Shown: positions 1 through 64,000 of the stretch, piece after piece
Layout of the letters: every line of letters begins with the position of its first letter
How positions within the stretch are numbered: position 1 is the stretch's first letter
NCBI RefSeq assembly: GCF_000353285.1
Contig: NZ_KB731324.1
Location: forward strand, 4,110,577 to 4,174,576
DNA: 64,000 bases
Source of the DNA: Leptolyngbya boryana PCC 6306
Lineage (GTDB): Bacteria; Cyanobacteriota; Cyanobacteriia; Leptolyngbyales; Leptolyngbyaceae
Direction: 5' to 3'
Translations under genes and position numbers: made by a program
The notes under the pieces: generated by a model
What the model was told of the DNA's origin: nothing
Seen by the model: only the letters and a program-made list of their open reading frames with translations
Database searches by the model: none

Positions 1-2
1 AG

Positions 3-839
3 TATCTCACAAGTCCAGACAAATACTTTGATCAGGTGTTAGGTCGTGGATCTGGAGAAAATACCAACTTGAAAAGCTTCAACGCCAATTACCTAAAAAT
101 CAAGGATACAGGTTACACCAACCCGAGCGAATCCTTCAATGCCAATGTCGTTCCTGCGGCTTACAATACGATCGTGATGAGCAAACTCATCCTACTGGGT
201 CAAAGCGAAGTGAATCGCCTACTCAGCGATTTGAAGAGTTCCGCGCGCCTTCAGCAACCTAATGTCATGCTCGGCTTTATTAGTACTTTGGATGGGGACA
301 ATCAGTGGTCAAGCGGAATGGTCTTTGCCCAAGATTGCAATGCTTATCGTCAGATCTTTATGAAACAACCTGGTGAAAAAGGCGCTTGTGCTGGCAATGC
401 ATCTGTAAATCCTCCGACTACACCTCAAAAGGTAAGCTTACGAGGAATCGTGCATCTGCAAAATATCGGTGATGTCCCATTTCAGAATGATGCTTTTGCG
501 GGAACAAGAGGTGAATCACGACGCTTAGAAGGCTTCTCTCTGCAAATTTCTGATTCAATCCCGGGTCTGGGCATTGAGTATATGGCGCACATCCAGGATG
601 TAGGAGATACACCTTGGGTAGGAAGTGGTCAATTCGTTGGAACAAGAGGCAAGTCTCAAAGGTTAGAAGGCTTTGCTATTCGGTTAACGGGTTCTGCCGC
701 TGCAAACTATAACGTCAATTACTTCTGCCACTTACAGGATATTGGCGATACCCCTGTGCGATCGAATGGTCAATTTTGTGGCACGCGAGGTGAATCGCGC
801 AGACTTGAGGGTTTACAAGTTTGGATACAAAAGAAGTAA
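3..839 (+). CDS. Partial protein with three C-terminal ChW-like repeats
   Basis: The reading frame is open to the left edge, so the true start lies outside the window; a GTG at 36 is only an internal codon choice. I do not recognise the first ~130 residues. The C-terminal half holds three tandem repeats of about 36 residues (roughly 444-549, 585-690 and 720-830). Each has the pattern H-(L/I)-Q-(N/D)-(I/V)-G-D-x-P, then F-x-G-T-R-G-(E/K)-S, then R-L-E-G. This matches the clostridial hydrophobic (ChW) repeat of secreted proteins, but the usual Trp after Gly is Asp here. ChW repeats are thought to act in surface binding, so an exported or surface protein is likely (inference). A strong hairpin follows at 990-1041. 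Confidence 0.75.
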   Translation, partial: YLTSPDKYFDQVLGRGSGENTNLKSFNANYLKIKDTGYTNPSESFNANVVPAAYNTIVMSKLILLGQSEVNRLLSDLKSSARLQQPNVMLGFISTLDGDNQWSSGMVFAQDCNAYRQIFMKQPGEKGACAGNASVNPPTTPQKVSLRGIVHLQNIGDVPFQNDAFAGTRGESRRLEGFSLQISDSIPGLGIEYMAHIQDVGDTPWVGSGQFVGTRGKSQRLEGFAIRLTGSAAANYNVNYFCHLQDIGDTPVRSNGQFCGTRGESRRLEGLQVWIQKK

Positions 840-989
840 AACGTTCCTGATTCCGTTATCACTTGCGATTTTCATCTTGACCGCGTGACATTAGAGTTTG
901 CGAGTCATATGTTTGTGGGTCAAAAAGAGCAAATTGATAACTTGCAAACAACTACACTCTTCTACTTTCAAAGCAACTCTCCTATCGCC

Positions 990-1042
990 AAATTGTTGCC
1001 CGACTGCAAATGGTTTTCTACCTGCAATCGGGCAACAATTTT
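990..1042. terminator. Bidirectional terminator-like hairpin between convergent genes
   Basis: Arms at 990-1008 and 1023-1041 pair over 19 positions with one mismatch, around a 14-nt loop. The right arm abuts the stop codon of the minus-strand pseudokinase gene, and short T runs flank both sides. It lies between two converging genes and could end both transcripts. Confidence 0.6.
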
Positions 1043-3317
1043 AATCTTGTAATGGCACTAGACCCGTTTGAGCAAGTAATTTCTGTCCTTCTTGAGTCTT
1101 CAGAATTTCCGCAAATTTTGCGCCTATCTTTGATCGATCGTTGTCTTTCGAGTAAATCACCACGATTGGATAAGTCAGCGGATACTGTTGCGATCGCATC
1201 ACTTCGCGATTTGCCGAATAGCTTCCCTTTTGATTGCACAAATCCGTACTTGGACGAATTGGCTCTTGAGGAAGCTTGAGCAATTGGATCGCTTTGTGCT
1301 CTTTGGTTTGAATAGCTAAAGGATAAACCGCACATTGTCCAAATACTTTACTCAAAGGCGCAAATCCAATTCCTCCAGTTCTGCCTTCCTCAAAATCCCG
1401 GAGAATCGATCGCAACATTGGAAAATGCGACTGTTGAGTTACGCCTTGACCCGAAATTGCGTCTTGGCTCGGAAGTTTTTTACCTTGCAACACTCGATTT
1501 TCAAAAAGCTGAACGGCTTCTACATCGGTTGGAGCATAGAGTTTAATCGGTAAGGCAGATCCGCCAAGCTCCTGCCAGTTACTCACTCTCGCTTGATAAA
1601 TCTGTTTTAACTGATCAAGATGAAGCTGCCCGTTTAATTGACTGGGTAGTCCTTGCTGACGTTCAACATAGCTAAAAGCAACGACGACCGCTAATCCGTC
1701 ATAAGCGATCGCTTGATACTCTAAGTCTGCGGATTGGTTCGGAGGAAGAGGCGCGATCGCAAAATCTACTGTTCTTGCCTGAACTTTTTGAACTGCTTGA
1801 TCGATCGAATCGGATAGCTCTAATGCTAATTGCAATTTAGGTTGAGCAGCTTTTAATTTTGCTTCTAGCGTTTGACCCTGCTCAATCAGATCAGGCTGTT
1901 GCAGGACATAGCTCCAAGTTCCATTTTTGACTGCGGTATATTTGAACTGTCCTTGTGGGATGCTAACCGCATTGATACAGCAAGGAGCAGGCGCTTCAGG
2001 AGACTGAGTTGCCGCTGATTCTGCTTTGGGCAAAAATCGCCAAGCCATCACACCTAGCGCCATCACGCCCACCAGTCCAAGCAGAGGAAGCACCCATTTT
2101 GGCATTCGATCTTTTGGCTCAGGAGCAAGTTGAGCCGAAGCTTTGGCAATCTGCTGTTCTGAAGCTAAATCCAGTAGAGCTTGACGAGCGATCGCAGCAC
2201 TTTCAAACGGAGATTCAATTTCGAGCGATCGTAATAGCCAGTGCTTAAAAGCTGGCTCTACATTCATCCAATGCTCTGGAGAACGAGGATCAAATGGCTT
2301 TCCGGCGGCATCAAACTGTCCACCGAGAAGAAGATAAAATCCGATTTGTCCAACTGCAACTAAGTCACTCGCAACCGTTCGAGGCGGAAGCTTAATGAAT
2401 GGCGGAACGCTCAAATCTTCCCATAATGCTAGGTCTGAAAGATAGAGAAACAGTGTGGGAGATGCGTGTGCAGTAGGGGGTATCAACCCGAGTGAATCGT
2501 CTTGCTGAGCAACTCGAATAGTATCGAGCCGTAAATTACCATGAGCCATTCCAGCTTGAAGTTGTCCAGCCGGAAGACGAAATCGTTGTACATGAAGCAA
2601 TTCCAGCGTTTGTAGAATCTGATTCAGGATTTGCTGTACTAACTTTGCAGGCATGGCACCTGTTTCTGATAAATACGCTTTTAGCGTTGGGAAATGATAG
2701 CGATCGTCGAAAATTAAATAACAGCGTTCGGTCGTTGGGTCAGCAATTGTTTCAATCGGGCAGAGTAATCGAGCATCTTGGGAGCGGCCATCTGCTAGAG
2801 TTAATCCTGACAGCCGTTTGAAAGTATCTTTCTGACGGTAGCGATCTGTTGAATTGAAGTATTGATCGGGGAAAATATATTCTTTTAATGCGATCGCCTG
2901 CTTCGTCTCAGTTTGGGTAGCAGCATAGACTCTCGCCATGCCTTGTCGATCGATCCAATGTTCGATTTGATATTGACCCAATTGACCTGCAATACGGGAT
3001 TGTTGAGGCAGTTGAGTGGGGAATTTACAGGTTTCGCAGTGTAAGGTTTTGGAGGTTTCTCGACAGCGGAGCGGATCACCTTGAGTGCAGTGATACTGTT
3101 GATAAATTGAATCAAAAATCGAATGACTGCTAGATTTATCCAGTTCAGGTTGAACGGATTCGGGCGGGAACCATTGCGATCGAATTGCATCGAGATCAGG
3201 GCGGAACAGAGCCACTGTGTAGAGCCGATCAAATCTAGCTTGGCGGAGTTCAGCGGGAGACTGCCGGAAGTAGGAATTGAAAATTCGTTGTTGGATAGAA
3301 GAAATGATCGGCAGCAT
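1041..3317 (-). CDS. Protein pseudokinase fused to a phosphate-binding-protein-like domain
   Basis: A 758-residue membrane protein. The N-terminus has a four-Cys zinc-ribbon-like patch (C-x7-C-x8-C-x2-C). A Ser/Thr-kinase-like fold follows: the ATP-anchoring Lys is present (ALKEY), but the glycine loop is poor and the catalytic HRD is HGN (AHGNLRLDTI), so the catalytic Asp is lost. A transmembrane helix (LLGLVGVMALGVMAW) sits near residue 410. The last ~320 residues resemble PstS-type periplasmic phosphate-binding proteins, ending in a typical EILKTQEGQKLLAQTG segment. The layout suggests that an outside ligand domain is coupled to an inside pseudokinase, perhaps as a sensor or scaffold (inference). 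The gene stands alone, downstream of the eCIS operon on the same strand but separated by the Nif11 gene. Confidence 0.8.
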   Translation of the reverse strand: MLPIISSIQQRIFNSYFRQSPAELRQARFDRLYTVALFRPDLDAIRSQWFPPESVQPELDKSSSHSIFDSIYQQYHCTQGDPLRCRETSKTLHCETCKFPTQLPQQSRIAGQLGQYQIEHWIDRQGMARVYAATQTETKQAIALKEYIFPDQYFNSTDRYRQKDTFKRLSGLTLADGRSQDARLLCPIETIADPTTERCYLIFDDRYHFPTLKAYLSETGAMPAKLVQQILNQILQTLELLHVQRFRLPAGQLQAGMAHGNLRLDTIRVAQQDDSLGLIPPTAHASPTLFLYLSDLALWEDLSVPPFIKLPPRTVASDLVAVGQIGFYLLLGGQFDAAGKPFDPRSPEHWMNVEPAFKHWLLRSLEIESPFESAAIARQALLDLASEQQIAKASAQLAPEPKDRMPKWVLPLLGLVGVMALGVMAWRFLPKAESAATQSPEAPAPCCINAVSIPQGQFKYTAVKNGTWSYVLQQPDLIEQGQTLEAKLKAAQPKLQLALELSDSIDQAVQKVQARTVDFAIAPLPPNQSADLEYQAIAYDGLAVVVAFSYVERQQGLPSQLNGQLHLDQLKQIYQARVSNWQELGGSALPIKLYAPTDVEAVQLFENRVLQGKKLPSQDAISGQGVTQQSHFPMLRSILRDFEEGRTGGIGFAPLSKVFGQCAVYPLAIQTKEHKAIQLLKLPQEPIRPSTDLCNQKGSYSANREVMRSQQYPLTYPIVVIYSKDNDRSKIGAKFAEILKTQEGQKLLAQTGLVPLQD

Positions 3318-3499
3318 TCGCCCGATACCTACTTAAGAAGAAACATACAATCTCGATCTGAAGGGTAGATGTATGTTGAAAGATCATCAACGATAGCATT
3401 ACGGAGAAAAAGTTTGTTGCAGTTTTGGATTGCTGAAATAAGATTGTCAAAGCACTCGATCGAGAACAATCCGTGCAGTTTTAGCAAATGGAGTCAATC

Positions 3500-3709
3500 A
3501 TGGCAAAGGAACAAGTAGTCAAGCTATTTCGGGCAGCGCAAATGAATCCAAGTTTGCGAGATGAGTTGAATACAGCACCGGATGTCGATACCTTTGTCAA
3601 ACTTGCGGGTGAGCGAGGTTATGAATTTACGACTGAGGAATGGCAAGAAGTCGTGCGCTTTTCAGTAGAAGAATTGAAAAGCCACGTCTCAGAAATTCCT
3701 GGAATCTAG
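3500..3709 (+). CDS. Nif11-domain small protein
   Basis: A 69-residue protein matching the Nif11 family: helical, with LFRAAQMNPSLRDEL near the start and GYEFTTEEW in the second half. In cyanobacteria this domain occurs as a free small protein and as the leader of modified peptides (nitrile-hydratase/Nif11 leader group). This copy ends shortly after the domain (SEIPGI), with no Gly-Gly cleavage site followed by a core peptide. No lanthipeptide synthetase, radical SAM enzyme or peptidase-ABC transporter is nearby, so it looks like a free-standing Nif11 protein of unknown job. I chose the ATG at 3500 over the one at 3488 because GGAG lies 6 nt upstream of it. A strong terminator follows. Confidence 0.8.
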   Translation: MAKEQVVKLFRAAQMNPSLRDELNTAPDVDTFVKLAGERGYEFTTEEWQEVVRFSVEELKSHVSEIPGI

Positions 3710-3727
3710 TCAACCTATTGCGTTGAT

Positions 3728-3778
3728 GCTTCTGGTGGAATTTGGAGCGATACAAATTCCACCAGAAGCTAAGTTTTT
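3728..3778. terminator. 17-bp perfect hairpin terminator between convergent genes
   Basis: Arms 3728-3744 and 3753-3769 are perfectly complementary over 17 bp around an 8-nt loop, followed on the plus strand by TAAGTTTTT. It lies between the Nif11 gene and the end of the minus-strand eCIS operon at 3777, so it probably serves both. Confidence 0.8.
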
Positions 3779-6458
3779 ACTGCCCAAACTCAGGCGGAGC
3801 TTCTAAAGGAGAGAGTATATCAGGCACAGAAGGAACGGGAAGCAAGCTATTTCCTCCGTTCTCATCCGACGTACCCGCTTCCGCCTGCTTTGCAGATAAG
3901 GCGGCTGTCGCTGCTGCTGCTGCCACTGCTGCTGGATCTTGTGCATTCGGATCGAACATCTCAACTTGGATCGCTCTGACAACCTGCTGCCCCGTCGGGC
4001 TAGTAACCTGCAATGTGAACATCAGATTTCCGGGTTTAGCTGCCAGTGGCAAAGTCACCGATCCTTCCGGTGGAATACTACCAGGTGTAGGCAGGAGTTC
4101 GACTTTACTGCCCGCGCTCGTATCAATTTTCCAAGCCAGAGACACCATTAAATTCGGCTGACCTAGAACGATCGCAACAACATATTTCGGCTGTGCTTCC
4201 TGTCCATTAAGCTTCAAACTCAGAATTCGAGGGGGCTTCGGTAGAATTTTAACCAATTCACTTTTACGGGGCTGAGAAACTTCTCCCGTCTTAGAAATCG
4301 TCGTTAGTTCAAAAATATAGTCTCCAGGCTTGCCCAATCCCGTTTTAACTGCCTGACAGACTAACTGAGCATCCAGCTTACAAAAAGGTTTCAGCGGCTC
4401 AGGCACACCTTGACTAAAATCAAAAGATTGAGCTGGACTCACCACGGCTCCATCTGCCGTACGTCCAATCCATTGCAGCGTTTGCAATTGAGCAGGATTC
4501 GCGATCGCCCAATTTAACCGCACTTCAGCAGGCTCTAACTTGGGTTGATTTTTAACTTTTGGATCGCTTGGATCAAATTTCGGAACCTCCTGATAGATCG
4601 GCTGTGTCGAAGCAAAACTTACAATCTGAGCCGTCGGCATCGGTTCAATCTTGACAGGAGGCGTTTTCTTACTCTCTCCAGTCGCATTGCGAAACGGTTT
4701 CGGCTCGATCGTCAACTCAAACACATACTCTCCTGCTTTGCGCGCATTTGTGCGAACATTCCGGCAGACTAACCAATCCACTTGCATCGTACAGACTGGT
4801 TTCAGCACATCGGGCAGCCCACGGCTAAAATCATAAACCGTTGGCAGTGTTGCAGGCTTGCCATCAGTAGTTAAGCCGACGAGCTTGAGCGATTGAATTC
4901 GATGCGGTTCACGAATTCGCCAAGTGAGGTGCACGACATCGCTGCTCAGGGCTGCGTACTGTGTATCTTCTGGAGCAAAGTCTACGATTTTTGGAGATTC
5001 GGGAGTGCGGATGAGAAAAAACCAGAGAAGATATGCGATCGCTCCAACCCCTAAGACTCCTGCCAAAATCAGAGGTAAAATTTGCCAAAATGGGCGAGCT
5101 TCCCAAATCACCAGCCCAGGAGCCGTTTCGGGCATGATCGGATGTTTCTGCTCATCCTGAAAGTTGACGTTAAAATTGATGACCTGCCCGCCACCGACCA
5201 AAGGTCTGCGCCACCCTTGTTTAGGCTGGACTCGCAAATCTAACGTTGCCGTACTATGAGCCGCTAGCTCAATGGTTGGAGAGTCTAAAATATAGTTACA
5301 GACTGCTTGCGCGTCAACTTCTTGGGCATGAATCGTAAGCTGACGTTGAGTATTTCCTTGATTCGTTAAGCGAACCTGGAACAATCCATTTTGTTGCTTA
5401 ATGCGATTGCTCAGTGTTCGCAGTTCAGCCTGAAGTGAGTAGACAGGCGTAATCTGCAAGTAGAGCAGATCAACGAATGAAAGATCGGAATAGTTATCAG
5501 ATTTGATTTGCAGCGTTGGAATATAATTGCCTGCGGTTGCAGTCAGCGGCGGAGTCACGATCAGTAGAATTTGATCTTGCTCGCCTGGATTTAGATTGAG
5601 GCAGTCTGATTCTAAAAGAAATCCAGAAAGTTGAACTGCCTGCGGATAAATGACTTTCCACCAGGCTTGCGGCAAGTCATTGCAGACAAATCGAAACCGA
5701 TCGACGCGATCAGAGCGATTTTGCACCATGATTTGCACTTGCAGTGCCGCGCCAGGCTGTACGATCGCAGGCTGAGTTACACTCGTCGCAGGTTGAATTG
5801 CAAAGGTCGGATCACTCGCACTCGCGCTTGCTTGAACTGCTGCTAAGACTTCTAGCTTCTGCTGGCACTGAATCGCTGGAAACTCTGGATAATGCTGAAG
5901 TGCATCAACCACGATCGTATAACTATACGTCGCTGGAAATGCTGCCGCCGGAATGTGAAATTCAAAAGACACATCTCCTGCCTGCTGTGCCCCGAGTGCT
6001 AGAGATTCTTGCGGACTGAGACACCACGCTGCAAGTTCTGGAGCCATCTCTTCTAGAGACACATCAATGATGGCATGATGATCGCCTTGGTTGCGAATGC
6101 TGACATCTAGCATAAAAGAGGTGCCGGGAATGACCGTATCGTGACCCGACGAATTGACGATCGCAACTAATGGCTTAGAGATCGGTAGATTTTGATCAGT
6201 ATGAGCATCCTGATCGCGAATAGGTTGCAAATTAGAACTATACAGAGATTGACCTGCAAAACGGGTTTCTTGCAAAAATCCCTGTGCAATCAGAGCCTCT
6301 AACTCTTGCTGAATTTCAGCCCGCTGCCCTCCCAAAGCTGTGGCAATTTCCGAGAGTGTCGAACCCGAATGACGCATCAGCCAATTCACTAGGCGACGTT
6401 GGTGAATGGGCAACTGCAAGAGTTCTTCTAAGCTAGGATGTTTCGCAGCACTAATCAC
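3777..6458 (-). CDS. Membrane protein with winged-helix N-terminus and Ig-like domains, end of the eCIS operon
   Basis: An 893-residue protein I cannot assign to a named family. Residues 1-65 look like a winged helix (two LxxL-rich helices, then SEIATALGG and LEALIAQGFL). Next come Ig-like beta domains with spaced P-G-x-x-hydrophobic...N-(Q/R)-(G/S)-D motifs, then a single transmembrane helix near residues 455-480 (ILAGVLGVGAIAYLLWFF). At least three repeats follow, each with a W-x-I-x-x-P-x-x-(I/L)-(Q)-(S/T)-L pattern. The tail contains an Ala-rich run (AAVAAAAATAA). The start overlaps the stop of the preceding WD40 gene by 8 nt, so translation is probably coupled. The membrane helix with large beta domains on both sides suggests a membrane anchor or docking part for the contractile injection system (inference). 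A winged helix at the start of such a protein is odd and may mediate protein contacts rather than DNA binding. Confidence 0.8.
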   Translation of the reverse strand: MISAAKHPSLEELLQLPIHQRRLVNWLMRHSGSTLSEIATALGGQRAEIQQELEALIAQGFLQETRFAGQSLYSSNLQPIRDQDAHTDQNLPISKPLVAIVNSSGHDTVIPGTSFMLDVSIRNQGDHHAIIDVSLEEMAPELAAWCLSPQESLALGAQQAGDVSFEFHIPAAAFPATYSYTIVVDALQHYPEFPAIQCQQKLEVLAAVQASASASDPTFAIQPATSVTQPAIVQPGAALQVQIMVQNRSDRVDRFRFVCNDLPQAWWKVIYPQAVQLSGFLLESDCLNLNPGEQDQILLIVTPPLTATAGNYIPTLQIKSDNYSDLSFVDLLYLQITPVYSLQAELRTLSNRIKQQNGLFQVRLTNQGNTQRQLTIHAQEVDAQAVCNYILDSPTIELAAHSTATLDLRVQPKQGWRRPLVGGGQVINFNVNFQDEQKHPIMPETAPGLVIWEARPFWQILPLILAGVLGVGAIAYLLWFFLIRTPESPKIVDFAPEDTQYAALSSDVVHLTWRIREPHRIQSLKLVGLTTDGKPATLPTVYDFSRGLPDVLKPVCTMQVDWLVCRNVRTNARKAGEYVFELTIEPKPFRNATGESKKTPPVKIEPMPTAQIVSFASTQPIYQEVPKFDPSDPKVKNQPKLEPAEVRLNWAIANPAQLQTLQWIGRTADGAVVSPAQSFDFSQGVPEPLKPFCKLDAQLVCQAVKTGLGKPGDYIFELTTISKTGEVSQPRKSELVKILPKPPRILSLKLNGQEAQPKYVVAIVLGQPNLMVSLAWKIDTSAGSKVELLPTPGSIPPEGSVTLPLAAKPGNLMFTLQVTSPTGQQVVRAIQVEMFDPNAQDPAAVAAAAATAALSAKQAEAGTSDENGGNSLLPVPSVPDILSPLEAPPEFGQ

Positions 6459-8589
6459 GATCGCACTCCAAATTCTTAAATCGGTTCACTTGATCCATCT
6501 GCACCTGAGTATCTGCACCTCCACTCAGCACCAACACCTGATCTTTCACAATCGCCACATCCACACTCTCAATCCCGGCGGTCGATCGCAACGACTTTTG
6601 GATGACTTTGCCAGAGTCAGGATGTTCAGCCCGATGACCATTCGGCGAAAGTGCCCATAGCTTTGCTGTGCCATCTGCACCAGCACTCGCAAGATAGCAA
6701 CCATTGGGACTCAAGGCGACACTGCGGACTGGTTGCCCACCATGCCCATCTGACCACTGTTCGATGACTTGACAGGGCTGCTGCGAATCAAGGCATTCCT
6801 TCAGGTTCCAAAGCGTAATCGTTCCTTGATTATCGGCAGATGCCATGAGATTAGGTTTTGCTTTCGCGCTTGCTAGGCTTTGAATATATTGGTTTTGCCC
6901 CCCTGCAACCGGGTAGCGAATGGGCTTGTGTTGTTTACGGCTCCAATTCCAAAGTTCTAAGCGATTGAATCGTCCCGCGATCGCTAATTGCTGGTCTCCG
7001 ACTAAAGCTAAAGCAGAAACCGCAAAATTGACCGTTAAGGTTTGTTCGGGCTTGGTATTCAGACTCGCACTACTCAGTTTCCATTGTGCAACGGCTCCAC
7101 TGCCATGACCACTGAATAGGTATTGAGAATCGTTGCTAAATCTCAGATCAAAAACGCGATCGCCCGCTCCTAGCCTAAAGATACTATCGGGCGCAGAATT
7201 CTGTTTGAGCAGATTGATCAGTTGAATCTCCCCGTTTTCTAGACCTGCGGCAATGCGATTATTGTCGATCGGTTGATAGCGGATCACTCGAACTGCCTGG
7301 CTGGTTTTTGAAACAATGCCCATTTCTTGGGACACAAGCGGATTAAAGAATCCGGCAGTCAACCAGCGCCTGAGCGATTGATCAGTCGAGCCTGAAATCG
7401 CCTGTTCTGCAGTGCCATTAAACTGAACTGAGGCAACGGCTCCTGAATGCCCACAGTGCGGATTGTGGGGATTGTAACAAGAGGAAATCCAGAGCGGAAC
7501 AGGGATTGTAAAAAATGCGATCGCAGAAAGCCACCATACCGAAATCATCGGAGCAACTTTCAACTCCAAAGCTTGCAATTCGTTTTGAGTTCTAATCCGA
7601 GCGTCTGAGCACACTGCTCGAACAGATAGCATTCCAGATTGAGTTCGTCCGATCCACGATCGACGTTTTTTAACTATCAGTTGAAACTGCTGAGTTTCAT
7701 AGGGATGAAGTTCAGCTAGCTTTGGAAGAACTTCAATCTCATCAGAAGTAACAAAGCCAGAATCTACTTCAATATGGGCATCTTGAGACACATTCGTTGC
7801 ATTTTCTAGCTCTAGCCGATAAGTCGCAGTTCCAGTCCGTTGGAAAAATTCGAGGAAGTGTAAGGGAATCTTTTGCTGACGAACTGTACAGCGAAAATCA
7901 GCCGCACCTGTCGGTAAAATCTCAAGCGTGCCTGAATCGCTGCTACTCACACCATTTTCGATCTCCGCTTCGACCTGGAACGGATACACCTGACTTTGAG
8001 CAGTTTCGACCGGAGGCTGACAGAGAAAGATAGATTCTAATGTCCGTCCAGGCTGGACTTGAATGGTTTGCTCCACGCCATGAGCAAACCATTCTGGAGC
8101 TAATCCGTGCAAGCGCAGCGTCGCACGGACAGGCACCTGCCCAGGATTATCCGTGCGGACTAAAAGCTCAATTAAATCACCCGAATAAGTTTGAATCTTG
8201 TTTAAAAGCAGATCAACCACCAAGGGGACAGCTTCAGAACCTTGTTCTAGAGTCAAGCGTATTGATTGTTTCGTCTCGGTTGCCAGATCGAGCGAGAAAA
8301 CCCGAACTGTAAGATTCACTTGTCCAACAAATCCTGGAATCGGATTTTTGAGAATTTTGACTTGGAAAACTGTGCGATCGCCGGGTGGTGTTTTACTACA
8401 AACCTCTGGCGACAACCGATACCAGTGATGATCGACTTCATCCACCCCTGCTGCTAGTATTTCCAGTTGAAAAGTCGCAAACTGGGAACTATGATTCAAC
8501 ACACTGACTTCAAAAGCAACTGGATCACCACCCGGCTTAAAGGCAATTTCTTTCGTGGAAACCTGAGTTTTAATCAGTTCTTTTAACAT
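6451..8589 (-). CDS. Ig-like/TM/WD40 membrane protein of the eCIS operon
   Basis: A 712-residue protein. The first ~345 residues are Ig-like beta domains (FKPGGDPVAFEVSVLNHSS at the start resembles the other Ig-like modules of this operon). A hydrophobic segment follows near residues 348-370 (SAIAFFTIPVPLWISS). The C-terminal half is a WD40 propeller: repeats with GH-x-G-x-V-x-S-V-x-F, SGSTDQSLRRW, LASAGADGTAKLWAL and others. WD40 propellers are protein-binding platforms. Large WD40 proteins are known near eCIS genes in cyanobacteria, but the mid-chain membrane helix is unusual. It begins 17 nt after the heme-sensor gene and overlaps the next gene by 8 nt, so it is firmly in the operon. A role in tying the baseplate to a membrane is plausible but unproven. 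Confidence 0.8.
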   Translation of the reverse strand: MLKELIKTQVSTKEIAFKPGGDPVAFEVSVLNHSSQFATFQLEILAAGVDEVDHHWYRLSPEVCSKTPPGDRTVFQVKILKNPIPGFVGQVNLTVRVFSLDLATETKQSIRLTLEQGSEAVPLVVDLLLNKIQTYSGDLIELLVRTDNPGQVPVRATLRLHGLAPEWFAHGVEQTIQVQPGRTLESIFLCQPPVETAQSQVYPFQVEAEIENGVSSSDSGTLEILPTGAADFRCTVRQQKIPLHFLEFFQRTGTATYRLELENATNVSQDAHIEVDSGFVTSDEIEVLPKLAELHPYETQQFQLIVKKRRSWIGRTQSGMLSVRAVCSDARIRTQNELQALELKVAPMISVWWLSAIAFFTIPVPLWISSCYNPHNPHCGHSGAVASVQFNGTAEQAISGSTDQSLRRWLTAGFFNPLVSQEMGIVSKTSQAVRVIRYQPIDNNRIAAGLENGEIQLINLLKQNSAPDSIFRLGAGDRVFDLRFSNDSQYLFSGHGSGAVAQWKLSSASLNTKPEQTLTVNFAVSALALVGDQQLAIAGRFNRLELWNWSRKQHKPIRYPVAGGQNQYIQSLASAKAKPNLMASADNQGTITLWNLKECLDSQQPCQVIEQWSDGHGGQPVRSVALSPNGCYLASAGADGTAKLWALSPNGHRAEHPDSGKVIQKSLRSTAGIESVDVAIVKDQVLVLSGGADTQVQMDQVNRFKNLECDRD

Positions 8590-8606
8590 GAGTTAGGGCG
8601 GATAGG

Positions 8607-9668
8607 TTAGGACTGAGAATGGGTTGAATTGACCTTGAGCGCAGACCGAATCACTTTTGCTTTTGCCAGCAATGCCTGAACTTGTGATTGAGTTCCGACG
8701 GTTTCATCTGGCGATCGAGCATTGAGAACTTCCTGATGGAGCATTTCGAGCTGCTGTTTTAGAGAAGTTTCTCGCGCCCAGATCGACGTGGCTAAATGTC
8801 GAAATGAGCGGGCTAATTGCCCCATTTCATCCCTACGCTGAATAAAACGATTGAGTTTCTGTAAATCTTCGTCTTTGATATCAGCATTTTCCTGATTGAG
8901 TGCATTCGCAATTTTGGCGATCGGATGCAACGGCTGAATCACTGATCGTGTCAGCAGCAGATTCAACACCAAAATGATCAGCGCAAAAATCCCAACAAAA
9001 GCACCAAACGCGATCAAAAATTGGTGCTGATAACTTTGCACAATGCGATCGCTCGGCATGTAGAGGGTCTGCGCTGCGACGACATCGTTCAATTTCCAGT
9101 TAAATCCACGCTCATTCCCGTAAGTTTTGAGGTGACTTTTCGGAGCAGCCTCAGGTGTACTATGACACCGCAAGCAACTTGGATCAGTCATTCTCAGAGG
9201 TCGTGAGACATAGAATAGCTGCTTGCCTGCGATGGTTTGAAACCCAAACAGTTTTGGAATGTCTTGCTGCTGGCGAAACCGCTCAACTAATGAGGTTTCA
9301 AATTCATTCGCGAGATCGCGAAGATTCGTCGGATTCAAAGCTGCTTCTTTGTAGAAAAAGTCCTCGTAACCCATCTTCTGTCGCAATCTCTCAAACACTT
9401 CGCGGGCTGAATAAGCCGGAACCGATTCTGCGACAAATTCCTCTTTTGTTTCAATTTTCTCAGCCAGAAGGGGCTGGATTTTCTGCGAGGTGTAATCCCG
9501 CACCGAGCTAATAGTCTCCATTAAGGTCATGGCTCGATCGACAACTTGCTGAGAGGCACGGTCTTGAACTTGCCCTGAGATCAATAAGGCACTTAAGCCA
9601 GTACTTGCCAGAAACAGAACACTCAGCAACAGCGTAAATTTAAATTGAAGTCGGAATTTATTAAGCAT
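8607..9668 (-). CDS. Membrane heme-sensor protein (DUF3365/Tll0287-like) with HAMP domain
   Basis: A 353-residue protein. A transmembrane helix near residues 8-30 is followed by a sensor region of about 185 residues with a single CxxCH motif (CLRCH, near residue 166), which marks covalent c-type heme. A second helix near 218-240 and a HAMP linker (RSVIQPLHPIAKIANALN) follow, then a short coiled-coil. This is the layout of Tll0287-like (DUF3365) sensors, believed to sense redox state or ligands. No kinase or methyl-accepting domain follows, so output must pass through another protein. The ATG at 9668 overlaps the stop of the upstream gene by 8 nt, and homology starts there, so I reject the longer frame to 9749. 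Its place inside an eCIS baseplate operon is the striking point. Confidence 0.85.
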   Translation of the reverse strand: MLNKFRLQFKFTLLLSVLFLASTGLSALLISGQVQDRASQQVVDRAMTLMETISSVRDYTSQKIQPLLAEKIETKEEFVAESVPAYSAREVFERLRQKMGYEDFFYKEAALNPTNLRDLANEFETSLVERFRQQQDIPKLFGFQTIAGKQLFYVSRPLRMTDPSCLRCHSTPEAAPKSHLKTYGNERGFNWKLNDVVAAQTLYMPSDRIVQSYQHQFLIAFGAFVGIFALIILVLNLLLTRSVIQPLHPIAKIANALNQENADIKDEDLQKLNRFIQRRDEMGQLARSFRHLATSIWARETSLKQQLEMLHQEVLNARSPDETVGTQSQVQALLAKAKVIRSALKVNSTHSQS

Positions 9669-10998
9669 AAGTTTGCACGAATTGAGAAGATTGCTCTGGA
9701 GCGGCGGTACTTGCCTGTAATGTAGTTCGCTGCTTCCTTTGCCAAGCAAAATGCAACACGTTAATTCCTAATTCTTGCGAAGTTCGCACGGCTTCCCTGG
9801 AAAATGGCACTTCGCCATCCCAAGCCACACTTAAGTCACCTAGTAGATGAATCAATCCTTGTGAATTTAACAGCGTAATCGGCTGTTGTCTTAGCGTCGG
9901 AAACTGAGAAAATAAGAAAGGTTCTGTCTTCAACGGATGACGGGATGAAAGCAATTCTACCTGACTGATTGCAATCCCCAACTGATGGCAGTGAAAGCTT
10001 AGTTCTGCGTGCTGCTGCTGTAAATATTCCTGAAGTTGCTCTGTAACAGCAGACAGTTCGCATTGTACTGCTAGATAGGTTTCCTCAGATTCAGAAGTTT
10101 CCAGCAAAGCATCCGTGAGTTGTTGCCGAACCGTCTGTAATTCGGCGATCGCTGATCCTTTCAACGATTCCGCTACTATGATTGTTGTGCCTTGCGCGAT
10201 CGCGCTTAGCAATCCACGCATCGAAGCCTCATCTAACGCAAGAAATTGAGCTTTTGTCAGATACAACAGATGGTATTTTGTCACAGAGGAATTGAGGGGA
10301 AAGGTCAGATGTTCAACCCGTCCAGCCATTTTGGGATAAAGTGCGATCGCGCTTTGCAGTAAGGCTCGAAACTGCGCGGTTGCGGAAGCAGAAAAGCATC
10401 CCACCTCGACCCATTCTGTTTGCCGGACGTGCGCCGCAGGACGGAAGCGCAAGTCAAGTTCATTCAACCCAGGAAACATCACATTTTCTGCTGGTTTGAG
10501 TTGATGACGACCCGGAGCTAAGCAAATTCGACAGAGTTCAATCTCATCGACTTGCGGCAGAGTCACTGTTTCATCAATCCGAAACGTTTCTTGAATCGTT
10601 TCTTGTTCCGGTAGCGCTTGTAATTTATCAGGATCGACATAGCGTAACATCAGAAAGACTTCAACAGGTTGCTTAGCAGAAGCCTCTGAAGCAATACGAA
10701 ACTCGATCGGCGCAGGTACAACAATCGGATTGCCAAAATTGTCGATCGCTAGCCCCGGCTGAATTTGTACCCAACGACCATCGCGGTATTGTGACGAGAT
10801 CGTCTCCGGCGCACGAATCACAGAAACTCCGAGTCCCCAAACAATCCCAGGACTATGCACAGATTGATGGAGGAGATTTTGCCGCTGACGATGATAGGAA
10901 TGCGCCTGCTGCCAGCGTTTTGCCGTGATTAACAATCCATCTGAAATTTGCAGCCGCTCAAAGGGTTGTAGCGATCGTTGAAGAAAAGGCATCGTCAT
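9661..10998 (-). CDS. eCIS-operon protein, weakly DUF4159-like
   Basis: About 445 residues, no signal peptide or membrane helix. The N-terminus (MTMPFLQRSLQPFERLQISDG) and the following ~140 residues read like a phage-type baseplate or lysozyme-associated module with a compact beta domain (GLAIDNFGNPIVVP). The second half has the pattern of DUF4159-like domains (LLYLTKAQFLAL..., a Gly-x-x-x-x-x-x-A turn, and a final GINVLHFAW), a fold related to class I glutamine amidotransferase-like proteins; this assignment is weak. I chose ATG 10998, which has GGAG 8 nt upstream, over 11061. The start overlaps the tail-protein-I gene by 41 nt and the stop overlaps the heme-sensor start, so it is part of the operon. 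Function unknown. Confidence 0.75.
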   Translation of the reverse strand: MTMPFLQRSLQPFERLQISDGLLITAKRWQQAHSYHRQRQNLLHQSVHSPGIVWGLGVSVIRAPETISSQYRDGRWVQIQPGLAIDNFGNPIVVPAPIEFRIASEASAKQPVEVFLMLRYVDPDKLQALPEQETIQETFRIDETVTLPQVDEIELCRICLAPGRHQLKPAENVMFPGLNELDLRFRPAAHVRQTEWVEVGCFSASATAQFRALLQSAIALYPKMAGRVEHLTFPLNSSVTKYHLLYLTKAQFLALDEASMRGLLSAIAQGTTIIVAESLKGSAIAELQTVRQQLTDALLETSESEETYLAVQCELSAVTEQLQEYLQQQHAELSFHCHQLGIAISQVELLSSRHPLKTEPFLFSQFPTLRQQPITLLNSQGLIHLLGDLSVAWDGEVPFSREAVRTSQELGINVLHFAWQRKQRTTLQASTAAPEQSSQFVQTYA

Positions 10999-11959
10999 GG
11001 GTCTGGCTCCGGGGTTCAATCCAAAAATCGTAGGTGCAAAACGCAGGTTTTTCTTGCTCAATCACCCGTCTTACTAGCGCTTCATCGATCGGAAAATCTG
11101 GGTCTGGACGCAATTTGACACAGAAATGAAACGGACGACCTCCTCCAAGAATGGCATCTTCGGTTAAATGCGTTGTACCCAACACAAATCCCCGCTGATA
11201 AAGCTCAAAGATACTAATGTGCTTTGCCTCTTCAGCGAGATGCTCATCGAGTGGTAAGCCTGTAGCGAGGTGTAAATAAAACCTTAATCCTCGTCTTGTG
11301 CCTCGCCATCGGTAGATCTGCATTGCATTCCGAATCAATCGCCGCTGCTGATCTAAGCTCATCTGAGATTCTGCTGACCAAGCAACCCAGTGCGAGAGAA
11401 AAGGCAGCAGAGCTTTTGGAGCCGTCAGCGGATCGAGGTAAGCCCAGAGCGCATCTAGGCTCTGTACCGCAGGTTCAAAGGTTTCTTCAAAGATTTTGAG
11501 AAAGCGCCCCACAAAATCGATTTCTCGATAAATCGCAGGCAAAAAATCAAGGTACAAACTTCGAGGACGCAGAAAAAGCTGAAATTCTGCGGTTTCAATC
11601 TCTGAAGCATGAACGCAGATTCTACCTTGGTAATTGATGTTGAGATGAGGTCGATCGCGCAATGCTTCAGCAGCTTCAAAAAAGTCCGCAGGCACTCGAA
11701 AATAAAGCACGGCATCCATCGTTTGATGCGGCAAGATCTCTGAGCCTTCCATTCCTACCCAGCACCAGTCTTGCGGAAAATTCCCTTCCACCTGTAGAGA
11801 GACTTGCATCGGCTCTGAGCCAGTATTTCTGACTTGTACAACTAGCTCACTCGGCTCACCTGGGCGAAGGAGCAACTGAGGAATTGAGCCTTGCGATCGC
11901 GCCGAATCTGGCGTTTGCATGGGAGTGAGATTGACACTGAGAGTTGAACTAGAACGCAT
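10958..11959 (-). CDS. Baseplate tail protein I-like (TIGR02242 type) with N-terminal Ig-like domain
   Basis: A 333-residue protein. From about residue 130 it matches the phage tail-protein-I-like family of contractile injection systems: LPAIYREIDFVGRFLKIFEE, then LDALWAYLDPLTAPK, LPFLSHWVAW and YRWRGTRRGLRFYL. In such systems this protein forms part of the baseplate wedge beside the J-like protein. The first ~115 residues are an Ig-like domain (LLRPGEPSELVVQVRNTGSE) of the same type as those in the two large membrane proteins of this operon, an uncommon addition. It starts 14 nt after the J-like gene and overlaps the next gene, as expected for a co-expressed baseplate set. Confidence 0.9.
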   Translation of the reverse strand: MRSSSTLSVNLTPMQTPDSARSQGSIPQLLLRPGEPSELVVQVRNTGSEPMQVSLQVEGNFPQDWCWVGMEGSEILPHQTMDAVLYFRVPADFFEAAEALRDRPHLNINYQGRICVHASEIETAEFQLFLRPRSLYLDFLPAIYREIDFVGRFLKIFEETFEPAVQSLDALWAYLDPLTAPKALLPFLSHWVAWSAESQMSLDQQRRLIRNAMQIYRWRGTRRGLRFYLHLATGLPLDEHLAEEAKHISIFELYQRGFVLGTTHLTEDAILGGGRPFHFCVKLRPDPDFPIDEALVRRVIEQEKPAFCTYDFWIEPRSQTHDDAFSSTIATTL

Positions 11960-11972
11960 CTAACATCCTCCC

Positions 11973-14174
11973 TCAATTCATAAAGCTAATCGCATGGCTC
12001 GATCGCAGCCGAGGATCTGCCCAAGAGCAAATCAATCCTGTCTTGCCTGGATCAATCATGCCGTCTTGCGCTAGGGTGCGTATCCAGCCTGAACCTTGCC
12101 GCCGCAGTTCAAACAACAAGACTGCTCCCAAATACCGCACCCCCACAATCGATTGGAACAAACTCACAATGTCCGAAACATAAACCGGACAGCCAAACTC
12201 CCACCCGCATCGATCCACGCCACCGATGAGCGGGTTCAAAAATCGATATAGTTCAACTTGTAATCGTCGAAGAATCGTTTGCTGTGCTTGGGTATTTTGA
12301 TATTCAGGCAGTAATCCAACTTCGACTTGCACAGACACGCCTACATATTCTGGCTCTTGCAGTCTCACTTGCACACCAAGCAATCGTCGCTCATCCAAAT
12401 AGCTGAGGATTTGCGTTTTCAAAGGTAGAGTCAGACTGAATTGGCTCGGTGCGATGCCGATCGCTGCGTCAATTCCATCTAGGTTTGCTTTAGGAACAAT
12501 CAGCAAATCGACGACTCCAGGCGTTGTGTCTTGAGTCGAGCGAATTGGACATAAAGCGCGCGCGACTGATCCTTGTCCTGCCTGCACGGCTAGCGTTTCA
12601 AAATCTTCTGGAGTCACGGCGCGATCGCGCGTTCTCAAGATCTGCGGCACTCGGATCACTGCATCTTCTAGCGATTCTGCATCGGCTCCATGATGCGCAG
12701 AGCGATGATTGATCACGCGATCGATATAAGGCACAGCAGATTTCGCAATTTGAATTGTTCCGGCTTGTACATTGCCTTTGCGTCCGCCTCCAGTTCGGTA
12801 GGCTGCCATCCGAATTGTTGCCCCGCGTGCGGGAACCGCTCCATATTGCCGCTCCATTTGCTGACGAGTTTCTGAGTAACTTGGGGGTGCTGAGTTGCCA
12901 AGTGTAAGCTGATTGCGGCTGCGGACATTCGTTTGGGTTTTGAGTTGTCCAGGTTCTCGAATCAAAGGACCGAACTGAATCTGTCCGGTCAAAGACTCGA
13001 TCGTATAGTGCAAATCCTCTGAACCAGAATCTGCAAAATCATTCACTTCTCGCCAAATTTGAGGCAATCCTCCTGGCGGAGTTACGATTAAGTGCTCGCC
13101 TTCTCGACGCGGCAAAATCGAGCCACTTTGAAGCTGAAAAGTCTGCCCAGGCGTGCCGTTGCTTTCTCCGAGTAATTCATCTCGAATCAGCGTACATTGA
13201 TGAACCTCGATCGTCCCCCCAATCGTTCGAGCCGACATTCCTAGCAGTTCTGGGGCGCGTGCATATCCAGACTGTCCCATTTGCGGTTGAGTATATACAC
13301 ACCGCAACCAGCGCCCCTGATATGCGCCAAAATACGACACTGGAAAAACCAGCGGTAAATGCAGCGTGACATCGGCTTCTCGAATGGCATTCCGAACCGC
13401 TTGCCCTGCTTCTCGAAAGCTAAATCCATACGTTGCGTCATCGTCTTCTTGCAGCAAAATGGGCTGCCAAGATGAACCATTCCAAGCTTCCCAATGGCGC
13501 GGAGGTTGGTTGGGATTAATCCCAACTGAGCTAGCGACTTCACCTTTGAGCGTCAACGCTAGCACATTGCCTTCAATCTCAGAGCGAGGATCAAACACAA
13601 TGTAAAAGCAATTTCCAGGCTGAGGACGCTCGTTGAAAATAAACTGTGCTTGTCCTTCCCACTGCCCATCTTCTTCCGTCCAAAAGTTCGTTAAGCGATC
13701 GCGTAACATGACGGGCGCAGCATCGGCAGTCTCAGAAGTCAGAAAATGCGTAATCCGAGGCGTACCAATCGTTAAGGGTCGATCGGTACTAAATACGATC
13801 GCGTCTTGGGATTCAGTCCGAACCGTTGCAACTTCTGTACCCGGTGAAATTTGATACGTGCTTGGCAAAGCAGCCGTCAGGTAAAAAGTAACTTCAGTCT
13901 GAGCAGGAGTAGGAGGTAAAAGACGAATGCCTAGTAACTCTAAGAATGCAACATAATTACGGCGTGGAACTTGATTGAACCGAACCAGCATCTGGTCAGT
14001 TAACCAGGAGAAAAGCTCAATCATCGTAATGCCAGGATCGCCCGGATTAAAATTTGTCCATTCGGGACAGTACCGAGGAATCCTGAGAATACATTCATTC
14101 ACCAGATCTTCAAAGGTGCGATCGTCCAGATCTGATTTGGGTAACTTAGGCAGAAACTCAAATTCCATATCCAT
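11973..14174 (-). CDS. Baseplate J-like protein (TIGR02243 type)
   Basis: A 733-residue protein matching the putative baseplate assembly family of contractile injection systems: an N-terminus with FEDLVNECILRIPRYCPEW, NPGDPGITMIELFSWL and LVRFNQVPRRNYVAFLELLG, then a central beta-rich part and a C-terminal region with the typical TPEDFETLA and later GVQVRLQEPEYVGVSVQVEV segments. J-like proteins build the wedge framework of the baseplate. Length is normal for the family. The start could be 14174 or 14168 (MDM...). The gene lies 104 nt downstream of gp25 and 13 nt upstream of tail protein I, the usual order of eCIS loci. Confidence 0.95.
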   Translation of the reverse strand: MDMEFEFLPKLPKSDLDDRTFEDLVNECILRIPRYCPEWTNFNPGDPGITMIELFSWLTDQMLVRFNQVPRRNYVAFLELLGIRLLPPTPAQTEVTFYLTAALPSTYQISPGTEVATVRTESQDAIVFSTDRPLTIGTPRITHFLTSETADAAPVMLRDRLTNFWTEEDGQWEGQAQFIFNERPQPGNCFYIVFDPRSEIEGNVLALTLKGEVASSVGINPNQPPRHWEAWNGSSWQPILLQEDDDATYGFSFREAGQAVRNAIREADVTLHLPLVFPVSYFGAYQGRWLRCVYTQPQMGQSGYARAPELLGMSARTIGGTIEVHQCTLIRDELLGESNGTPGQTFQLQSGSILPRREGEHLIVTPPGGLPQIWREVNDFADSGSEDLHYTIESLTGQIQFGPLIREPGQLKTQTNVRSRNQLTLGNSAPPSYSETRQQMERQYGAVPARGATIRMAAYRTGGGRKGNVQAGTIQIAKSAVPYIDRVINHRSAHHGADAESLEDAVIRVPQILRTRDRAVTPEDFETLAVQAGQGSVARALCPIRSTQDTTPGVVDLLIVPKANLDGIDAAIGIAPSQFSLTLPLKTQILSYLDERRLLGVQVRLQEPEYVGVSVQVEVGLLPEYQNTQAQQTILRRLQVELYRFLNPLIGGVDRCGWEFGCPVYVSDIVSLFQSIVGVRYLGAVLLFELRRQGSGWIRTLAQDGMIDPGKTGLICSWADPRLRSSHAISFMN

Positions 14175-14278
14175 AAAATTGCGATCGCAAATCAGAGTAA
14201 ATAGCGATGAGCTAAGTCAATTTAACACTGAAACAAATAAGTGAATCACCGGATTTAGCGATGCCGTAATTTTACGGA

Positions 14279-14674
14279 TTAGCTTGCAGGCAGCAGGTAA
14301 AATGGATAGACCAGACTGCGGCGATCGTGCGTTTCTTTCGGGTGATATTCCACGAGAATGTCTATTCTTCCCCGAATCGGATCTGGCTCAGTGCGAATGC
14401 TATCCACGACAATCCGCGGCTCCCATTTTTCCAATGCTTCTTGCACATAGACTCGGGTGAGCAACAGTGTTTGAGTGTTCAGTGGTGCAAAAGTTAACTC
14501 CGACAATCGCGACCCAAAATCAGGACGATACACTCTCTCTCCCAGTTCTGTGCCTAAGATAATTCGGATCGATTCTTCAATATTTTGATAGGTTGCACTC
14601 AGATGTAACCCACCTTGAACGCTCACCTGTAGCGGGAACGCCCAACCTTGACCCAAATGGTTTGCAGAAATCAT
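14279..14674 (-). CDS. Baseplate gp25/gpW-like protein
   Basis: A 131-residue protein of the GPW/gp25 family: GWAFPLQVS near the start, SIRIILGTELGERVYRPDFGSRL in the centre (the hallmark G-E-R-x-x-x-P-x-F-G-S segment), then LLLTRVYVQEALEKWEPRI and a final beta hairpin. In T4, gp25 joins the baseplate wedges and starts sheath assembly; eCIS homologues do the same. It is the first gene of the minus-strand operon and faces the AAA ATPase gene across a palindrome-rich promoter region. Confidence 0.95.
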   Translation of the reverse strand: MISANHLGQGWAFPLQVSVQGGLHLSATYQNIEESIRIILGTELGERVYRPDFGSRLSELTFAPLNTQTLLLTRVYVQEALEKWEPRIVVDSIRTEPDPIRGRIDILVEYHPKETHDRRSLVYPFYLLPAS

Positions 14675-14802
14675 AACCTGATGAATATTTTTGAGATGAT
14701 TATTTCACTGCGATCGTGAAACTACTTCCGTAGCCCTACGGTTTCATCCGTTTTGGAATTTAGAGATAAGAGCAGGTGTGTGCGTTTGCAAATCTCTCTA
14801 CG
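14675..14802. promoter_or_regulatory. Divergent promoter region of the eCIS module with nested palindromes
   Basis: This 128-nt gap separates the divergent gp25 and ATPase genes. It holds TTTCAC (14703-14708) and GTGAAA (14716-14721) around a 7-nt spacer, and CCGTAG-CC-CTACGG at 14728-14741, itself framed by TGAAAC (14717-14722) and GTTTCA (14741-14746). The symmetry suits a dimeric repressor or a hairpin that controls both directions. The regulator is unknown. Confidence 0.5.
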
Positions 14803-16734
14803 ATGACTTCTCTAACTTCCTGGGCTGAACTCAATCAACAGTATTTGCAAACCGCGATCGCGCATGTTCGGCAGCAGCTTAAACAAGATCCGACATTGTT
14901 TGAACCTGTCGCATTCTCTCCAGAAGCCCCACCTGCGCTTGTGACACTCTGCCGAATGTTCAGACTGTCTGAATATGAGCGCGATCTCTTAGTCCTCTGT
15001 GCAGGCATGGAGTTCGATGGCGAATGGGCAACGCTCTGTGCCACTGTTCAAAACGATGCACAAAAGCCTTATCCAACATTGAGCTTAGCACTAGCTACGC
15101 TCGCAGATCCGCATTGGAGTGCTTTAGCACCAGATTCACCTTTGCGGTACTGGCATTTAATTGAGATTGGAGCAGGTAATGCGCTCACTCAAAGCCCCAT
15201 CCGAATTGATGAGCGCATTCTCCATTATTTAATCGGGCTACCTCAACAAGATGAAAGATTAGCAGGATGTATTACACCAGTCGCTTCTGATGCGATCGCG
15301 CTTGTAGAATCACACCAACGGATTGTCAAACAGAGCTATCAATCCTGGATACAATTTGCGCAGAAACAATCCTTAAAGCAACTTCCGGTCATTCAACTCT
15401 GTGGACAAGATCGCATCAGCTTACAAGCGATCGCACTTGCGATTGCGGCGCGATCTCAGCTCAATCTTTTTGAGATCGCGATTGATACCCTTCCGACCGA
15501 CATCGCGCAATTTCATCTCTTGATGCGTCTATGTGAACGAGAATATCTGCTCAGTCAAGCTGCATTTTGGATCGACTGCACCTTAGAATCCGATCTCAAT
15601 TCTACTCAAGCAAGTCTGCTCTCTCGTTTGATTGATCAACTCGCTGCCCCCGTCATCGTGGCGACTTCTGATCGTCGTCGTCAACGTCAGCGTCGTTACC
15701 TTAGCTTTGATGTGGATCTACCCTCTCCTGCTGAACAGCGATCGCTGTGGCATCAGCATTTACCAAATCTCACAAATCAACTAGCTCCTTTGGTTTCGCA
15801 GTTTAATCTCTCTCCTGATGCGATCGAGACAGCTTGTCTGCAAGTTCAATCTCTGCCCATCACCTCGAGTGATGAGTTAGCAAGCAACCTTTGGCAAACT
15901 TGCCGAGAACAAGCCCGCCCGCGTTTAGATGAACTAGCTCAGCGCATTTCAAGTTCGATGGGTTGGGAAGATCTAGTACTTCCCGACAAAGAACAGCAAA
16001 CCTTGCACGAGTTAATTGCTCATGTGAAACAGCGATCGCGTGTTTATGAAACTTGGGGATTCGGCAGTAAAAGTGCGCGCGGCTTAGGAATTACTGCCTT
16101 GTTTTCTGGAGCCAGTGGAACAGGTAAAACAACAGCCGCAGAAGTCATTGCTCACGAATTGCAGCTTGATCTCTATCGAATTGACCTCAGTACGATTGTG
16201 AGTAAATACATTGGCGAAACTGAGAAAAACTTGCGCCGTATTTTTGATGCGGCTGAAGCAGGGGGCGTAGTTTTGCTGTTTGATGAGGCAGATTCATTAT
16301 TTGGCAAGCGGAGTGAAGTCAAAGATAGCCGCGATCGCTATGCGAACTTAGAAGTTAGCTACCTTTTGCAACGCATGGAATCATATCGCGGACTAGCAAT
16401 TTTGACGACGAACTTGAAAGCCTCGATCGATCCTGCTTTCTTACGGCGCATTCGATTTGTAGTTCCGTTTTCTTTTCCAGATCAGCAACAGCGAACAGAA
16501 ATTTGGCGCAGAGTTTTTCCTAAAGATACACCGACTGAAAATCTAGATTTCGACAAGCTCGCCCGCTTAGGAGTCGCAGGTGGAAACATTCGCAATATTG
16601 CCGTTAATGCAGCCTTTATTGCAGCAGATGCAGATGAGGCAGTACAAATGAAGCACATTCTGGCAGCGGCTCGCAACGAATATGTCAAACTAGAGCGACC
16701 TTTAACCGATGCAGAAACACGGGGATGGGTGTGA
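14803..16734 (+). CDS. AAA+ ATPase of the eCIS type
   Basis: About 643 residues from the ATG at 14803; a GTG at 14776 would add nine. The N-terminal ~400 residues are helical with a degenerate ATPase-like part (DRRRQRQRRYLSFDVDLPSP). A complete AAA+ domain follows: Walker A GASGTGKTT near residue 435, Walker B VVLLFDEADSLFG near 489, then the sensor and arginine-finger regions (LTTNLKASIDPAFLRRIRF) and a C-terminal helical lid. This is the layout of the Afp15-like ATPase coded with nearly all eCIS loci, thought to help assembly or recycling of the particle. It is transcribed away from the baseplate operon. Confidence 0.9.
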   Translation: MTSLTSWAELNQQYLQTAIAHVRQQLKQDPTLFEPVAFSPEAPPALVTLCRMFRLSEYERDLLVLCAGMEFDGEWATLCATVQNDAQKPYPTLSLALATLADPHWSALAPDSPLRYWHLIEIGAGNALTQSPIRIDERILHYLIGLPQQDERLAGCITPVASDAIALVESHQRIVKQSYQSWIQFAQKQSLKQLPVIQLCGQDRISLQAIALAIAARSQLNLFEIAIDTLPTDIAQFHLLMRLCEREYLLSQAAFWIDCTLESDLNSTQASLLSRLIDQLAAPVIVATSDRRRQRQRRYLSFDVDLPSPAEQRSLWHQHLPNLTNQLAPLVSQFNLSPDAIETACLQVQSLPITSSDELASNLWQTCREQARPRLDELAQRISSSMGWEDLVLPDKEQQTLHELIAHVKQRSRVYETWGFGSKSARGLGITALFSGASGTGKTTAAEVIAHELQLDLYRIDLSTIVSKYIGETEKNLRRIFDAAEAGGVVLLFDEADSLFGKRSEVKDSRDRYANLEVSYLLQRMESYRGLAILTTNLKASIDPAFLRRIRFVVPFSFPDQQQRTEIWRRVFPKDTPTENLDFDKLARLGVAGGNIRNIAVNAAFIAADADEAVQMKHILAAARNEYVKLERPLTDAETRGWV

Positions 16735-16743
16735 AGGCTGAAA

Positions 16744-16835
16744 AGATTTCCCAACCAGCCCTGAGCAAATGCCTTTCTTTGCCCAGGAAACTACTCTAGC
16801 AAGTTTCAACTTCGACGAGCCAGCTTGGGAAATCT
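16744..16835. terminator. Nested inverted repeats between convergent genes
   Basis: An outer 11-bp perfect inverted repeat (16744-16754 with 16825-16835) encloses a hairpin (16760-16769 with 16778-16787, one mismatch). No clear T run follows, so termination is probable only from the position between two converging stop codons. Confidence 0.4.
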
Positions 16836-16837
16836 CC

Positions 16838-18352
16838 TCACAACTGCCGCTGTGAGCAAGATTTGCGATCTTGATCCGATCGCGGTTCCTGCCAAGAATA
16901 AGCAAAGTGGCTAATCGAAGTAATTCGCGGCGAAAGCGACTTCAATGCCTGCATTTGTACTTCTAACGGCGGACGATTACTCACAGACATCTGCCAAATT
17001 CCAGCCAGTACAGGTTTCACCTCTGTCCCCGCAGGTGTTAGCGACAATACGCGCTGCACTTGTTTCACAACACAATCCGCCTTGCCACAAGTCGCATACG
17101 ACATTGGATGCCAAGCAATATTTTTGGGAAACCGATCCCAAGGCTGTAACCGCGAATCATATCCCAACCCAACCATCTGATTGCCTTCTGGAAAAAATAC
17201 AGCCCCCGCAGGCAGTCCTACTTGCTGAACCGGATAAGTTGCAACATTGAGAAAATCGACCACTCCCTGCATCGCATGAGCCACACTCAACCGCCACAGA
17301 TCCATCTGCAAAATTCTTGCCCGCTGCGCGACAGACCCACGAGTATCGATCGCTGCCGAGGTGCGCCCCTGCCACATCGGAACTTTCTCTCTCGGAAAGA
17401 GCTTATCGACTGCTGCCACATCACTTGCATTGATCGCACCACGATCGAGATACCGTTTAATCAGTTCTCGTCCCTTATTATTCAACCCACGATCGACTAA
17501 CGCTTTCCGGGACGCATCTCCAAACACCCAAAGATCTCGAACCTTCGTGGCAATCGATGCTGTCCCTTGACTGCGCGGATAGCGAATGTAATCGAACAAC
17601 ACCCCATCCGGTTTACGTTTTAGGACTGCTTGCATCATCCGGTAATAGTCTTGTTTGGCAGGCAAGCTATACGGATCGATAAACGCTTCATTCGGATTCA
17701 AACTTCCCAGTTCTGTGCTTAACCCTGCCAATGTATTTGCCGTCAAACTGGTCTGCCCGCGCCCATTTCGTAACAGTGAAACTTGCTTTTCTGGCTGATT
17801 TGCATAGCTATTCCCGAAGTTCATGCTAAACATCCAGGCATAAACTTTTAAGCCGCGCGCGCGACCCTTCTGAATAATCTGTGCCAGTAGATCTACATTA
17901 CTTGGAGACTGAAGCATCGACTGCCAAGCCGTCGGATTGTCCGACGTTGGTAGTAAAACCATGCCATTAAAAAATGTCTCGACATACACTTCGTTATAGC
18001 CTCGATCGACAATGCGATCGAGGACTTCATCAATTCCTCCAGGCCTTGCATCACAGGCATACAAGCGCAACCAAATGCCCTGAGTTTTCAGCCAGTTTTG
18101 ATTCCGACATTGCCGTAACTGATTAGCCTGTTGCGTGAGAATTTGCTGATATTTCTGCTGAGCTTCTGCTCCGCCCTTGAGTGCTGCCCGACGCGCCGCA
18201 TCTTTTTGTGCGATCGTCGCTGAAGTTTGCTGACAGTATGGGAGAAAATCTGCCTTTGCAACCGTACGCCAAACCCCTTGGGCAAGCAGACTGGTTGTGA
18301 CGATCGCAAACACGAATCCCAGTTGAAACCGACGAAAAGAACTCACGCGCAT
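16838..18352 (-). CDS. Exported GHL10-type glycosyl hydrolase-like protein
   Basis: A 504-residue protein with an N-terminal signal peptide (FQLGFVFAIVTTSLLAQGVW), a Gln/Ala-rich helical spacer to about residue 90, then a TIM-barrel-like domain of the GHL10/DUF187 group: GIWLRLYACDARPGGIDEVLDRI, YNEVYVETFFNG, GLKVYAWMFSMNFG, DGVLFDYIRYPR and, near the end, PVLAGIWQMS. Members of this family act on polysaccharide or peptidoglycan-like glycans outside the membrane, but substrates are mostly unknown. It is convergent with the ATPase gene and transcribed alone. Confidence 0.85.
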   Translation of the reverse strand: MRVSSFRRFQLGFVFAIVTTSLLAQGVWRTVAKADFLPYCQQTSATIAQKDAARRAALKGGAEAQQKYQQILTQQANQLRQCRNQNWLKTQGIWLRLYACDARPGGIDEVLDRIVDRGYNEVYVETFFNGMVLLPTSDNPTAWQSMLQSPSNVDLLAQIIQKGRARGLKVYAWMFSMNFGNSYANQPEKQVSLLRNGRGQTSLTANTLAGLSTELGSLNPNEAFIDPYSLPAKQDYYRMMQAVLKRKPDGVLFDYIRYPRSQGTASIATKVRDLWVFGDASRKALVDRGLNNKGRELIKRYLDRGAINASDVAAVDKLFPREKVPMWQGRTSAAIDTRGSVAQRARILQMDLWRLSVAHAMQGVVDFLNVATYPVQQVGLPAGAVFFPEGNQMVGLGYDSRLQPWDRFPKNIAWHPMSYATCGKADCVVKQVQRVLSLTPAGTEVKPVLAGIWQMSVSNRPPLEVQMQALKSLSPRITSISHFAYSWQEPRSDQDRKSCSQRQL

Positions 18353-18462
18353 AGATGAATTTAGAGGAACTCGACAAGTTCAGCACAATCTCAGAGTGTA
18401 TCTGCTCTTATTCAAAATGCAGCACCAAAATTGCCCTGTCTTTTAGGATCGTGAATTGGAGT

Positions 18463-18885
18463 TCAACGTTCCCAACGAAATTGTCGATCGGATTCTTGAA
18501 TGGGTAAATCATTAATACTGGCTTCTCGTCGTCGCATCAGCCCATTTTCTGCAAACTCCCATTGCTCATTGCCATAAGAGCGATACCATTGCCCAGAATC
18601 GTCATGCCATTCGTAGGCGAATTTGACAGAGATACGATTTTCGGTGAAGCTCCACAGTTCTTTTTTCAGCCGATAGTCCAATTCTTTGTTCCATTTGCGT
18701 CTGAGAAACGCTCGAATTTCTTCTCGTCCGCTCAAAAATTCTGCTCGATTCCGCCATTGCGAATCTTCAGTATAAGCCAGTGCAACGCGATCGGGGTCGC
18801 GGGTATTCCAAGCATCCTCCGCCGCTTGAATTTTTGCTTTTGCAGTTTCTAAGGTGAAAGGAGGTAAAGGCGGTTTCATTTCCAT
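18463..18885 (-). CDS. NTF2-like protein (DUF1348 type)
   Basis: About 140 residues of the nuclear-transport-factor-2 fold: [46 protein letters not shown] and a final [18 protein letters not shown]. The pattern matches the DUF1348 group of small cyanobacterial and proteobacterial NTF2-like proteins, whose function is unknown. The frame extends upstream to 18915; I prefer the start at 18885 because homologous sequence begins near MKPPLPPF, without a clear ribosome site to decide. Confidence 0.8.
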
Positions 18886-19010
18886 GTCTCGCATCCAAAA
18901 TTGTCGCCATCGCATCTTAGAAGGTTTGCGGCAATTGACAAGGAACGAAAATCTTAAAAATTGTCAGAGGATAAAGCAGTACAATTGATCGAGTCTTATC
19001 AAAGCTCGAC

Positions 19011-19862
19011 ATGCGGCGCGATCCCCTTTTCTACAAACTGTTTCAGCAATCTCCAGTCCTATTATTTGAGTTGCTTGAGACTCGACCCGCGAATGCAGCA
19101 GAGTATCGATTTGATTCTGTTGCAGTCAAAGAGCCGAAATTTGAAATTGATGGCGTATTTCTGCCGCCTGAATCTGATGAATCTGGCATTGTCTATTTCT
19201 GCGAAATTCAATTCCAGAAAGACGAGAAACTCTATGAACGCCTATTTAGCGAATCGTCGCTGTATTTTTATCAAAACAGTTCTCGCTTCTCAGATTGGCA
19301 AGCGGTGGTGATTTATCCCTCACGAAGTTTAGAGCAAAGCAAGCAGTATCCTCACCGTTCCCTCTTAAACGGCGAGCAAGTTCATCGCATTTACCTTGAT
19401 GAATTAGGCGATGTGCAATCTTTGCCGCTGCTCGTTGCCGCCTTGGTTCTGACGATCAAACCAGAAGCCGAAGCTCCTCAATTTGCTCGAAACTTATTAG
19501 TTCGAGCCGAGCAAGAACCACTAACGCTGAGCGAGAGAAACGACATAATAGATATCGTGACCGCGATCATGGTTTACAAGTTTTCAACCTTAAGTCGAGC
19601 AGAGGTCAGAGCAATGATCGGAATCAATTTATCTGAAGAACCCCGTGCGATTCGAGAAGCGAAAGAAGAAGGGCGCGAAGAGCAGACGATCGCGCTTGTT
19701 TCCCGACAATTAACCCGACGACTCCAGCAAGAGCTTCCTGAATCAGTTCGCTCTCAACTCACAACGCTCCCGCTCCCCATTCTTGAAGACCTGAGTGAAG
19801 CCTTACTCGATTTCACAAGCTTGGCAGATTTAGAGAATTGGCTCTCAGAACATTGCGCCTAG
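19011..19862 (+). CDS. Rpn family recombination-promoting nuclease-like protein (DUF2887/DUF4351)
   Basis: A 283-residue protein of a family very common in cyanobacteria. The N-terminus MRRDPLFYKLFQQSPVLLFELL and a PD-(D/E)xK-like core (FEIDGVFLP ... YFCEIQFQKD) indicate a nuclease fold with Asp, Glu and Gln in place. The C-terminus (ALVSRQLTRRLQQELPESV ... LEDLSEALLDFTSLADLENWL) is the DUF4351 helical tail. Relatives promote DNA recombination or are kept as putative transposase-like genes. It ends 4 nt into the convergent nadB gene. Confidence 0.9.
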   Translation: MRRDPLFYKLFQQSPVLLFELLETRPANAAEYRFDSVAVKEPKFEIDGVFLPPESDESGIVYFCEIQFQKDEKLYERLFSESSLYFYQNSSRFSDWQAVVIYPSRSLEQSKQYPHRSLLNGEQVHRIYLDELGDVQSLPLLVAALVLTIKPEAEAPQFARNLLVRAEQEPLTLSERNDIIDIVTAIMVYKFSTLSRAEVRAMIGINLSEEPRAIREAKEEGREEQTIALVSRQLTRRLQQELPESVRSQLTTLPLPILEDLSEALLDFTSLADLENWLSEHCA

Positions 19863-21487
19863 TGCCGAATTGGAGCAGTAGACCATTTCTCCCCCTGCAC
19901 GATCGTATGCACTTGCCATTCACTCAAAGTATCGGGAAAGTCCGATCGATAATGTCCGCCCCGACTTTCCGTTCTCAAGTGGGCACTTTTCAAAATCAAA
20001 TGCGCGACATCGAGTAAGTTGTATAACTCTCCCCAATCCCGCAATTCTGATGCTGAAACCTGGAGTTTCACTGCCTGTTGCGGTTTGAGATGGATTAAGA
20101 CTTGACTCAGCGGAAGCTGCAAAAAGTCATGCTGCCAGAGTTCGATTTGAGCGATCGCGCTTTCTAAAGTCTTCTGGTCTCGCGAAATGCCTGCACTCTG
20201 CCACACTAATCGCGGCAAGGCAGCCCGAAGTTGCTCGATCGAGGTAAATTCTACATCTGCGATCGAGTCGATCTCTGCAACGGTCTGGGCTGAGATTGGT
20301 TCGAGTTGGAGCGATCGAAATTGTGCGCCAAACACCAAACACTCTAGCAGCGAATTACTGGCTAAACGATTTGCGCCATGAACTCCAGTACTGGCAGTTT
20401 CACCCACTGCATATAAATTCTCGATCGAGGTTCGATTCTCCACATCCGTCCCAATGCCGCCCATCCAATAATGCGCCGCCGGAGCAACCGGAATCGGTTC
20501 TTTGAAAACATCTACCCCCCATTTTTGGCAGACTTGAATGATATTTGGAAAGCGATGCTGAATCGTTTCAACGGGAATGGGACGCAAATCGAGAAATACA
20601 TTGGCACTCGCCGGATCAGATTCCGTTTTCTGAATGTGATTAAAAATCGCCCGGCTCACCACATCGCGCGGCGCTAATTCCCCGGCTGGATGGTAATCAA
20701 ACGCAAATCGATGTCCTGTTCGATCGACTAAATGCGCTCCTTCGCCTCGCACCGCTTCGCTAATCAAAAATCTTGGTGCGCCTGGTTTCGTCAAAGCCGT
20801 CGGATGAAATTGCACAAATTCTAGATCGCGCAGCAGCGCTCCGGCTCGATGCGCGATCGCCACTCCATCGCCTGTACTGACTGCCGGATTTGTCGTCTGA
20901 GCAAAAACCTGTCCACCTCCGCCTGTTGCCAAAATCACAGCCTGAGCGCGAATCCAATGCACTTGTGAATGGTGAATCAAGCAAACGCCCTGACAGCGAT
21001 TTTGCTCATCCAACCAAATATCTAAAACAAACGTTTGATCCAAGGTCTGAATATTTTCGCGTTCCAGCACTCGCTCTGCCAAAACGCTCACCACCGCACG
21101 ACCCGTTGTATCTGCGGCATGTAGCACTCGCCGTCGAGAATGTGCCGCCTCTAACGTCAGCGCCAACTGATTGTGATGTCGATCGAATGCCACCCCCAAA
21201 TCCACCAAATTGTGAATACAGTCTGCTGCGTGCTCCACCAGAAACGTCACGGCATCGACATCACACAGCCCTGCCCCTGCCGAGAGCGTATCCGCAATGT
21301 GCAAATCGGTTGAATCTTGAGGATCGATCACCGCCGCAATGCCGCCTTGTGCCCAATCACTCGCCGAGCGTGCTACCGAATCTTTGGTAATCAGCCCCAC
21401 CCGATATTGAGACGGCAAACAGAGCGCCGTATATAAACCAGCCGCCCCCGCTCCAACCACCAGCACATCATACGCAGACTGCAACAT
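19859..21487 (-). CDS. nadB: L-aspartate oxidase
   Basis: A 542-residue flavoprotein that oxidises L-aspartate to iminoaspartate, the first step of NAD synthesis. The FAD-binding GxGxxG is at the N-terminus (VLVVGAGAAGLYTALCL); ARSASDWAQGGIAAVI, HSRRRVLHAADTTGRA, QFHPTAL and VRGEGAHLVD follow as in the family. The residue that carries covalent FAD in succinate dehydrogenase (His in RSHSVAAQGG) is Ala here, as expected for NadB. I chose ATG 21487, which has AGGA 5 nt upstream, over the longer frame to 21553. The gene is monocistronic and lies 82 nt beyond psbU on the same strand. Confidence 0.97.
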   Translation of the reverse strand: MLQSAYDVLVVGAGAAGLYTALCLPSQYRVGLITKDSVARSASDWAQGGIAAVIDPQDSTDLHIADTLSAGAGLCDVDAVTFLVEHAADCIHNLVDLGVAFDRHHNQLALTLEAAHSRRRVLHAADTTGRAVVSVLAERVLERENIQTLDQTFVLDIWLDEQNRCQGVCLIHHSQVHWIRAQAVILATGGGGQVFAQTTNPAVSTGDGVAIAHRAGALLRDLEFVQFHPTALTKPGAPRFLISEAVRGEGAHLVDRTGHRFAFDYHPAGELAPRDVVSRAIFNHIQKTESDPASANVFLDLRPIPVETIQHRFPNIIQVCQKWGVDVFKEPIPVAPAAHYWMGGIGTDVENRTSIENLYAVGETASTGVHGANRLASNSLLECLVFGAQFRSLQLEPISAQTVAEIDSIADVEFTSIEQLRAALPRLVWQSAGISRDQKTLESAIAQIELWQHDFLQLPLSQVLIHLKPQQAVKLQVSASELRDWGELYNLLDVAHLILKSAHLRTESRGGHYRSDFPDTLSEWQVHTIVQGEKWSTAPIRH

Positions 21488-21569
21488 ACGCTTCCTATAT
21501 AAAAAAATCGCTCCCACAGACATTGAATTCTGTAGAGAGCGTCGAGTTGACAAGTTTCTCGATCGTCAA

Positions 21570-21977
21570 TTAGCGATAAATGCCATTGTTATAGCGATCG
21601 CCGCCTTCAACGAGTTCTTTAGACACTTCGGTCACAACGAAATTATCCAAATTCGATTGCAGCACTTCTTTCTGCTTGTCGTTCAGTCCTGGAATATCCA
21701 AAACATCTTCCACAGATTCATACGGCGCATATTTAATAATCAATCCCGCCAAAGTCGGATATAGCCCTGGCAATTCGCGGAAAGCCCGAACGTTTGTATT
21801 GTTCAGGTCAAGTTTCTTACCGAATTCGGTTGCCATCTTATCTTCGACCACATTGCGGTACTCAGCCGCCAACACGGTGACTCCATTCAAGTTTGCTGCG
21901 ACTGCCGCTTGGGAAAACCAGCCCAGACAGCCCACCACCAAACTCACCATCGCCAAAACGCGAATCAAACGTTTCAT
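21570..21977 (-). CDS. psbU: Photosystem II 12 kDa extrinsic protein PsbU
   Basis: A 135-residue preprotein. The N-terminal signal peptide ([21 protein letters not shown]) takes it into the thylakoid lumen. The mature part matches PsbU closely: [49 protein letters not shown] and the C-terminus [13 protein letters not shown]. PsbU stabilises the oxygen-evolving cluster of photosystem II, so the organism is an oxygenic phototroph. It is the second gene upstream of nadB on the minus strand. Confidence 0.98.
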
Positions 21978-22185
21978 TGTTAATCCCTCCCAACTGGATC
22001 GAGCAAACGCAATACACAGCTTTTATTAGAGCCTATCATTTTGCGACCGCGATTGAGAATCTTTTAGATGAGGTGGGAAGTCCCCTACTCCCCACTCCCC
22101 ACTCTCCCCAAAAGCAAATTAACTTACCGCAGGGTTTTGAATGAGTGTGTCAAAATGATGATTTAGTTCCAAATCGGGTGACTTT

Positions 22186-23700
22186 GTGATTGAGGTAGAA
22201 GTCCATCAACAACTCCGCGCCTTTCTCAGAGAACAAGGCGAATTGTACTGGTCGCACCATTTGACGATGGCGCGTCTGGTCGCGCGGGCGCTTCGGATTG
22301 GACGGAGTGCCTTGATTCAAACCGGGACACCGGGTGATCTTCAGGGACGGTATCGCCTCAGTTATCTTGTGCCCTTGCTGATGTGGCAAGAACCAGTGGT
22401 TCTGGTCGTGCCGGAAGCGATTCAGCAACGGATTTTAAGAGTCGAGATTCCCCGATTGCGGCAGTGGATTGAGTATCCCAAACCGATTCAAACGGGCGAT
22501 CGCTGGCCGGCTCCCGATTACAAAGGCATTTTGATTACAACGCCTGAAGCTTGGTTGAGCGATCGCTTAAATTCCGAGGGCAGATTTCCGACTGGAATTC
22601 CGACAATTATTGACGGAGTGGATGATCTCGAATCTTGGACGCGCGATCTGTTAACCGTGCAACTCGATTCAGCCGATTGGGAAGCGCTGATGCTGGCTTG
22701 TCCAGCGCAAGCCGATTTGATTCGAGATTCTCGGATTCAACTGATTCGAGCAATTTTTCAACATCCTGCTAATCCTTACGAATGCTATTTGATTGAGCAA
22801 GCTGAACGCGATATTTTACTCGAACTCAAATTTTACTTAACTGAGACATTGCCGCCAAATTGGGCGCATTTTTTTGAGCAGTTACAGCAAAACGATCGCT
22901 TAGTTTGGGTGACGATTTTACGGCAAGCTGGACAGTTTTCGCTGCATTGCACTCCGGTGAAGATTGCTTCGTTTCTAGAGCCGATTTGGACACAGCAGCC
23001 GACGGTTCTGATCGGGGGCGCGTTGGATCTCGATACAGATGCAGAGATTTATCGATCAAATGTGGGCTTAGATGACGATTTGACCTGTTTGAAATTCGCC
23101 CTCGATCGCCAAGAAGATCTGATTCAGCTTTATCAGCCCGAAGGAATTCCGCTGCCTAATACGCCTCAGTTTCAAGGAGCGTTGCTGAAAGAATTGCGAT
23201 CGTTGCTGAGTCTGTCCGCCTCGGTTCAGCGATTAACCGTGATTTTGGTCGGGGATACGCCGCTGCGATCGCAAGTGGGATCAATTTTGGCGGCTGAGTT
23301 TGGGTCGAGAGTGCAAGTTGAGCGCACATGTTTGGAAGAAAACGGGATTTTAGTCACAGGTTGGGAGTTTTGGCGAGAGCATCAGGGAGTTTTGCCTGCA
23401 CCATATGTGTTCGCGATCGCGACTTTACCGATTCCTTCGCTCGAACATCCGCTGGTTGCAGGTCGCGTTGCCTATTACAAACAGCATCGTCAAGATTGGT
23501 TTCGGCTGTATCTCCTACCAGAAGCGCTAAGTGAGCTACAGCGATCGATTGCTCCGGTGCGAGAATGTCAAGGGTTTGTCGCAATCTTAGATAGCCGCGT
23601 TTTACACCGAAGCTATGGTGCTCAAGTTTTGACCGCACTCAGCCCATTTGCGCGGATTTCTTATTTGGATTCGAGCTTGTTCAACCCTGTAGACGAATAA
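22186..23700 (+). CDS. DinG-like helicase homologue without Walker A
   Basis: A 504-residue protein starting with GTG. The family likeness to DinG/XPD-type helicases shows at the C-terminus (GWEFWREHQGVLPAPYVFAIATLPIPSLEHPLV, QDWFRLYLLPEA, AILDSRVLHRSYGAQVL). The segment that would hold the Walker A loop reads IQTGTPGDLQGRYRLSYL, with no GKT/GKS, and the DEAH-like box appears as IIDGVDDL. No Fe-S cluster Cys quartet is seen. It is thus probably not an active ATP-driven helicase, and may act as a DNA-binding relative (inference). No close operon partners. Confidence 0.75.
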   Translation: MIEVEVHQQLRAFLREQGELYWSHHLTMARLVARALRIGRSALIQTGTPGDLQGRYRLSYLVPLLMWQEPVVLVVPEAIQQRILRVEIPRLRQWIEYPKPIQTGDRWPAPDYKGILITTPEAWLSDRLNSEGRFPTGIPTIIDGVDDLESWTRDLLTVQLDSADWEALMLACPAQADLIRDSRIQLIRAIFQHPANPYECYLIEQAERDILLELKFYLTETLPPNWAHFFEQLQQNDRLVWVTILRQAGQFSLHCTPVKIASFLEPIWTQQPTVLIGGALDLDTDAEIYRSNVGLDDDLTCLKFALDRQEDLIQLYQPEGIPLPNTPQFQGALLKELRSLLSLSASVQRLTVILVGDTPLRSQVGSILAAEFGSRVQVERTCLEENGILVTGWEFWREHQGVLPAPYVFAIATLPIPSLEHPLVAGRVAYYKQHRQDWFRLYLLPEALSELQRSIAPVRECQGFVAILDSRVLHRSYGAQVLTALSPFARISYLDSSLFNPVDE

Positions 23701-23751
23701 GCATTCGCGATATGATCAGAATCAATACACTCAAACATTTTTTTCAACCTT

Positions 23752-23964
23752 ATGGGAGAAGCAAAACGTCGTAAAGAAGCGCTGGGTGAAGAGTATGGCA
23801 AAGAGCAAAAGATTGCTCCCTGGCTGCCAGTCACAAAGACTCAAACCCAAAAATTTATGAATTGGACAACGACGGGGGCATGGACTGGAATTATCCTGCT
23901 CGTTGTGGCGTGGCTCGTGATTCGATTTGTCGGTCCGGCAGCAGGCTGGTGGGCCGTGAATTAA
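23752..23964 (+). CDS. DUF2839 small membrane protein
   Basis: A 70-residue cyanobacteria-specific protein: MGEAKRRKEALGEEYGKEQ, then PWLPVTKTQTQKFMNW, one transmembrane helix (TGIILLVVAWLVIRFVG) and the conserved end GPAAGWWAVN. Function unknown. The conserved MGEAKRRK start fixes the initiation codon. A strong terminator follows 20 nt after the stop. Confidence 0.9.
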   Translation: MGEAKRRKEALGEEYGKEQKIAPWLPVTKTQTQKFMNWTTTGAWTGIILLVVAWLVIRFVGPAAGWWAVN

Positions 23965-23983
23965 GTTAAGAGAATTGACTTTG

Positions 23984-24011
23984 AAAGGGGACCAACTTGA
24001 TCCCCTTTTTT
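23984..24011 (+). terminator. Rho-independent terminator after the DUF2839 gene
   Basis: Stem 23984-23991 with 24001-24008 (8 bp, AAAGGGGA and TCCCCTTT) around a 9-nt loop, ending in six T residues. Confidence 0.9.
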
Positions 24012-24261
24012 GTTGTGATCGCTTTCTAGCGCTATACAATTCATCCAGCAATCGTTTTATCCGAATTCAGATCACCAGCCATTAAGCCTCGTTGAACAGA
24101 AAGTGATCCAAGTCTTTGGGCGCAAAGTAATCTCATAGCTGCATAGTAGCTTTTAGACATCGTTGGCAATGCTTACCTTGAACTGATTCTGGGAATATTG
24201 AAACTGCTCGGCTCAGTCTCCATTCAGTCTACTAGTCAACTGTGTCTATCACTAAGATTCA

Positions 24262-26316
24262 ATGAACTCTATCGCAGCCCCTAAGCCCTCTGCATTCATT
24301 TATCGACTAGTCGGAACCGCATTAGTCTACTACATTACAGCCAAATTGGGGCAATATCTCGCCATTCCACCTGGCTTTATTACGCCTGTTTACGCCCCCT
24401 CTGGCATTGCCGTTGCAGTGCTGTTGTGCTGGGGGGATCAGCTTGCAGTCGGGATATGGATTGCTGCATTAATCGCAGCAGCGTGGCCTCTGTGGGTGAA
24501 TACGGGCAATGGGGCAATGTCGATGGTGTCAGGATTAGGCATTGCAACGGGTTCTGTTTTGCAAGCATTAGTAGGAGCATGGTTACTTCGCCGCTGGGTT
24601 GGAGCAGACCTATTGTTTCAAAAAGCTCAGAACGTCTTCAAGTTTGCGGGAATTGAACTATTCAGCTGCATGATTAGCCCCACCCTTGGAGCCGGAACGA
24701 TGCTCTTGTGTGGACTCATTTCACCGAATAACTTTCTCAATAGCTGGATCACGTTCTGGCTTGGAGACTACATTGGAGTCTTGGTGATTGCGCCGCTCCT
24801 CATTTTGATGTGGCTCGATCGCATTGCAACCTGGCAATGGTTAGGACAAACTTTCAAATCAGCGCAAAAGAATGCATTGGATATTGCATCTATTGCTCGC
24901 CTGCTGGTGCACCCAGATCATTCTCCTGAAACTTCTCGACAATTTAAGCAGTTGCGAGAAGTTGGGATTTGGTTAGTGCTGATCTCGATCGTCGGGATTA
25001 TTGCTTTTGGCATGGCATATCCGATCGAGTATATGGTCGTTCCCTTACTGGTTTGGGCAGCACTACGATTTGGGCAGCGGTTCACAAATTACTCGATTCT
25101 CCTAGTTGCTGGACTTGCACTCGCAGGAACAATTCACGGAACTAGTTCTTTTAATCGCAGCACGCTGAACGAGACATTGTTGTTGCTGCAAGCCTTTATT
25201 GGTGCAATCACCTTGATGATGCTAGTGCTCTCTGCTGTGATCATAGAACGAGAACAAGCAAAAACTAGCCTTGAACAAGCAAATGCCGACCTCGAATCTA
25301 AAATTGAGGCTCGAACAGCAGAACTACAATTAGCAAAACATTATCTCGAAGAGCAAGTCCAAGAACGTACAGCCAGTCTGAGCCAAGCATTAGCCGAACT
25401 GACTCATACGCACGAAAGTCTCAAGCAAGCTCAATTACAGCTCGTGCAAACCGAGAAGATGTCTTCTCTCGGTCAATTGGTTGCTGGAGTCGCCCACGAG
25501 ATTAATAATCCGATTGGTTTCATCTTCGGCAACATTACTTACACGACCGCTTATACACAAGATTTACTCGATCTGTTGGAGCTTTACCAGACGACTTATG
25601 ATCAACCGACACCCGCGATTCAAGCCAAACTTGAAGAGGTCGATCTAGAATTTCTCAAAGCTGATCTCCCCAAAACGTTCTCATCAATGCGAGCTGGGGC
25701 AGACCGAGTTAAGCAGATTGTTCTGTCTTTGCGTAACTTCTCCCGTTTAGACGAAGCAGCTTTCAAACCCGCTAATATTCATGAAGGCATCGATAATGCG
25801 CTCGTCATTCTAGACCATCAATTAAAAGCAACAAATCATCGCTCTGCGATTCAAGTCGTCAAGACTTACGGACAGATTCCCCTCATCGAGTGCTATGTCG
25901 GTCAACTCAACCAGGTCTTCATGAATATCTTGGTCAACGCGATCGAAGCAATTGCACCTGATAAGCAAGCAACTCGCACCAACACATCTTGTCATGCACT
26001 CGCAGCACGGACAGACAGACCAGGCACGAAGCTATTCGATATACTCCAGACTTATTCTGTTCCAACCATTCACATCGATACGGAACTGCAAGAAAAGTCT
26101 GTTGTCATTCGCATCGCTGATAACGGACCAGGGATGACGGAAGAAACCCTCAAAAATATCTTTAATCCATTTTTCACGACTAAACCTGTGGGTCAAGGCA
26201 CTGGCTTAGGTCTATCGATTAGCTATCAAATCATTACCGAACGGCATCAGGGCACTTTGCAATGCCATTCGGTGCTGGATTATGGGACAGAGTTTATCAT
26301 TCAGATTCCGCGCTAA
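24262..26316 (+). CDS. MASE1-domain sensor histidine kinase
   Basis: A 684-residue membrane kinase. The N-terminal ~310 residues form eight or so helices of the MASE1 type (VYYITAKLGQYLAIPPGFITPVYAPSGIAVAVLL). A long coiled-coil (ARTAELQLAKHYLEEQVQER) leads to a HisKA-like region with the phospho-acceptor His in GVAHEINNPIGF, and a HATPase_c domain (N-box NILVNAIEAIA, G1 DNGPGMTE, G2 GTGLGLSISYQI). The kinase module is close to that of the CHASE4 kinase at 51007-53157, including a variable insertion before the G1 box. No response regulator adjoins it, so it is an orphan kinase. The ligand is unknown. Confidence 0.92.
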   Translation: MNSIAAPKPSAFIYRLVGTALVYYITAKLGQYLAIPPGFITPVYAPSGIAVAVLLCWGDQLAVGIWIAALIAAAWPLWVNTGNGAMSMVSGLGIATGSVLQALVGAWLLRRWVGADLLFQKAQNVFKFAGIELFSCMISPTLGAGTMLLCGLISPNNFLNSWITFWLGDYIGVLVIAPLLILMWLDRIATWQWLGQTFKSAQKNALDIASIARLLVHPDHSPETSRQFKQLREVGIWLVLISIVGIIAFGMAYPIEYMVVPLLVWAALRFGQRFTNYSILLVAGLALAGTIHGTSSFNRSTLNETLLLLQAFIGAITLMMLVLSAVIIEREQAKTSLEQANADLESKIEARTAELQLAKHYLEEQVQERTASLSQALAELTHTHESLKQAQLQLVQTEKMSSLGQLVAGVAHEINNPIGFIFGNITYTTAYTQDLLDLLELYQTTYDQPTPAIQAKLEEVDLEFLKADLPKTFSSMRAGADRVKQIVLSLRNFSRLDEAAFKPANIHEGIDNALVILDHQLKATNHRSAIQVVKTYGQIPLIECYVGQLNQVFMNILVNAIEAIAPDKQATRTNTSCHALAARTDRPGTKLFDILQTYSVPTIHIDTELQEKSVVIRIADNGPGMTEETLKNIFNPFFTTKPVGQGTGLGLSISYQIITERHQGTLQCHSVLDYGTEFIIQIPR

Positions 26317-26334
26317 AGTTCTACACAGCCGAAT

Positions 26335-28062
26335 TTAATACTTCCGCTCTTGTGGCTCGAATTGATTAATCACCACGGGTAGATAGTTAATATCAATGCC
26401 TGCTGCTGAATAGTAAGCTAATGTGTGTTTGAGGAATGCAGCATCGTCTCGCTGCTGATAGTCTTCGCGAAAATGGGAGCCTCGGCTCTCTTTGCGATTG
26501 ATCGCCGAGAACAGAATCATCTCACCGACGACAAAGAGCGATCGCAGTTCCAACGCTTCGATCAATTCCGTGTTCCAGCTTGTTCCCCGATCGTCGAGGC
26601 GAATCTGACTATACTTTTGCTGCAATTCCCGCAGTTGGAGTAATCCAGCTTGCATGACTTCATCAGTCCGGAACACACCGCAATGCTCGGTCATACAGTC
26701 TTGATAAGCTTGGCGAATTTCGTGAATCCGGTACTGTCCAGATTGATTAAATAAGCCTTGAATTTGGGCTTGTGCTTCTGTGATATAGTGATCGGCATTC
26801 AGATCCGGAGCTTTCCGACCTTGGACAAATTTCGCGATCGAGGCTCCGGTTCGCCGCCCATACACGACGCATTCTAACAGCGAGTTACTGCCTAATCGAT
26901 TCGCCCCATGCACCGAGACGCAAGACGTTTCGCCTGCTGCAAAAAATCCATCGACTAGCTCGTCGGCACTCGCTCGAACTCGTCCATCTGTATTGACGGG
27001 AATACCGCCCATGCAATAATGCACCGTTGGGCGAACTGGCATTGGCTCCGTCACTGCATCGACCCCGACTAAGCGATGGGCTTCTTCCCAGCAGAAGGGG
27101 ACGCGACTCATGATTTTCTCTTTGCCCATATGTCGCAAATCGAGATAAACATAAGGCCCACCCGGACTTCCATCGGGTTTAACGCCACGTCCGGCTCGCA
27201 CCTCAGACACGATCGCACGGGAGGTAATATCGCGTGGGGCAAGCTCCATCCGACTCGGAGCGTAGTTTGCCATAAAGCGATCGCCATCGCTGTTAATCAG
27301 ATACGCCCCTTCACCCCGAACAGCTTCAGAAATTAACACCCCAACCGGATACAAACCCGTCGGATGAAACTGAACAAATTCCATGTCTTCGAGCGGCAAT
27401 CCTGCCATCGCAGTCATCGCTAACCCGTCACCTGTCGAAGCGTAATCGTTAGACGTGGTGTTGTAAACCCGTCCATAGCCTCCCGTTGCAAACATCACGG
27501 CTTTGGCGCGAACGACTTCGATATGTCCGCTGAGCAAGTGATACATCACCACCCCTTTCGCCTGACCGTCTTCTAAGATCAGACGCATCACGTACCATTC
27601 TTCGTAGATCTTGACTCCGTACTTCATCAAGTTACAAATCAATTCATGCAAAATCGCATGTCCTGTTTTATCGGCTGCGTAACAGGTGCGATTGTGAGAA
27701 TGTCCGCCGAATGCGCGTTGAGCAATTCGACCATCCGCCAGTCGCGAGAACAGCACGCCCATATGCTCTAGATCGATCACGACATCTGGAGCTTCCTGCG
27801 TCAAAATTGCGACTGCATCCTGGTCAGCTAAATAGTCCGAACCTTTAACAGTATCAAAGGCATGTGCTTCCCAGGAGTCAGTATCATCGACGTTTTTAAG
27901 AGACGCTGCCATGCCACCTTGTGCGGCAACCGAGTGCGATCGAATCGGGTGGGTTTTGGCAACAACGGCGATGCTGAGACTAGGATTGGTGCGGACAATT
28001 TCCAGCGCTGCACGTGATCCAGCCAGCCCGCCCCCAACAATAATGACATCGTGATCAATCAT
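26335..28062 (-). CDS. sdhA: Succinate dehydrogenase/fumarate reductase flavoprotein subunit
   Basis: A 575-residue FAD protein of the SdhA/FrdA family. It has the N-terminal GGGLAGSRAAL Rossmann loop, IRSHSVAAQGGMAASL with the His that binds FAD covalently, GGHSHNRTCYAADKTGH, MEFVQFHPTGL, and the active-site Arg/His region MELAPRDITSRAI and PTVHYCMGGI. It oxidises succinate to fumarate and feeds electrons to the quinone pool, on the membrane. The iron-sulphur subunit gene is not adjacent, as is common in cyanobacteria where these genes are dispersed. Confidence 0.92.
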   Translation of the reverse strand: MIDHDVIIVGGGLAGSRAALEIVRTNPSLSIAVVAKTHPIRSHSVAAQGGMAASLKNVDDTDSWEAHAFDTVKGSDYLADQDAVAILTQEAPDVVIDLEHMGVLFSRLADGRIAQRAFGGHSHNRTCYAADKTGHAILHELICNLMKYGVKIYEEWYVMRLILEDGQAKGVVMYHLLSGHIEVVRAKAVMFATGGYGRVYNTTSNDYASTGDGLAMTAMAGLPLEDMEFVQFHPTGLYPVGVLISEAVRGEGAYLINSDGDRFMANYAPSRMELAPRDITSRAIVSEVRAGRGVKPDGSPGGPYVYLDLRHMGKEKIMSRVPFCWEEAHRLVGVDAVTEPMPVRPTVHYCMGGIPVNTDGRVRASADELVDGFFAAGETSCVSVHGANRLGSNSLLECVVYGRRTGASIAKFVQGRKAPDLNADHYITEAQAQIQGLFNQSGQYRIHEIRQAYQDCMTEHCGVFRTDEVMQAGLLQLRELQQKYSQIRLDDRGTSWNTELIEALELRSLFVVGEMILFSAINRKESRGSHFREDYQQRDDAAFLKHTLAYYSAAGIDINYLPVVINQFEPQERKY

Positions 28063-28117
28063 GGGTCACATTCGGAAAATTCGGCATTTCTCATTGTGAC
28101 TCGAATTTTGGGTTCTG

Positions 28118-28633
28118 CTATTTTTTAAGGGTTCTTTTTACAATCCAAGCGCCCGTTAAAAGCACGATCGCACTCAGTCCGACAGGCAAAACCCAATTCG
28201 TCTGTGGGGTGGTTTGAATCGGAGTTGCAGCGACAGGGCTAGATTGCGGTGCAGTTCCAGCTTGAACTGTCACCTCGTAAGCAAATTGAAATTCATTAAA
28301 GTCGTCTGCTTGCTTAGGAGTGCCGCTGATTTCCAGGGTATAAATTCCCGCTTTTGGAAACGTAATGTCTGCACCTGGAATGCCTTGATATTGCTCGGCT
28401 GAAATAGCTTTTAATTGCGGTTGTTTGAGGATTGTATTCTTAGAGATCACTTTGAGTTGACAGTTACAGCGATCGAGCGGAATGATTTCTCCACCCGCTT
28501 TAGTCAGTGCAAACCAAGCTTGTGAAACTTCACCGACTTTTGGATTATGGTTTGGCTCGATGTGAAAAGTCGCAGCAACATTGCCAGAAGTTTTAATATT
28601 ATGAGCAATTAAATTATCGTTTAGATGCAGCAT
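28118..28633 (-). CDS. Small membrane-anchored beta-domain protein after the TauE/SafE-like gene
   Basis: A 171-residue protein I do not recognise. Residues ~10-120 form a beta-rich, copper-binding-like or FixH/YtkA-like domain (HIEPNHNPKVGEVSQAWFALT, GADITFPKAGIYTLEISG), with a single CxC motif (DRCNCQL). A Pro/Thr-rich linker and a C-terminal transmembrane helix (VLPVGLSAIVLLTGAWIVK) follow, with basic residues at the end. It overlaps the upstream TauE/SafE-like gene by 20 nt, so the pair is co-translated and may share a job in metal or redox handling (inference). Confidence 0.7.
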   Translation of the reverse strand: MLHLNDNLIAHNIKTSGNVAATFHIEPNHNPKVGEVSQAWFALTKAGGEIIPLDRCNCQLKVISKNTILKQPQLKAISAEQYQGIPGADITFPKAGIYTLEISGTPKQADDFNEFQFAYEVTVQAGTAPQSSPVAATPIQTTPQTNWVLPVGLSAIVLLTGAWIVKRTLKK

Positions 28634-29822
28634 AGAACTTTTCTAAAGAGAAGAGCGACCAAAAAATTTGTAGTCGAATCAATAAGACTGTAATCACAAG
28701 AAAGATTAAAATTCCGACTCGGAAGCGATGAATAAAATCAGAGTTAATTTCACCCAGGTAATTCGATCCCGTAAGGCTTGTGTGAATCACAGCGAGAATT
28801 AAGACAGGAATGCTAACGAGATGGATTTTTCGCCATGCCGTGCCTAATTTAGCAACAGCAAAATCGAAACTTGTCAACGCTAGGGGAATCATCAACCCCA
28901 ATGCAATTATCCCTGCCCACATTCCAATTTGTTGATTGGGAAGCAGAAATGCGATCGCATAAATATTCCAGTTAAACGTGTGATCCAAAAAATGTCCCAT
29001 ATGCGCACAGGACAGCACAAATGCACCCACGCCTAACGCTCGCCGATACCGCAACGGAGCCGCCCAAATCCGACTAATCGGTCGCGCAATCAGCGCGACC
29101 ATTAAACAAATTAAAGCAGCATGTCCGGTGTAGTCCACCATATCGCTACTTCTAAACAAGGTCAAAAGACCGATCGTCAAAGTTATCCAACCCGCTAATT
29201 TAAACAGTTGACTTCGGCGATCGCGACTCAATGCCCCCGCAAATAATCCAGTGCTAATCATCATTGGCGCAGTTCCTCCGCCAAATGCCAGCATCGTCAG
29301 TGCGCCTTGTAAGGCATTGCCAGTTTCTGCGGCTTTAATCTGTGCCGCATAGAGAAATCCGCAGGGAATCAGCCCCCAAACTAGACCAAGGATTGCCGGA
29401 GTCCACCATTTTCGCGATCGTGAAAAGTCGCCCAAGCGTTGACTCAAGCGATCGTGCAATTTTCCCTGAATTGGATGCAGAATCGGAACTTGCGGCAGCC
29501 AAGTTGGATTGATATTCGCAAGACCAAACCAAATGAGCAGTAACCCGGTCACGATCGCGAGTCCTCGTCTCAAGGCACTATCAATCCCAGCCAGTTGTCC
29601 ACCCGCGATCAGCACCGATCCAAGCGCCCCGATCGCGGCTCCGACTAGGGTGTAGCTCATCACCCGTCCAGCATTCAAGAGAAGATTGAATCTCAATTGC
29701 GCAAAGCGAGAAGTGCGATCGTTCGACAGCGAGAATGCAACGGTAAGCGGACTACACATGCCCAGACAATGCCCGAAGCTGCCCAAAAACCCAACACTAG
29801 CCATTAACAAGAGATCTAACAT
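28614..29822 (-). CDS. TauE/SafE-type (UreH/DsbD-like) membrane protein with ferric-reductase-like tail
   Basis: A 402-residue polytopic protein. The N-terminal half has the CxxxC-bearing motif GHCLGMCSPLTVAF and PCGFLYAAQ, as in the UreH/SafE/DsbD transmembrane family that moves metals or reducing power. The C-terminal ~150 residues contain five helices with spaced His residues (CAHMGHFLDHTFNW, and KIHLVSIPVLILAVIHTSL), resembling ferric-reductase-like or MsrQ-type heme b domains. The fusion suggests electron transfer across the membrane linked to metal handling. The downstream gene overlaps it. Confidence 0.75.
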   Translation of the reverse strand: MLDLLLMASVGFLGSFGHCLGMCSPLTVAFSLSNDRTSRFAQLRFNLLLNAGRVMSYTLVGAAIGALGSVLIAGGQLAGIDSALRRGLAIVTGLLLIWFGLANINPTWLPQVPILHPIQGKLHDRLSQRLGDFSRSRKWWTPAILGLVWGLIPCGFLYAAQIKAAETGNALQGALTMLAFGGGTAPMMISTGLFAGALSRDRRSQLFKLAGWITLTIGLLTLFRSSDMVDYTGHAALICLMVALIARPISRIWAAPLRYRRALGVGAFVLSCAHMGHFLDHTFNWNIYAIAFLLPNQQIGMWAGIIALGLMIPLALTSFDFAVAKLGTAWRKIHLVSIPVLILAVIHTSLTGSNYLGEINSDFIHRFRVGILIFLVITVLLIRLQIFWSLFSLEKFYAASKR

Positions 29823-30091
29823 CCTCCAATGCTATCGCGATTTGAAATCGGGTTGGGTACTTGTGTTTTGGATTTTAGCGTTTGGAGCGAGGGGATATTA
29901 CAGGTGTAGGTTTGTGATGAAGAGGTCAGTGCAGACTGATCTGGCTCGATAATGAAGGTCGTCCATCTTGGAGCGAAGGACGCTACGAGGCTCCTCCTTG
30001 AAACAATGGAACTGCATCCCAACAAGACCGTGAAGCAACTGCCGCATGGGGAGTGGCTATCGCAATCGCAGGTTGGTGATCATGGGTTTAA

Positions 30092-30334
30092 TTAATTTGG
30101 ATTCAGGCGTTTCATCACCCAGCTACTTAATCCACTAATTAATGCGCCTGCCATCAAAATTCCTAACGCAGGTTGAACCACTGGAGTCCAGAGTGAAAGC
30201 CAAAGATTCAGCCCCAAAGGAAACTTTGCCGCATTGCCAATGAGCGCGATCGCGAACCAGCCAAAACACAGCAGCACAAAAAATAAATTCAGCATCAAGG
30301 CTGTATTCAGCCACTTAAAAACCGTTTCTTTCAT
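30092..30334 (-). CDS. Small two-helix membrane protein
   Basis: About 80 residues from ATG 30334 (MKETVFKWLNTALM); the frame runs up to 30346. Two hydrophobic helices (LNLFFVLLCFGWFAIALIG and VVQPALGILMAGALISGL) are joined by a short loop. No known motif. Alone on the minus strand between longer genes; probably a real but uncharacterised cyanobacterial protein. Confidence 0.6.
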   Translation of the reverse strand: MKETVFKWLNTALMLNLFFVLLCFGWFAIALIGNAAKFPLGLNLWLSLWTPVVQPALGILMAGALISGLSSWVMKRLNPN

Positions 30335-30430
30335 CACCCAACACAATGCATCAGCGATTCTAACCCTAACAAAAATCGGGTTGAAACTGAAGATAGCTCA
30401 ACCCGATCGCACATTAAAAAAGTCAATACA

Positions 30431-30637
30431 TTAGAGTTCATGAACCGATGGGAAATCCTTCTCGCGTGAAATTTGCAGATTCTCAGGATCGACGTAATGG
30501 CATACCGCATCATTCAAACAAATTACCGCCCAACCCGACTGGTGCATTTCCACTAATTGATATCCCGAAGCATGTTGTACGAAATAGCCTTTGTGATTGC
30601 GCGTTCCAGGTTTGACACCGACTCGATCGATAGACAT
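30431..30637 (-). CDS. Conserved small soluble protein of unknown function
   Basis: A 68-residue protein with a compact beta-like composition: GVKPGTRNHKGYFVQHASGYQ, GWAVICLNDAVCHYVDPENL. No signal peptide. The start ATG is preceded by AAGGAGCGG, a good ribosome site. I do not recognise a family. Confidence 0.65.
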   Translation of the reverse strand: MSIDRVGVKPGTRNHKGYFVQHASGYQLVEMHQSGWAVICLNDAVCHYVDPENLQISREKDFPSVHEL

Positions 30638-30980
30638 GGTAATCCGCTCCTTAAGCTACAAGAAAATCGTCGATCGACACCCTAAAAAGCAATGAGAAAA
30701 CGTGAGTTTAGTCTGCTAAACTAAACTCGCACACTGCGAAATAAAGCACGCAAGTTAATCTTTGACTTGCTCTCTGAAGTGACGAAAAGACTGTAAAAGA
30801 CGAGGTATTTAACCTCGTCTTCAAATACTATCACTGTCTTTCTAAGTTTTCTATTAACTTATTTATGTTTGTATTACAACGATTAAAGTAATCTGTAGAT
30901 TTTCAACTCAAAAATGCGACGAAATCGTTGCATTTATTCTGATGTTTGTAAATGCTCATTTACGAGCGCACAATTTCAAT
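30638..30980. other. Gene-free stretch with two hairpins
   Basis: No coding frame is convincing here. An 8-bp perfect hairpin GAGTTTAG/CTAAACTC lies at 30704-30728, and AGACGAGG/CCTCGTCT at 30798-30820 with a 7-nt loop; the latter is followed by TTTT on the minus strand and may back up the terminator at 30981-31010. Confidence 0.5.
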
Positions 30981-31010
30981 AAAAAAGAGCCAGAATTCAC
31001 GTCTGACTCT
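30981..31010 (-). terminator. Rho-independent terminator after the TPR-like gene
   Basis: On the minus strand, arms 31002-31010 and 30986-30994 form a 9-bp stem with one G-U pair around a 7-nt loop, followed by six T residues. It lies 29 nt beyond the stop codon at 31039. Confidence 0.9.
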
Positions 31011-31038
31011 ACAAGAATGTGAAGAAAATTGAAGTAAA

Positions 31039-31461
31039 TTAAGACTCAAATAGCCAGGCTTTGACGCGTTCCATACTTTTCCAACCTGGTTTTCTGGTCA
31101 ATCCATCTTCAATATTTTGCTGAACTTCTTCGCGCAATTCTTCTACAGCAAAAACCAATTGCTGCGCCATTTCAACATGAGGTCTCACCCCAGGTTTAGA
31201 CAAGTCCAACATTGCTAAGACTAAATTAATTCGAGCTTGAGCATCTTGTGGCACAAGTTTCACCGCTTTTTGCGCCGCAGGGAACGCTAAAGCGGGTTTA
31301 TCTGCCAAAAGATAGAGCCATGCCAAGCAAGTCCAAGCTGCGCCCGTTTTACGAGAGCGATCGCAGATTTCTTTAAATACGGGAATCAACGTTTCAGGAG
31401 ATTCCCCCGCTTTGTAGCGCTCTAATCCTTCATCGAAAAGGGTTTCAACCGTTTGAGTCAT
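31039..31461 (-). CDS. TPR-like small protein
   Basis: A 140-residue helical protein with tetratricopeptide-like helices (AAWTCLAWLYLLADKPALAFPAAQKAVKLVPQDAQARIN). It sits 72 nt downstream of the Fe-S carrier gene on the same strand, so the two may be co-transcribed and a link to Fe-S assembly is possible (inference). A strong terminator follows. No enzyme motif is seen. Confidence 0.75.
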   Translation of the reverse strand: MTQTVETLFDEGLERYKAGESPETLIPVFKEICDRSRKTGAAWTCLAWLYLLADKPALAFPAAQKAVKLVPQDAQARINLVLAMLDLSKPGVRPHVEMAQQLVFAVEELREEVQQNIEDGLTRKPGWKSMERVKAWLFES

Positions 31462-31533
31462 GACAATTTACAACCAATAACAAAGTGGTTAGCAGCATTG
31501 CCACTAACCCCTAAGATCTAACAATTTATTAGT

Positions 31534-31896
31534 TTAAGCTGAGAATGATTTGCCGCAACCACAAGTTTGGTCAGCGTTGGGATTCGTAAATTGGAAGCCA
31601 CCCCCAATCAAGGCAGTGCTGTAATCCAATTGCAATCCATATAAATAGAGCAGACTTTTTGGATCACAGACGACTTTGAAGCCATCGTAATCGTAAACGT
31701 GATCGTCGTCTCGAATATTGCTGGGATCTTCAAAGTCCATTGTGTAGGACATGCCAGAACAGCCACCGCCCCGCACACCTACGCGCAGGCAAAGATCTTT
31801 TCCTTGCTGTTCTCGAAGCGTGAGGACATGTTTAAGTGCGGCATCGGTCATCAGAATGCCGCGTTGGGGAGTTTTGGTTTCAGTTGCTTGTGTCAT
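31534..31896 (-). CDS. Iron-sulphur cluster carrier (IscA/SufA type)
   Basis: A 120-residue A-type carrier. The three cluster-binding cysteines are present: one in [12 protein letters not shown] and two in the C-terminal TCGCGKSF. The body reads [14 protein letters not shown] ... [10 protein letters not shown] ... [27 protein letters not shown], as in the family. It takes Fe-S clusters from scaffolds to target proteins, in photosynthetic organisms including the photosystem I route. I chose ATG 31896 rather than 31992 because homology begins there and the upstream frame is low-complexity. Confidence 0.93.
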
Positions 31897-32085
31897 GAGA
31901 AATGCGATCGCTCCTGTAGAAAGGTGGAGAGGTGAAGTCCTTTGACCATTCACTTTCATCTTAGCAACTCTATGCCCGACGCGCCTTGGCAATAAACATT
32001 GCGGAACCTTAAGCGAATCGGTGCTGAGACAAGAGGAACAGACTAAGATAAAATCTACTGCTTCACCGTGTTCACTGGTTTGGTT

Positions 32086-33705
32086 ATGACTGGTCTCAAC
32101 CCCTCTACTTATCGTCGGCTGTTAGAGTTACCCCAAATCCAATCGGTGTGGGAAGGCGATCGCCGTGCGCTCTCGTCTGGTGTGCCGATCGAGGCAAATT
32201 GGTCTGATTCCAGTACACCCAGTGATGGCGAATGTATTCTCTGGGTGGATGGCTCGCAAGGGGTCGTCAGAGCGATGGATGTCGTGCCGCCAGAGACCGG
32301 ACATGAAGCGATCGTCCGAACGTTGTTGCGGGCAATGGAACATCCGCATAGTCCAGCCAAGCCTGCCCGACCGCAGAAAATTGTCGTGCGCGATCGCGAA
32401 ATCCTCTTCTATTTAAGAGGTGTGCTTCAAGATCTCGACATCGCACTTGATTACGTTCCCGATTTGCCATTAATTGATGAGATTTTTCGCGGTTTTCAGG
32501 ATGCAACGAATTCTCGTCCGCCCTCTATTCCACCCGAATTTGCCGAGGAATTGTTAGCGAAAGCAGATGTGATCTGGGAAGACGCGCCTTGGTCAGTCTT
32601 GCCCGACCATAAAATCATTGAAATTGAGTTAAATCGATGGGATTTGGGCTGCGTCTATGCCTCAGTCATGGGCATGTTGGGCATGGAGTATGGAATTTTG
32701 CTCTATCGATCGCTCGATTCTCTGCGCCAATTTCGTCAGCGTGTGCTTTCTAACGATTCGATGGAGCGGATGGAAGAGGCATTTTTAGCCCAGGATTGTT
32801 TGTTTCTCACCTATGAAACCGAGGATGAAGACGATTTTGAGGACGAAGACGATTTAGATTTAGATCGCTTTGAGCCAATCTTGCAGCCTGTGTTTGGCAA
32901 TTTACATCCTTTAGAAGGCATTCGATCGTTTCTTTACGATGAAGAAGCGATGGCATTCATCACCGTTTTAGAAGCGCTGCATCGGTTTTTGAAACAGCAT
33001 CGCCGGAAGTTGATGAACGAGGATTTCCCGGCGCTCAGCAGCAAATTTAAAATTCCCGCTCCTGATGGCGAGACAATTTCAGTCAAAGTGACAACGCTGC
33101 CAGAGGTTGCAGAAGAACTGTATGGAATGGTCGAGGACGAAGACGAGGATCTGAGCGCAATGCCAATCATTCGCGATGATCTCGTTCCTGAAAATTCGTT
33201 TCTCAGCTTAGGCGTTGTGCCGTGGGACATGGTGGAAATGATGCGATTGTCGGTTCAGCATTTCCAACTTGAAGCGCCAACTCAAGCCGGGGAAGGATTG
33301 CCGATTATTTTGATCCAAACGTCGCGTCCCAAAGCGAAACAGATGATCGAGGAAATTGAAGCCGCAGGTGGCTTGAACGGAATTTGCTTTAATCCTGGCT
33401 CTGATCCCTTTGTGGACGATCGCTATGATTTAGGGTTGCTGCAAACGCAGAATCAGGAACTTCATTTATTCGGCGAGTTTGAAGAAGACGATCCCACGCA
33501 CGCCCAAGCCCGGAAAAAATGGGATCAGCGATGTAAGAAAACCAAGGGAATTTGTGGCTTGCTGATTGCTAAAGGTTTGACCGGAGGCAGCCGGGGCAAT
33601 CCAGGGCTAAAAGACATGATGGCGCTCTATGAAGTGCGATCGCTGACCTCAGAAGATCTCGGCTTAGGTACGTTAGAACGCAAATTTGCAATTGATGGAT
33701 TCTAA
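32086..33705 (+). CDS. DUF6930/DUF7309-like conserved cyanobacterial protein
   Basis: About 539 residues from ATG 32086. The pattern ([40 protein letters not shown] ... [27 protein letters not shown]) is shared by a family of uncharacterised cyanobacterial proteins annotated with DUF6930. A central acidic run (residues near 253-268, Glu/Asp rich) and no membrane helix are seen. No catalytic motif. It overlaps or abuts the following Uma2 gene within 5 nt, suggesting co-transcription. Confidence 0.8.
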
Positions 33706-33709
33706 ACTT

Positions 33710-34501
33710 ATGGTTTCTGACATCAAAGCAGACCTAACTTACCCGGAAAGCGACGGCAAGCCAATGTCGGATAATACCAAGCAGTTTGAATGGATTGTTT
33801 TGATCAAAAAGAATCTCGATCTTCTATTTCAGAACTACCCGAATATTTTTGTTGCAGGCGATTTGCTCTGGTATCCAGTCGAAGGCAAAGCCAATATTCG
33901 AGTTGCACCGGATGCGATGGTTGTTTTTGGCAGACCGAAAGGTGATCCGTTTGGAGTCAAAGGGGCAGCACGGGGCGCTTATGTCCAGCACCGAGAAGGC
34001 AACATTCCGCCTCAAGTGGTGTTCGAGATTTTGTCTCCAAGCAACACACAGAAGGAGATGGATCAAAAATTATTGTTCTACGATCGCTATGGAGTTGAAG
34101 AATACTATCTCTACGATCCAGACACAAACCGATTGCGCGGTTGGCTCAGAACTGATATTTCGCTTGAAGAGATTGACGATTTTCCAAATTATGTCAGTCC
34201 TCGTTTAGGGATTTGGTTTGATGTCACGGTCAATCCGATGCAGATTTACCGCCCAAATGGTGAAAAGTTCTTAAGTTATGACGAACTCGATCGAGAACTT
34301 CAACAGGTTCGGCAACAGGCAGAACAAGCTCAGCAACAGGCAGAACAAGCTCAGCAACAGGCAGAACAAGCTCAGCAACAGGCAGAACAAGCTCAGCAAC
34401 AGGCAGAACAAGCTCAGCAACAGGCAGAACAAGCTCAGCAACGAGCGAATCAACTCGCGGAACGATTGCGGCAGATGGGAGTTGACCCGGATCAGCTTTA
34501 A
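33710..34501 (+). CDS. Uma2/DUF820-type PD-(D/E)xK nuclease-like protein with Gln-rich tail
   Basis: About 263 residues; start at 33710 (33695 is an alternative). The domain of ~190 residues matches Uma2/DUF820: DIKADLTYPESDGKPM, VAPDAMVVFGRPKGD, QVVFEILSPSNTQKEMDQKLLFYDRYGVEEYYLYDPD. Asp, Glu and Lys residues in these blocks form the predicted nuclease site. The tail is a coiled-coil made of six copies of QQAEQAQ, coded by the perfect 21-bp repeat, followed by QRANQLAERLRQMGVDPDQL. Uma2 proteins are very numerous in cyanobacteria, with unclear cellular roles. Confidence 0.9.
   Translation: MVSDIKADLTYPESDGKPMSDNTKQFEWIVLIKKNLDLLFQNYPNIFVAGDLLWYPVEGKANIRVAPDAMVVFGRPKGDPFGVKGAARGAYVQHREGNIPPQVVFEILSPSNTQKEMDQKLLFYDRYGVEEYYLYDPDTNRLRGWLRTDISLEEIDDFPNYVSPRLGIWFDVTVNPMQIYRPNGEKFLSYDELDRELQQVRQQAEQAQQQAEQAQQQAEQAQQQAEQAQQQAEQAQQQAEQAQQRANQLAERLRQMGVDPDQL
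34313..34438 (+). repeat. Six tandem 21-bp repeats inside the Uma2 gene
   Basis: Six perfect tandem copies of CAACAGGCAGAACAAGCTCAG code QQAEQAQ heptads. The perfect identity points to recent expansion by slippage; copy number is a multiple of one heptad so the frame is kept. Confidence 0.97.
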
Positions 34502-34925
34502 GAAGAGAGCTACTCGTCAACTGCATTTATTTTTCCGAGTAAGGAGATAGGAAATCGATCGCTGATTTGCCAATAAATTTTGCGCCGAGCTTGTCTCACG
34601 TGAGACTGAAACCTTGAGAATCAAGATCGCGCTCGATCGCTGATGAATATTGCAAAATCGTTAAACTTCAGCAACGTTTGATCAGGAAATCTGATTTTTT
34701 GGGTACAAATACTCAGCTAAAACTGAAAAAATAGAAAAAAGTTCCTAAAATCCATACAAATTAGTCGTTTCGGACGTTCACTTTTTTGAAACAGACTATA
34801 GAATGAGCAATTGAAATTTCGAGAGAATCGGAGTTTCAGCCGATCTGAATTCGATCTTCGGCATTCGACAAAACAGTCTCATTTGAGACAAACAAAACAT
34901 TCATCACTCTCTGAGGAGAAAGGCT
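34502..34925 (+). promoter_or_regulatory. Upstream region of HU with two matching palindromes
   Basis: A 424-nt gene-free stretch before HU. It holds GTCTCA-CG-TGAGAC at 34593-34606 and GTCTCA-TT-TGAGAC at 34876-34889, 283 bp apart, the same half-sites around a 2-bp spacer. The second copy lies 37 bp before the HU start codon and overlaps the likely leader. This fits binding sites for a dimeric repressor. AT-rich sequence between them may hold the promoter, but I see no clear -35/-10 pair. Confidence 0.55.
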
Positions 34926-35204
34926 ATGAACAAAGGTGAACTCGTTGATGCAGTGGCAGAAAAAGCAAGTGTCACGAAAAAGCAAGCTGATGCAGTCTTG
35001 TCCGCAGCGATCGAAACGATCGTTGAGGCAGTTTCGTCAGGTGATAAAGTGACCTTGGTTGGTTTTGGCTCGTTTGAATCCCGCGAACGGAAAGCGCGCG
35101 AAGGACGTAACCCCAAAACTGGCGATAAGATGGAAATCCCTGCAACTCGCGTGCCTGCATTTTCGGCAGGTAAACTGTTCAAAGAAAAAGTTGCTCCGGA
35201 ATAA
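34926..35204 (+). CDS. hup: DNA-binding protein HU
   Basis: A 92-residue histone-like protein: MNKGELVDAVAEKASVTKKQAD, VTLVGFGSFESRERKAREGRNPKTGDKMEIPA and the C-terminus VPAFSAGKLFKEKV. HU bends and compacts DNA as a dimer in the nucleoid. The start has a strong ribosome site, GAGGAGAAAGGCT just upstream. It is preceded by the palindromes at 34593 and 34876. Confidence 0.98.
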   Translation: MNKGELVDAVAEKASVTKKQADAVLSAAIETIVEAVSSGDKVTLVGFGSFESRERKAREGRNPKTGDKMEIPATRVPAFSAGKLFKEKVAPE

Positions 35205-35238
35205 ATTTCAATCCGATAGAAACAGGCAGGTAAAATCA

Positions 35239-36279
35239 TTGGCTCGTCCAGCACATGGGGGAAATTTATCTTGGGCAGCACGTCTCGCTGACTGTTCCCC
35301 CAATGCAATTCTTGATTTTTCTGCCAGTATTAACCCGTTAGGAACACCGCGATCGGCAATTGAAGCGATCCAAGCTGCATTGCCTTTACTGCGGGATTAT
35401 CCCGATCCAAATTATCAGCAGGTGCGATCGATGCTAGCTCAGATCCACCAGCTTTCCCCGGATTGGATTCTTCCCGGTAATGGTTCTGCTGAGTTGCTCA
35501 CCTGGGCGTGTTGGGATTTAGCAGAATTGGCGAATACCGTTTTGTTTGTTCCAGCGTTTGGGGACTATTTCCGCGCATTGAAAGCCTTTGGTGCTGAGAT
35601 AAAAACATGTCCAATTGGGGCAGATCTCCTAGGAAATGCAGGTCTATTGCTGAATAATCCACACAATCCCACAGGGAAATTGTTTGATCGATCGTGGATT
35701 TTAGAGAAGCTGCACCGATTTGAACTGGTGGTTGTCGATGAAGCCTTTATGGATTTCTTGCCGCCCGACCAATCGCAAAGTTTGATTGGAGACGTGCAAG
35801 AGTATCCAAATTTAGTGATTTTACGATCGCTGACAAAGTTTTACAGTTTGCCAGGATTACGATTTGGCTATGCAATTGCTCATCCGGATCGCTTGAAAAC
35901 TTGGCAAGAGCGGCGTGATCCGTGGTCAGTGAATATTTTGGCAGCAAAAGCAGCAGAAGCCGTGCTCCAAGATATTGAGTTCCAGAAACAAACATTTGAC
36001 TGGCTACAAGCAGCACGTCCACAGCTATTTGAAGGATTAAACCAAATTCCAGGCTTATCTCCACACCTCGGAGCCGCGAATTTCTATTTAGTCAAATCCG
36101 AGTGTTCAGTTTCACAACTACAGAAAGACCTGCTCGAACACGATAAGATGCTTATTCGAGATTGTCTTAGTTTTCCGGAATTAGGCGATCGCTATTTTCG
36201 AGTTGCAGTACGTCTCAGCTCGGAAAATCAACGATTGATCGATGGGCTAAGCACATGTCTGCTGAATATGATGTCGTAA
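35239..36279 (+). CDS. cobD: CobD-like threonine-phosphate decarboxylase / class I aminotransferase
   Basis: A 346-residue PLP enzyme. The N-terminus HGGNLSWAARL and LDFSASINPLGTPRSA are typical of CobD, which makes the aminopropanol part of the cobamide side chain; HisC relatives are an alternative. The PLP lysine lies in LRSLTKFYSLPGLRFGYA and the substrate loop in NNPHNPTG. The most likely start is TTG at 35239, with AGG 8 nt upstream; the reading frame is open further up only through overlap with HU. It overlaps the next gene by 25 nt, so the two are coupled. Confidence 0.75.
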   Translation: MARPAHGGNLSWAARLADCSPNAILDFSASINPLGTPRSAIEAIQAALPLLRDYPDPNYQQVRSMLAQIHQLSPDWILPGNGSAELLTWACWDLAELANTVLFVPAFGDYFRALKAFGAEIKTCPIGADLLGNAGLLLNNPHNPTGKLFDRSWILEKLHRFELVVVDEAFMDFLPPDQSQSLIGDVQEYPNLVILRSLTKFYSLPGLRFGYAIAHPDRLKTWQERRDPWSVNILAAKAAEAVLQDIEFQKQTFDWLQAARPQLFEGLNQIPGLSPHLGAANFYLVKSECSVSQLQKDLLEHDKMLIRDCLSFPELGDRYFRVAVRLSSENQRLIDGLSTCLLNMMS

Positions 36280-37634
36280 TCCTTGGATACTCAGAAACTG
36301 GAATTTATGCCGCGATCGCTGCTGCACGAAAGCGTGCCAGAGTCGCAATTGTGGCGCAAAATTGTCAGCCAAAATTCCCCCACGTGCATATTCTCTCCAA
36401 CTTGACTAAGAAGTTGGATCAAGTGAATCGTTCCCGTTCTTTTTTTAATTCTGAGGTGCGATCGCTTTCGTTTGAATCGATCCAGCACTACATGAATGTG
36501 GTGGATCGATCGCATCAAGAATTCTATGACCCGGCAAAATTAGCTACTTTAGGGATTGAATTTATTCCAGGTGCAGGCGAGTTCTGTCGCAAGCCACAGA
36601 CCGGATTTGTCGTAAATGGGAGACTTTTGAGATCATCCGCCTATTTGATTGCAAAAGATTATCGATCTGCCATTCCTGATCCACCTGGCTTATCAAGTGT
36701 TAATTATCTGACGGCGGATCAGCTTTTACTCAGAGTGCCAGAATCGATCGCAATTATTGGCGATGATCCAATCGGGATAGAGTTTGCGCAACTCTATGCC
36801 CGATTGGGGTCGCGAGTCACGATGCTGCTGCGTCAACCTCACTTGTTGACTATGGCAGATCCAGAAGCTGCTTTCTTAGTTCAAGCGGCTCTAGAAGCTG
36901 AAGGGATTCGCATCATTAATGCGCTGCATATCAAGCAAATTCAGCAAGTGGGTACAAAAAAAGCGATCGAGATTGAGAACTATACAATCGAGGCAGATGA
37001 ATTACTTGTCACGGTTGGTTGGCAACCTATGATCTCAGATCTGAATCTCGAAGCAATGGAGATTTACGAACCGATCCAACTCAACGATCGCTTACAAACC
37101 AATCATCCGCGAGTTTATTGGATCGCGCATCCAGTGCAGTCGATCGCCCGTTATCAAACGGATATTGTTCTGAAAAATCTGACGACTCTACCGATTTTCA
37201 AAGTGGATTACGATCGAGCAATTCAATCCGTGGCGACTGAACCTGAATGTGCATGGATTGGCTTAAACGAGTCGCAAGCGCATCGACGTTATCGTAAAGA
37301 TGTTTTGGTCTTGCGGCAACCGTTTAGCCCCTTGATGCAGGCACAAATCACCGGAGAGACAACAGGGCTGTGTAAGTTGATTGTGCGGCGGAGTGGTGAG
37401 ATTTTAGGGGCGCATATTGTCGGATCGGGAGCGATCGAGATGATCAATGCAATTTCCCTGGCAATGTCCGAGAATTTGAAGGTGCAATGCTTCGAGCGAT
37501 TTTCTCCTGCGTCTCCTGCCATGTCAGAAGTATTGCGTAATGCGGCTCAAGAATGGCAAGCCTCAACCCGCAATCAGTTCTTACAGGATTTGCGAGAAAG
37601 TTATTTGGCTTGGCAGCGGGGACGGGTGAAGTAG
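36255..37634 (+). CDS. FAD-dependent disulfide-reductase-like protein lacking the redox cysteines
   Basis: A 459-residue protein of the lipoamide dehydrogenase/mercuric reductase fold: FAD loop VVILGYSETGIYAAIAAARK, NAD(P) loop SIAIIGDDPIGIEFAQLYARLGSRV, and a C-terminal dimerisation domain ending FSPASPAMSEVLRNAA. In active enzymes the region after the FAD loop has CxxxxC, and the C-terminal pair is His-Pro-x-x-x-Glu; here both Cys are absent (KFPHVHILSN) and the His is Ser. It therefore probably uses a different acceptor or acts without a disulfide. It overlaps the cobD-like gene by 25 nt. Confidence 0.85.
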   Translation: MSAEYDVVILGYSETGIYAAIAAARKRARVAIVAQNCQPKFPHVHILSNLTKKLDQVNRSRSFFNSEVRSLSFESIQHYMNVVDRSHQEFYDPAKLATLGIEFIPGAGEFCRKPQTGFVVNGRLLRSSAYLIAKDYRSAIPDPPGLSSVNYLTADQLLLRVPESIAIIGDDPIGIEFAQLYARLGSRVTMLLRQPHLLTMADPEAAFLVQAALEAEGIRIINALHIKQIQQVGTKKAIEIENYTIEADELLVTVGWQPMISDLNLEAMEIYEPIQLNDRLQTNHPRVYWIAHPVQSIARYQTDIVLKNLTTLPIFKVDYDRAIQSVATEPECAWIGLNESQAHRRYRKDVLVLRQPFSPLMQAQITGETTGLCKLIVRRSGEILGAHIVGSGAIEMINAISLAMSENLKVQCFERFSPASPAMSEVLRNAAQEWQASTRNQFLQDLRESYLAWQRGRVK

Positions 37635-37801
37635 TTGTCAATTTATTGTGTTCAACTACTAGACACGCCTATTTACACACCGAACAGGATTGACGAAAGT
37701 GTAAACCGGGCAAGGAATTGTCATAAGATATGTCAGGAATTAGCGCTAATCTCTGACTGCTAGGGAATTTCGCGAGTGAGTTAAACGGATCAAGTTTTGA
37801 T

Positions 37802-39076
37802 ATGAGTATTCAAGCGACTCGCGGAACGCGAGATATTTTGCCAGAAGAAATTAGTAATTGGCAGCGAGTAGAAGCGATCGCACGAGAGATTTTAGGGCGA
37901 GCAGCGTATCAAGAAATTCGCACCCCGATTTTTGAACAAACCGATCTGTTTGAACGTGGCATTGGTGAGACAACTGATGTTGTCGGAAAAGAGATGTACA
38001 CCTTCAAAGACAGAGGCGATCGCTCAATTACCTTACGCCCCGAAGGAACAGCAGGTGTAGTGCGTAGCTATATCGAACATGGAATGCACACTCAAGGAGA
38101 TGTGCAGCGTTTATGGTATTTAGGCGCGATGTTTCGGTATGAGCGTCCGCAAGCGGGTCGGCAACGGCAGTTTCATCAATTGGGCGTTGAGGTTTTAGGC
38201 AGTGCAGATGCAAGAGCAGATGCAGAAGCAATCGCGATCGCATCAGATATTCTGCAATCAGTTGGCTTAAAAAATCTCACCTTGCAGTTGAATTCGATCG
38301 GAGATGCGAACGATCGTCAAGCGTATCGAACCGCATTGATTGAATATCTCACTCCGCACCAAGAGAAACTTGATTCAGATTCTCAAAATCGGCTTACCAA
38401 GAATCCGTTGAGAATTCTGGACTCTAAAGACAAACAAACTCAAGAGATTTTGCAGGGTGCGCCGAGTATTTTGGATTATCTCAGTTCAGAATCGCAGCAA
38501 AGATTCGATCGCGTTCAAGCCTTACTCCAAGATTTAGGTATTGCTTGTAATATCAATGCTCGGCTTGTGCGTGGATTAGATTACTACACGCATACTGTGT
38601 TTGAAATTCAATCCGATGATTTGGGTGCACAAGCCACTGTCTGTGCGGGTGGAAGATATGACGGATTAGTTTCACAGTTAGGCGGAGCAGAAACGCCTGC
38701 GGTTGGTTGGGCAATGGGATTAGAGCGATTAGTGATCTTGTTGCAGCAAATTCAGCAATCTGTTGTAAATCCTGTTGATCTCTATGTTGTCTCGCGTGGC
38801 GAAAAAGCTGAAGCTCAAGCGTTGAACCTTGCTCACTCTTTGCGTCGTTCTGGCTTTACCGTGAAGTTAGACATGAGCGGCAGCGCCTTTGGAAAACAGT
38901 TTAAGCGTGCCGATCGATCGGGTGCGATCGCATGTTTGATTCTCGGAGATTCAGAAGCGGAAAATGGCACGGCTCAATTGAAATGGTTAAAATCTGGAGC
39001 GCAAAGCGAGATCACCCAATCTGAATTAATGAATAATCCTGCAACACTACGGCAACAATTCGAGGAAAACGCCTAG
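37802..39076 (+). CDS. hisS: Histidyl-tRNA synthetase
   Basis: A 424-residue class II synthetase. Motif 1 and neighbours: ATRGTRDILPEE, YQEIRTPIFEQTDLFERGIGETTDVVGKEMYTF; motif 2: GDRSITLRPEGTAGVVRSYIEH and RLWYLGAMFRYERPQAGRQRQFHQLGVE; the HisA/HisB blocks LVRGLDYYTHTVFEI and AGGRYDGLVSQLGG; and motif 3 GWAMGLERL. It charges tRNA-His in the cytoplasm. The 167-nt gap upstream holds its promoter. Full length. Confidence 0.98.
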   Translation: MSIQATRGTRDILPEEISNWQRVEAIAREILGRAAYQEIRTPIFEQTDLFERGIGETTDVVGKEMYTFKDRGDRSITLRPEGTAGVVRSYIEHGMHTQGDVQRLWYLGAMFRYERPQAGRQRQFHQLGVEVLGSADARADAEAIAIASDILQSVGLKNLTLQLNSIGDANDRQAYRTALIEYLTPHQEKLDSDSQNRLTKNPLRILDSKDKQTQEILQGAPSILDYLSSESQQRFDRVQALLQDLGIACNINARLVRGLDYYTHTVFEIQSDDLGAQATVCAGGRYDGLVSQLGGAETPAVGWAMGLERLVILLQQIQQSVVNPVDLYVVSRGEKAEAQALNLAHSLRRSGFTVKLDMSGSAFGKQFKRADRSGAIACLILGDSEAENGTAQLKWLKSGAQSEITQSELMNNPATLRQQFEENA

Positions 39077-39105
39077 ACTGAGACAGAGTACTTATTTAGG
39101 ATTGC

Positions 39106-40059
39106 ATGGTCGAAACCATTACGTTCTCACTGCCGAATCCAGAAAGTGCGATCGCGCTTTCTGGCAATCAAGAAGACAATTTGAAAACGCTAGCTCATCA
39201 GACTGGCGCAAAGCTGGTGATGCGCGGTCAAGATCTCCTGATTACGGGAACCAAAAATCAGGTCGATCTGGTCAAACGGCTGATCGAATCGCTGGCAGAT
39301 ACGTGGAGCAAAGGACAAGCGGTTTCTAGTGTCGATATTCTCACGGCTCGACATGCGCTCGATACGCATCAAGAAGGCGAATTGCAGACGATTCAGCAGG
39401 ATGTGTTAGGTCGAACTCGACGCGGCGAAGCGATTCGAGCTAAAACATTTCGGCAACGGCAGTACATTCAAGCCATTCGATCGCATGATCTGACGTTTTG
39501 TATTGGACCTGCCGGAACAGGAAAAACTTATCTCGCAGCAGTCATGGCGATTCAAGCGCTCTTGTCGAATCAGTATGAGCGCTTGATTCTGACTCGTCCT
39601 GCTGTGGAAGCGGGGGAAAGATTAGGCTTCTTGCCCGGAGACTTGCAGCAGAAAATTGATCCATATCTGCGACCGCTTTATGATGCGCTTTATGAATTTG
39701 TCGAACCGGAGAAGATCGGCGGTTTGATGGAGCGCGGAATTATTGAAGTGGCTCCGATCGCTTATATGCGCGGTCGAACTCTAAACAATGCTTTTGTGAT
39801 CATTGACGAAGCACAAAACACCACACCAGCGCAAATGAAAATGCTGCTGACTCGACTTGGATTTAAATCGAAAATGGTGGTCACAGGCGACCTGACTCAA
39901 ACCGATTTGCCGATGCATCAAGAATCGGGTTTAGCAATGGCACAGAAGATTTTGAAACCGATCGAGTCGATCGCATTCTGTAATCTCTCGAAAGGAGATG
40001 TTGTGCGCCATTCACTTGTTCAAAAAATTGTCGAAGCTTATGAACGCTACGAAACTTGA
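39106..40059 (+). CDS. phoH: PhoH-like ATPase
   Basis: A 317-residue PhoH family ATPase. Walker A is GPAGTGKTYLAAVMAIQAL, Walker B is VIIDEAQNTTPAQMKMLLTRLG, and RPAVEAGERLGFLPGDLQQKIDPYLRPLYDAL is a family hallmark. An N-terminal KH-like segment (ALSGNQEDNLKTLAHQTGAKLVMRG) is typical of PhoH2-type proteins linked to RNA. It lies 29 nt after hisS and overlaps the next small membrane gene by 20 nt, suggesting one transcript. Confidence 0.95.
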   Translation: MVETITFSLPNPESAIALSGNQEDNLKTLAHQTGAKLVMRGQDLLITGTKNQVDLVKRLIESLADTWSKGQAVSSVDILTARHALDTHQEGELQTIQQDVLGRTRRGEAIRAKTFRQRQYIQAIRSHDLTFCIGPAGTGKTYLAAVMAIQALLSNQYERLILTRPAVEAGERLGFLPGDLQQKIDPYLRPLYDALYEFVEPEKIGGLMERGIIEVAPIAYMRGRTLNNAFVIIDEAQNTTPAQMKMLLTRLGFKSKMVVTGDLTQTDLPMHQESGLAMAQKILKPIESIAFCNLSKGDVVRHSLVQKIVEAYERYET

Positions 40060-40231
40060 TACGCTGGCTGTGATTGTCAAAGTCATGGTCGCATCTTTAA
40101 TCTTGTCGATCGTGATTAAATATCTCGCTCCATTTGCAGAGATTCCGCCCACGACATTGAATGTATTATTTGCAGTGTTATCTCCGACTGCAATTTTAGC
40201 GATCGTTCTTTTACTCAATCAACATGACTAG
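40040..40231 (+). CDS. Small two-helix membrane protein
   Basis: A 63-residue protein starting at ATG 40040 (the frame is open further up inside phoH). Two hydrophobic helices, VIVKVMVASLILSIVIKYLAP and LNVLFAVLSPTAILAIVLLL. It overlaps phoH by 20 nt and the next gene by 8 nt, so it is expressed with both. Function unknown. Confidence 0.75.
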   Translation: MNATKLDTLAVIVKVMVASLILSIVIKYLAPFAEIPPTTLNVLFAVLSPTAILAIVLLLNQHD

Positions 40232-41597
40232 CCAGCAATTTCCAACCGGATTTCAGTGGGGAACCGCGACTGCTGCCTATCAGATTGAAGGCGCAGTCGA
40301 TCGCGATGGACGTAAGCCCAGCGTTTGGGACACATTCAGCGCGACCAAAGGCAGAACGTTTCAAGGACAGACGGGCGCGATCGCTTGTGAACATTACGAT
40401 CGCTATAAAGACGACATCAAACTGATGGCAGAACTGGGAGTCCAGACTTATCGGTTTAGTATTTCCTGGTGTCGAATTGTGCCTGACGGGCGCGGGACTG
40501 TAAATCAGGCAGGGCTTGATTTTTATCGCAGATTGGTCGATTGCTTGCTTGATTACGGCATTACTCCTTATGCCACGTTATTTCATTGGGACAGTCCTCA
40601 AGCCTTAGAGACAAAATACGGCTCCTGGCGCAGTCGAGAAATGGCGCAAGACTTTGCAGAGTATGTGAAAGTCGTGGTGTCGAACTTGGGCGATCGCATT
40701 ACAAACTGGATGACGCTGAATGAGATCACCTGCTTTACCCACATGGGACATGGCGTAGGAAAAACGCCTCAACATGCTCCTGGAACTAAGGTGGGATCGA
40801 AAAAAGAAGTGTGGCAAACCTCGCATCATGCCTTACTTGCCCATGGATTAGCATGTCAGGCGATTCGTGCTAATTCTCCGAAATCTTGCTCGATCGGGCT
40901 AGTCGATAATTTTGGCGTAACGGTTCCGCTTTATGAATCTCCCGAACATATCGAAGCTGCCAAAAAAGCATTTCCTTACCACTGTGGCAATGGTGGAATT
41001 ATCTATCCAGCATTAACAGGTGAATATAGTTCAGCGTTATTAGAACAATTGAAAAACGATGCTCCAGATATTCAAGAAGGTGATCTCAAAACGATTCATC
41101 AACCTCTCGATTTTTTAGGATTAAATATTTACACTGGGACTTACATCCGAGCTGCTGACAATTGGCAAGGCTGTGAATGGATTGATTTTCCGAAAAACTA
41201 TCCAGCCTTGAATATGCCTTGGTTGCAGATTGTGCCAGAGTGTTTGTATTGGGGAATTCGCCATGTGAGCGAAACGTTGAATCGTCCTGATTTAGCGCTC
41301 TTTATTACAGAAAATGGATGTGCCGCTCAAGATGAACTGACCTCTCAGGGAGAAGTGTTTGATCTCGATCGTATTCTTTACCTGCGTCAGCATTTGCAAA
41401 GCGTTCATCGAGCCGCGATCGAAGGCTATCCGATTTTGGGCTACTTTATCTGGAGCTTTATGGACAATTTTGAATGGTCATACGGCTACGATAAACGCTT
41501 TGGAATCACCTATGTCGATTACAAGACTCAGCAGAGAATTCCGAAATCGAGTTATCACTGGTACGCTGAGTGTATTCGTCAAAATCGAGTGGTCTAA
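40224..41597 (+). CDS. GH1 beta-glucosidase
   Basis: A 457-residue glycoside hydrolase family 1 enzyme. It begins FPTGFQWGTATAAYQIEGAV and has the acid/base Glu in WMTLNEITCF, the nucleophile Glu in LFITENGCA, and the YRFSISWCRIVPDGRG and FNP-equivalent blocks. It cleaves beta-linked glucosides in the cytoplasm (no signal peptide). The start overlaps the previous stop by 8 nt. Confidence 0.97.
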   Translation: MTSQQFPTGFQWGTATAAYQIEGAVDRDGRKPSVWDTFSATKGRTFQGQTGAIACEHYDRYKDDIKLMAELGVQTYRFSISWCRIVPDGRGTVNQAGLDFYRRLVDCLLDYGITPYATLFHWDSPQALETKYGSWRSREMAQDFAEYVKVVVSNLGDRITNWMTLNEITCFTHMGHGVGKTPQHAPGTKVGSKKEVWQTSHHALLAHGLACQAIRANSPKSCSIGLVDNFGVTVPLYESPEHIEAAKKAFPYHCGNGGIIYPALTGEYSSALLEQLKNDAPDIQEGDLKTIHQPLDFLGLNIYTGTYIRAADNWQGCEWIDFPKNYPALNMPWLQIVPECLYWGIRHVSETLNRPDLALFITENGCAAQDELTSQGEVFDLDRILYLRQHLQSVHRAAIEGYPILGYFIWSFMDNFEWSYGYDKRFGITYVDYKTQQRIPKSSYHWYAECIRQNRVV

Positions 41598-41600
41598 TCC

Positions 41601-42023
41601 ATGCTTGTGAGAAAGTTGCCTTGGCTTTCAGCATCGCTGCTCTTGATCGCTTATGCGATCTTTAGCAAATTGATCATCACAACTTCGCATCTTTGGTCGT
41701 CCATCATTTCTGCTGCAATTTTGGGCGTTTTCCTCGCACTGATGTTGATGAGTCCCCTCACAAACTCTGAAAAGATCCTGACCAAATGGTTTCGCTCGGA
41801 CACGATCGCATTTCTGTCATTGCTCATGCTCGCAGCCTTTGCCTCGATCTTGCTCAACTGGTTTAAAATTTTCATCCCAGTGATTATGGTTCTGTGTGCA
41901 GAAGCATTAGTACGCATTGATCTCCAAACAGCAGAATTCAGCTATTTTTCATCTTTAGCAGTCCTGATCATTGTTACATGGATGGGACTGGGACTCGGTT
42001 GGGTCATGGCAATGTATATGTAG
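41601..42023 (+). CDS. Four-helix membrane protein of unknown function
   Basis: A 140-residue protein with about four hydrophobic helices (ASLLLIAYAIFSKLIIT, IISAAILGVFLALMLMS, FLSLLMLAAFASILLNWF, and SLAVLIIVTWMGLGLGWVM). It begins 3 nt after the beta-glucosidase stop, so it closes that operon. It faces the next gene tail to tail. No family recognised. Confidence 0.75.
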   Translation: MLVRKLPWLSASLLLIAYAIFSKLIITTSHLWSSIISAAILGVFLALMLMSPLTNSEKILTKWFRSDTIAFLSLLMLAAFASILLNWFKIFIPVIMVLCAEALVRIDLQTAEFSYFSSLAVLIIVTWMGLGLGWVMAMYM

Positions 42024-42028
42024 CATTG

Positions 42029-42742
42029 TTAGCGATCGTAAAACAATCTTGCATCCAAACTGCCGCGATCGCGCAAATACTGAACGACCTGTTCTGCCTC
42101 GCTGCGATTGGCAAAAGGACCGACTGCGAGATGCAAGCCGCGAGGACGATCGCGCAATTGCAAGATAGATTGCGTCACTCCTAAACGCACAGCACGCTCT
42201 CGATATTCCTCAACTTCACTGCGATTCCCAGGCACAATCGCATAGTAACCGCGCTGAGGTGCCGAGGGTTCAAAGTTTGATTGCGGCGATCGCGTTGAGA
42301 TTCGAGCTTCAAGTCCCTGGGCTGCGAATCTTGAAAGCTGCTGACGAGCTTTCATTTCATCCGTAAACAGTCCTGCTTGAATCACCCGTCGCCCTGCAAG
42401 GTTCTGAAAAAAAGCATCCGGCTGAATCATCCTTGCCTGCTGCAAGATGAATGGACTGGCGCTATCGATGTAGATCCGGAACTGACCCCTGATCGGCTGC
42501 ACTGAGTTGATGCGAGGAGCATAGACTCGATCATTGGGTGCTGGAGGACTATCAGGTATCCGAGGGGGGACAATGATCGGTGCAGGATTGACAGAGGGTA
42601 AAGGCGCACTGGGAGGAAAGACAGGAACATTTGGGGGGGGTGGTAAGGTCTGGGATTGCACCTGTACCTCAGATGCGGCAAAAAATCCGCCTAACAATCC
42701 AATTACAACAAGATTCCCAGCGAGCCTAAATTGAACTTGCAT
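42029..42742 (-). CDS. Exported SPOR-like domain protein
   Basis: A 237-residue protein: N-terminal signal peptide (LAGNLVVIGLLGGFFAASEV), then a Pro-rich spacer (PPPPNVPVFPPSAPLP), and two regions at the C-terminus with SPOR-like features (VIQAGLFTDEMKARQQLSRFAAQGLEARI and RPRGLHLAVGPFANRSEAEQVVQYLRDRG). SPOR domains bind denuded peptidoglycan at septa, so it probably acts in the cell wall. It is the last gene on the minus strand before the convergent operon. Confidence 0.8.
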   Translation of the reverse strand: MQVQFRLAGNLVVIGLLGGFFAASEVQVQSQTLPPPPNVPVFPPSAPLPSVNPAPIIVPPRIPDSPPAPNDRVYAPRINSVQPIRGQFRIYIDSASPFILQQARMIQPDAFFQNLAGRRVIQAGLFTDEMKARQQLSRFAAQGLEARISTRSPQSNFEPSAPQRGYYAIVPGNRSEVEEYRERAVRLGVTQSILQLRDRPRGLHLAVGPFANRSEAEQVVQYLRDRGSLDARLFYDR

Positions 42743-42812
42743 AGATGCCGACTGTCACTACGAATTGTTGGTCAGTGTACCATGCAGATTCTCGATCAAG
42801 AAAGATTTTAAC

Positions 42813-42841
42813 TACTCTGAGGTTGCACAAACCTCAGAGTA
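42813..42841 (-). terminator. Hairpin after purF
   Basis: A perfect 12-bp stem (42813-42824 with 42830-42841, TACTCTGAGGTT) around GCACA, 8 nt downstream of the purF stop on the minus strand. The tail is only moderately T-rich. Confidence 0.6.
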
Positions 42842-42848
42842 GGTTGCT

Positions 42849-44330
42849 TTATTTTGCAGCTTTTTCCAGCATCAACTTCGATCGCTTAATCGTCTCCGGA
42901 ATCGCGATCGGATAGTCTCCGGTAAAACACGCTGAACAGAATTCCTCCGGGTTCTCGCGGGTTGCAGTTAACATCCCTTCCCAACTGAGATACTGCAATG
43001 AATCGACTTCGATCTGCTTCGCAATTTCCTCGATCGATTTTGTTGCTGCAATCAGATGATCCTGACTGTCAGTATCAATGCCATAGAAGCAAGGATGCGT
43101 CACAGGCGGCGAAGAAATCCGCATATGTACCTCGATCGCTCCTGCATCGCGCAAGGTTCTCACAATCTTGCGGCTGGTGGTTCCGCGCACGATCGAATCA
43201 TCGACAATGATCACCCGCTTTCCAGCAAGTACATCTTTGAGCGGATTGAGCTTCATGCGAATTCCGGCTTCTCGCATCCCTTGAGTCGGTTGAATGAAAG
43301 TCCGACCAACATAGCGATTTTTGATCAAACCTTCTGCATAAGGAATTCCAGACGTTTGAGAAAAACCGATCGCAGCAGGAACGCCCGAATCCGGCACAGC
43401 AATCACAATGTCAGCATCAACATTCGATTCTGTTGCTAATTGCCGCCCGATCCGCAACCGATAGCTATACAAAGTTTCATCGTGCATCACACTATCGGGA
43501 CGCGCAAAGTAGATCATTTCAAAAATGCACAACTTGCGCACAGGCTGTTCTGCCCACATAATCGACTCAATGCCATTTTCGGTAATCCAGACCAGTTCAC
43601 CGGGTTGAACATCTCGAACGTAATCGGCTCCAATAATATCGAGTCCGCAAGTTTCTGAAGCCAGCACATATCGCAAGGGCTGATCGTGAGATTCTTGTGC
43701 CAATGTTCCTAACACTAGCGGGCGCACCCCATTGGGATCACGAGTGCCAATCATGCCGTCTGGAGTCCCGATCGCTAAACTAAATGCACCTTGACAGCGT
43801 TTGAACGCATTGATTGCTCCCTTCACCCAATCGTTTCCTCGATTCACTTCTTCAGCGATCGCTAATGCAATTGCTTCTGAATCGGTTGTGGTGATGAAGT
43901 CATGATTCGTCTCAGCTAGCTCGGCTCTGAGTTCGCTGGTGTTCACCAAATTTCCATTGTGTGCTAACGCTAGCGTTCCTAACCGCGATTTTGCGAGCGC
44001 AGGCTGAGCATTGACTACTCGGCTTGATCCCGTTGTCGAATAGCGTGTATGCCCGATCGCTAAATATCCTGGCAAATCCTTGAGTTTGGTTTCATTAAAG
44101 ACTTGCGAAACCAACCCCATATCCTTGTGGAGATGAATTACATCTCCTTCCTCAAACGTAGCAATTCCGGCAGATTCCTGACCGCGATGCTGTAGCGCAA
44201 ACAGCCCAAAATAGGCAAGATTTGCGACAGGCTCGCCTGGAGCAAAAACCCCAAACACCCCGCAAGCTTCTTCCGGTTTGTCGGGACGTTGCTCAGCAGG
44301 ATCTACAGAAAACGTGTCATCAGGCAACAT
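42849..44330 (-). CDS. purF: Amidophosphoribosyltransferase
   Basis: A 493-residue enzyme that starts purine synthesis by making phosphoribosylamine from PRPP and glutamine. A short propeptide precedes Cys23 in EEACGVFGVFAPG, the glutaminase nucleophile after cleavage. Hallmarks include ALQHRGQESAGIATF, GHTRYSTTG, AHNGNLVNT, DPNGVRPLVLG and, in the PRPP site, VIIVDDSIVRGTTSRKIV. Cysteines later in the chain (CFYGIDTD, FCSACFTGDYP) resemble the Fe-S type. It lies 93 nt downstream of purL. Confidence 0.98.
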   Translation of the reverse strand: MLPDDTFSVDPAEQRPDKPEEACGVFGVFAPGEPVANLAYFGLFALQHRGQESAGIATFEEGDVIHLHKDMGLVSQVFNETKLKDLPGYLAIGHTRYSTTGSSRVVNAQPALAKSRLGTLALAHNGNLVNTSELRAELAETNHDFITTTDSEAIALAIAEEVNRGNDWVKGAINAFKRCQGAFSLAIGTPDGMIGTRDPNGVRPLVLGTLAQESHDQPLRYVLASETCGLDIIGADYVRDVQPGELVWITENGIESIMWAEQPVRKLCIFEMIYFARPDSVMHDETLYSYRLRIGRQLATESNVDADIVIAVPDSGVPAAIGFSQTSGIPYAEGLIKNRYVGRTFIQPTQGMREAGIRMKLNPLKDVLAGKRVIIVDDSIVRGTTSRKIVRTLRDAGAIEVHMRISSPPVTHPCFYGIDTDSQDHLIAATKSIEEIAKQIEVDSLQYLSWEGMLTATRENPEEFCSACFTGDYPIAIPETIKRSKLMLEKAAK

Positions 44331-44423
44331 AGGCTTGGTTTTGCGTAGTTAGACAGCAATCGGAACGCTAAGAATTTTCCCAATCCTTAACATTGTCTTA
44401 AATATCTCACACAACGGTTCGGA

Positions 44424-46751
44424 CTATTCGTTAGGGTCAAGTCCGTTCTCGATCGCACTTGACCATTCTGCGAATAGTTCTGAGATCCTAGCGTCGATAA
44501 CTAGGTTTTGGGCGATCGATATTTTCAAGGAATCCCCACCTACAGTTCCTAGTTTTCGCCAATGGTCGCCGACTTCTTTCTGAAGAACCACTTCCCATTC
44601 TGCAACCGAGTCAGCTTGAACCGAAACTAAAATTCTCGCTCCTCCTTCTCCAAATAAGACTTGATCCAGTCGCGCGTCGGTTGCAGCAAGGTCGATCGTG
44701 GCTCCGAGTTGATTGCCAAAGCACGATTCAGCAAGTGCGATCGCGATTCCTCCTTCGGCACAGTCATGTGCGGATTGAATCAAACCGCTGCGAATCCCTG
44801 ATCTCACAACGGCTTGCACTTTTCGCTCTAAGTCAAAATCCACGATCGGGGGCTTTCCGGCAATGGTTTGATGCACGATCGCTAAATATTCTGATCCACC
44901 CAACGTCAACGCATCGGAACCGAGTAAGTAAATGACATCGCCGTTTTGTTTCCAGCTTTGTCCAGCAATGCGATCGAGGTTGGGAATAAATCCGACCATT
45001 CCCACAACGGGAGTCGGATAAATTGGCTCGGGGTTGCCCTGAGAATCGAGGGTCTCGTTGTATAGCGAAACGTTGCCGCCAGTGACGGGAGTTTCAAATT
45101 CTCGGCAGGCTTCGGACAATCCGCGACACGCTTCTGCCAGTTGCCAATATCCGATCGGCTTTTCTGGACTACCAAAATTTAAGTTGTCGGTAATTGCGAT
45201 CGGATCTGCACCGACACAACTCAGATTTCTCGCTGCTTCTGCAACTGCCGCTTTTGCACCTTCATAAGGATGCAAGTAAACATAGCGAGGATTGCAATCA
45301 ACGGTTGCTGCAACGCCCTTCGTGAGTGCAGCCGGATTCGGTGTCACCGATGAGGACGTGGAATCTGCTAACGGTCGAACTCTGACGACTGCGGCATCTG
45401 CGCCACCAGGAAGTAAAACGGTATTGTTTTGAACTTGGTGATCGTATTGGCGATAGACCCACTGTTTCGATGCGATCGTTGGTGACTTCAAAACTTTTCC
45501 CAAAACCTCATTCCAACTGTGACCCAGAATGCCTTGAGATGTAGCATCCGGCAAACTCTCAACTGTCCAAGCCCAAGCTTTTTGAGCATATTCAGGCGGT
45601 TCGCTGAGCAATTCGCGATGGTAAATCGGCGTATTGTCGGCAAGAGCGGTTGCGGGAATTTCGGCAGCAATTTCACCTTGAAAGAGAATTCTGACGATCG
45701 ATTCTTCGATCACTTTCCCCGCGACAACTGCATGTAGTCCCCACTTCTCGAAAATATCAATCAGTTCTTGTTCTCTTCCTTTCTCTGCAACAAACAGCAT
45801 TCGCTCTTGCGATTCAGAAAGTAAATACTCATACGGAACCATTCCGGTTTCTCGAACTGGGATCAAATCGAGATCCAATTCGATGCCCACTCCCCCTTTT
45901 GCCGCCATTTCGGAAGTTGAACAGGTAATTCCTGCGGCTCCCATATCTTGAGCTGCAACGACTGCACCTGTTTTAAATGCTTCTAGGCAAGCTTCAATCA
46001 AAGACTTCTCTAAGAACGGATCTCCAACTTGCACAGCGGGTCGATCGTCCATCGATTCATCACTCAACTCGGCACTCGCAAAGCTTGCTCCACCCATGCC
46101 ATCGCGTCCGGTCGTCGATCCCACATATAAAACTGGATTTCCCAAACCCTTCGCACCTGATTTGACGATCTCAGTCGTTTCCATCAATCCCAATGCCATC
46201 ACGTTGACTAAGGGATTTCCTGAATAAGCTCGATCGAAGTAAACTTCTCCGCCGACCGTGGGAACCCCGACGCAATTGCCGTAATGGGAGATCCCCGCGA
46301 CGACACCATTGACGATTCGACGGGTGCGAGCATCGTCTAACGTTCCAAATCTCAGCGAATTTAAAAGCGCGATCGGCCGTGCCCCCATCGTAAAAATATC
46401 TCGCAGAATCCCGCCTACCCCGGTTGCTGCGCCTTGAAAAGGTTCGACTGCCGATGGGTGATTATGCGACTCAATCTTAAATGCCAACTGCAACCCGTCG
46501 CCCAAATCAACGACTCCTGCATTCTCACCGGGGCCGACTAAAACTCGTGCTCCTTCCGTCGGAAACTGCTTCAACAATGGACGCGAATTTTTATAGCAAC
46601 AATGCTCCGACCACATCACCCCGAACATTCCCAGTTCAGCTTTATTTGGATGGCGACCGAGCCGACGCACAATCTCTTCATACTCTTCGGGCTGAATCCC
46701 TTCAGATGCAATTTCGGCAGCGGAGAACGGCGCAGATGACAGGACAGACAT
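44424..46751 (-). CDS. purL: Phosphoribosylformylglycinamidine synthase II
   Basis: A 775-residue small-type PurL that works with PurQ and PurS to aminate FGAR, the fourth step of purine synthesis. Blocks include [66 protein letters not shown] and [10 protein letters not shown]. The N-terminal PurL motif and length fit the bacterial/cyanobacterial type. It is the first gene of the purL-purF pair. Confidence 0.98.
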
Positions 46752-46904
46752 AAACCCTAGCCTGGAAAGAACAGGTACTTATTCTATGGCAAGGCAGACG
46801 AGTTTGCGTGAATTCTCGATCGAGTTAAAGATTGACAAAGGGATCACAAAATTCCGATCAACTGCTATCTTTAGTTGGACACAACTACGACAAAAAATAA
46901 ATAC

Positions 46905-47633
46905 ATGGGAGTCACGTATCGGCGGATTCTGCTGAAGCTTAGCGGGGAAGCTCTAATGGGAGAGCTTTCATATGGGGTTGATCCTGCCGTAGTTCATGGT
47001 ATCGCTGAGGAAGTGGCAGAACTCGTAAACGAAGGCATTGAAGTTGCGATCGTGGTCGGCGGTGGAAATATTTTTCGAGGCATGATGGGTGCAGCAGCCG
47101 GGATGGAGCGCGCCACCGCAGACTATATCGGAATGATTGCAACGGTAATGAATGCAATGACGCTGCAAGATGCGTTAGAACGAATTGGCATTCCAACCCG
47201 TGTGCAGACTGCGATCGCGATGCAAGAAGTCGCGGAACCGTATATTCGTCGCCGCGCGATTCGACATTTGGAAAAAGGAAGAGTCGTGGTCTTTGGAGCC
47301 GGATCAGGAAATCCGTTCTTTACGACGGATACTACTGCATCACTGAGAGCCGCAGAGATTAATGCAGAAGTGCTGTTTAAAGCTACAAAGGTAGATGGGG
47401 TGTACGATTCTGACCCGAAAAAGAATCCAGACGCGAAGCGGTTTAAGAGTTTGACTTATTCGCATGTTTTGCAACAGGATCTAAAGGTGATGGACAGTAC
47501 CGCGATCGCGTTGTGCAAAGATAACGATATTCCTATCATTGTCTTTGACCTGTCTGTGCGGGGCAACATCAAGCGGGCGGTCGCAGGAGAATCTATCGGA
47601 ACGATTGTCGGAGGTTTTTGTGAAGTTTGCTGA
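46905..47633 (+). CDS. pyrH: UMP kinase
   Basis: A 242-residue enzyme phosphorylating UMP to UDP. Family blocks: [70 protein letters not shown] and [18 protein letters not shown] chose ATG 46905; the frame extends back to 46875 without support. It overlaps frr by 14 nt. Confidence 0.98.
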
Positions 47634-48168
47634 TGTAGAAGACCATATGAAAAAGGCGATCGATGCGGTGCGTCGCGATTTTAATACAATCCGCACGGGT
47701 CGCGCGAATTCAAGCCTGCTGGATAAGATTACGGTCGAGTACTACGGATCGGAAACGCCGCTCAAGCAGTTGGCAAATATTTCGACTCCCGATGCGACGA
47801 CGATTCAAATTCAGCCGTACGATCGCAGCAGTATGAATGCGATCGAGAAGGCGATTTCGCTCTCAGATATTGGATTGACTCCGAATAATGATGGTCAATC
47901 CATTCGATTGAATATCCCACCTTTGACGAGCGATCGACGCAAGGAATTGGTGAAGCTGGCGGCAAAATACGCGGAGGCAGGCAAAGTCTCAATTCGCAAT
48001 ATTCGCCGCGATGGAGTCGATACGGTGAAGAAACAGGAGAAAGAAAAAGAAATCTCTGAAGATCAAGCCCGTGATACTCAAGATAAGATTCAAAAGCTGA
48101 CGGACAAATATATTGCTGAAGTCGATAAGGTTTTAGCAGAGAAAGAAAAAGATATTACGACCGTTTAG
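47620..48168 (+). CDS. frr: Ribosome recycling factor
   Basis: A 182-residue factor that splits ribosomes after termination. Hallmarks: [48 protein letters not shown]-type segment ([18 protein letters not shown]) and [25 protein letters not shown]. The start is GTG 47620 with a near-perfect GGAGG five nt upstream; the longer frame upstream lies inside pyrH and is spurious. The strong ribosome site and overlap with pyrH indicate translational coupling. A terminator follows. Confidence 0.98.
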
Positions 48169-48187
48169 TGAGAATTTTGTGATGTAA

Positions 48188-48226
48188 GTCGCGATCGTCG
48201 AGAAATTTGGCGATCGCGACTTTTTT
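48188..48226 (+). terminator. Rho-independent terminator of pyrH-frr, built from HIP1 cores
   Basis: Perfect 10-bp stem GTCGCGATCG (48188-48197) with CGATCGCGAC (48211-48220), loop 13 nt, then six T. The stem includes a HIP1-type GCGATCG sequence. Confidence 0.92.
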
Positions 48227-48480
48227 ATTGAAATCCGTGAGTTTGGAAAACGTTTCAGATCCTCTCTTCTTGTTTCTTGAATCAAGGGAGTCAAACTCTA
48301 AATCAATAAAAAACGACCGCATACTATCCAATCTCTACTTCTGGATAGAGTTCATCTTTCTCATGATTTATATCAGTCGATTGACGGCAAGAAATGAACC
48401 AGAAAATACACTAAGAACATCTGGCTTAATCGGCTTGAAGCTTGCTTTTTATTGAATCCATCATCTTTCAAACTATAACA

Positions 48481-48660
48481 ATGCCACGTCTTATTGGGAA
48501 ACGTTCAAATCCAACTCCAGCGATCGCCTTGATTGCAATTCTTGCTGCGGCTGTGGCAGTTTCACTCGAATATTTTGGCTATATCAATCTCGTACCAGGT
48601 TTTGGGCGCACAACTCCCTCTCCCATGATTAGCCAGATGGAAGAACCCTCTGAAATTTAA
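48481..48660 (+). CDS. Small one-helix membrane protein
   Basis: A 59-residue protein from ATG 48481: MPRLIGKRSNPTPAIALIAI, one transmembrane helix (AIALIAILAAAVAVSLEYFG), then a short tail. It lies 9 nt before the PRC-barrel gene and is probably co-transcribed with it. No family recognised. The preceding ~250 nt between the frr terminator and here hold no convincing gene, though an 82-codon frame exists. Confidence 0.7.
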   Translation: MPRLIGKRSNPTPAIALIAILAAAVAVSLEYFGYINLVPGFGRTTPSPMISQMEEPSEI

Positions 48661-48669
48661 AAGGAAATC

Positions 48670-50292
48670 ATGAGAAAAGGTAGCGACATTCTAAATAAAA
48701 GCGTGATTGCTTTTGATACAGGCAAGCGAGTGGCATGGGTTCAAGATCTAATTTTTGATCAAGAAACCAATCACTTATTAGGTGTACTGGTAGAAGAATC
48801 GGGATTATTTCGCTCGGCAAAAGTGATCGAGTTGAGATCACTGCGAGCGATTGGAACAGATACGTTAATTATTTCAAGTCGAGATGACATTATTTCTGCA
48901 AAACATAGTGAGCAGATTCATCGAGTTCTCGATCGCAATATTATTCTTAAAGGCACGCGAATTGTCACAACCGATGGGCAGTTCCTTGGTTCGGTTGTCG
49001 ATTTCTTCTTTGATGAGCAAACTGGTGCGATCGAGGGGTATGAAGCCTCGGGTGGGATTTTTGCGGATGCTTATTCCGGTCGATCATTTATTCCTGCTCC
49101 CCAAACGCTGCGGATCGGCGAAGATGTGACGTTTGTTCCGCCTGAAACGGCGGCATTAATGGAAGAGCAAGTCGGTGGAATTCGAGGCGCAATGCAAACC
49201 GCATCGACTCGCGTGCAAGAATCGTCTGAACTTGCAGGGCAAAGAATTCAAGCAGCAGCACAAGCCGCAAATCAACAAATTCAACAAGGCTCAGAAGCAG
49301 CCCAGTTGAGACTGCAATCTGCAACGCAAGAATTGCGCGATCGCTTCATTGATCCAGATGAACAATTCGCATACATCATTGGCAAAACCGTCGATCGAGA
49401 CGTTTTTACAGATCAAGGACAATTGCTCGTTGCGAAAGATCAGGTGATTACGATCGACATTGCAGAACATGCTCGTCTCGCGGATGCCTTAGACGACCTT
49501 TATCGGGCGACGGGTGGCAGTTTGACCCCTGATTTCAATCGTCGATTTCAGGATGTGAATGAGCGCGTCGGTACCGGATTTCAAGAGATTAGCGATCGTG
49601 TCAACACCGGGTTTCAGAGCCTTAGTCAGAGAGCGAATGAAAGCCTCTCAAGTTTCACAGCGCGATTGGGACTTGAGCAAGCGAAAGGACGACGTGCCGA
49701 TCGCATGATTCGCTCCGACACGGGTGCAATCATCGTCGCTCCGGGGCAAATCGTCACCGATATTGTGATTCAAAGAGCGACCGCCGCAGGGCAAGAAGTC
49801 ACGCTTCTCGATGCGGTAGGATTGCAGCCAACAGAAGCTCTACGCGGCAATACGAACCAATCTTTGACCTTAGCAAAACACCAATTTCAGCGAGAGGCAT
49901 CGTTGGCGACCAGTCAATTTCAGCAAGAAGCTGCGATCGCAGGTGAAAATCTCAGAACGCTTTGGAATAACACCAAAGAAAAATTTGCAGAGTATCAAGG
50001 GCGCAGTCAGAAAGCGATTCATCGCAATCGAGTTGAACAGGCTTTAGGTCGTCCTGTCAATCGCGTGATTTTAGATGCGCAAGACAATGTGATTTTGAAT
50101 GTGGGTGAAATTATTACTCACAAGGCGATTCGGCAAGCCGAAGACAGTGGAGTGATTAACATTCTGCTGAGTTCGGTCTACACCAAAGAGCCGACTATTC
50201 GTGAAGAGGAACTCCGCGCCCCAGAGGTCGGCATCGCATCGCTAGAGCGAGAACATGCCCGTTCCGGTAATGGCGTTCCCCAAGTGAATTAG
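48670..50292 (+). CDS. PRC-barrel domain protein
   Basis: A 540-residue protein with two N-terminal PRC-barrel-like beta units (ILNKSVIAFDTGKRVAWVQDLIFDQETNHLLGVLVEE and GTRIVTTDGQFLGSVVDFFFDEQTGAIEGYEA), a helical Gln/Ala-rich middle, and further PRC-like motifs later (IGKTVDRDVFTDQGQLLVAK, LGRPVNRVILDAQDNVILNVGEIIT). PRC barrels occur in photosynthetic reaction centre H subunits and in RNA-processing proteins; here the role is unknown. The start is preceded by AAAGGAAATC, a good ribosome site. Confidence 0.9.
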   Translation: MRKGSDILNKSVIAFDTGKRVAWVQDLIFDQETNHLLGVLVEESGLFRSAKVIELRSLRAIGTDTLIISSRDDIISAKHSEQIHRVLDRNIILKGTRIVTTDGQFLGSVVDFFFDEQTGAIEGYEASGGIFADAYSGRSFIPAPQTLRIGEDVTFVPPETAALMEEQVGGIRGAMQTASTRVQESSELAGQRIQAAAQAANQQIQQGSEAAQLRLQSATQELRDRFIDPDEQFAYIIGKTVDRDVFTDQGQLLVAKDQVITIDIAEHARLADALDDLYRATGGSLTPDFNRRFQDVNERVGTGFQEISDRVNTGFQSLSQRANESLSSFTARLGLEQAKGRRADRMIRSDTGAIIVAPGQIVTDIVIQRATAAGQEVTLLDAVGLQPTEALRGNTNQSLTLAKHQFQREASLATSQFQQEAAIAGENLRTLWNNTKEKFAEYQGRSQKAIHRNRVEQALGRPVNRVILDAQDNVILNVGEIITHKAIRQAEDSGVINILLSSVYTKEPTIREEELRAPEVGIASLEREHARSGNGVPQVN

Positions 50293-50303
50293 CGATCGCA
50301 TCA

Positions 50304-50331
50304 AAGTCGGAGTTTGACCAAACTCCGACTT
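50304..50331 (+). terminator. Hairpin after the PRC-barrel gene
   Basis: A perfect 13-bp inverted repeat (50304-50316 with 50319-50331, AAGTCGGAGTTTG) just after the stop codon. No strong T run follows, so termination is likely but not proven. Confidence 0.55.
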
Positions 50332-50427
50332 CTCGCTGCCCGTAAAATTTTGCATTTCAAAAAAGTCGATCTTTTTGATTGAAATCTTAAAACAATGTGC
50401 TATTCTAGCTAAGGTTGAGCAACAAGC

Positions 50428-50499
50428 GGGTCGCTAGCTCAGCGGTAGAGCATTCGGCTTTTAACCGACTGGTCTCGGGTTCGAATCCCGGGCGACCCA
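50428..50499 (+). tRNA. trnK: tRNA-Lys (anticodon UUU)
   Basis: A 72-nt tRNA. The acceptor GGGTCGC pairs perfectly with GCGACCC, the D arm is GCTC/GAGC, and the anticodon loop CTTTTAA has UUU at its centre. The T loop is TTCGAAT. The anticodon stem has one mismatch at the 27-43 pair, and the T stem has one G-U pair. CCA is not encoded: discriminator A is followed by TAATCC. Confidence 0.97.
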
Positions 50500-50570
50500 T
50501 AATCCTTAAAGCCTGCATGAAAAGAGGATAAAACTTTTCAGTCTGGTTTTTGGATACTTAATTTAGAAAA

Positions 50571-50613
50571 GCGTCAGCAAGATTCAGAGAATTGATGTGC
50601 TGGCGCTTTTTTA
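50571..50613 (+). terminator. Terminator downstream of tRNA-Lys
   Basis: Stem 50571-50580 with 50599-50608 (10 bp, one G-T pair), followed by a run of T to 50613. A smaller hairpin TGAAAAG/CTTTTCA (50518-50541) lies just before. It probably ends the tRNA transcript. Confidence 0.8.
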
Positions 50614-51006
50614 ATTTCGTATAGGTTTAGTTTTGTATAGGGCAGCGCTTCTAAATCGGTGTGGAAGAAACTTTGATTTCTGAGCGATCGCGCTACTCAT
50701 CCCGTTTTTATCCCAACATAGCAAAATTTTTACAAATGTTAGAACGGGATGCAGGAGTGGAATTCTTGGCTGGGAAGGAAACCGCTGTCGCGGTCATTGC
50801 AACTCCATTTCGTCCATTTAGGCTACAGCGAAGCGTCAACCTGATCAAAAACTGGGGCTTGGTCTGACAAAGCTCATCTTGTAGAGATAGAGTTGCTCTC
50901 TCTGCTTGAGTAGAACTGAGTCTAATTGAGATGTTCCTGCTCTGATTAGGGCGCTCGTTCGTTGTCAATCAAGCCAATCGCTAAGGAAGCATTAAAACCC
51001 AGCGGT
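50614..51006 (+). other. Gene-free stretch before the CHASE4 kinase
   Basis: About 390 nt without a convincing gene. A 68-codon frame at 50661-50867 has no recognisable motif and could be a degraded gene. The promoter of the CHASE4 kinase must lie here. Confidence 0.4.
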
Positions 51007-53157
51007 ATGATGAAGTCTCCTCCGATCCGGTTCCTCAATAAGTTGAAGCTGCGTGAGAAAACCCTACTGGTTTTGAGCTTCACACTTGCGAGCTTAACCG
51101 GAGTCGTCTACTTCGCCTCATCTACCATCCTGTTGGGTAGCCTCAAGATTGCTGAAGAACAAAGTGCTCGGGAATCGCTCCAAGGCGTTCTCAATGTCTT
51201 CGCCAAAGACCAAGAAGCCTTCACAGTGCGCTACAGTGATTGGTCGGCTTGGGATGATACCTACCAGTTTATTCAAGACCACAATGACGCTTACCTCAAA
51301 TCCAACCTAATTCCTGAGCAATTGGCGAACTTGAAGGTTAACTTGGTGCTATTTATAAACACGCGAGGTCGAACTGTCTACGGGACAGGGTTCGATCTGA
51401 AGACCAAGCACTTCCAACCCATCCCCGCAGGACTGCCCAAACTGTTTACGAATCAGTTACTTCTCGAGCAGGCTCAGACAAAAGGAGCTATGACCGGGAT
51501 TCTTGTGCTGCCAGAAGGTCTGATGCTAATCACATGTCAGCCGATTCTAACTTCCGAGAGGAAAGGTCCTGTACGAGGCGCGCTTATCTTCGGTCGCTAC
51601 ATTGATGCAGAAGCCATTACCAATTTATCTAAAATCACTCGCTTTCCCCTCCAGATCTACTCCCTTCAGAGTTCAAATCTCCCAGCCGATGCGGCGGCGG
51701 CTCGTTCCGCGCTCTCCGCACAGAATCCCATTCTTATTCATCCGTTGACTGAAACAACGCTTGTCGGCTACGGGCGAGTAACGGATTTGCGTAACCAACC
51801 TGCGCTTCTCCTTCAGGTTAAGATTCCTCGCAAGCTCTATCAGGAAGCAGCAAAAAGCCAACAGCAGCTAATGATCGCGATCGTTCTCCTTGGGATTACG
51901 TTCGGGGGCATCACCATCTTTCTCTCGGAACAGTTAGTCTTGTCTCGCCTACTTCGTTTAAGTAGCGGTGTCAATAGTATTCGCATCAGTCAAAACTTGG
52001 CTCACCGACTGACCGGAGCAGGACAGGATGAAATCTCGAGTTTGACCCAGAACATCAATGAACTGCTGGAAACGCTGGAGCAAGCCCAAGGAGAAACAAA
52101 ATCAGCACTCGATCAAGTCACACAGACCAATGGGGAACTACAAACGGTCGTGGAACAGTTGCAGGGCGAGATCTGGGAGCGACAGCGAGTCGAGGACGCA
52201 CTGCGACAATCCGAAGAGCAATTGAGACACCAGACGCACTCTTTAGAGCAAATGCTATCGGAGTTGCAGCAGATGCAGATGCAGTTAGTGCAGAGTGAAA
52301 AAATGTCCAGCTTGGGGCAGCTCGTCGCTGGCATTGCCCATGAAATTAACAATCCCGTTAGTTTCATCTACGGCAACCTCGAGCATACCAAAAATTACGT
52401 TGACGACCTCTTGCAGATATTGCGCTTATATCAACAGGAGTATTCCACTCCTCCCTCATCTTTGCAATCTGCGATCGAATCGCTCGATCTAGAATTCGTG
52501 ATCACCGACTTGCCCAAAGCCTTCACCTCGATGAAAACCGGAGCCGAGCGAATTCAAGAGATTGTGACATCACTCAGAACGTTCTCACGGCTAGATGAAG
52601 CGACAGTCAAAGTAGTTGATATCCATACCAGTATTGATAGTATTTTGTTGCTCTTACAGAGCCGATTGACCGTGAAGGGGAGCAATTCATCGATTCAAAT
52701 TGTGAAGGATTACGGGCAACTGCCCTTGGTTGAATGTTACGCTGGGCAGTTGAATCAAGCCTTTATGAACATTCTGGCGAATGCGATCGATGCCATTGAG
52801 GAGGCAAGCGGCGCTAGACAAGCGATCGCCGCTCAATCGAATGAGGCTTCATCATTGAAAACTCATAATCCCGCTGGCACGATTACGATCCGCACCCGTT
52901 GCCAAAACAATGACAAGATCGAGATTGCTATTAGAGACACGGGTGTGGGCTTGTCCGAAGCAGTCCGAAGTCGAATCTTCGATCCGTTTTTTACCACGAA
53001 ACCTGTAGGGCGAGGAACTGGGTTAGGTCTATCTTTGAGTTATCAAATTATTGTCGAACAGCATGACGGAACGTTAGCGTGTGACTCAACGCTTGGGCAG
53101 GGCACGACCTTTATCATCGGACTTCCCAAATGCTTGCCCCCGAACTCTGCCGTCTGA
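51007..53157 (+). CDS. CHASE4-domain sensor histidine kinase
   Basis: About 716 residues from ATG 51007; a TTG at 50962 is less likely. It has an N-terminal helix (TLLVLSFTLASLTGVVYFA), an extracytoplasmic CHASE4 sensor (RYSDWSAWDDTYQFIQDHN, YLKSNLIPEQLANLKVNLVLFINTRGRTVYGTGFD), a second helix (AIVLLGITFGGITIFLSE) and a HAMP segment. A coiled coil and kinase core follow: H-box LVAGIAHEINNPVSFIYGN, N-box NILANAIDAIEEA, G1 DTGVGLSEAV, G2 GRGTGLGLSLSYQI. The core is close to that of the MASE1 kinase at 24262. No adjoining regulator. Confidence 0.93.
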   Translation: MMKSPPIRFLNKLKLREKTLLVLSFTLASLTGVVYFASSTILLGSLKIAEEQSARESLQGVLNVFAKDQEAFTVRYSDWSAWDDTYQFIQDHNDAYLKSNLIPEQLANLKVNLVLFINTRGRTVYGTGFDLKTKHFQPIPAGLPKLFTNQLLLEQAQTKGAMTGILVLPEGLMLITCQPILTSERKGPVRGALIFGRYIDAEAITNLSKITRFPLQIYSLQSSNLPADAAAARSALSAQNPILIHPLTETTLVGYGRVTDLRNQPALLLQVKIPRKLYQEAAKSQQQLMIAIVLLGITFGGITIFLSEQLVLSRLLRLSSGVNSIRISQNLAHRLTGAGQDEISSLTQNINELLETLEQAQGETKSALDQVTQTNGELQTVVEQLQGEIWERQRVEDALRQSEEQLRHQTHSLEQMLSELQQMQMQLVQSEKMSSLGQLVAGIAHEINNPVSFIYGNLEHTKNYVDDLLQILRLYQQEYSTPPSSLQSAIESLDLEFVITDLPKAFTSMKTGAERIQEIVTSLRTFSRLDEATVKVVDIHTSIDSILLLLQSRLTVKGSNSSIQIVKDYGQLPLVECYAGQLNQAFMNILANAIDAIEEASGARQAIAAQSNEASSLKTHNPAGTITIRTRCQNNDKIEIAIRDTGVGLSEAVRSRIFDPFFTTKPVGRGTGLGLSLSYQIIVEQHDGTLACDSTLGQGTTFIIGLPKCLPPNSAV

Positions 53158-53213
53158 GATGTTGGGTAGTCCTGCGTCTCGCGCTAGTGTCTGCCTTAAA
53201 TAAGCTTGGTGGA

Positions 53214-53280
53214 CGATGACTTCTTATGCTGAGGACGAACCGAGTTCGATGCTTCAGAAGTCATCGCCATCTTAGTTTTT
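53214..53280 (+). terminator. Structured terminator after the CHASE4 kinase
   Basis: A perfect 11-bp stem (53214-53224 with 53256-53266, CGATGACTTCT) encloses a small GAAC-CGA-GTTC hairpin and is followed by TTAGTTTTT. It could also be a short regulatory RNA. Confidence 0.5.
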
Positions 53281-53287
53281 GAAGGTT

Positions 53288-53548
53288 CTAACTCTCTTCT
53301 GATCCGCTAGTTTGATCCAGCAAGTTTTTCTTAGACTCCTTTAGCTGATGCCATAATTCTTTGATCTGCTTATAAGCGTCTCCTGGAGGAATCTTGCCTG
53401 AAGTTTCCAAACCACAGAGTAACGATACGCGCTGAGCAAATTCCTGTAAGTTTGCGTTAAATGCGAGGCGTTCAGGTGTGAACTCTCCTCGATAGTGTGC
53501 GGTTGGATAAAAGAACTCTTCTTTTCTTTGGTCTGGATTGTTCGTCAC
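53288..53548 (-). CDS. Conserved small protein (DUF7219-like)
   Basis: An 86-residue soluble protein with the pattern FFYPTAHYRGEFTPERLAFNANLQEFAQRVSLLCGLETSGKI and a helical KELWHQLKESKK tail. Family members occur across cyanobacteria with no known function. The start is at ATG 53548 with only weak upstream signals. Confidence 0.7.
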   Translation of the reverse strand: MTNNPDQRKEEFFYPTAHYRGEFTPERLAFNANLQEFAQRVSLLCGLETSGKIPPGDAYKQIKELWHQLKESKKNLLDQTSGSEES

Positions 53549-53620
53549 GATTCAGCCCTACACGATAGAGGTGCACCCCTATCCTAATGTCTACCCTAGT
53601 AGGCGAAAAGTAGGACACGA

Positions 53621-54115
53621 TTATTTTTGTGTAGAGAGAATCACTTTCAGTTGTTCCAGCGCGATCGCGGCTGTTTCTGCAATGCTGACTAAATTTGGAT
53701 TGAGCGATCGAAAAAATTCCCGCGCCTGCAAATCTTCTGTGATTAAAATCACACGCTTACGCGCTTTAATCGCCAAAGCAACCTCTGAAGCTGTTCCCGC
53801 TCCCATTCCACAGGCGACAATTGCGTGACTCGACAGCACATTAATATTGTTTCGCGCGTTGCCCATATCCGTGATGATCGGAATGTCGATCGCGTCTGAC
53901 ATCGCAGAATTGATCCGAGGCAAAATCCCGATCGTCAATCCATCACGACTTTTTGCCCCACGGCTGACTGCATCCATCACCCCTACATTGCGCCCCCCAC
54001 TCAGCACGATCCAACCTGCTTCAGCAATGCGCTGACCCAGTTCGTAAGCATTTTGCAGGTCGAGCGGAGTTGCATGTTCGCCCGCTCCCATTACCCCAAT
54101 GATTGTTTTGGGCAT
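53621..54115 (-). CDS. LOG/TIGR00725-type nucleotide-binding protein
   Basis: A 164-residue Rossmann-like protein: IIGVMGAGEHATPLDLQNAYELG, GWIVLSGGRNVGVMDAVSRGA, and SHAIVACGMGAGTASEVALAIKARKRVILI. This matches the TIGR00725 subgroup of the lysine-decarboxylase-like (LOG) fold; the broader family cleaves cytokinin or nucleoside monophosphates, but the catalytic PGGxGTxxE motif is only partly kept (MGAGTASE), so activity is unsure. Confidence 0.85.
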   Translation of the reverse strand: MPKTIIGVMGAGEHATPLDLQNAYELGQRIAEAGWIVLSGGRNVGVMDAVSRGAKSRDGLTIGILPRINSAMSDAIDIPIITDMGNARNNINVLSSHAIVACGMGAGTASEVALAIKARKRVILITEDLQAREFFRSLNPNLVSIAETAAIALEQLKVILSTQK

Positions 54116-54148
54116 GTTGACATCAGAATCGAATTCTGAGAACTCGGC

Positions 54149-55096
54149 ATGAGCTTTTTACCCTTTGTTTCTGTGATTGTGCCAATTTATAACGGTGAAG
54201 CAGACTTACCGCCGCTCCTCGCCTGCTTGCAAGCGCAGACGTACGCGAATTTTGAGTGTTTATTGGTGGATAACAATAGCAACGATCGTACGGCAGAATT
54301 ATTAAATGAGATTGAAGATCCAAGACTACGATCGCTCAAGCAATCCGAAATTCAAAGCTCCTACGCCGCAAGAAACCTCGGAATTCAAAACGCCAAAGGT
54401 GAAATTCTTGCCTTTACGGATGCAGATTGCCGTCCCGAACCCAATTGGCTAGAAGATTTGATTCAGCCATTTTGCGATCCCGCTGTCGGACTCGTTGCAG
54501 GCGAAATCAAAGCATTACCCGGCAATACATTATTAGAACAATACGCCGATCGACAAGAAACCCTGTCTCAAAAACACACGCTCAATCATCCTTTCTGCGC
54601 TTACGGACAAACTGCAAATCTTGCCATTCGCGCCGCAGCATTCAAAGAAGTTGGATTATTCCGCCCCTACCTGACAACGGGTGGCGATGCCGATATCTGT
54701 TGGCGCATTCTGCGCGAGACGGCTTGGCAACTGCGCTTTGCTGAAACTGCGATCGTTCGTCACCGTCATCGTACGACGTTCTCCGAACTGCAAAGCCAAT
54801 GGCGTAGATATGGACGTTCAAATCGCTATCTGCATGACTTACATGGCATCGATTTAATGCGCGAACCCCAGTTTGGAGAATATCGATATCGATTGCTGCG
54901 TTGGATTTTGAAAGAATTTCCGATCGCAACGCTGAATTTAATCAAAGGCAAAGCGGCGTTTGTCGATTTGATTAACACTCCGATCGGATTGTTCTGTCTT
55001 CATGCCCGTGCCCAAGGGCAGCGACAAGCAACCCTCTCACCACAAGCACACACAATCGAGCCATTGATACAACAGCCCCAAAATTCGTTAAATTAA
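54149..55096 (+). CDS. Family 2 glycosyltransferase
   Basis: A 315-residue GT-A enzyme: FVSVIVPIYNGEADLPPLLACLQAQTY, ECLLVDNNSNDRTAELL, the metal-binding AFTDADCRPEPNW, and DADICWRIL. It transfers sugar from a nucleotide sugar, probably in surface glycan synthesis. No membrane helix. It lies 27 nt upstream of the response regulator gene. Confidence 0.93.
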   Translation: MSFLPFVSVIVPIYNGEADLPPLLACLQAQTYANFECLLVDNNSNDRTAELLNEIEDPRLRSLKQSEIQSSYAARNLGIQNAKGEILAFTDADCRPEPNWLEDLIQPFCDPAVGLVAGEIKALPGNTLLEQYADRQETLSQKHTLNHPFCAYGQTANLAIRAAAFKEVGLFRPYLTTGGDADICWRILRETAWQLRFAETAIVRHRHRTTFSELQSQWRRYGRSNRYLHDLHGIDLMREPQFGEYRYRLLRWILKEFPIATLNLIKGKAAFVDLINTPIGLFCLHARAQGQRQATLSPQAHTIEPLIQQPQNSLN

Positions 55097-55123
55097 AAAG
55101 CGAACGTGTCAGAGGGATCAACA

Positions 55124-55825
55124 ATGCCGGAGCAACTCGTATTAGTCGATGATGAGCCTGGACTCAGAGAAGCAGTGCAAGCCTATCTCGAAGACAGTGG
55201 CTACACCGTGCATACTGCCAGTAATGCCCGTGAGGGCTGGGACACTGTTCAGCGTGTGATGCCCGATCTCGTAATCACTGACATTATGATGCCGCAGGTC
55301 AGTGGCTTGGAATTCCTGAAGCAACTCCGCGACGATCCCAGATTTGAAACCTTACCTGTGATCTTTCTGACGGCGCGGGGGATGACCAACGATCGCATTC
55401 AAGGCTATGACGCAGGCTGTGATGCGTATTTACCCAAACCGTTTGATCCAGATGAGCTAGTTGCGATCGTCACTCGAATTCTCAAACAACGCGCAGCCGC
55501 GAAAGTCTCCAGTGGCGATAGTGATGCAGATATTGCAGAACTCTCGCGCCAGATTGCAGAAATTCGAGCAATTTTGATGCAGCGGGGCGCGATCGCGCAA
55601 ACGCCCGCGCCGATGAAACTTGACTTTACTCCGAGAGAGCAGAGCGTTTTGGATCTCGTCGTCGATGGTTTGATGAACAAAGAAATCGCCCGTCGGCTCG
55701 ACACCAGCGTTCGTAATGTCGAGAAATACGTCAGCCGTCTTTTTAGCAAAACGGGAACAAATAGCCGCACCGAATTAGTCAGATTCGCATTAGAACACGG
55801 GCTTACGACTCCTGCAAGTCATTAG
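55124..55825 (+). CDS. NarL/FixJ-type response regulator
   Basis: About 233 residues. The receiver domain ([14 protein letters not shown], the phosphorylated Asp in LVITDIMMP, and [15 protein letters not shown]) is followed by a linker and a LuxR-type helix-turn-helix ([43 protein letters not shown]). It is a DNA-binding transcription regulator. ATG 55124 has GAGGG upstream and fits the receiver start. It converges with the histidine kinase gene on the other strand by 23 nt overlap, so the two may form a pair. Confidence 0.93.
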
Positions 55826-56645
55826 CACTAAATCGAACGGCAATCATCGTATTCGGAATGCGGCTGACGGTGAGAATGCCGTCGATTTGCTGTACAAGTG
55901 AATTAATCAACTGAAAACCCAGTGATCGCGGCGACATCAAATCTAAGTCGGTTGGAAACCGCTCCCCGCTATCGCTGACAATCAGTGTGATCTGAGCATC
56001 TGTAATTCGCAATGAAACGGTAATTTCTCCAAATTCCCCCGCTAAGCCATGTTTCAGAGCGTTGGAAACAAGCTCATTCAAAATTAACCCGACCGGAACG
56101 GCTCGATTTGAGGAGAGTTCAATCTCTCCTTGAATTTCAGTCCGGAAGGTAATGCGATTTGGTTCGATCGCATAGATTCGCACTAGAATTGCCGTCAAGC
56201 TCTGAATGTATTCGCCTAAATTGATTCGAGTTATCTGACTCGACTGAGAAAGCCGTTCGTGAACGAGCGCGATCGATCGAATCCGGCTCTGATTATTTCG
56301 CAAGATCGTTTGCACAGTCGGATCTTGTGTTCGCATTGCTTGCAGATCGAGCAAACTCGAAACGACTTGCAAATTGTTTTTCACCCGATGGTGAATCTCA
56401 CGCAGTAAAATCTCTTTTTCTCGCACAGACGCTCGAAGTTGAGCAACGTCTAAACTCGTTTCTGCTTGCTGAATCACCGTCTGAGCACTTTCGAGCACGT
56501 TGAGCGCAGACTGGAACTCTTCGTGAATCTCACTGGACAGACTTAAATTAGACTGCGACAACACTCGATCTCGAATGACAGCAATACGTTGCCGAATGGC
56601 ATCTAACTGCTGGGAAAACCCATTATTACTCGGACTAGAAATCAT
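55803..56645 (-). CDS. HisKA_2-type sensor histidine kinase, likely partner of the convergent regulator
   Basis: A 280-residue soluble kinase of the HWE/HisKA_2 type. The phospho-acceptor His is in [23 protein letters not shown], with the N-box in [16 protein letters not shown] and later ATP-lid blocks ([25 protein letters not shown]). The N-terminal ~95 residues are a coiled coil without a recognised sensor domain. It ends 23 nt inside the response regulator gene on the opposite strand, so the two are head-to-tail neighbours in a convergent pair (inference of cognate pair). Confidence 0.9.
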
Positions 56646-57010
56646 TCACGTTTTCAGGGAACTCAACCAAAATCAGCCGATTTGCCGTTGCGAGGGCGGA
56701 TTGAGGGGGCGGATCAATTAGCCGACGCAGAGACTTCGGATAGGGTGCGAAATGTTCGCAACTTGCTTACCGAAGTACTCTCGCGGACAGGAACTTACAC
56801 ATCAATAAATGCAACTAGGGGGATTGTGTATGCAATCTACCATTGAATGTACATGGGCTGAAATCCCTTCTGTGACAGTTTTTTGATGAGAGTAATCAAT
56901 GACATCAGTTATACTCAATGACTTAGGTATCGATTACTGAAACGTTTTTTTAAGCTGTACATTACATTAGATATAGTCCCGTAACCTGCCAGTAATGTTT
57001 GAGGCGATTT
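56646..57010 (+). other. Gene-free stretch between kinase and PHP gene
   Basis: About 365 nt upstream of both the histidine kinase and the PHP gene. No convincing ORF, tRNA or repeat is visible; it must hold both promoters. Confidence 0.5.
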
Positions 57011-57712
57011 ATGGCTGCTTATCTTGCTCCCGGTTCGATTGTAGACGTTCCAGCCGCGCAAGATGCGGTGGCTCTCAGAAAGGTGTTTGCTTCGTTGACA
57101 GCGGAAAGCTGTCCGCGTACTTATAACTTCCATATGCATACCAAGCATTCAGATGGGCAGTTAGTTCCTGAAGCGTTGGCGCAACAGGCGATCGATTTGT
57201 CTCTCCAAGGGTTTGCAATTACGGATCACCATCAGATCTCTGGAAATCAAGCGGCTCAGCGTTATTTGAAGGCGCAGCAGGCTTTGGGATTTGCGGTTCC
57301 CCAGTTATGGACGGGAACGGAAATTACGGCTAGATTGCTCGATACGGAAGTTCATATTTTAGGGTTTGCGTTTAATCCAGGGCATTCTGCGATCGCATCT
57401 TATTTTACGGGGGTTGCTCCCCAAGGCGATCGTGCTCATGCAGTGAATGTGGTTGGGGCAATTCAACAAGCAGGCGGCATCGCAGTTTTGGCGCATCCAG
57501 CTCGATATCGTCGATCGGCAGATGAATTAATTCCGGCGGCGGCAATGATTGGCATCGATGGCGTGGAAACGTTCTACGCCTACAACAATCCAAAGCCTTG
57601 GACTCCTAGCCCGAAGGAAACTTACCGAGTTGCAAAGCTGCAATCTCAGTATCAGTTGCTCAGTACCTGTGGGACAGATACACATGGCATGAGCTTATTG
57701 CAGAGATTGTAG
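57011..57712 (+). CDS. PHP-domain phosphoesterase
   Basis: A 233-residue metal-dependent PHP protein. Metal ligands appear in YNFHMHTKHSDGQLVPEA, FAITDHHQI, AVLAHPARYR and TCGTDTHGM. PHP enzymes hydrolyse phosphate esters, such as 3',5'-nucleoside bisphosphates; the substrate is unsure. The start ATG 57011 has GAGG upstream. A hairpin follows the stop. Confidence 0.9.
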   Translation: MAAYLAPGSIVDVPAAQDAVALRKVFASLTAESCPRTYNFHMHTKHSDGQLVPEALAQQAIDLSLQGFAITDHHQISGNQAAQRYLKAQQALGFAVPQLWTGTEITARLLDTEVHILGFAFNPGHSAIASYFTGVAPQGDRAHAVNVVGAIQQAGGIAVLAHPARYRRSADELIPAAAMIGIDGVETFYAYNNPKPWTPSPKETYRVAKLQSQYQLLSTCGTDTHGMSLLQRL

Positions 57713-57728
57713 GCTTAAAGACTGCGAA

Positions 57729-57759
57729 GGGCAAAAGCAACTTGAAAATGCTTCTGCCC
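57729..57759 (+). terminator. Hairpin after the PHP gene
   Basis: An 11-bp stem with one mismatch (57729-57739 with 57749-57759, GGGCAAAAGCA) 17 nt after the PHP stop, followed by GTTAAATTATG. A weak terminator candidate. Confidence 0.55.
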
Positions 57760-57854
57760 GTTAAATTATGAGAAATATTGCTAGAAAATTCTAGAAAATT
57801 AATGAAGATCAAGACTTGTGATGTTGAAATGCAGCGCTTCAGGTTTGCAAGAAC

Positions 57855-57956
57855 TTAGCCCATGCGAGACATAAACGTAACCAGCATCATACAAGCCATA
57901 GCAAACAACACAGCCATTCCCACAGATTGACCCAAGTGCTTCTTAGAAGTCTGCAT
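57855..57956 (-). CDS. Small 33-residue membrane protein
   Basis: A 33-residue ORF on the minus strand, shorter than most gene callers accept. Its sequence runs basic N-terminus (MQTSKKHLGQSV), one hydrophobic helix (GMAVLFAMACMMLVTF), then MSRMG. An AGGA ribosome site lies 8-9 nt upstream. The upstream 200 nt are AT-rich and gene-free. In the same gap GTTACA and CTTACA hexamers stand 13 nt apart on the minus strand, near the HLR1 motif of the light-stress regulator RpaB, but imperfect. I do not recognise the protein; the size and helix are like accessory subunits of photosynthetic or respiratory complexes (inference). Confidence 0.55.
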   Translation of the reverse strand: MQTSKKHLGQSVGMAVLFAMACMMLVTFMSRMG

Positions 57957-58182
57957 ATTTGTTTTCCTGTGTCTTAACGAGTTCTTTAACAGTATCAGGA
58001 TCGCTATGGTCGCAATTAAAAAGTAATCTAAGTTACCAATTCGATATGAATCTTTATGTAAGGTTCAGTTGTAACTCAGTTTTTCATTGACTTTTCATTG
58101 CCACTTTGATTGGTAACCGAGCAATCAGGACACAGGAATTTCAGTGGGATTTCAGCGATGTTTCATGTCAGAAATCGCTGCT

Positions 58183-60162
58183 TTAGGAAGCTACTTCAGA
58201 GTTTGTAGAATGTTCAGCTTCTGGAATGTTGTCGATTCCTTCATCACTGGGATGGAAGTATTGATAGATTTGCTTTGCGATCGCCATCCCAATTCCTGGA
58301 ACCGTGGCTAATTGCTCAGGGCTTGCTTCGCGAATGTAATCAATTGATCGAAATTCCGCTAAAAGTAGCTTTTGCCGATGATGACCTAAGCCGGGAATTT
58401 CATCTAAGCTCGATCGCCGCATTCGAGTTGTGCGTTGCTGACGATGGAAGCTGACTGCAAATCGGTGTGCTTCATCTCGTAATCGTCGAAGTAACTGCAC
58501 TCCAGGCTGTTCTGCTTCTGTTTCTAAGGGCAAAGATTCACCCGGCAAGAAAATCTCTTCTCGCTGTTTCGCCAAGCTAATCACTTTGATGTCTTCGAGC
58601 AGGTTCATCTCGCGCAGCACTTTGACGACCGCTGAAAGTTGACCTTTTCCGCCATCAATCATCACAACATCAGGAAAATCAGCCAGTGCAGAGGTTTGAG
58701 ATTTCAATGCAGAGGTTTGAGACGCAGCCACGATCTCTTCACCTCTCGCTTTTGCCGTCGCGTACTTCTTAAATCGACGAGAAATCACTTCCGCCATACT
58801 GGCAAAGTCATCGGAACGACCCGATCGCACTTCTGGATTCTTGATTTTGTAGTGTCGATAATGCTGTTTCGCAGGTTGCCCATCGATGAAGACAACCTGG
58901 GATGCCACTGCATCTGACCCTTGAATATGCGAAATGTCATAGCCTTCGATTCGGCGCGGCAACTCTGGGAGATCCAGGATTTCAGCCAGATCTTGCATCG
59001 ATTGAGTATTACGATCGGCAAATTTTTGCGTTCGTGCCAACTCAAACCCCGCATTGCGCTCAACCATTTCAATCAGTTCTGCTTTGGTTTGACGTTGAGG
59101 AGCCACGATCGAGATTTTTCGCCCTTTCGCTTGGCTCAAAAACTCCGCCAACATCTCACCATCGGGTAATTCATGTTGAACGAGAATTTCCGCCGGAATC
59201 TCAACCGGATCGACCGTTTGGTAATGTTCTTCTAACACGCGCTGCAAGATTGCACCCGGTTCAGCATGAGCATCCGCAAAGAATCCTAATCGCCCAACCA
59301 AGCGGCCTGCCCGGATTTGGAAAAGTTGGATGCAGGCGTGCTGATCGTCAGCCGCAAGCGCGATCGCATCTCGTGAAATCGTGTCATCGGGTAACGCAAC
59401 TTTTTGCTCTGCACTCAAGCTTTTCAAGCCTGCAATCTGATCTCGCAGTCGTGCCGCATGTTCAAAGTTCAAATTCTCTGCGGCAACTTCCATTTGAGCC
59501 ATCAGAGATTCTTCCAGTTCGCGAGTTCGGCCCTGGAAAATCATGGCGACTTTCTGAACTGTTTTCCGGTAATCCTCAGACGAGATTAAAGCCTGACAAA
59601 CGCCCGGACAGCGCCCAATATCGTAATTGAGACAAGGACGATCTTTGAATAAAGGTTGGGGACGTTGGCGCAGCGGAAAGATGCGTTTCACCAAATGCAA
59701 CGTGGTTCGCAGCGTGCGGCTATCCACATAAGGTCCATAATAGCGATCGCGTTCTTTCGCCATGCGCCGCTTGCGCGTAATGAAAATCCGAGGATACGGC
59801 TCTGACCAGGTGATACAAAGGTAGGGATATTTCTTGTCATCTTTCAACAACACATTAAAGTGCGGCTGATGTTGACGAATCAGGTTTGCCTCTAATGCTA
59901 AAGCTTCTGCTTCAGTATCGGTCACAATCACTTCGATTTCGACCACTTGGCGCATCATCAGCGCGATTCGGGGTCGAGTATCATGACCATTGAAATAAGA
60001 CCGGAGCCGCGATCGCAGTCGTTTCGATTTACCAATGTAGAGAATTTGATCCGTACGATCGCGCATGTAATACACACCCGGCTCTTGCGGAATTTCTTTT
60101 AGCCGAGTCTCTAAACGTTCGAGATCATCGATTAGTAACGGAGTTTCAGGGTGATCAGTCAC
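58183..60162 (-). CDS. uvrC: Excinuclease ABC subunit C
   Basis: A 659-residue nucleotide-excision-repair nuclease. It has the N-terminal GIY-YIG domain ([26 protein letters not shown]), the Cys-rich linker ([21 protein letters not shown]), a UVR motif ([13 protein letters not shown]), the RNase H-like endonuclease core ([24 protein letters not shown] and [16 protein letters not shown]), and a C-terminal helix-hairpin-helix pair ([38 protein letters not shown]). It makes both cuts around bulky lesions with UvrA and UvrB. Full length. Confidence 0.98.
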
Positions 60163-60284
60163 TTAAAACTTTATCTAAGAGGGGATTGTTTAAATTTTAA
60201 ATCAATCCTCAAGGATAAGGGTGACGATCACCGAACCTGAGTGACTATAGTGCGAGATATCAGTCTTGACTTGCCACAACCCCT

Positions 60285-60479
60285 ATGAATCTACAAGAGT
60301 TTGAGAGCCAAACTCGCAACAACATTGAACGAGCGCTCACCCAATTGCAGACCGCAACTCTCTTACTGTCTGCTCTCGAAATTCAGATTTTAGAATCCGG
60401 CGATACCGTGAAGAATTTAAGTTTGACGATCGAACAATTTATCAATACGCAGCAGGACAGCGAAACGACGATCGTCTAA
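60285..60479 (+). CDS. Small helical protein
   Basis: A 64-residue soluble, helical protein (MNLQEFESQTRNNIERALTQ, LLLSALEIQILESGDTVKNLS). Repeats of hydrophobic heptads suggest a coiled-coil. No family recognised. A terminator follows at 60498. Confidence 0.65.
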   Translation: MNLQEFESQTRNNIERALTQLQTATLLLSALEIQILESGDTVKNLSLTIEQFINTQQDSETTIV

Positions 60480-60497
60480 AGGTTTTTGATTGCAGCG

Positions 60498-60533
60498 ATC
60501 GGGAGCGAGAAATTCATGTCGCCCCCGATTTTT
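60498..60533 (+). terminator. Terminator after the 64-residue gene
   Basis: Arms 60498-60508 and 60519-60529 pair with one mismatch (ATCGGGAGCGA), then a run of T on the plus strand. It lies between converging genes. Confidence 0.75.
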
Positions 60534-60535
60534 GC

Positions 60536-60931
60536 TTATCCAAGCACGGATCGAATCACCTCAAGCAATTCTAAGAGTCGAATCGGTTTGACTAAATATC
60601 GTTGTGCTCCTAAACCTAGCGCTCGGCGCTGATCTGCGATAAATGCACGAGCCGAGACCACAATCACGGGAATCTCCCGCCAGTCTGGAGACTCCTGCAT
60701 GCGCTCTAAAATGTCACATCCATCCATGTCTGGTAGCTTCAAATCTAGCAGGACAATTTGAGGTTTGAAGTCCGTCAATGCGCGTTCAAAGCCTGTTCCC
60801 GTTGCCAACGATTGCACTTCAAAGCCCTGGTAGACCAGATAATCTTCGAGTAATCGTCGGTTTGGCTCATTGTCCTCAATGAGTAGAATTCGGATCGAAT
60901 CGATCGCTCCTGTTTCTTGATCAGTTGTCAT
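60536..60931 (-). CDS. CheY-like single-domain response regulator
   Basis: A 131-residue receiver domain: RILLIEDNEPNRRLLEDYLVYQG, the phospho-acceptor Asp in IVLLDLKLPDMDG, and Lys in RYLVKPIRLLELLEV. No output domain, so it works by protein contact, as in phosphorelays. I chose ATG 60931; the frame extends to 60997 without a receiver-fold reason. Confidence 0.92.
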   Translation of the reverse strand: MTTDQETGAIDSIRILLIEDNEPNRRLLEDYLVYQGFEVQSLATGTGFERALTDFKPQIVLLDLKLPDMDGCDILERMQESPDWREIPVIVVSARAFIADQRRALGLGAQRYLVKPIRLLELLEVIRSVLG

Positions 60932-61134
60932 CTCGTATGCACCCTTGTTGACTCTATTTTCGGTCAACGTGGAGAAATAGCGAGAGTAATTCGCCAATTC
61001 ATAGGCTTAAATCTGGGGAATAAATTACCCGAAACAGTCCTTTATGTATCAAATTTCACATGGCTGTCTCAGCAAATCAAGTCTAATCGGCAAACTTTAG
61101 AAAAATTAGAGATTAATTTAAGATCCGTATGAAC

Positions 61135-63225
61135 TTAGGCGTTGGGGAGCAAGAGCGGGCGATCGACAACTTCAGGCTCATCGAATAAAATCATCGAGCA
61201 TTGGATTTGTACTGAAATTTGGGAGACGAGATTACCCAAAATCAATCCTCCGGCTGTATTGGGAGTCTGAGACGACCGTAAAATCAGTAGGTCAAAAGAT
61301 TTTGAGGCAGCAACGATCGCTCGTCCGATATCGTCCTCGGGGATAATCACAATTTCGGTGGCGATCTGCTCGACTTGGGGAGCTAGCTTTTCAACGAGGA
61401 GGTCGAGTTGGGATCTGATCCAGGCAATTTTGCTTGCAGAAGTAGTTCGACCACAGACATGCATCAGCGTCATTTGTCCGTTTGTCGCAGTTGCAATGTT
61501 CAGCGCAAATTGGAGAGCAGAAATCGATCGTAATGTCAGATTTTCTATCGGGATCAGAATTTTCTGAAATTGACTCGGCGATTTGAGCAAACGCGCCACG
61601 GCAACAGGGCAAGGAGCAGCATACAAGACATCGCTGACGATCGTTCTAAATAATCGTTCTCCAAATCGGCTTTGTCGTCCCCAGCCCATGATGATTAGAT
61701 TCGCGTGATGTTCTCGGCTCGCACGAGTGATGCCTTGAGCGATGCGATCATCAATGCGAAGAATCGGTGAGACTTCAACATCAAACGATTGCGCGAATTG
61801 AGTTGCCCGTTCGAGCAGTAATTCACTGCGATCGAGGCGTTCTTGCATCTGTGAGGAGTTAAGATGCGATTGAGAAAATGCGACGGCAAATGGAATTAAT
61901 CGCCCCGAATGCGATCGGGCAATTAACGCAGCTAATTCTAGCAAGTTCGCTTCGGTATTCGGGTTGTACACCGGGACTAAGACGGTCATTTGACTGATCC
62001 AAACTGGATCAGCAAGCGTGGGGGGTAAATCTTCGACGGTTTCGGCTTGAAGTTCGGTGGCGAATCGGGCAGTCAGAATCGGACCGAGTGTCGAAGTGAC
62101 TAACATCAGCACAATCACACTGTTGAGAACGCCTTCTGTCAGTAATCCAGCCCGATAGCCAACTAAGGTAGCAGCAAGTGTGGCAGCAACTTGAGGCAGA
62201 GACAGCGATCCCATCACCATCATCTCTGTCCAACTGTAGCGATATGCCAGTTTTGCCAGAACTGCCGCCGCCATTTTGCTGAAAATTAGACCGACCACGA
62301 TCGCGATCGTCAGTCCTAGTAATTTCGGATCGCTCAAACTTTGAATAAACACCGGAACCCGAATCAGCAATCCCATGTCCACAAAGAAAATCGGAATAAA
62401 CAAAACACTGCCGACAAAGACAACTTTCTCTTTGACCGGGCTATCGCCGACCACCCGATTGACGGCAAGCCCCGACAGAAACGCACCGACAATCTTTTCA
62501 ACGCCAATCAGTTGTGCTCCAACTGATGCGAGAAATACGGCGAGTAGCACAAAAAGAAATTGATTGCCTTCTTCATCGCCAGAGCGTTTAAAGAATTCAC
62601 GTCCTGCTTTGTCAAACCCGACAAGAATCACGATCGTATAAATCCCTAACGATCCCAAGAGTGTGAACAGCTTGAAGACTGTGAAATCTCCTGCATGAAT
62701 TCCGATACAGATTGCTAAAACCAGCAGCGCGCCAATATCAGTAAAAATCGTTGCGCCAATCGTGACGGTCACGGCTTCATTATTGACGATACCTAGCCGA
62801 CTGACGATCGGATAAGCAAGTAAGGTGTGAGACGCAAACAAAGAACCTATCAAAATAGCAGGGTTCCAATCAAATCCAAACAATCGACCCACGATCGTTC
62901 CGACGATTAATGGAACTAAAAAAGTAAAAGTCCCAAATCCAATCGAGCGGTTTCGAGTGCGTGTAAATTGGTCAATATCAATTTCTAGTCCTGCCACAAA
63001 CATCAAATAAATCAGTCCGATGTCCGAGAGTAGATTCATTGTTTCAGACTCGGTCTGAAAAATATTCAGACCATTGGGTCCTAATGCGACTCCTGCGGCA
63101 AGTAAGCCGACTAATCCTGGCAGGCGTAATCGCTCAAATATCAAAGGAACGACGAGAATAACCGCCAGCAGAATCACGAAGGCAACAATCGGTTCTTGAA
63201 ACAAGCCAGCGGTTAGCAATAACAT
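61135..63225 (-). CDS. CPA2-type cation/proton antiporter with universal-stress domains
   Basis: A 696-residue protein. The N-terminal ~395 residues form about 12 membrane helices of the Na+/H+ antiporter CPA2 (KefB/NhaS-like) type (FERLRLPGLVGLLAAGVALGPNG, FLVPLIVGTIVGRLFGF, LFVLLAVFLASVGAQLIG). The C-terminal ~300 residues carry two UspA-like domains (VLVPVYNPNTEANLLELAALIA and ILIPIENLTLRSISALQFALNIA). It exchanges monovalent cations for protons, with the stress domains probably binding nucleotide. No terminator is obvious beyond the stop. Confidence 0.9.
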   Translation of the reverse strand: MLLLTAGLFQEPIVAFVILLAVILVVPLIFERLRLPGLVGLLAAGVALGPNGLNIFQTESETMNLLSDIGLIYLMFVAGLEIDIDQFTRTRNRSIGFGTFTFLVPLIVGTIVGRLFGFDWNPAILIGSLFASHTLLAYPIVSRLGIVNNEAVTVTIGATIFTDIGALLVLAICIGIHAGDFTVFKLFTLLGSLGIYTIVILVGFDKAGREFFKRSGDEEGNQFLFVLLAVFLASVGAQLIGVEKIVGAFLSGLAVNRVVGDSPVKEKVVFVGSVLFIPIFFVDMGLLIRVPVFIQSLSDPKLLGLTIAIVVGLIFSKMAAAVLAKLAYRYSWTEMMVMGSLSLPQVAATLAATLVGYRAGLLTEGVLNSVIVLMLVTSTLGPILTARFATELQAETVEDLPPTLADPVWISQMTVLVPVYNPNTEANLLELAALIARSHSGRLIPFAVAFSQSHLNSSQMQERLDRSELLLERATQFAQSFDVEVSPILRIDDRIAQGITRASREHHANLIIMGWGRQSRFGERLFRTIVSDVLYAAPCPVAVARLLKSPSQFQKILIPIENLTLRSISALQFALNIATATNGQMTLMHVCGRTTSASKIAWIRSQLDLLVEKLAPQVEQIATEIVIIPEDDIGRAIVAASKSFDLLILRSSQTPNTAGGLILGNLVSQISVQIQCSMILFDEPEVVDRPLLLPNA

Positions 63226-63280
63226 AGATTCATGTGCATAAACTTAATGTGTATCGATCCAGATGCCTGCCAAACTCTAT

Positions 63281-63943
63281 CTAGAGGTGAATTTGGCTGA
63301 GAATGACTCTGAGGCGATCGTAATCATCTTTTAACAATAAGCTGAGCATTCGCCCGGCCTGTACCAGCCAAGCACGATCGGCTTTTCGCAACTGATAAAT
63401 TTCGCGAATTGCTGCCGCTGTTAAAGCATCGACCGGAGCGCTTCCAACTTGTAGCAAGGTTCTGAGAAAATCAAGTTCGTTACTAAATTCAATAATCTCA
63501 TCTGAATCGCAAGCATAAACGGCTTGATGAATCTGAGGGGGACGAGGGGGAAGATGTTGATAAAGCGTTCCGCCTTTTGAGCCGTTCTTTTTATTTCCGC
63601 CTGCTTGATAACCGACGATCGCGGATCGAAATTCCGTTCTGAGCATGGCAAAAATCTGCGGCTGTTGTTCGCGCAGTTCTTGCATGGACATCCCTAATGC
63701 ACGCGCGCGGTGAACGGTGTCGATCGGGCTAGTGGTGGCATGATAGACCACCGCATAAATGAGATTATTCGATTCTTCATCGATCGCTTTTACCCAACTT
63801 CCAAACGGAGGCATCACCGGAAAAGCAAGATCGTCTGGTTCAAGACACTGAGCGAGAAATTCAGTGGTTGCTGTCTCGATCACTTCTGCAATGTGGTTTG
63901 CAGGGCGATTTTGAGCAGAAAATTGAGGAAGAGGAAGCCGCAT
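63281..63943 (-). CDS. HAS-barrel domain protein
   Basis: A 220-residue soluble protein. The N-terminal half (AVIETATTEFLAQC, then FPVMPPFGSWVKAIDEESNNLIYAVVYHATTSPID) has the HAS-barrel pattern known from HerA-type ATPases and cyanobacterial proteins of unknown function. The second half (SKGGTLYQHLPPRPPQIHQAVYACDSDEIIEFS, then ALTAAAIREIYQLRKADRAWLVQAGRMLSLLLKDDYDRL) is helical. It sits 55 nt upstream of the antiporter gene on the same strand, so both may share a transcript. Confidence 0.85.
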   Translation of the reverse strand: MRLPLPQFSAQNRPANHIAEVIETATTEFLAQCLEPDDLAFPVMPPFGSWVKAIDEESNNLIYAVVYHATTSPIDTVHRARALGMSMQELREQQPQIFAMLRTEFRSAIVGYQAGGNKKNGSKGGTLYQHLPPRPPQIHQAVYACDSDEIIEFSNELDFLRTLLQVGSAPVDALTAAAIREIYQLRKADRAWLVQAGRMLSLLLKDDYDRLRVILSQIHL

Positions 63944-64000
63944 AGATGCTCACGAATTCAGCGTGTCTTGAGCATAGCAGGTCTGTTTGTTTACGATCCA

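What the first reader, a model, noticed from the sequence alone, without database searches (positions are those of the whole stretch)
3777..14674. A baseplate-only contractile injection operon joined to a heme sensor and membrane Ig/WD40 proteins
Seven minus-strand genes run with overlaps or short gaps: gp25, J-like, tail I-like, DUF4159-like, CxxCH-HAMP, Ig-TM-WD40 and wHTH-Ig-TM-Ig. The first three are core eCIS baseplate genes; the last four are not standard structural parts. Membrane-anchored cyanobacterial injection systems are known, so these may be the membrane attachment and a firing switch that responds to redox or heme state. Sheath, tube and spike genes must lie elsewhere.
Basis: partly seen in the sequence, partly recalled or inferred. 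Interest (0 to 1): 0.85.

Follow-up and report, generated by a model that had tools for sequence, protein, structure and literature searches.

The report
Orphan injection baseplate with built-in receptors
A cyanobacterium carries the base and the membrane-sensor half of a phage-tail-like injection machine whose spring and needle genes were not found in its genome, and relatives that still have those genes often keep the same sensors beside the base, which suggests how such machines may be told when to fire.

Summary
The seven-gene minus-strand operon is real: gp25, TIGR02243 J, tail I, a CIS13/DUF4159 protein, a c-heme Cache-HAMP receptor, an Ig-TM-WD40 protein and a wHTH-Ig-TM-Ig protein. An AAA+ ATPase, a pseudokinase-TM-binding-protein gene and a Nif11 gene flank it. 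J groups with type IId (Streptomyces-like, cytoplasmic) systems, not with the Anabaena thylakoid system. The extra genes are conserved: the Ig-TM-WD40 gene follows the baseplate in 31 of 60 loci with room, and a receptor lies between in 13 of these. The receptors' outer domain varies: dCache in 14 and c-heme Cache in 4 of 18; 12 have a cyclic-nucleotide domain. The claim that sheath and tube lie elsewhere fails: no sheath, tube, spike or CIS_tube was found in this 99.99%-complete genome, though the same searches find them in relatives. Of 37 genomes with this kind of J, 36 have a sheath gene. Best reading: membrane-docking and signal-input module of a IId injection system, orphaned here by loss of the contractile half. 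Docking and sensing are inferred.

The parts
14279..14674 (-). G: gp25-like baseplate wedge protein (Cis9 equivalent)
   Evidence: PF04965 E 3.6e-19; 58-75% identical to gp25 of the type-A loci in which one was matched
11973..14174 (-). F: baseplate J-like protein (Cis11 equivalent), 733 aa
   Evidence: TIGR02243 E 1.1e-184 full length; best PDB match 9gtp_1K E 1.1e-110, an S. coelicolor CIS baseplate entry
10958..11959 (-). E: tail I / Cis12-like wedge protein with an Ig-like N-terminal stretch
   Evidence: TIGR02242 E 3.6e-38, NF053768 E 3.8e-16; profile positions 43-109 weakly match Ig stretches of an A protein and of a Deinococcus CIS kinase (E 1.5e-4 and 2.5e-4 in a 13-protein set)
9661..10998 (-). 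D: Cis13-like protein, fibre/receptor-binding-like N-terminal half plus DUF4159/GATase-like C-terminal half (ORF opens at 11061; conserved part starts near 10998)
   Evidence: NF053767 E 3.4e-15; homologue PF13709 E 1.7e-16; AlphaFold pLDDT 83.8; fold matches
8607..9668 (-). C: two-TM receptor, c-type heme Cache (Tll0287-like, CLRCH) plus HAMP; no cyclic-nucleotide domain, unlike the three Tll0287-type relatives (ORF opens at 9749; conserved ATG at 9668)
   Evidence: PF11845 E 8.5e-43, HAMP E 6.7e-6; two hydrophobic segments; alignment A6
6451..8589 (-). B: Ig-like domains, one TM, WD40 propeller
   Evidence: PF00400 E 5.6e-19; hydrophobic segment within 345-366; A and B profiles homologous through the TM, hhalign 98.1%
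3777..6458 (-). A: winged helix, Ig-like domains, one TM (460-478), further Ig-like domains
   Evidence: AlphaFold pLDDT 79.9, pTM 0.35; Foldseek matches are Ig-repeat proteins
1041..3317 (-). P: pseudokinase, one TM, periplasmic-binding-protein-like domain; CIS-linked
   Evidence: PF12849 E 2.4e-11; HGN in place of HRD in 17 of 17 aligned rows, two of them the same gene; orthologues covering both halves in 15 of 15 type-A-J genomes and 1 of 27 others of the family
3488..3709 (+). Nif11-domain small protein, divergent from P; recurs beside P or gp25
   Evidence: PF07862 E 2.4e-15
14776..16734 (+). H: AAA+ ATPase with a winged-helix domain, of the kind found in CIS loci
   Evidence: PF00004 E 8e-26, PF22977 E 9.9e-20; 54-57% identical to ATPases beside cap and sheath genes in four relatives

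Best explanation
This is the baseplate and membrane/signal-input half of a type IId (cytoplasmic, Streptomyces-like) contractile injection system of cyanobacteria. Proposed working in relatives that have the whole machine: gp25, J and tail I form the wedge; D sits at the tail-fibre position; the Ig-TM proteins A and B (and P) sit in a membrane and dock the baseplate, perhaps Ig to Ig with tail I; receptor C (c-heme Cache or dCache outside, HAMP and mostly a cyclic-nucleotide domain inside) passes a signal, for the heme form probably nitric oxide, to the docked baseplate and licenses sheath contraction. In the window's genome the sheath, tube, tube-adaptor and spike genes, and any full-length cap gene, are missing, so this copy cannot inject; it is an orphan, most simply left by one deletion beside the AAA+ gene. 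Shown: gene identities, conservation, receptor diversity, absence of the contractile half from this assembly. Inferred: docking, topology, signal, firing control, the deletion.
For: J closest to S. coelicolor CIS and grouped with Streptomyces and Deinococcus J (97/93). D in 11, B in 10 and A in 8 of 14 family relatives' baseplate loci (A of G028 from its named copy); B in 31 and A in 26 of 60 wider loci. Receptor between D and B in 6 of the 10 family loci with B and 13 of 31 wider ones (the two sets overlap). P with the type-A J: 15 of 15 against 1 of 27. D predicted fold: Foldseek hits to TssK (E 1.3e-4) and the Anabaena CIS baseplate (E 1.9e-3); phage/virus fibre or baseplate proteins at Z 7-8 and GATase-like proteins up to Z 15.1. 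A and B share their Ig-TM part (98.1%), and share it with proteins of S. clavuligerus and Deinococcus CIS loci (96-98%). No sheath, tube, spike or CIS_tube in G000 while the same searches ring in relatives. Same-genus sheath as query: nothing at E up to 10 (no control in that call).
Against: No experiment or complex prediction links A, B, C or P to the baseplate. 29 of 60 loci with room have neither B nor A beside D, so the module is dispensable or sits elsewhere. 17 of the 31 loci with B have no gene in the receptor slot, and one has an unidentified 297-aa ORF. HAMP in 18 of 18 receptors is partly built in, since they were picked with profiles of HAMP proteins. The ORFs in the window are all open, which may mean recent loss or a remaining function. 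The window's receptor lacks the cyclic-nucleotide domain. A lost replicon cannot be excluded: related systems occur on plasmids.
Confidence: 0.58

Rival explanations
1. A and B are cargo or effectors of the injection system, of the Sco4256 type (Ig-like domain, TM, variable C-terminal domain), not anchors or receptors.
For: PMC10020575 section 11 (read whole): Sco4256 is found in purified particles, has a domain like pilus chaperones (an Ig-type fold, recalled), a TM and, in about a third of homologues, a toxin- or lectin-like end, with homologues in IId clusters of several filamentous cyanobacteria. A and B profiles match a Streptomyces clavuligerus protein of that build (97.6% and 96.1%).
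Against: In the window the C-terminal ends are a WD40 propeller or more Ig-like domains with no toxin-like match. A and B sit behind the fibre-position gene, in part of the loci with a receptor in between, not beside the tube. They persist here without a tube.
Confidence: 0.18
2. The machine is whole in nature; the contractile genes are on a replicon missing from this assembly or culture, or are too diverged to be found.
For: Baseplate and sheath loci are often far apart in relatives (about 127 kb in G015; over 4 Mb apart on C1 in G018), and such systems occur on plasmids of Kovacikia, Brasilonema and Pseudanabaena.
Against: Genome 99.99% complete in 5 contigs. The retained parts are contiguous and the missing parts are the contractile ones. 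Sheath, tube, spike and CIS_tube searches all empty while positive in relatives.
Confidence: 0.17
3. The baseplate in this genome has been kept as a stand-alone membrane signalling complex without any tail.
For: All parts open and contiguous; receptor and pseudokinase parts kept; contractile parts missing.
Against: Only 1 of 37 genomes with this kind of J has no sheath gene, so no repeated sheathless class was seen; the receptor has no cyclic-nucleotide domain here; a same-genus relative has its J gene broken by a transposase-like insertion, so decay does occur.
Confidence: 0.08
4. A thylakoid-anchored system of the Anabaena tCIS kind.
For: Cyanobacterial host; baseplate linked to membrane proteins; D matches the CIS13 family by its N-terminus and the Anabaena baseplate 7b5h is among Foldseek's hits for D. 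In 38 of 66 D relatives the hydropathy scan flagged at least one segment.
Against: The window's D has no flagged hydrophobic segment (the scan is crude and also flags one in J), J is 733 aa and closest to Streptomyces, tail I is 333 aa against a tCIS Cis12 with an extra region at 610-1,100 (PMC8894136 passages).
Confidence: 0.08

Closest known systems
Type IId cytoplasmic CIS of Streptomyces coelicolor (CIS-Sc; PDB 9GTP; PMC12237407, PMC10020575)
   Same: J protein homologous (E 1.1e-110); gp25-J-tail I order (compared on a S. clavuligerus plasmid); AAA+ ATPase; an Ig-TM protein in the locus
   Different: Streptomyces has CisA behind the baseplate genes; here a Cis13/DUF4159 protein, a receptor, Ig-TM-WD40 and wHTH-Ig-TM-Ig. 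D, A, B and P profiles show no match to the S. clavuligerus protein in the CisA position (hhalign 5.5% or less). Contractile half missing in the window's genome.
Sco4256-type Ig-TM proteins of IId systems (PMC10020575)
   Same: Ig-like part plus TM, profile match to a S. clavuligerus protein of that build (97.6%, 96.1%)
   Different: C-terminal ends are WD40 or Ig; two homologous genes in tandem; proposed there as toxin cargo
Thylakoid-anchored CIS of Anabaena (tCIS; PDB 7B5H; PMC8894136)
   Same: cyanobacterial CIS; a Cis13-family protein at the fibre position
   Different: anchoring there is by a TM in Cis13 and an extension of Cis12; neither is present in the window's proteins
sCache_heme (Tll0287/DUF3365) receptors (PMC12889525)
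   Same: CxxCH Cache domain between two TMs, HAMP behind
   Different: reported there with kinases, MCPs or c-di-GMP enzymes; here encoded inside a CIS operon, with a cyclic-nucleotide domain in the three Tll0287-type relatives and none in the window
T6SS TssK
   Same: Foldseek E 1.3e-4 for the D model; TssK is recalled as the link between T6SS baseplate and membrane complex
   Different: low TM-scores (0.2), not among the 50 VIA-align rows; D has a DUF4159/GATase-like domain

Membership tests
Type IId CIS | J/Cis11 nearest to the Streptomyces/Deinococcus lineage | tested here: met
   9gtp E 1.1e-110; tree 97/93 with Streptomyces and Deinococcus, apart from type-B cyanobacterial J; the program warns of long branches
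Type IId CIS | sheath, tube, spike and cap in the same genome | tested here: not met
   PF04984, PF06841, NF033848, PF19266: 0 in G000, positive in relatives; cap PF14065 one stray 142-147 aa frame without CIS neighbours
Type IId CIS | AAA+ ATPase of the CIS kind | tested here: met
   window 14776-16734; 54-57% identical to ATPases beside cap and sheath genes
Thylakoid-anchored CIS | TM helix in Cis13 | tested here: not met
   no hydrophobic segment in the window's D by a Kyte-Doolittle scan; in relatives mixed: 28 of 66 D proteins without, 38 with one or more flagged segments
Thylakoid-anchored CIS | large Cis12 extension and Cis11 extra domains | tested here: not met
   tail I 333 aa, J 733 aa; features as described in PMC8894136 passages
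Thylakoid-anchored CIS | location in thylakoids | not testable with these tools
   needs imaging
sCache_heme receptor with HAMP | PF11845 domain with CxxCH, two TMs, HAMP | tested here: met
sCache_heme receptor with HAMP | no axial Cys, NO binding | tested here: inconclusive
   only the two CxxCH cysteines occur between the TMs of the window's C; the NO-binding example of PMC12889525 also lacks the axial Cys; binding itself not testable here
CisA | homology to the Streptomyces CisA-position protein | tested here: not met
   hhalign of D, A, B and P profiles against L166:22628-24382: 0.1-5.5%; CisA of S. coelicolor itself not on hand, and a single sequence on one side limits sensitivity
Sco4256-type Ig-TM protein | Ig-like part and TM homologous to IId Ig-TM proteins | tested here: inconclusive
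   97.6% and 96.1% to a S. clavuligerus protein of the same build, but Sco4256 itself was not on hand
T6SS baseplate/membrane complex | TssK-like adaptor | tested here: inconclusive
   Foldseek E 1.3e-4, TM 0.2; not in the 50 rows
T6SS baseplate/membrane complex | TssJLM membrane complex | not tested
   no search made

The most novel reading that the evidence does not exclude
In this lineage a transmembrane receptor (c-heme/NO or small-molecule Cache outside, HAMP and cyclic-nucleotide domain inside) is a working part of the injection machine and gates firing through membrane-docked Ig proteins; and in the window's species the docked baseplate has survived without a tail as a pure signalling complex.
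Probability: 0.08. Interest if true: 0.9.

Novelty: new variant of a known kind. Interest (0 to 1): 0.62.

Why it matters
How cytoplasmic injection systems sense stress, reach a membrane and fire is open: in Streptomyces one membrane protein, CisA, is known to be needed (PMC12237407 passages), and Roseiflexus is reported to lack close homologues of it (PMC12998442 passages). Here a receptor with a recognisable input domain is encoded inside the baseplate operon in a good part of the cyanobacterial loci (13 of the 31 with B), and the input domain is exchanged while HAMP stays. That turns the trigger question into direct tests: add the ligand (NO for the heme form), remove the receptor, and watch firing. 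The orphan copy offers a natural separation of the docking half from the contractile half.

Tried and rejected
P as a CisA homologue: rejected; architecture alike (cytoplasmic part, TM, binding-protein-like end) but no profile match to the S. clavuligerus protein in the CisA position (5.5%), whose end is a discoidin-like glycan-binding domain. Truncation of P in the window: rejected, since the N-terminus varies among orthologues. Stray Pvc16_N match at G000 C1:2816363 as a remnant of the sheath locus: rejected; in the 40 kb taken around it no ORF matched the relatives' CIS genes, only two weak matches to unidentified flanking ORFs. TssK family for D: left open. PDB matches by sequence: D alone one chance-like hit, C none, the D profile only weak hits, among them IFT52 and 4i66, which the fold comparison later supported. 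Foldseek matches of A are Ig-repeat proteins of many kinds. The tube search of the own genome rang in no control genome, so the family-wide search (29 of 42) serves as its control. The paper search: 'contractile injection system' with 'WD40' and 'cyanobacteria' (1 paper), with 'HAMP domain' (1), with 'DUF4159' (0), with 'cyclic nucleotide' and 'cyanobacteria' (1); a search on eCIS, kinase, membrane protein and cyanobacteria gave 2 reviews or genome papers. By listed titles and abstract starts none describes these genes; those papers were not opened.

Rows dropped or choices made before counts: two receptor-like ORFs outside the slot (L090:5578-6498, L106:2-1516; listed) were left out of the 18. 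Of the 80 loci, 14 without D and 6 with under 3 kb behind D were left out of the 60. Matches to P of the kinase half or the binding half only were not counted as orthologues (cut-off set after seeing the list); the counted ones include two with in-frame stops (G015, G009). G030, whose J is only 27% identical over part of its length, was not counted among the 15 type-A-J genomes although its TIGR02243 score (E 2.0e-81) is near that of G031; counting it would make P 15 of 16. The 24 include G097, a lower-scoring match in two pieces. PAAR was not searched. A tube-like match in G013 (E 3.3e-7) was not followed.
Full report
WHAT IS THERE. Family searches name them: gp25 (PF04965 E 3.6e-19), J (TIGR02243 E 1.1e-184 over all 659 positions), tail I (TIGR02242 E 3.6e-38), a protein whose N-terminus matches the CIS13 family (NF053767 E 3.4e-15, below that model's cut-off), a Tll0287-like (PF11845 E 8.5e-43) plus HAMP protein, an Ig-TM-WD40 protein and a wHTH-Ig-TM-Ig protein. 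Below the proteins are called G, F, E, D, C, B and A in that order (gp25 first). From the conserved starts, C begins at 9668, overlapping the stop of D by 8 nt, and D near 10998 (and my reading).

THE UNIT IS LARGER. Divergent from gp25 lies an AAA+ ATPase (14776-16734), 54-57% identical to ATPases that sit beside cap and sheath genes in four relatives. Downstream of A lies P (1041-3317): a kinase-like part with HGN where active kinases have HRD in 17 of 17 aligned rows (two rows are one gene; the HRD rule is recalled), one TM and a binding-protein domain (PF12849 E 2.4e-11). In the 42 genomes of the family, P orthologues that cover both halves occur in 15 of 15 genomes with this kind of J and in 1 of 27 others (Fisher p 1.6e-10, which ignores shared ancestry and a cut-off chosen after seeing the list; two of the 15 have in-frame stops). 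In 9 of the 14 relatives P lies 1 to 15 kb from a sheath, tube, cap, spike or baseplate gene on one contig (from the positions); in the other five (G021, G032, G035, G040, G041) it lies on a contig without a listed match to those genes. Between A and P is a Nif11-domain gene.

WHICH LINEAGE. The J protein's best solved relative is 9gtp (E 1.1e-110), the Streptomyces coelicolor CIS baseplate (entry list in PMC12237407). In a tree of 22 J proteins the cyanobacterial ones of this kind (15 rows, 99/99) join Streptomyces clavuligerus and Deinococcus (97/93), apart from four long cyanobacterial J proteins of another type (the program warns of long branches, and the four rows are cut at locus ends). 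PMC12998442 (section 23 read) places Streptomyces and Roseiflexus systems in IId; PMC10020575 (section 11 read) mentions IId systems in filamentous cyanobacteria. So type IId in cyanobacteria is known in print; a description of C, B, A and P as a module was not found in the searches named under Tried and rejected.

CONSERVATION OF THE EXTRA GENES. Among the 14 family relatives with this kind of J, D follows in 11, B in 10 and A in 8 (for G028 A was seen in the named copy L087). Six of the 10 loci with B have a receptor gene between D and B. In a scan of one genome for each of 84,980 species, 356 stretches encoded a relative of J; the best 80 were kept, all cyanobacterial by title. Of these, 66 have D; 60 have at least 3 kb behind it; B follows in 31, A also in 26, neither in 29; of the 31, 13 have a receptor in the slot, one an unidentified 297-aa ORF, 17 nothing. 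In Kovacikia and Brasilonema plasmids A lies away from J on the same replicon, so 'not adjacent' is not 'absent'.

THE RECEPTOR SLOT. I took 18 receptor proteins from the slot, picked with profiles built from HAMP-containing members. All 18 have HAMP, 14 a dCache domain, 4 a Tll0287-like domain, 12 a cyclic-nucleotide-binding domain. The four Tll0287-type ones have CxxCH. PMC12889525 (preprint; abstract, passages and section 12 read) argues that Tll0287-like domains are c-heme Cache domains; of two proteins tested there, the HAMP-linked one, which lacks the axial cysteine, released NO slowly (koff 6.25e-4 per second) and formed no stable oxygen complex, while the stand-alone one bound NO weakly. 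The window's C likewise has only the two CxxCH cysteines between its TMs. The three Tll0287-type relatives carry a cyclic-nucleotide domain behind HAMP; the window's C ends 17 bases before B and has none.

THE Ig-TM PROTEINS. A and B are homologous through Ig part and TM (hhalign 98.1%). Both match a Streptomyces clavuligerus plasmid-borne CIS-locus protein with Ig-Ig-TM build (97.6% and 96.1%) and an FHA/kinase protein in a Deinococcus CIS locus (98.0% and 97.7%), but not the S. clavuligerus protein in the CisA position (0.1% and 0.3%). The first resembles what PMC10020575 calls Sco4256, a proposed toxin cargo; that is the main rival reading. Tail I has an Ig-like N-terminal stretch that weakly matches the same domains, which suggests, without proving, Ig-to-Ig docking. 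Charges around the TM of B weakly favour its Ig part in the cytoplasm and its WD40 part outside; for A they are undecided (positive-inside rule recalled). The hydropathy scan is crude: it flags a segment in J and, in relatives, up to four in B and at least one in 38 of 66 D proteins.

D. The model (pLDDT 83.8) has a first half that resembles fibre or receptor-binding proteins (cyanophage A-1(L) fibre Z 7.8, Mtd Z 7.4, HFTV1 baseplate Z 7.1; the tool warns that Z under 8 may mean only a common arrangement) and a GATase-like second half (4i66 Z 15.1). Foldseek's best hits were TssK (E 1.3e-4) and, after it, the Anabaena CIS baseplate (E 1.9e-3), with low TM-scores; TssK is not among the 50 VIA rows.

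THE MISSING HALF. In the window's genome (7.26 Mb, 5 contigs, 99.99% complete) no sheath, tube, VgrG-type spike or CIS_tube protein was found. A same-genus sheath as query finds nothing at E up to 10 (without a control). A cap-domain match is a lone 142-147 aa frame without CIS neighbours. The same searches ring in relatives: sheath 29 of 42, tube 29 of 42, spike 5 of the 7 genomes searched, CIS_tube 5 of 7 (G007, searched as a positive control, was also empty for spike and CIS_tube). Of 15 family genomes with this kind of J, 14 have a sheath gene. Of 386 cyanobacterial genomes at least 95% complete, 24 have it and 23 of them a sheath gene. The two sets share G000 and G032, so 36 of 37. A sheath gene in a relative may belong to another system in that genome. 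Hence no class of sheathless systems was seen; this genome is an exception. In G035 the order is baseplate operon, AAA+, cap, sheath, tubes, so one deletion beside the AAA+ gene would give the window's arrangement; this is inference. In a same-genus relative (G018) the J gene is interrupted by a transposase-like insertion, so these systems do decay.

VERDICT. Literature seen: PMC8894136 outline and passages; PMC12237407 passages; PMC12998442 outline, section 23, passages; PMC10020575 passages and section 11; PMC10066040 passages; PMC12889525 outline with abstract, passages, section 12; all other papers as search listings only.

Noticed in passing
window 3488-3709 (+); L168:2623-2832, L118:1282-1491, L116:1559-1792, L123:1756-1980, L065:7364-7783, L068:1069-1278, L072:3737-3985, L077:3748-3969, L045:12195-12551, L125:1676-1924, L128:259-468: A Nif11-domain small protein with a shared C-terminal end recurs beside P (mostly divergent) or gp25: found in 10 of 110 sources searched (one place counted twice) and 5 of 20 (two of them repeats); no role is known to me.
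   Followed up: partly
L053:8498-11530 (same-genus relative G018): J gene of a relative interrupted by a transposase-like insertion between its first and second part.
   Followed up: partly
L167:23116-27957 (Deinococcus taeanensis plasmid): A Ser/Thr kinase with FHA and Ig-like domains homologous to those of A and B is encoded directly behind tail I in a Deinococcus cluster: kinase input may be a wider theme of this lineage.
   Followed up: no
L168 and L169 (Pseudanabaena sp. ABRG5-3 plasmid ABRG53d): One plasmid carries P, tube, spike, PAAR, gp25, J, tail I, D, a Cache receptor and B in one run, some kilobases from a nif gene cluster, and A, an AAA ATPase and DUF4157 proteins elsewhere on it.
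   Followed up: no
G010:C23:14370-16241: The only P orthologue covering both halves in a family genome without this kind of J.
   Followed up: no
G000:C1:2816363-2816617: Short Pvc16_N-like frame (E 1.2e-6) without injection-system neighbours.
   Followed up: yes
window 36-839 (+): Protein with three ChW (hydrophobic W) repeats, PF07538 E 5.8e-33, at the left edge of the window.
   Followed up: no
window 19011-19862 (+): DUF2887 plus DUF4351 protein, about 2 kb beyond the AAA+ gene; whether it bears on the loss of the contractile half was not tested.
   Followed up: no
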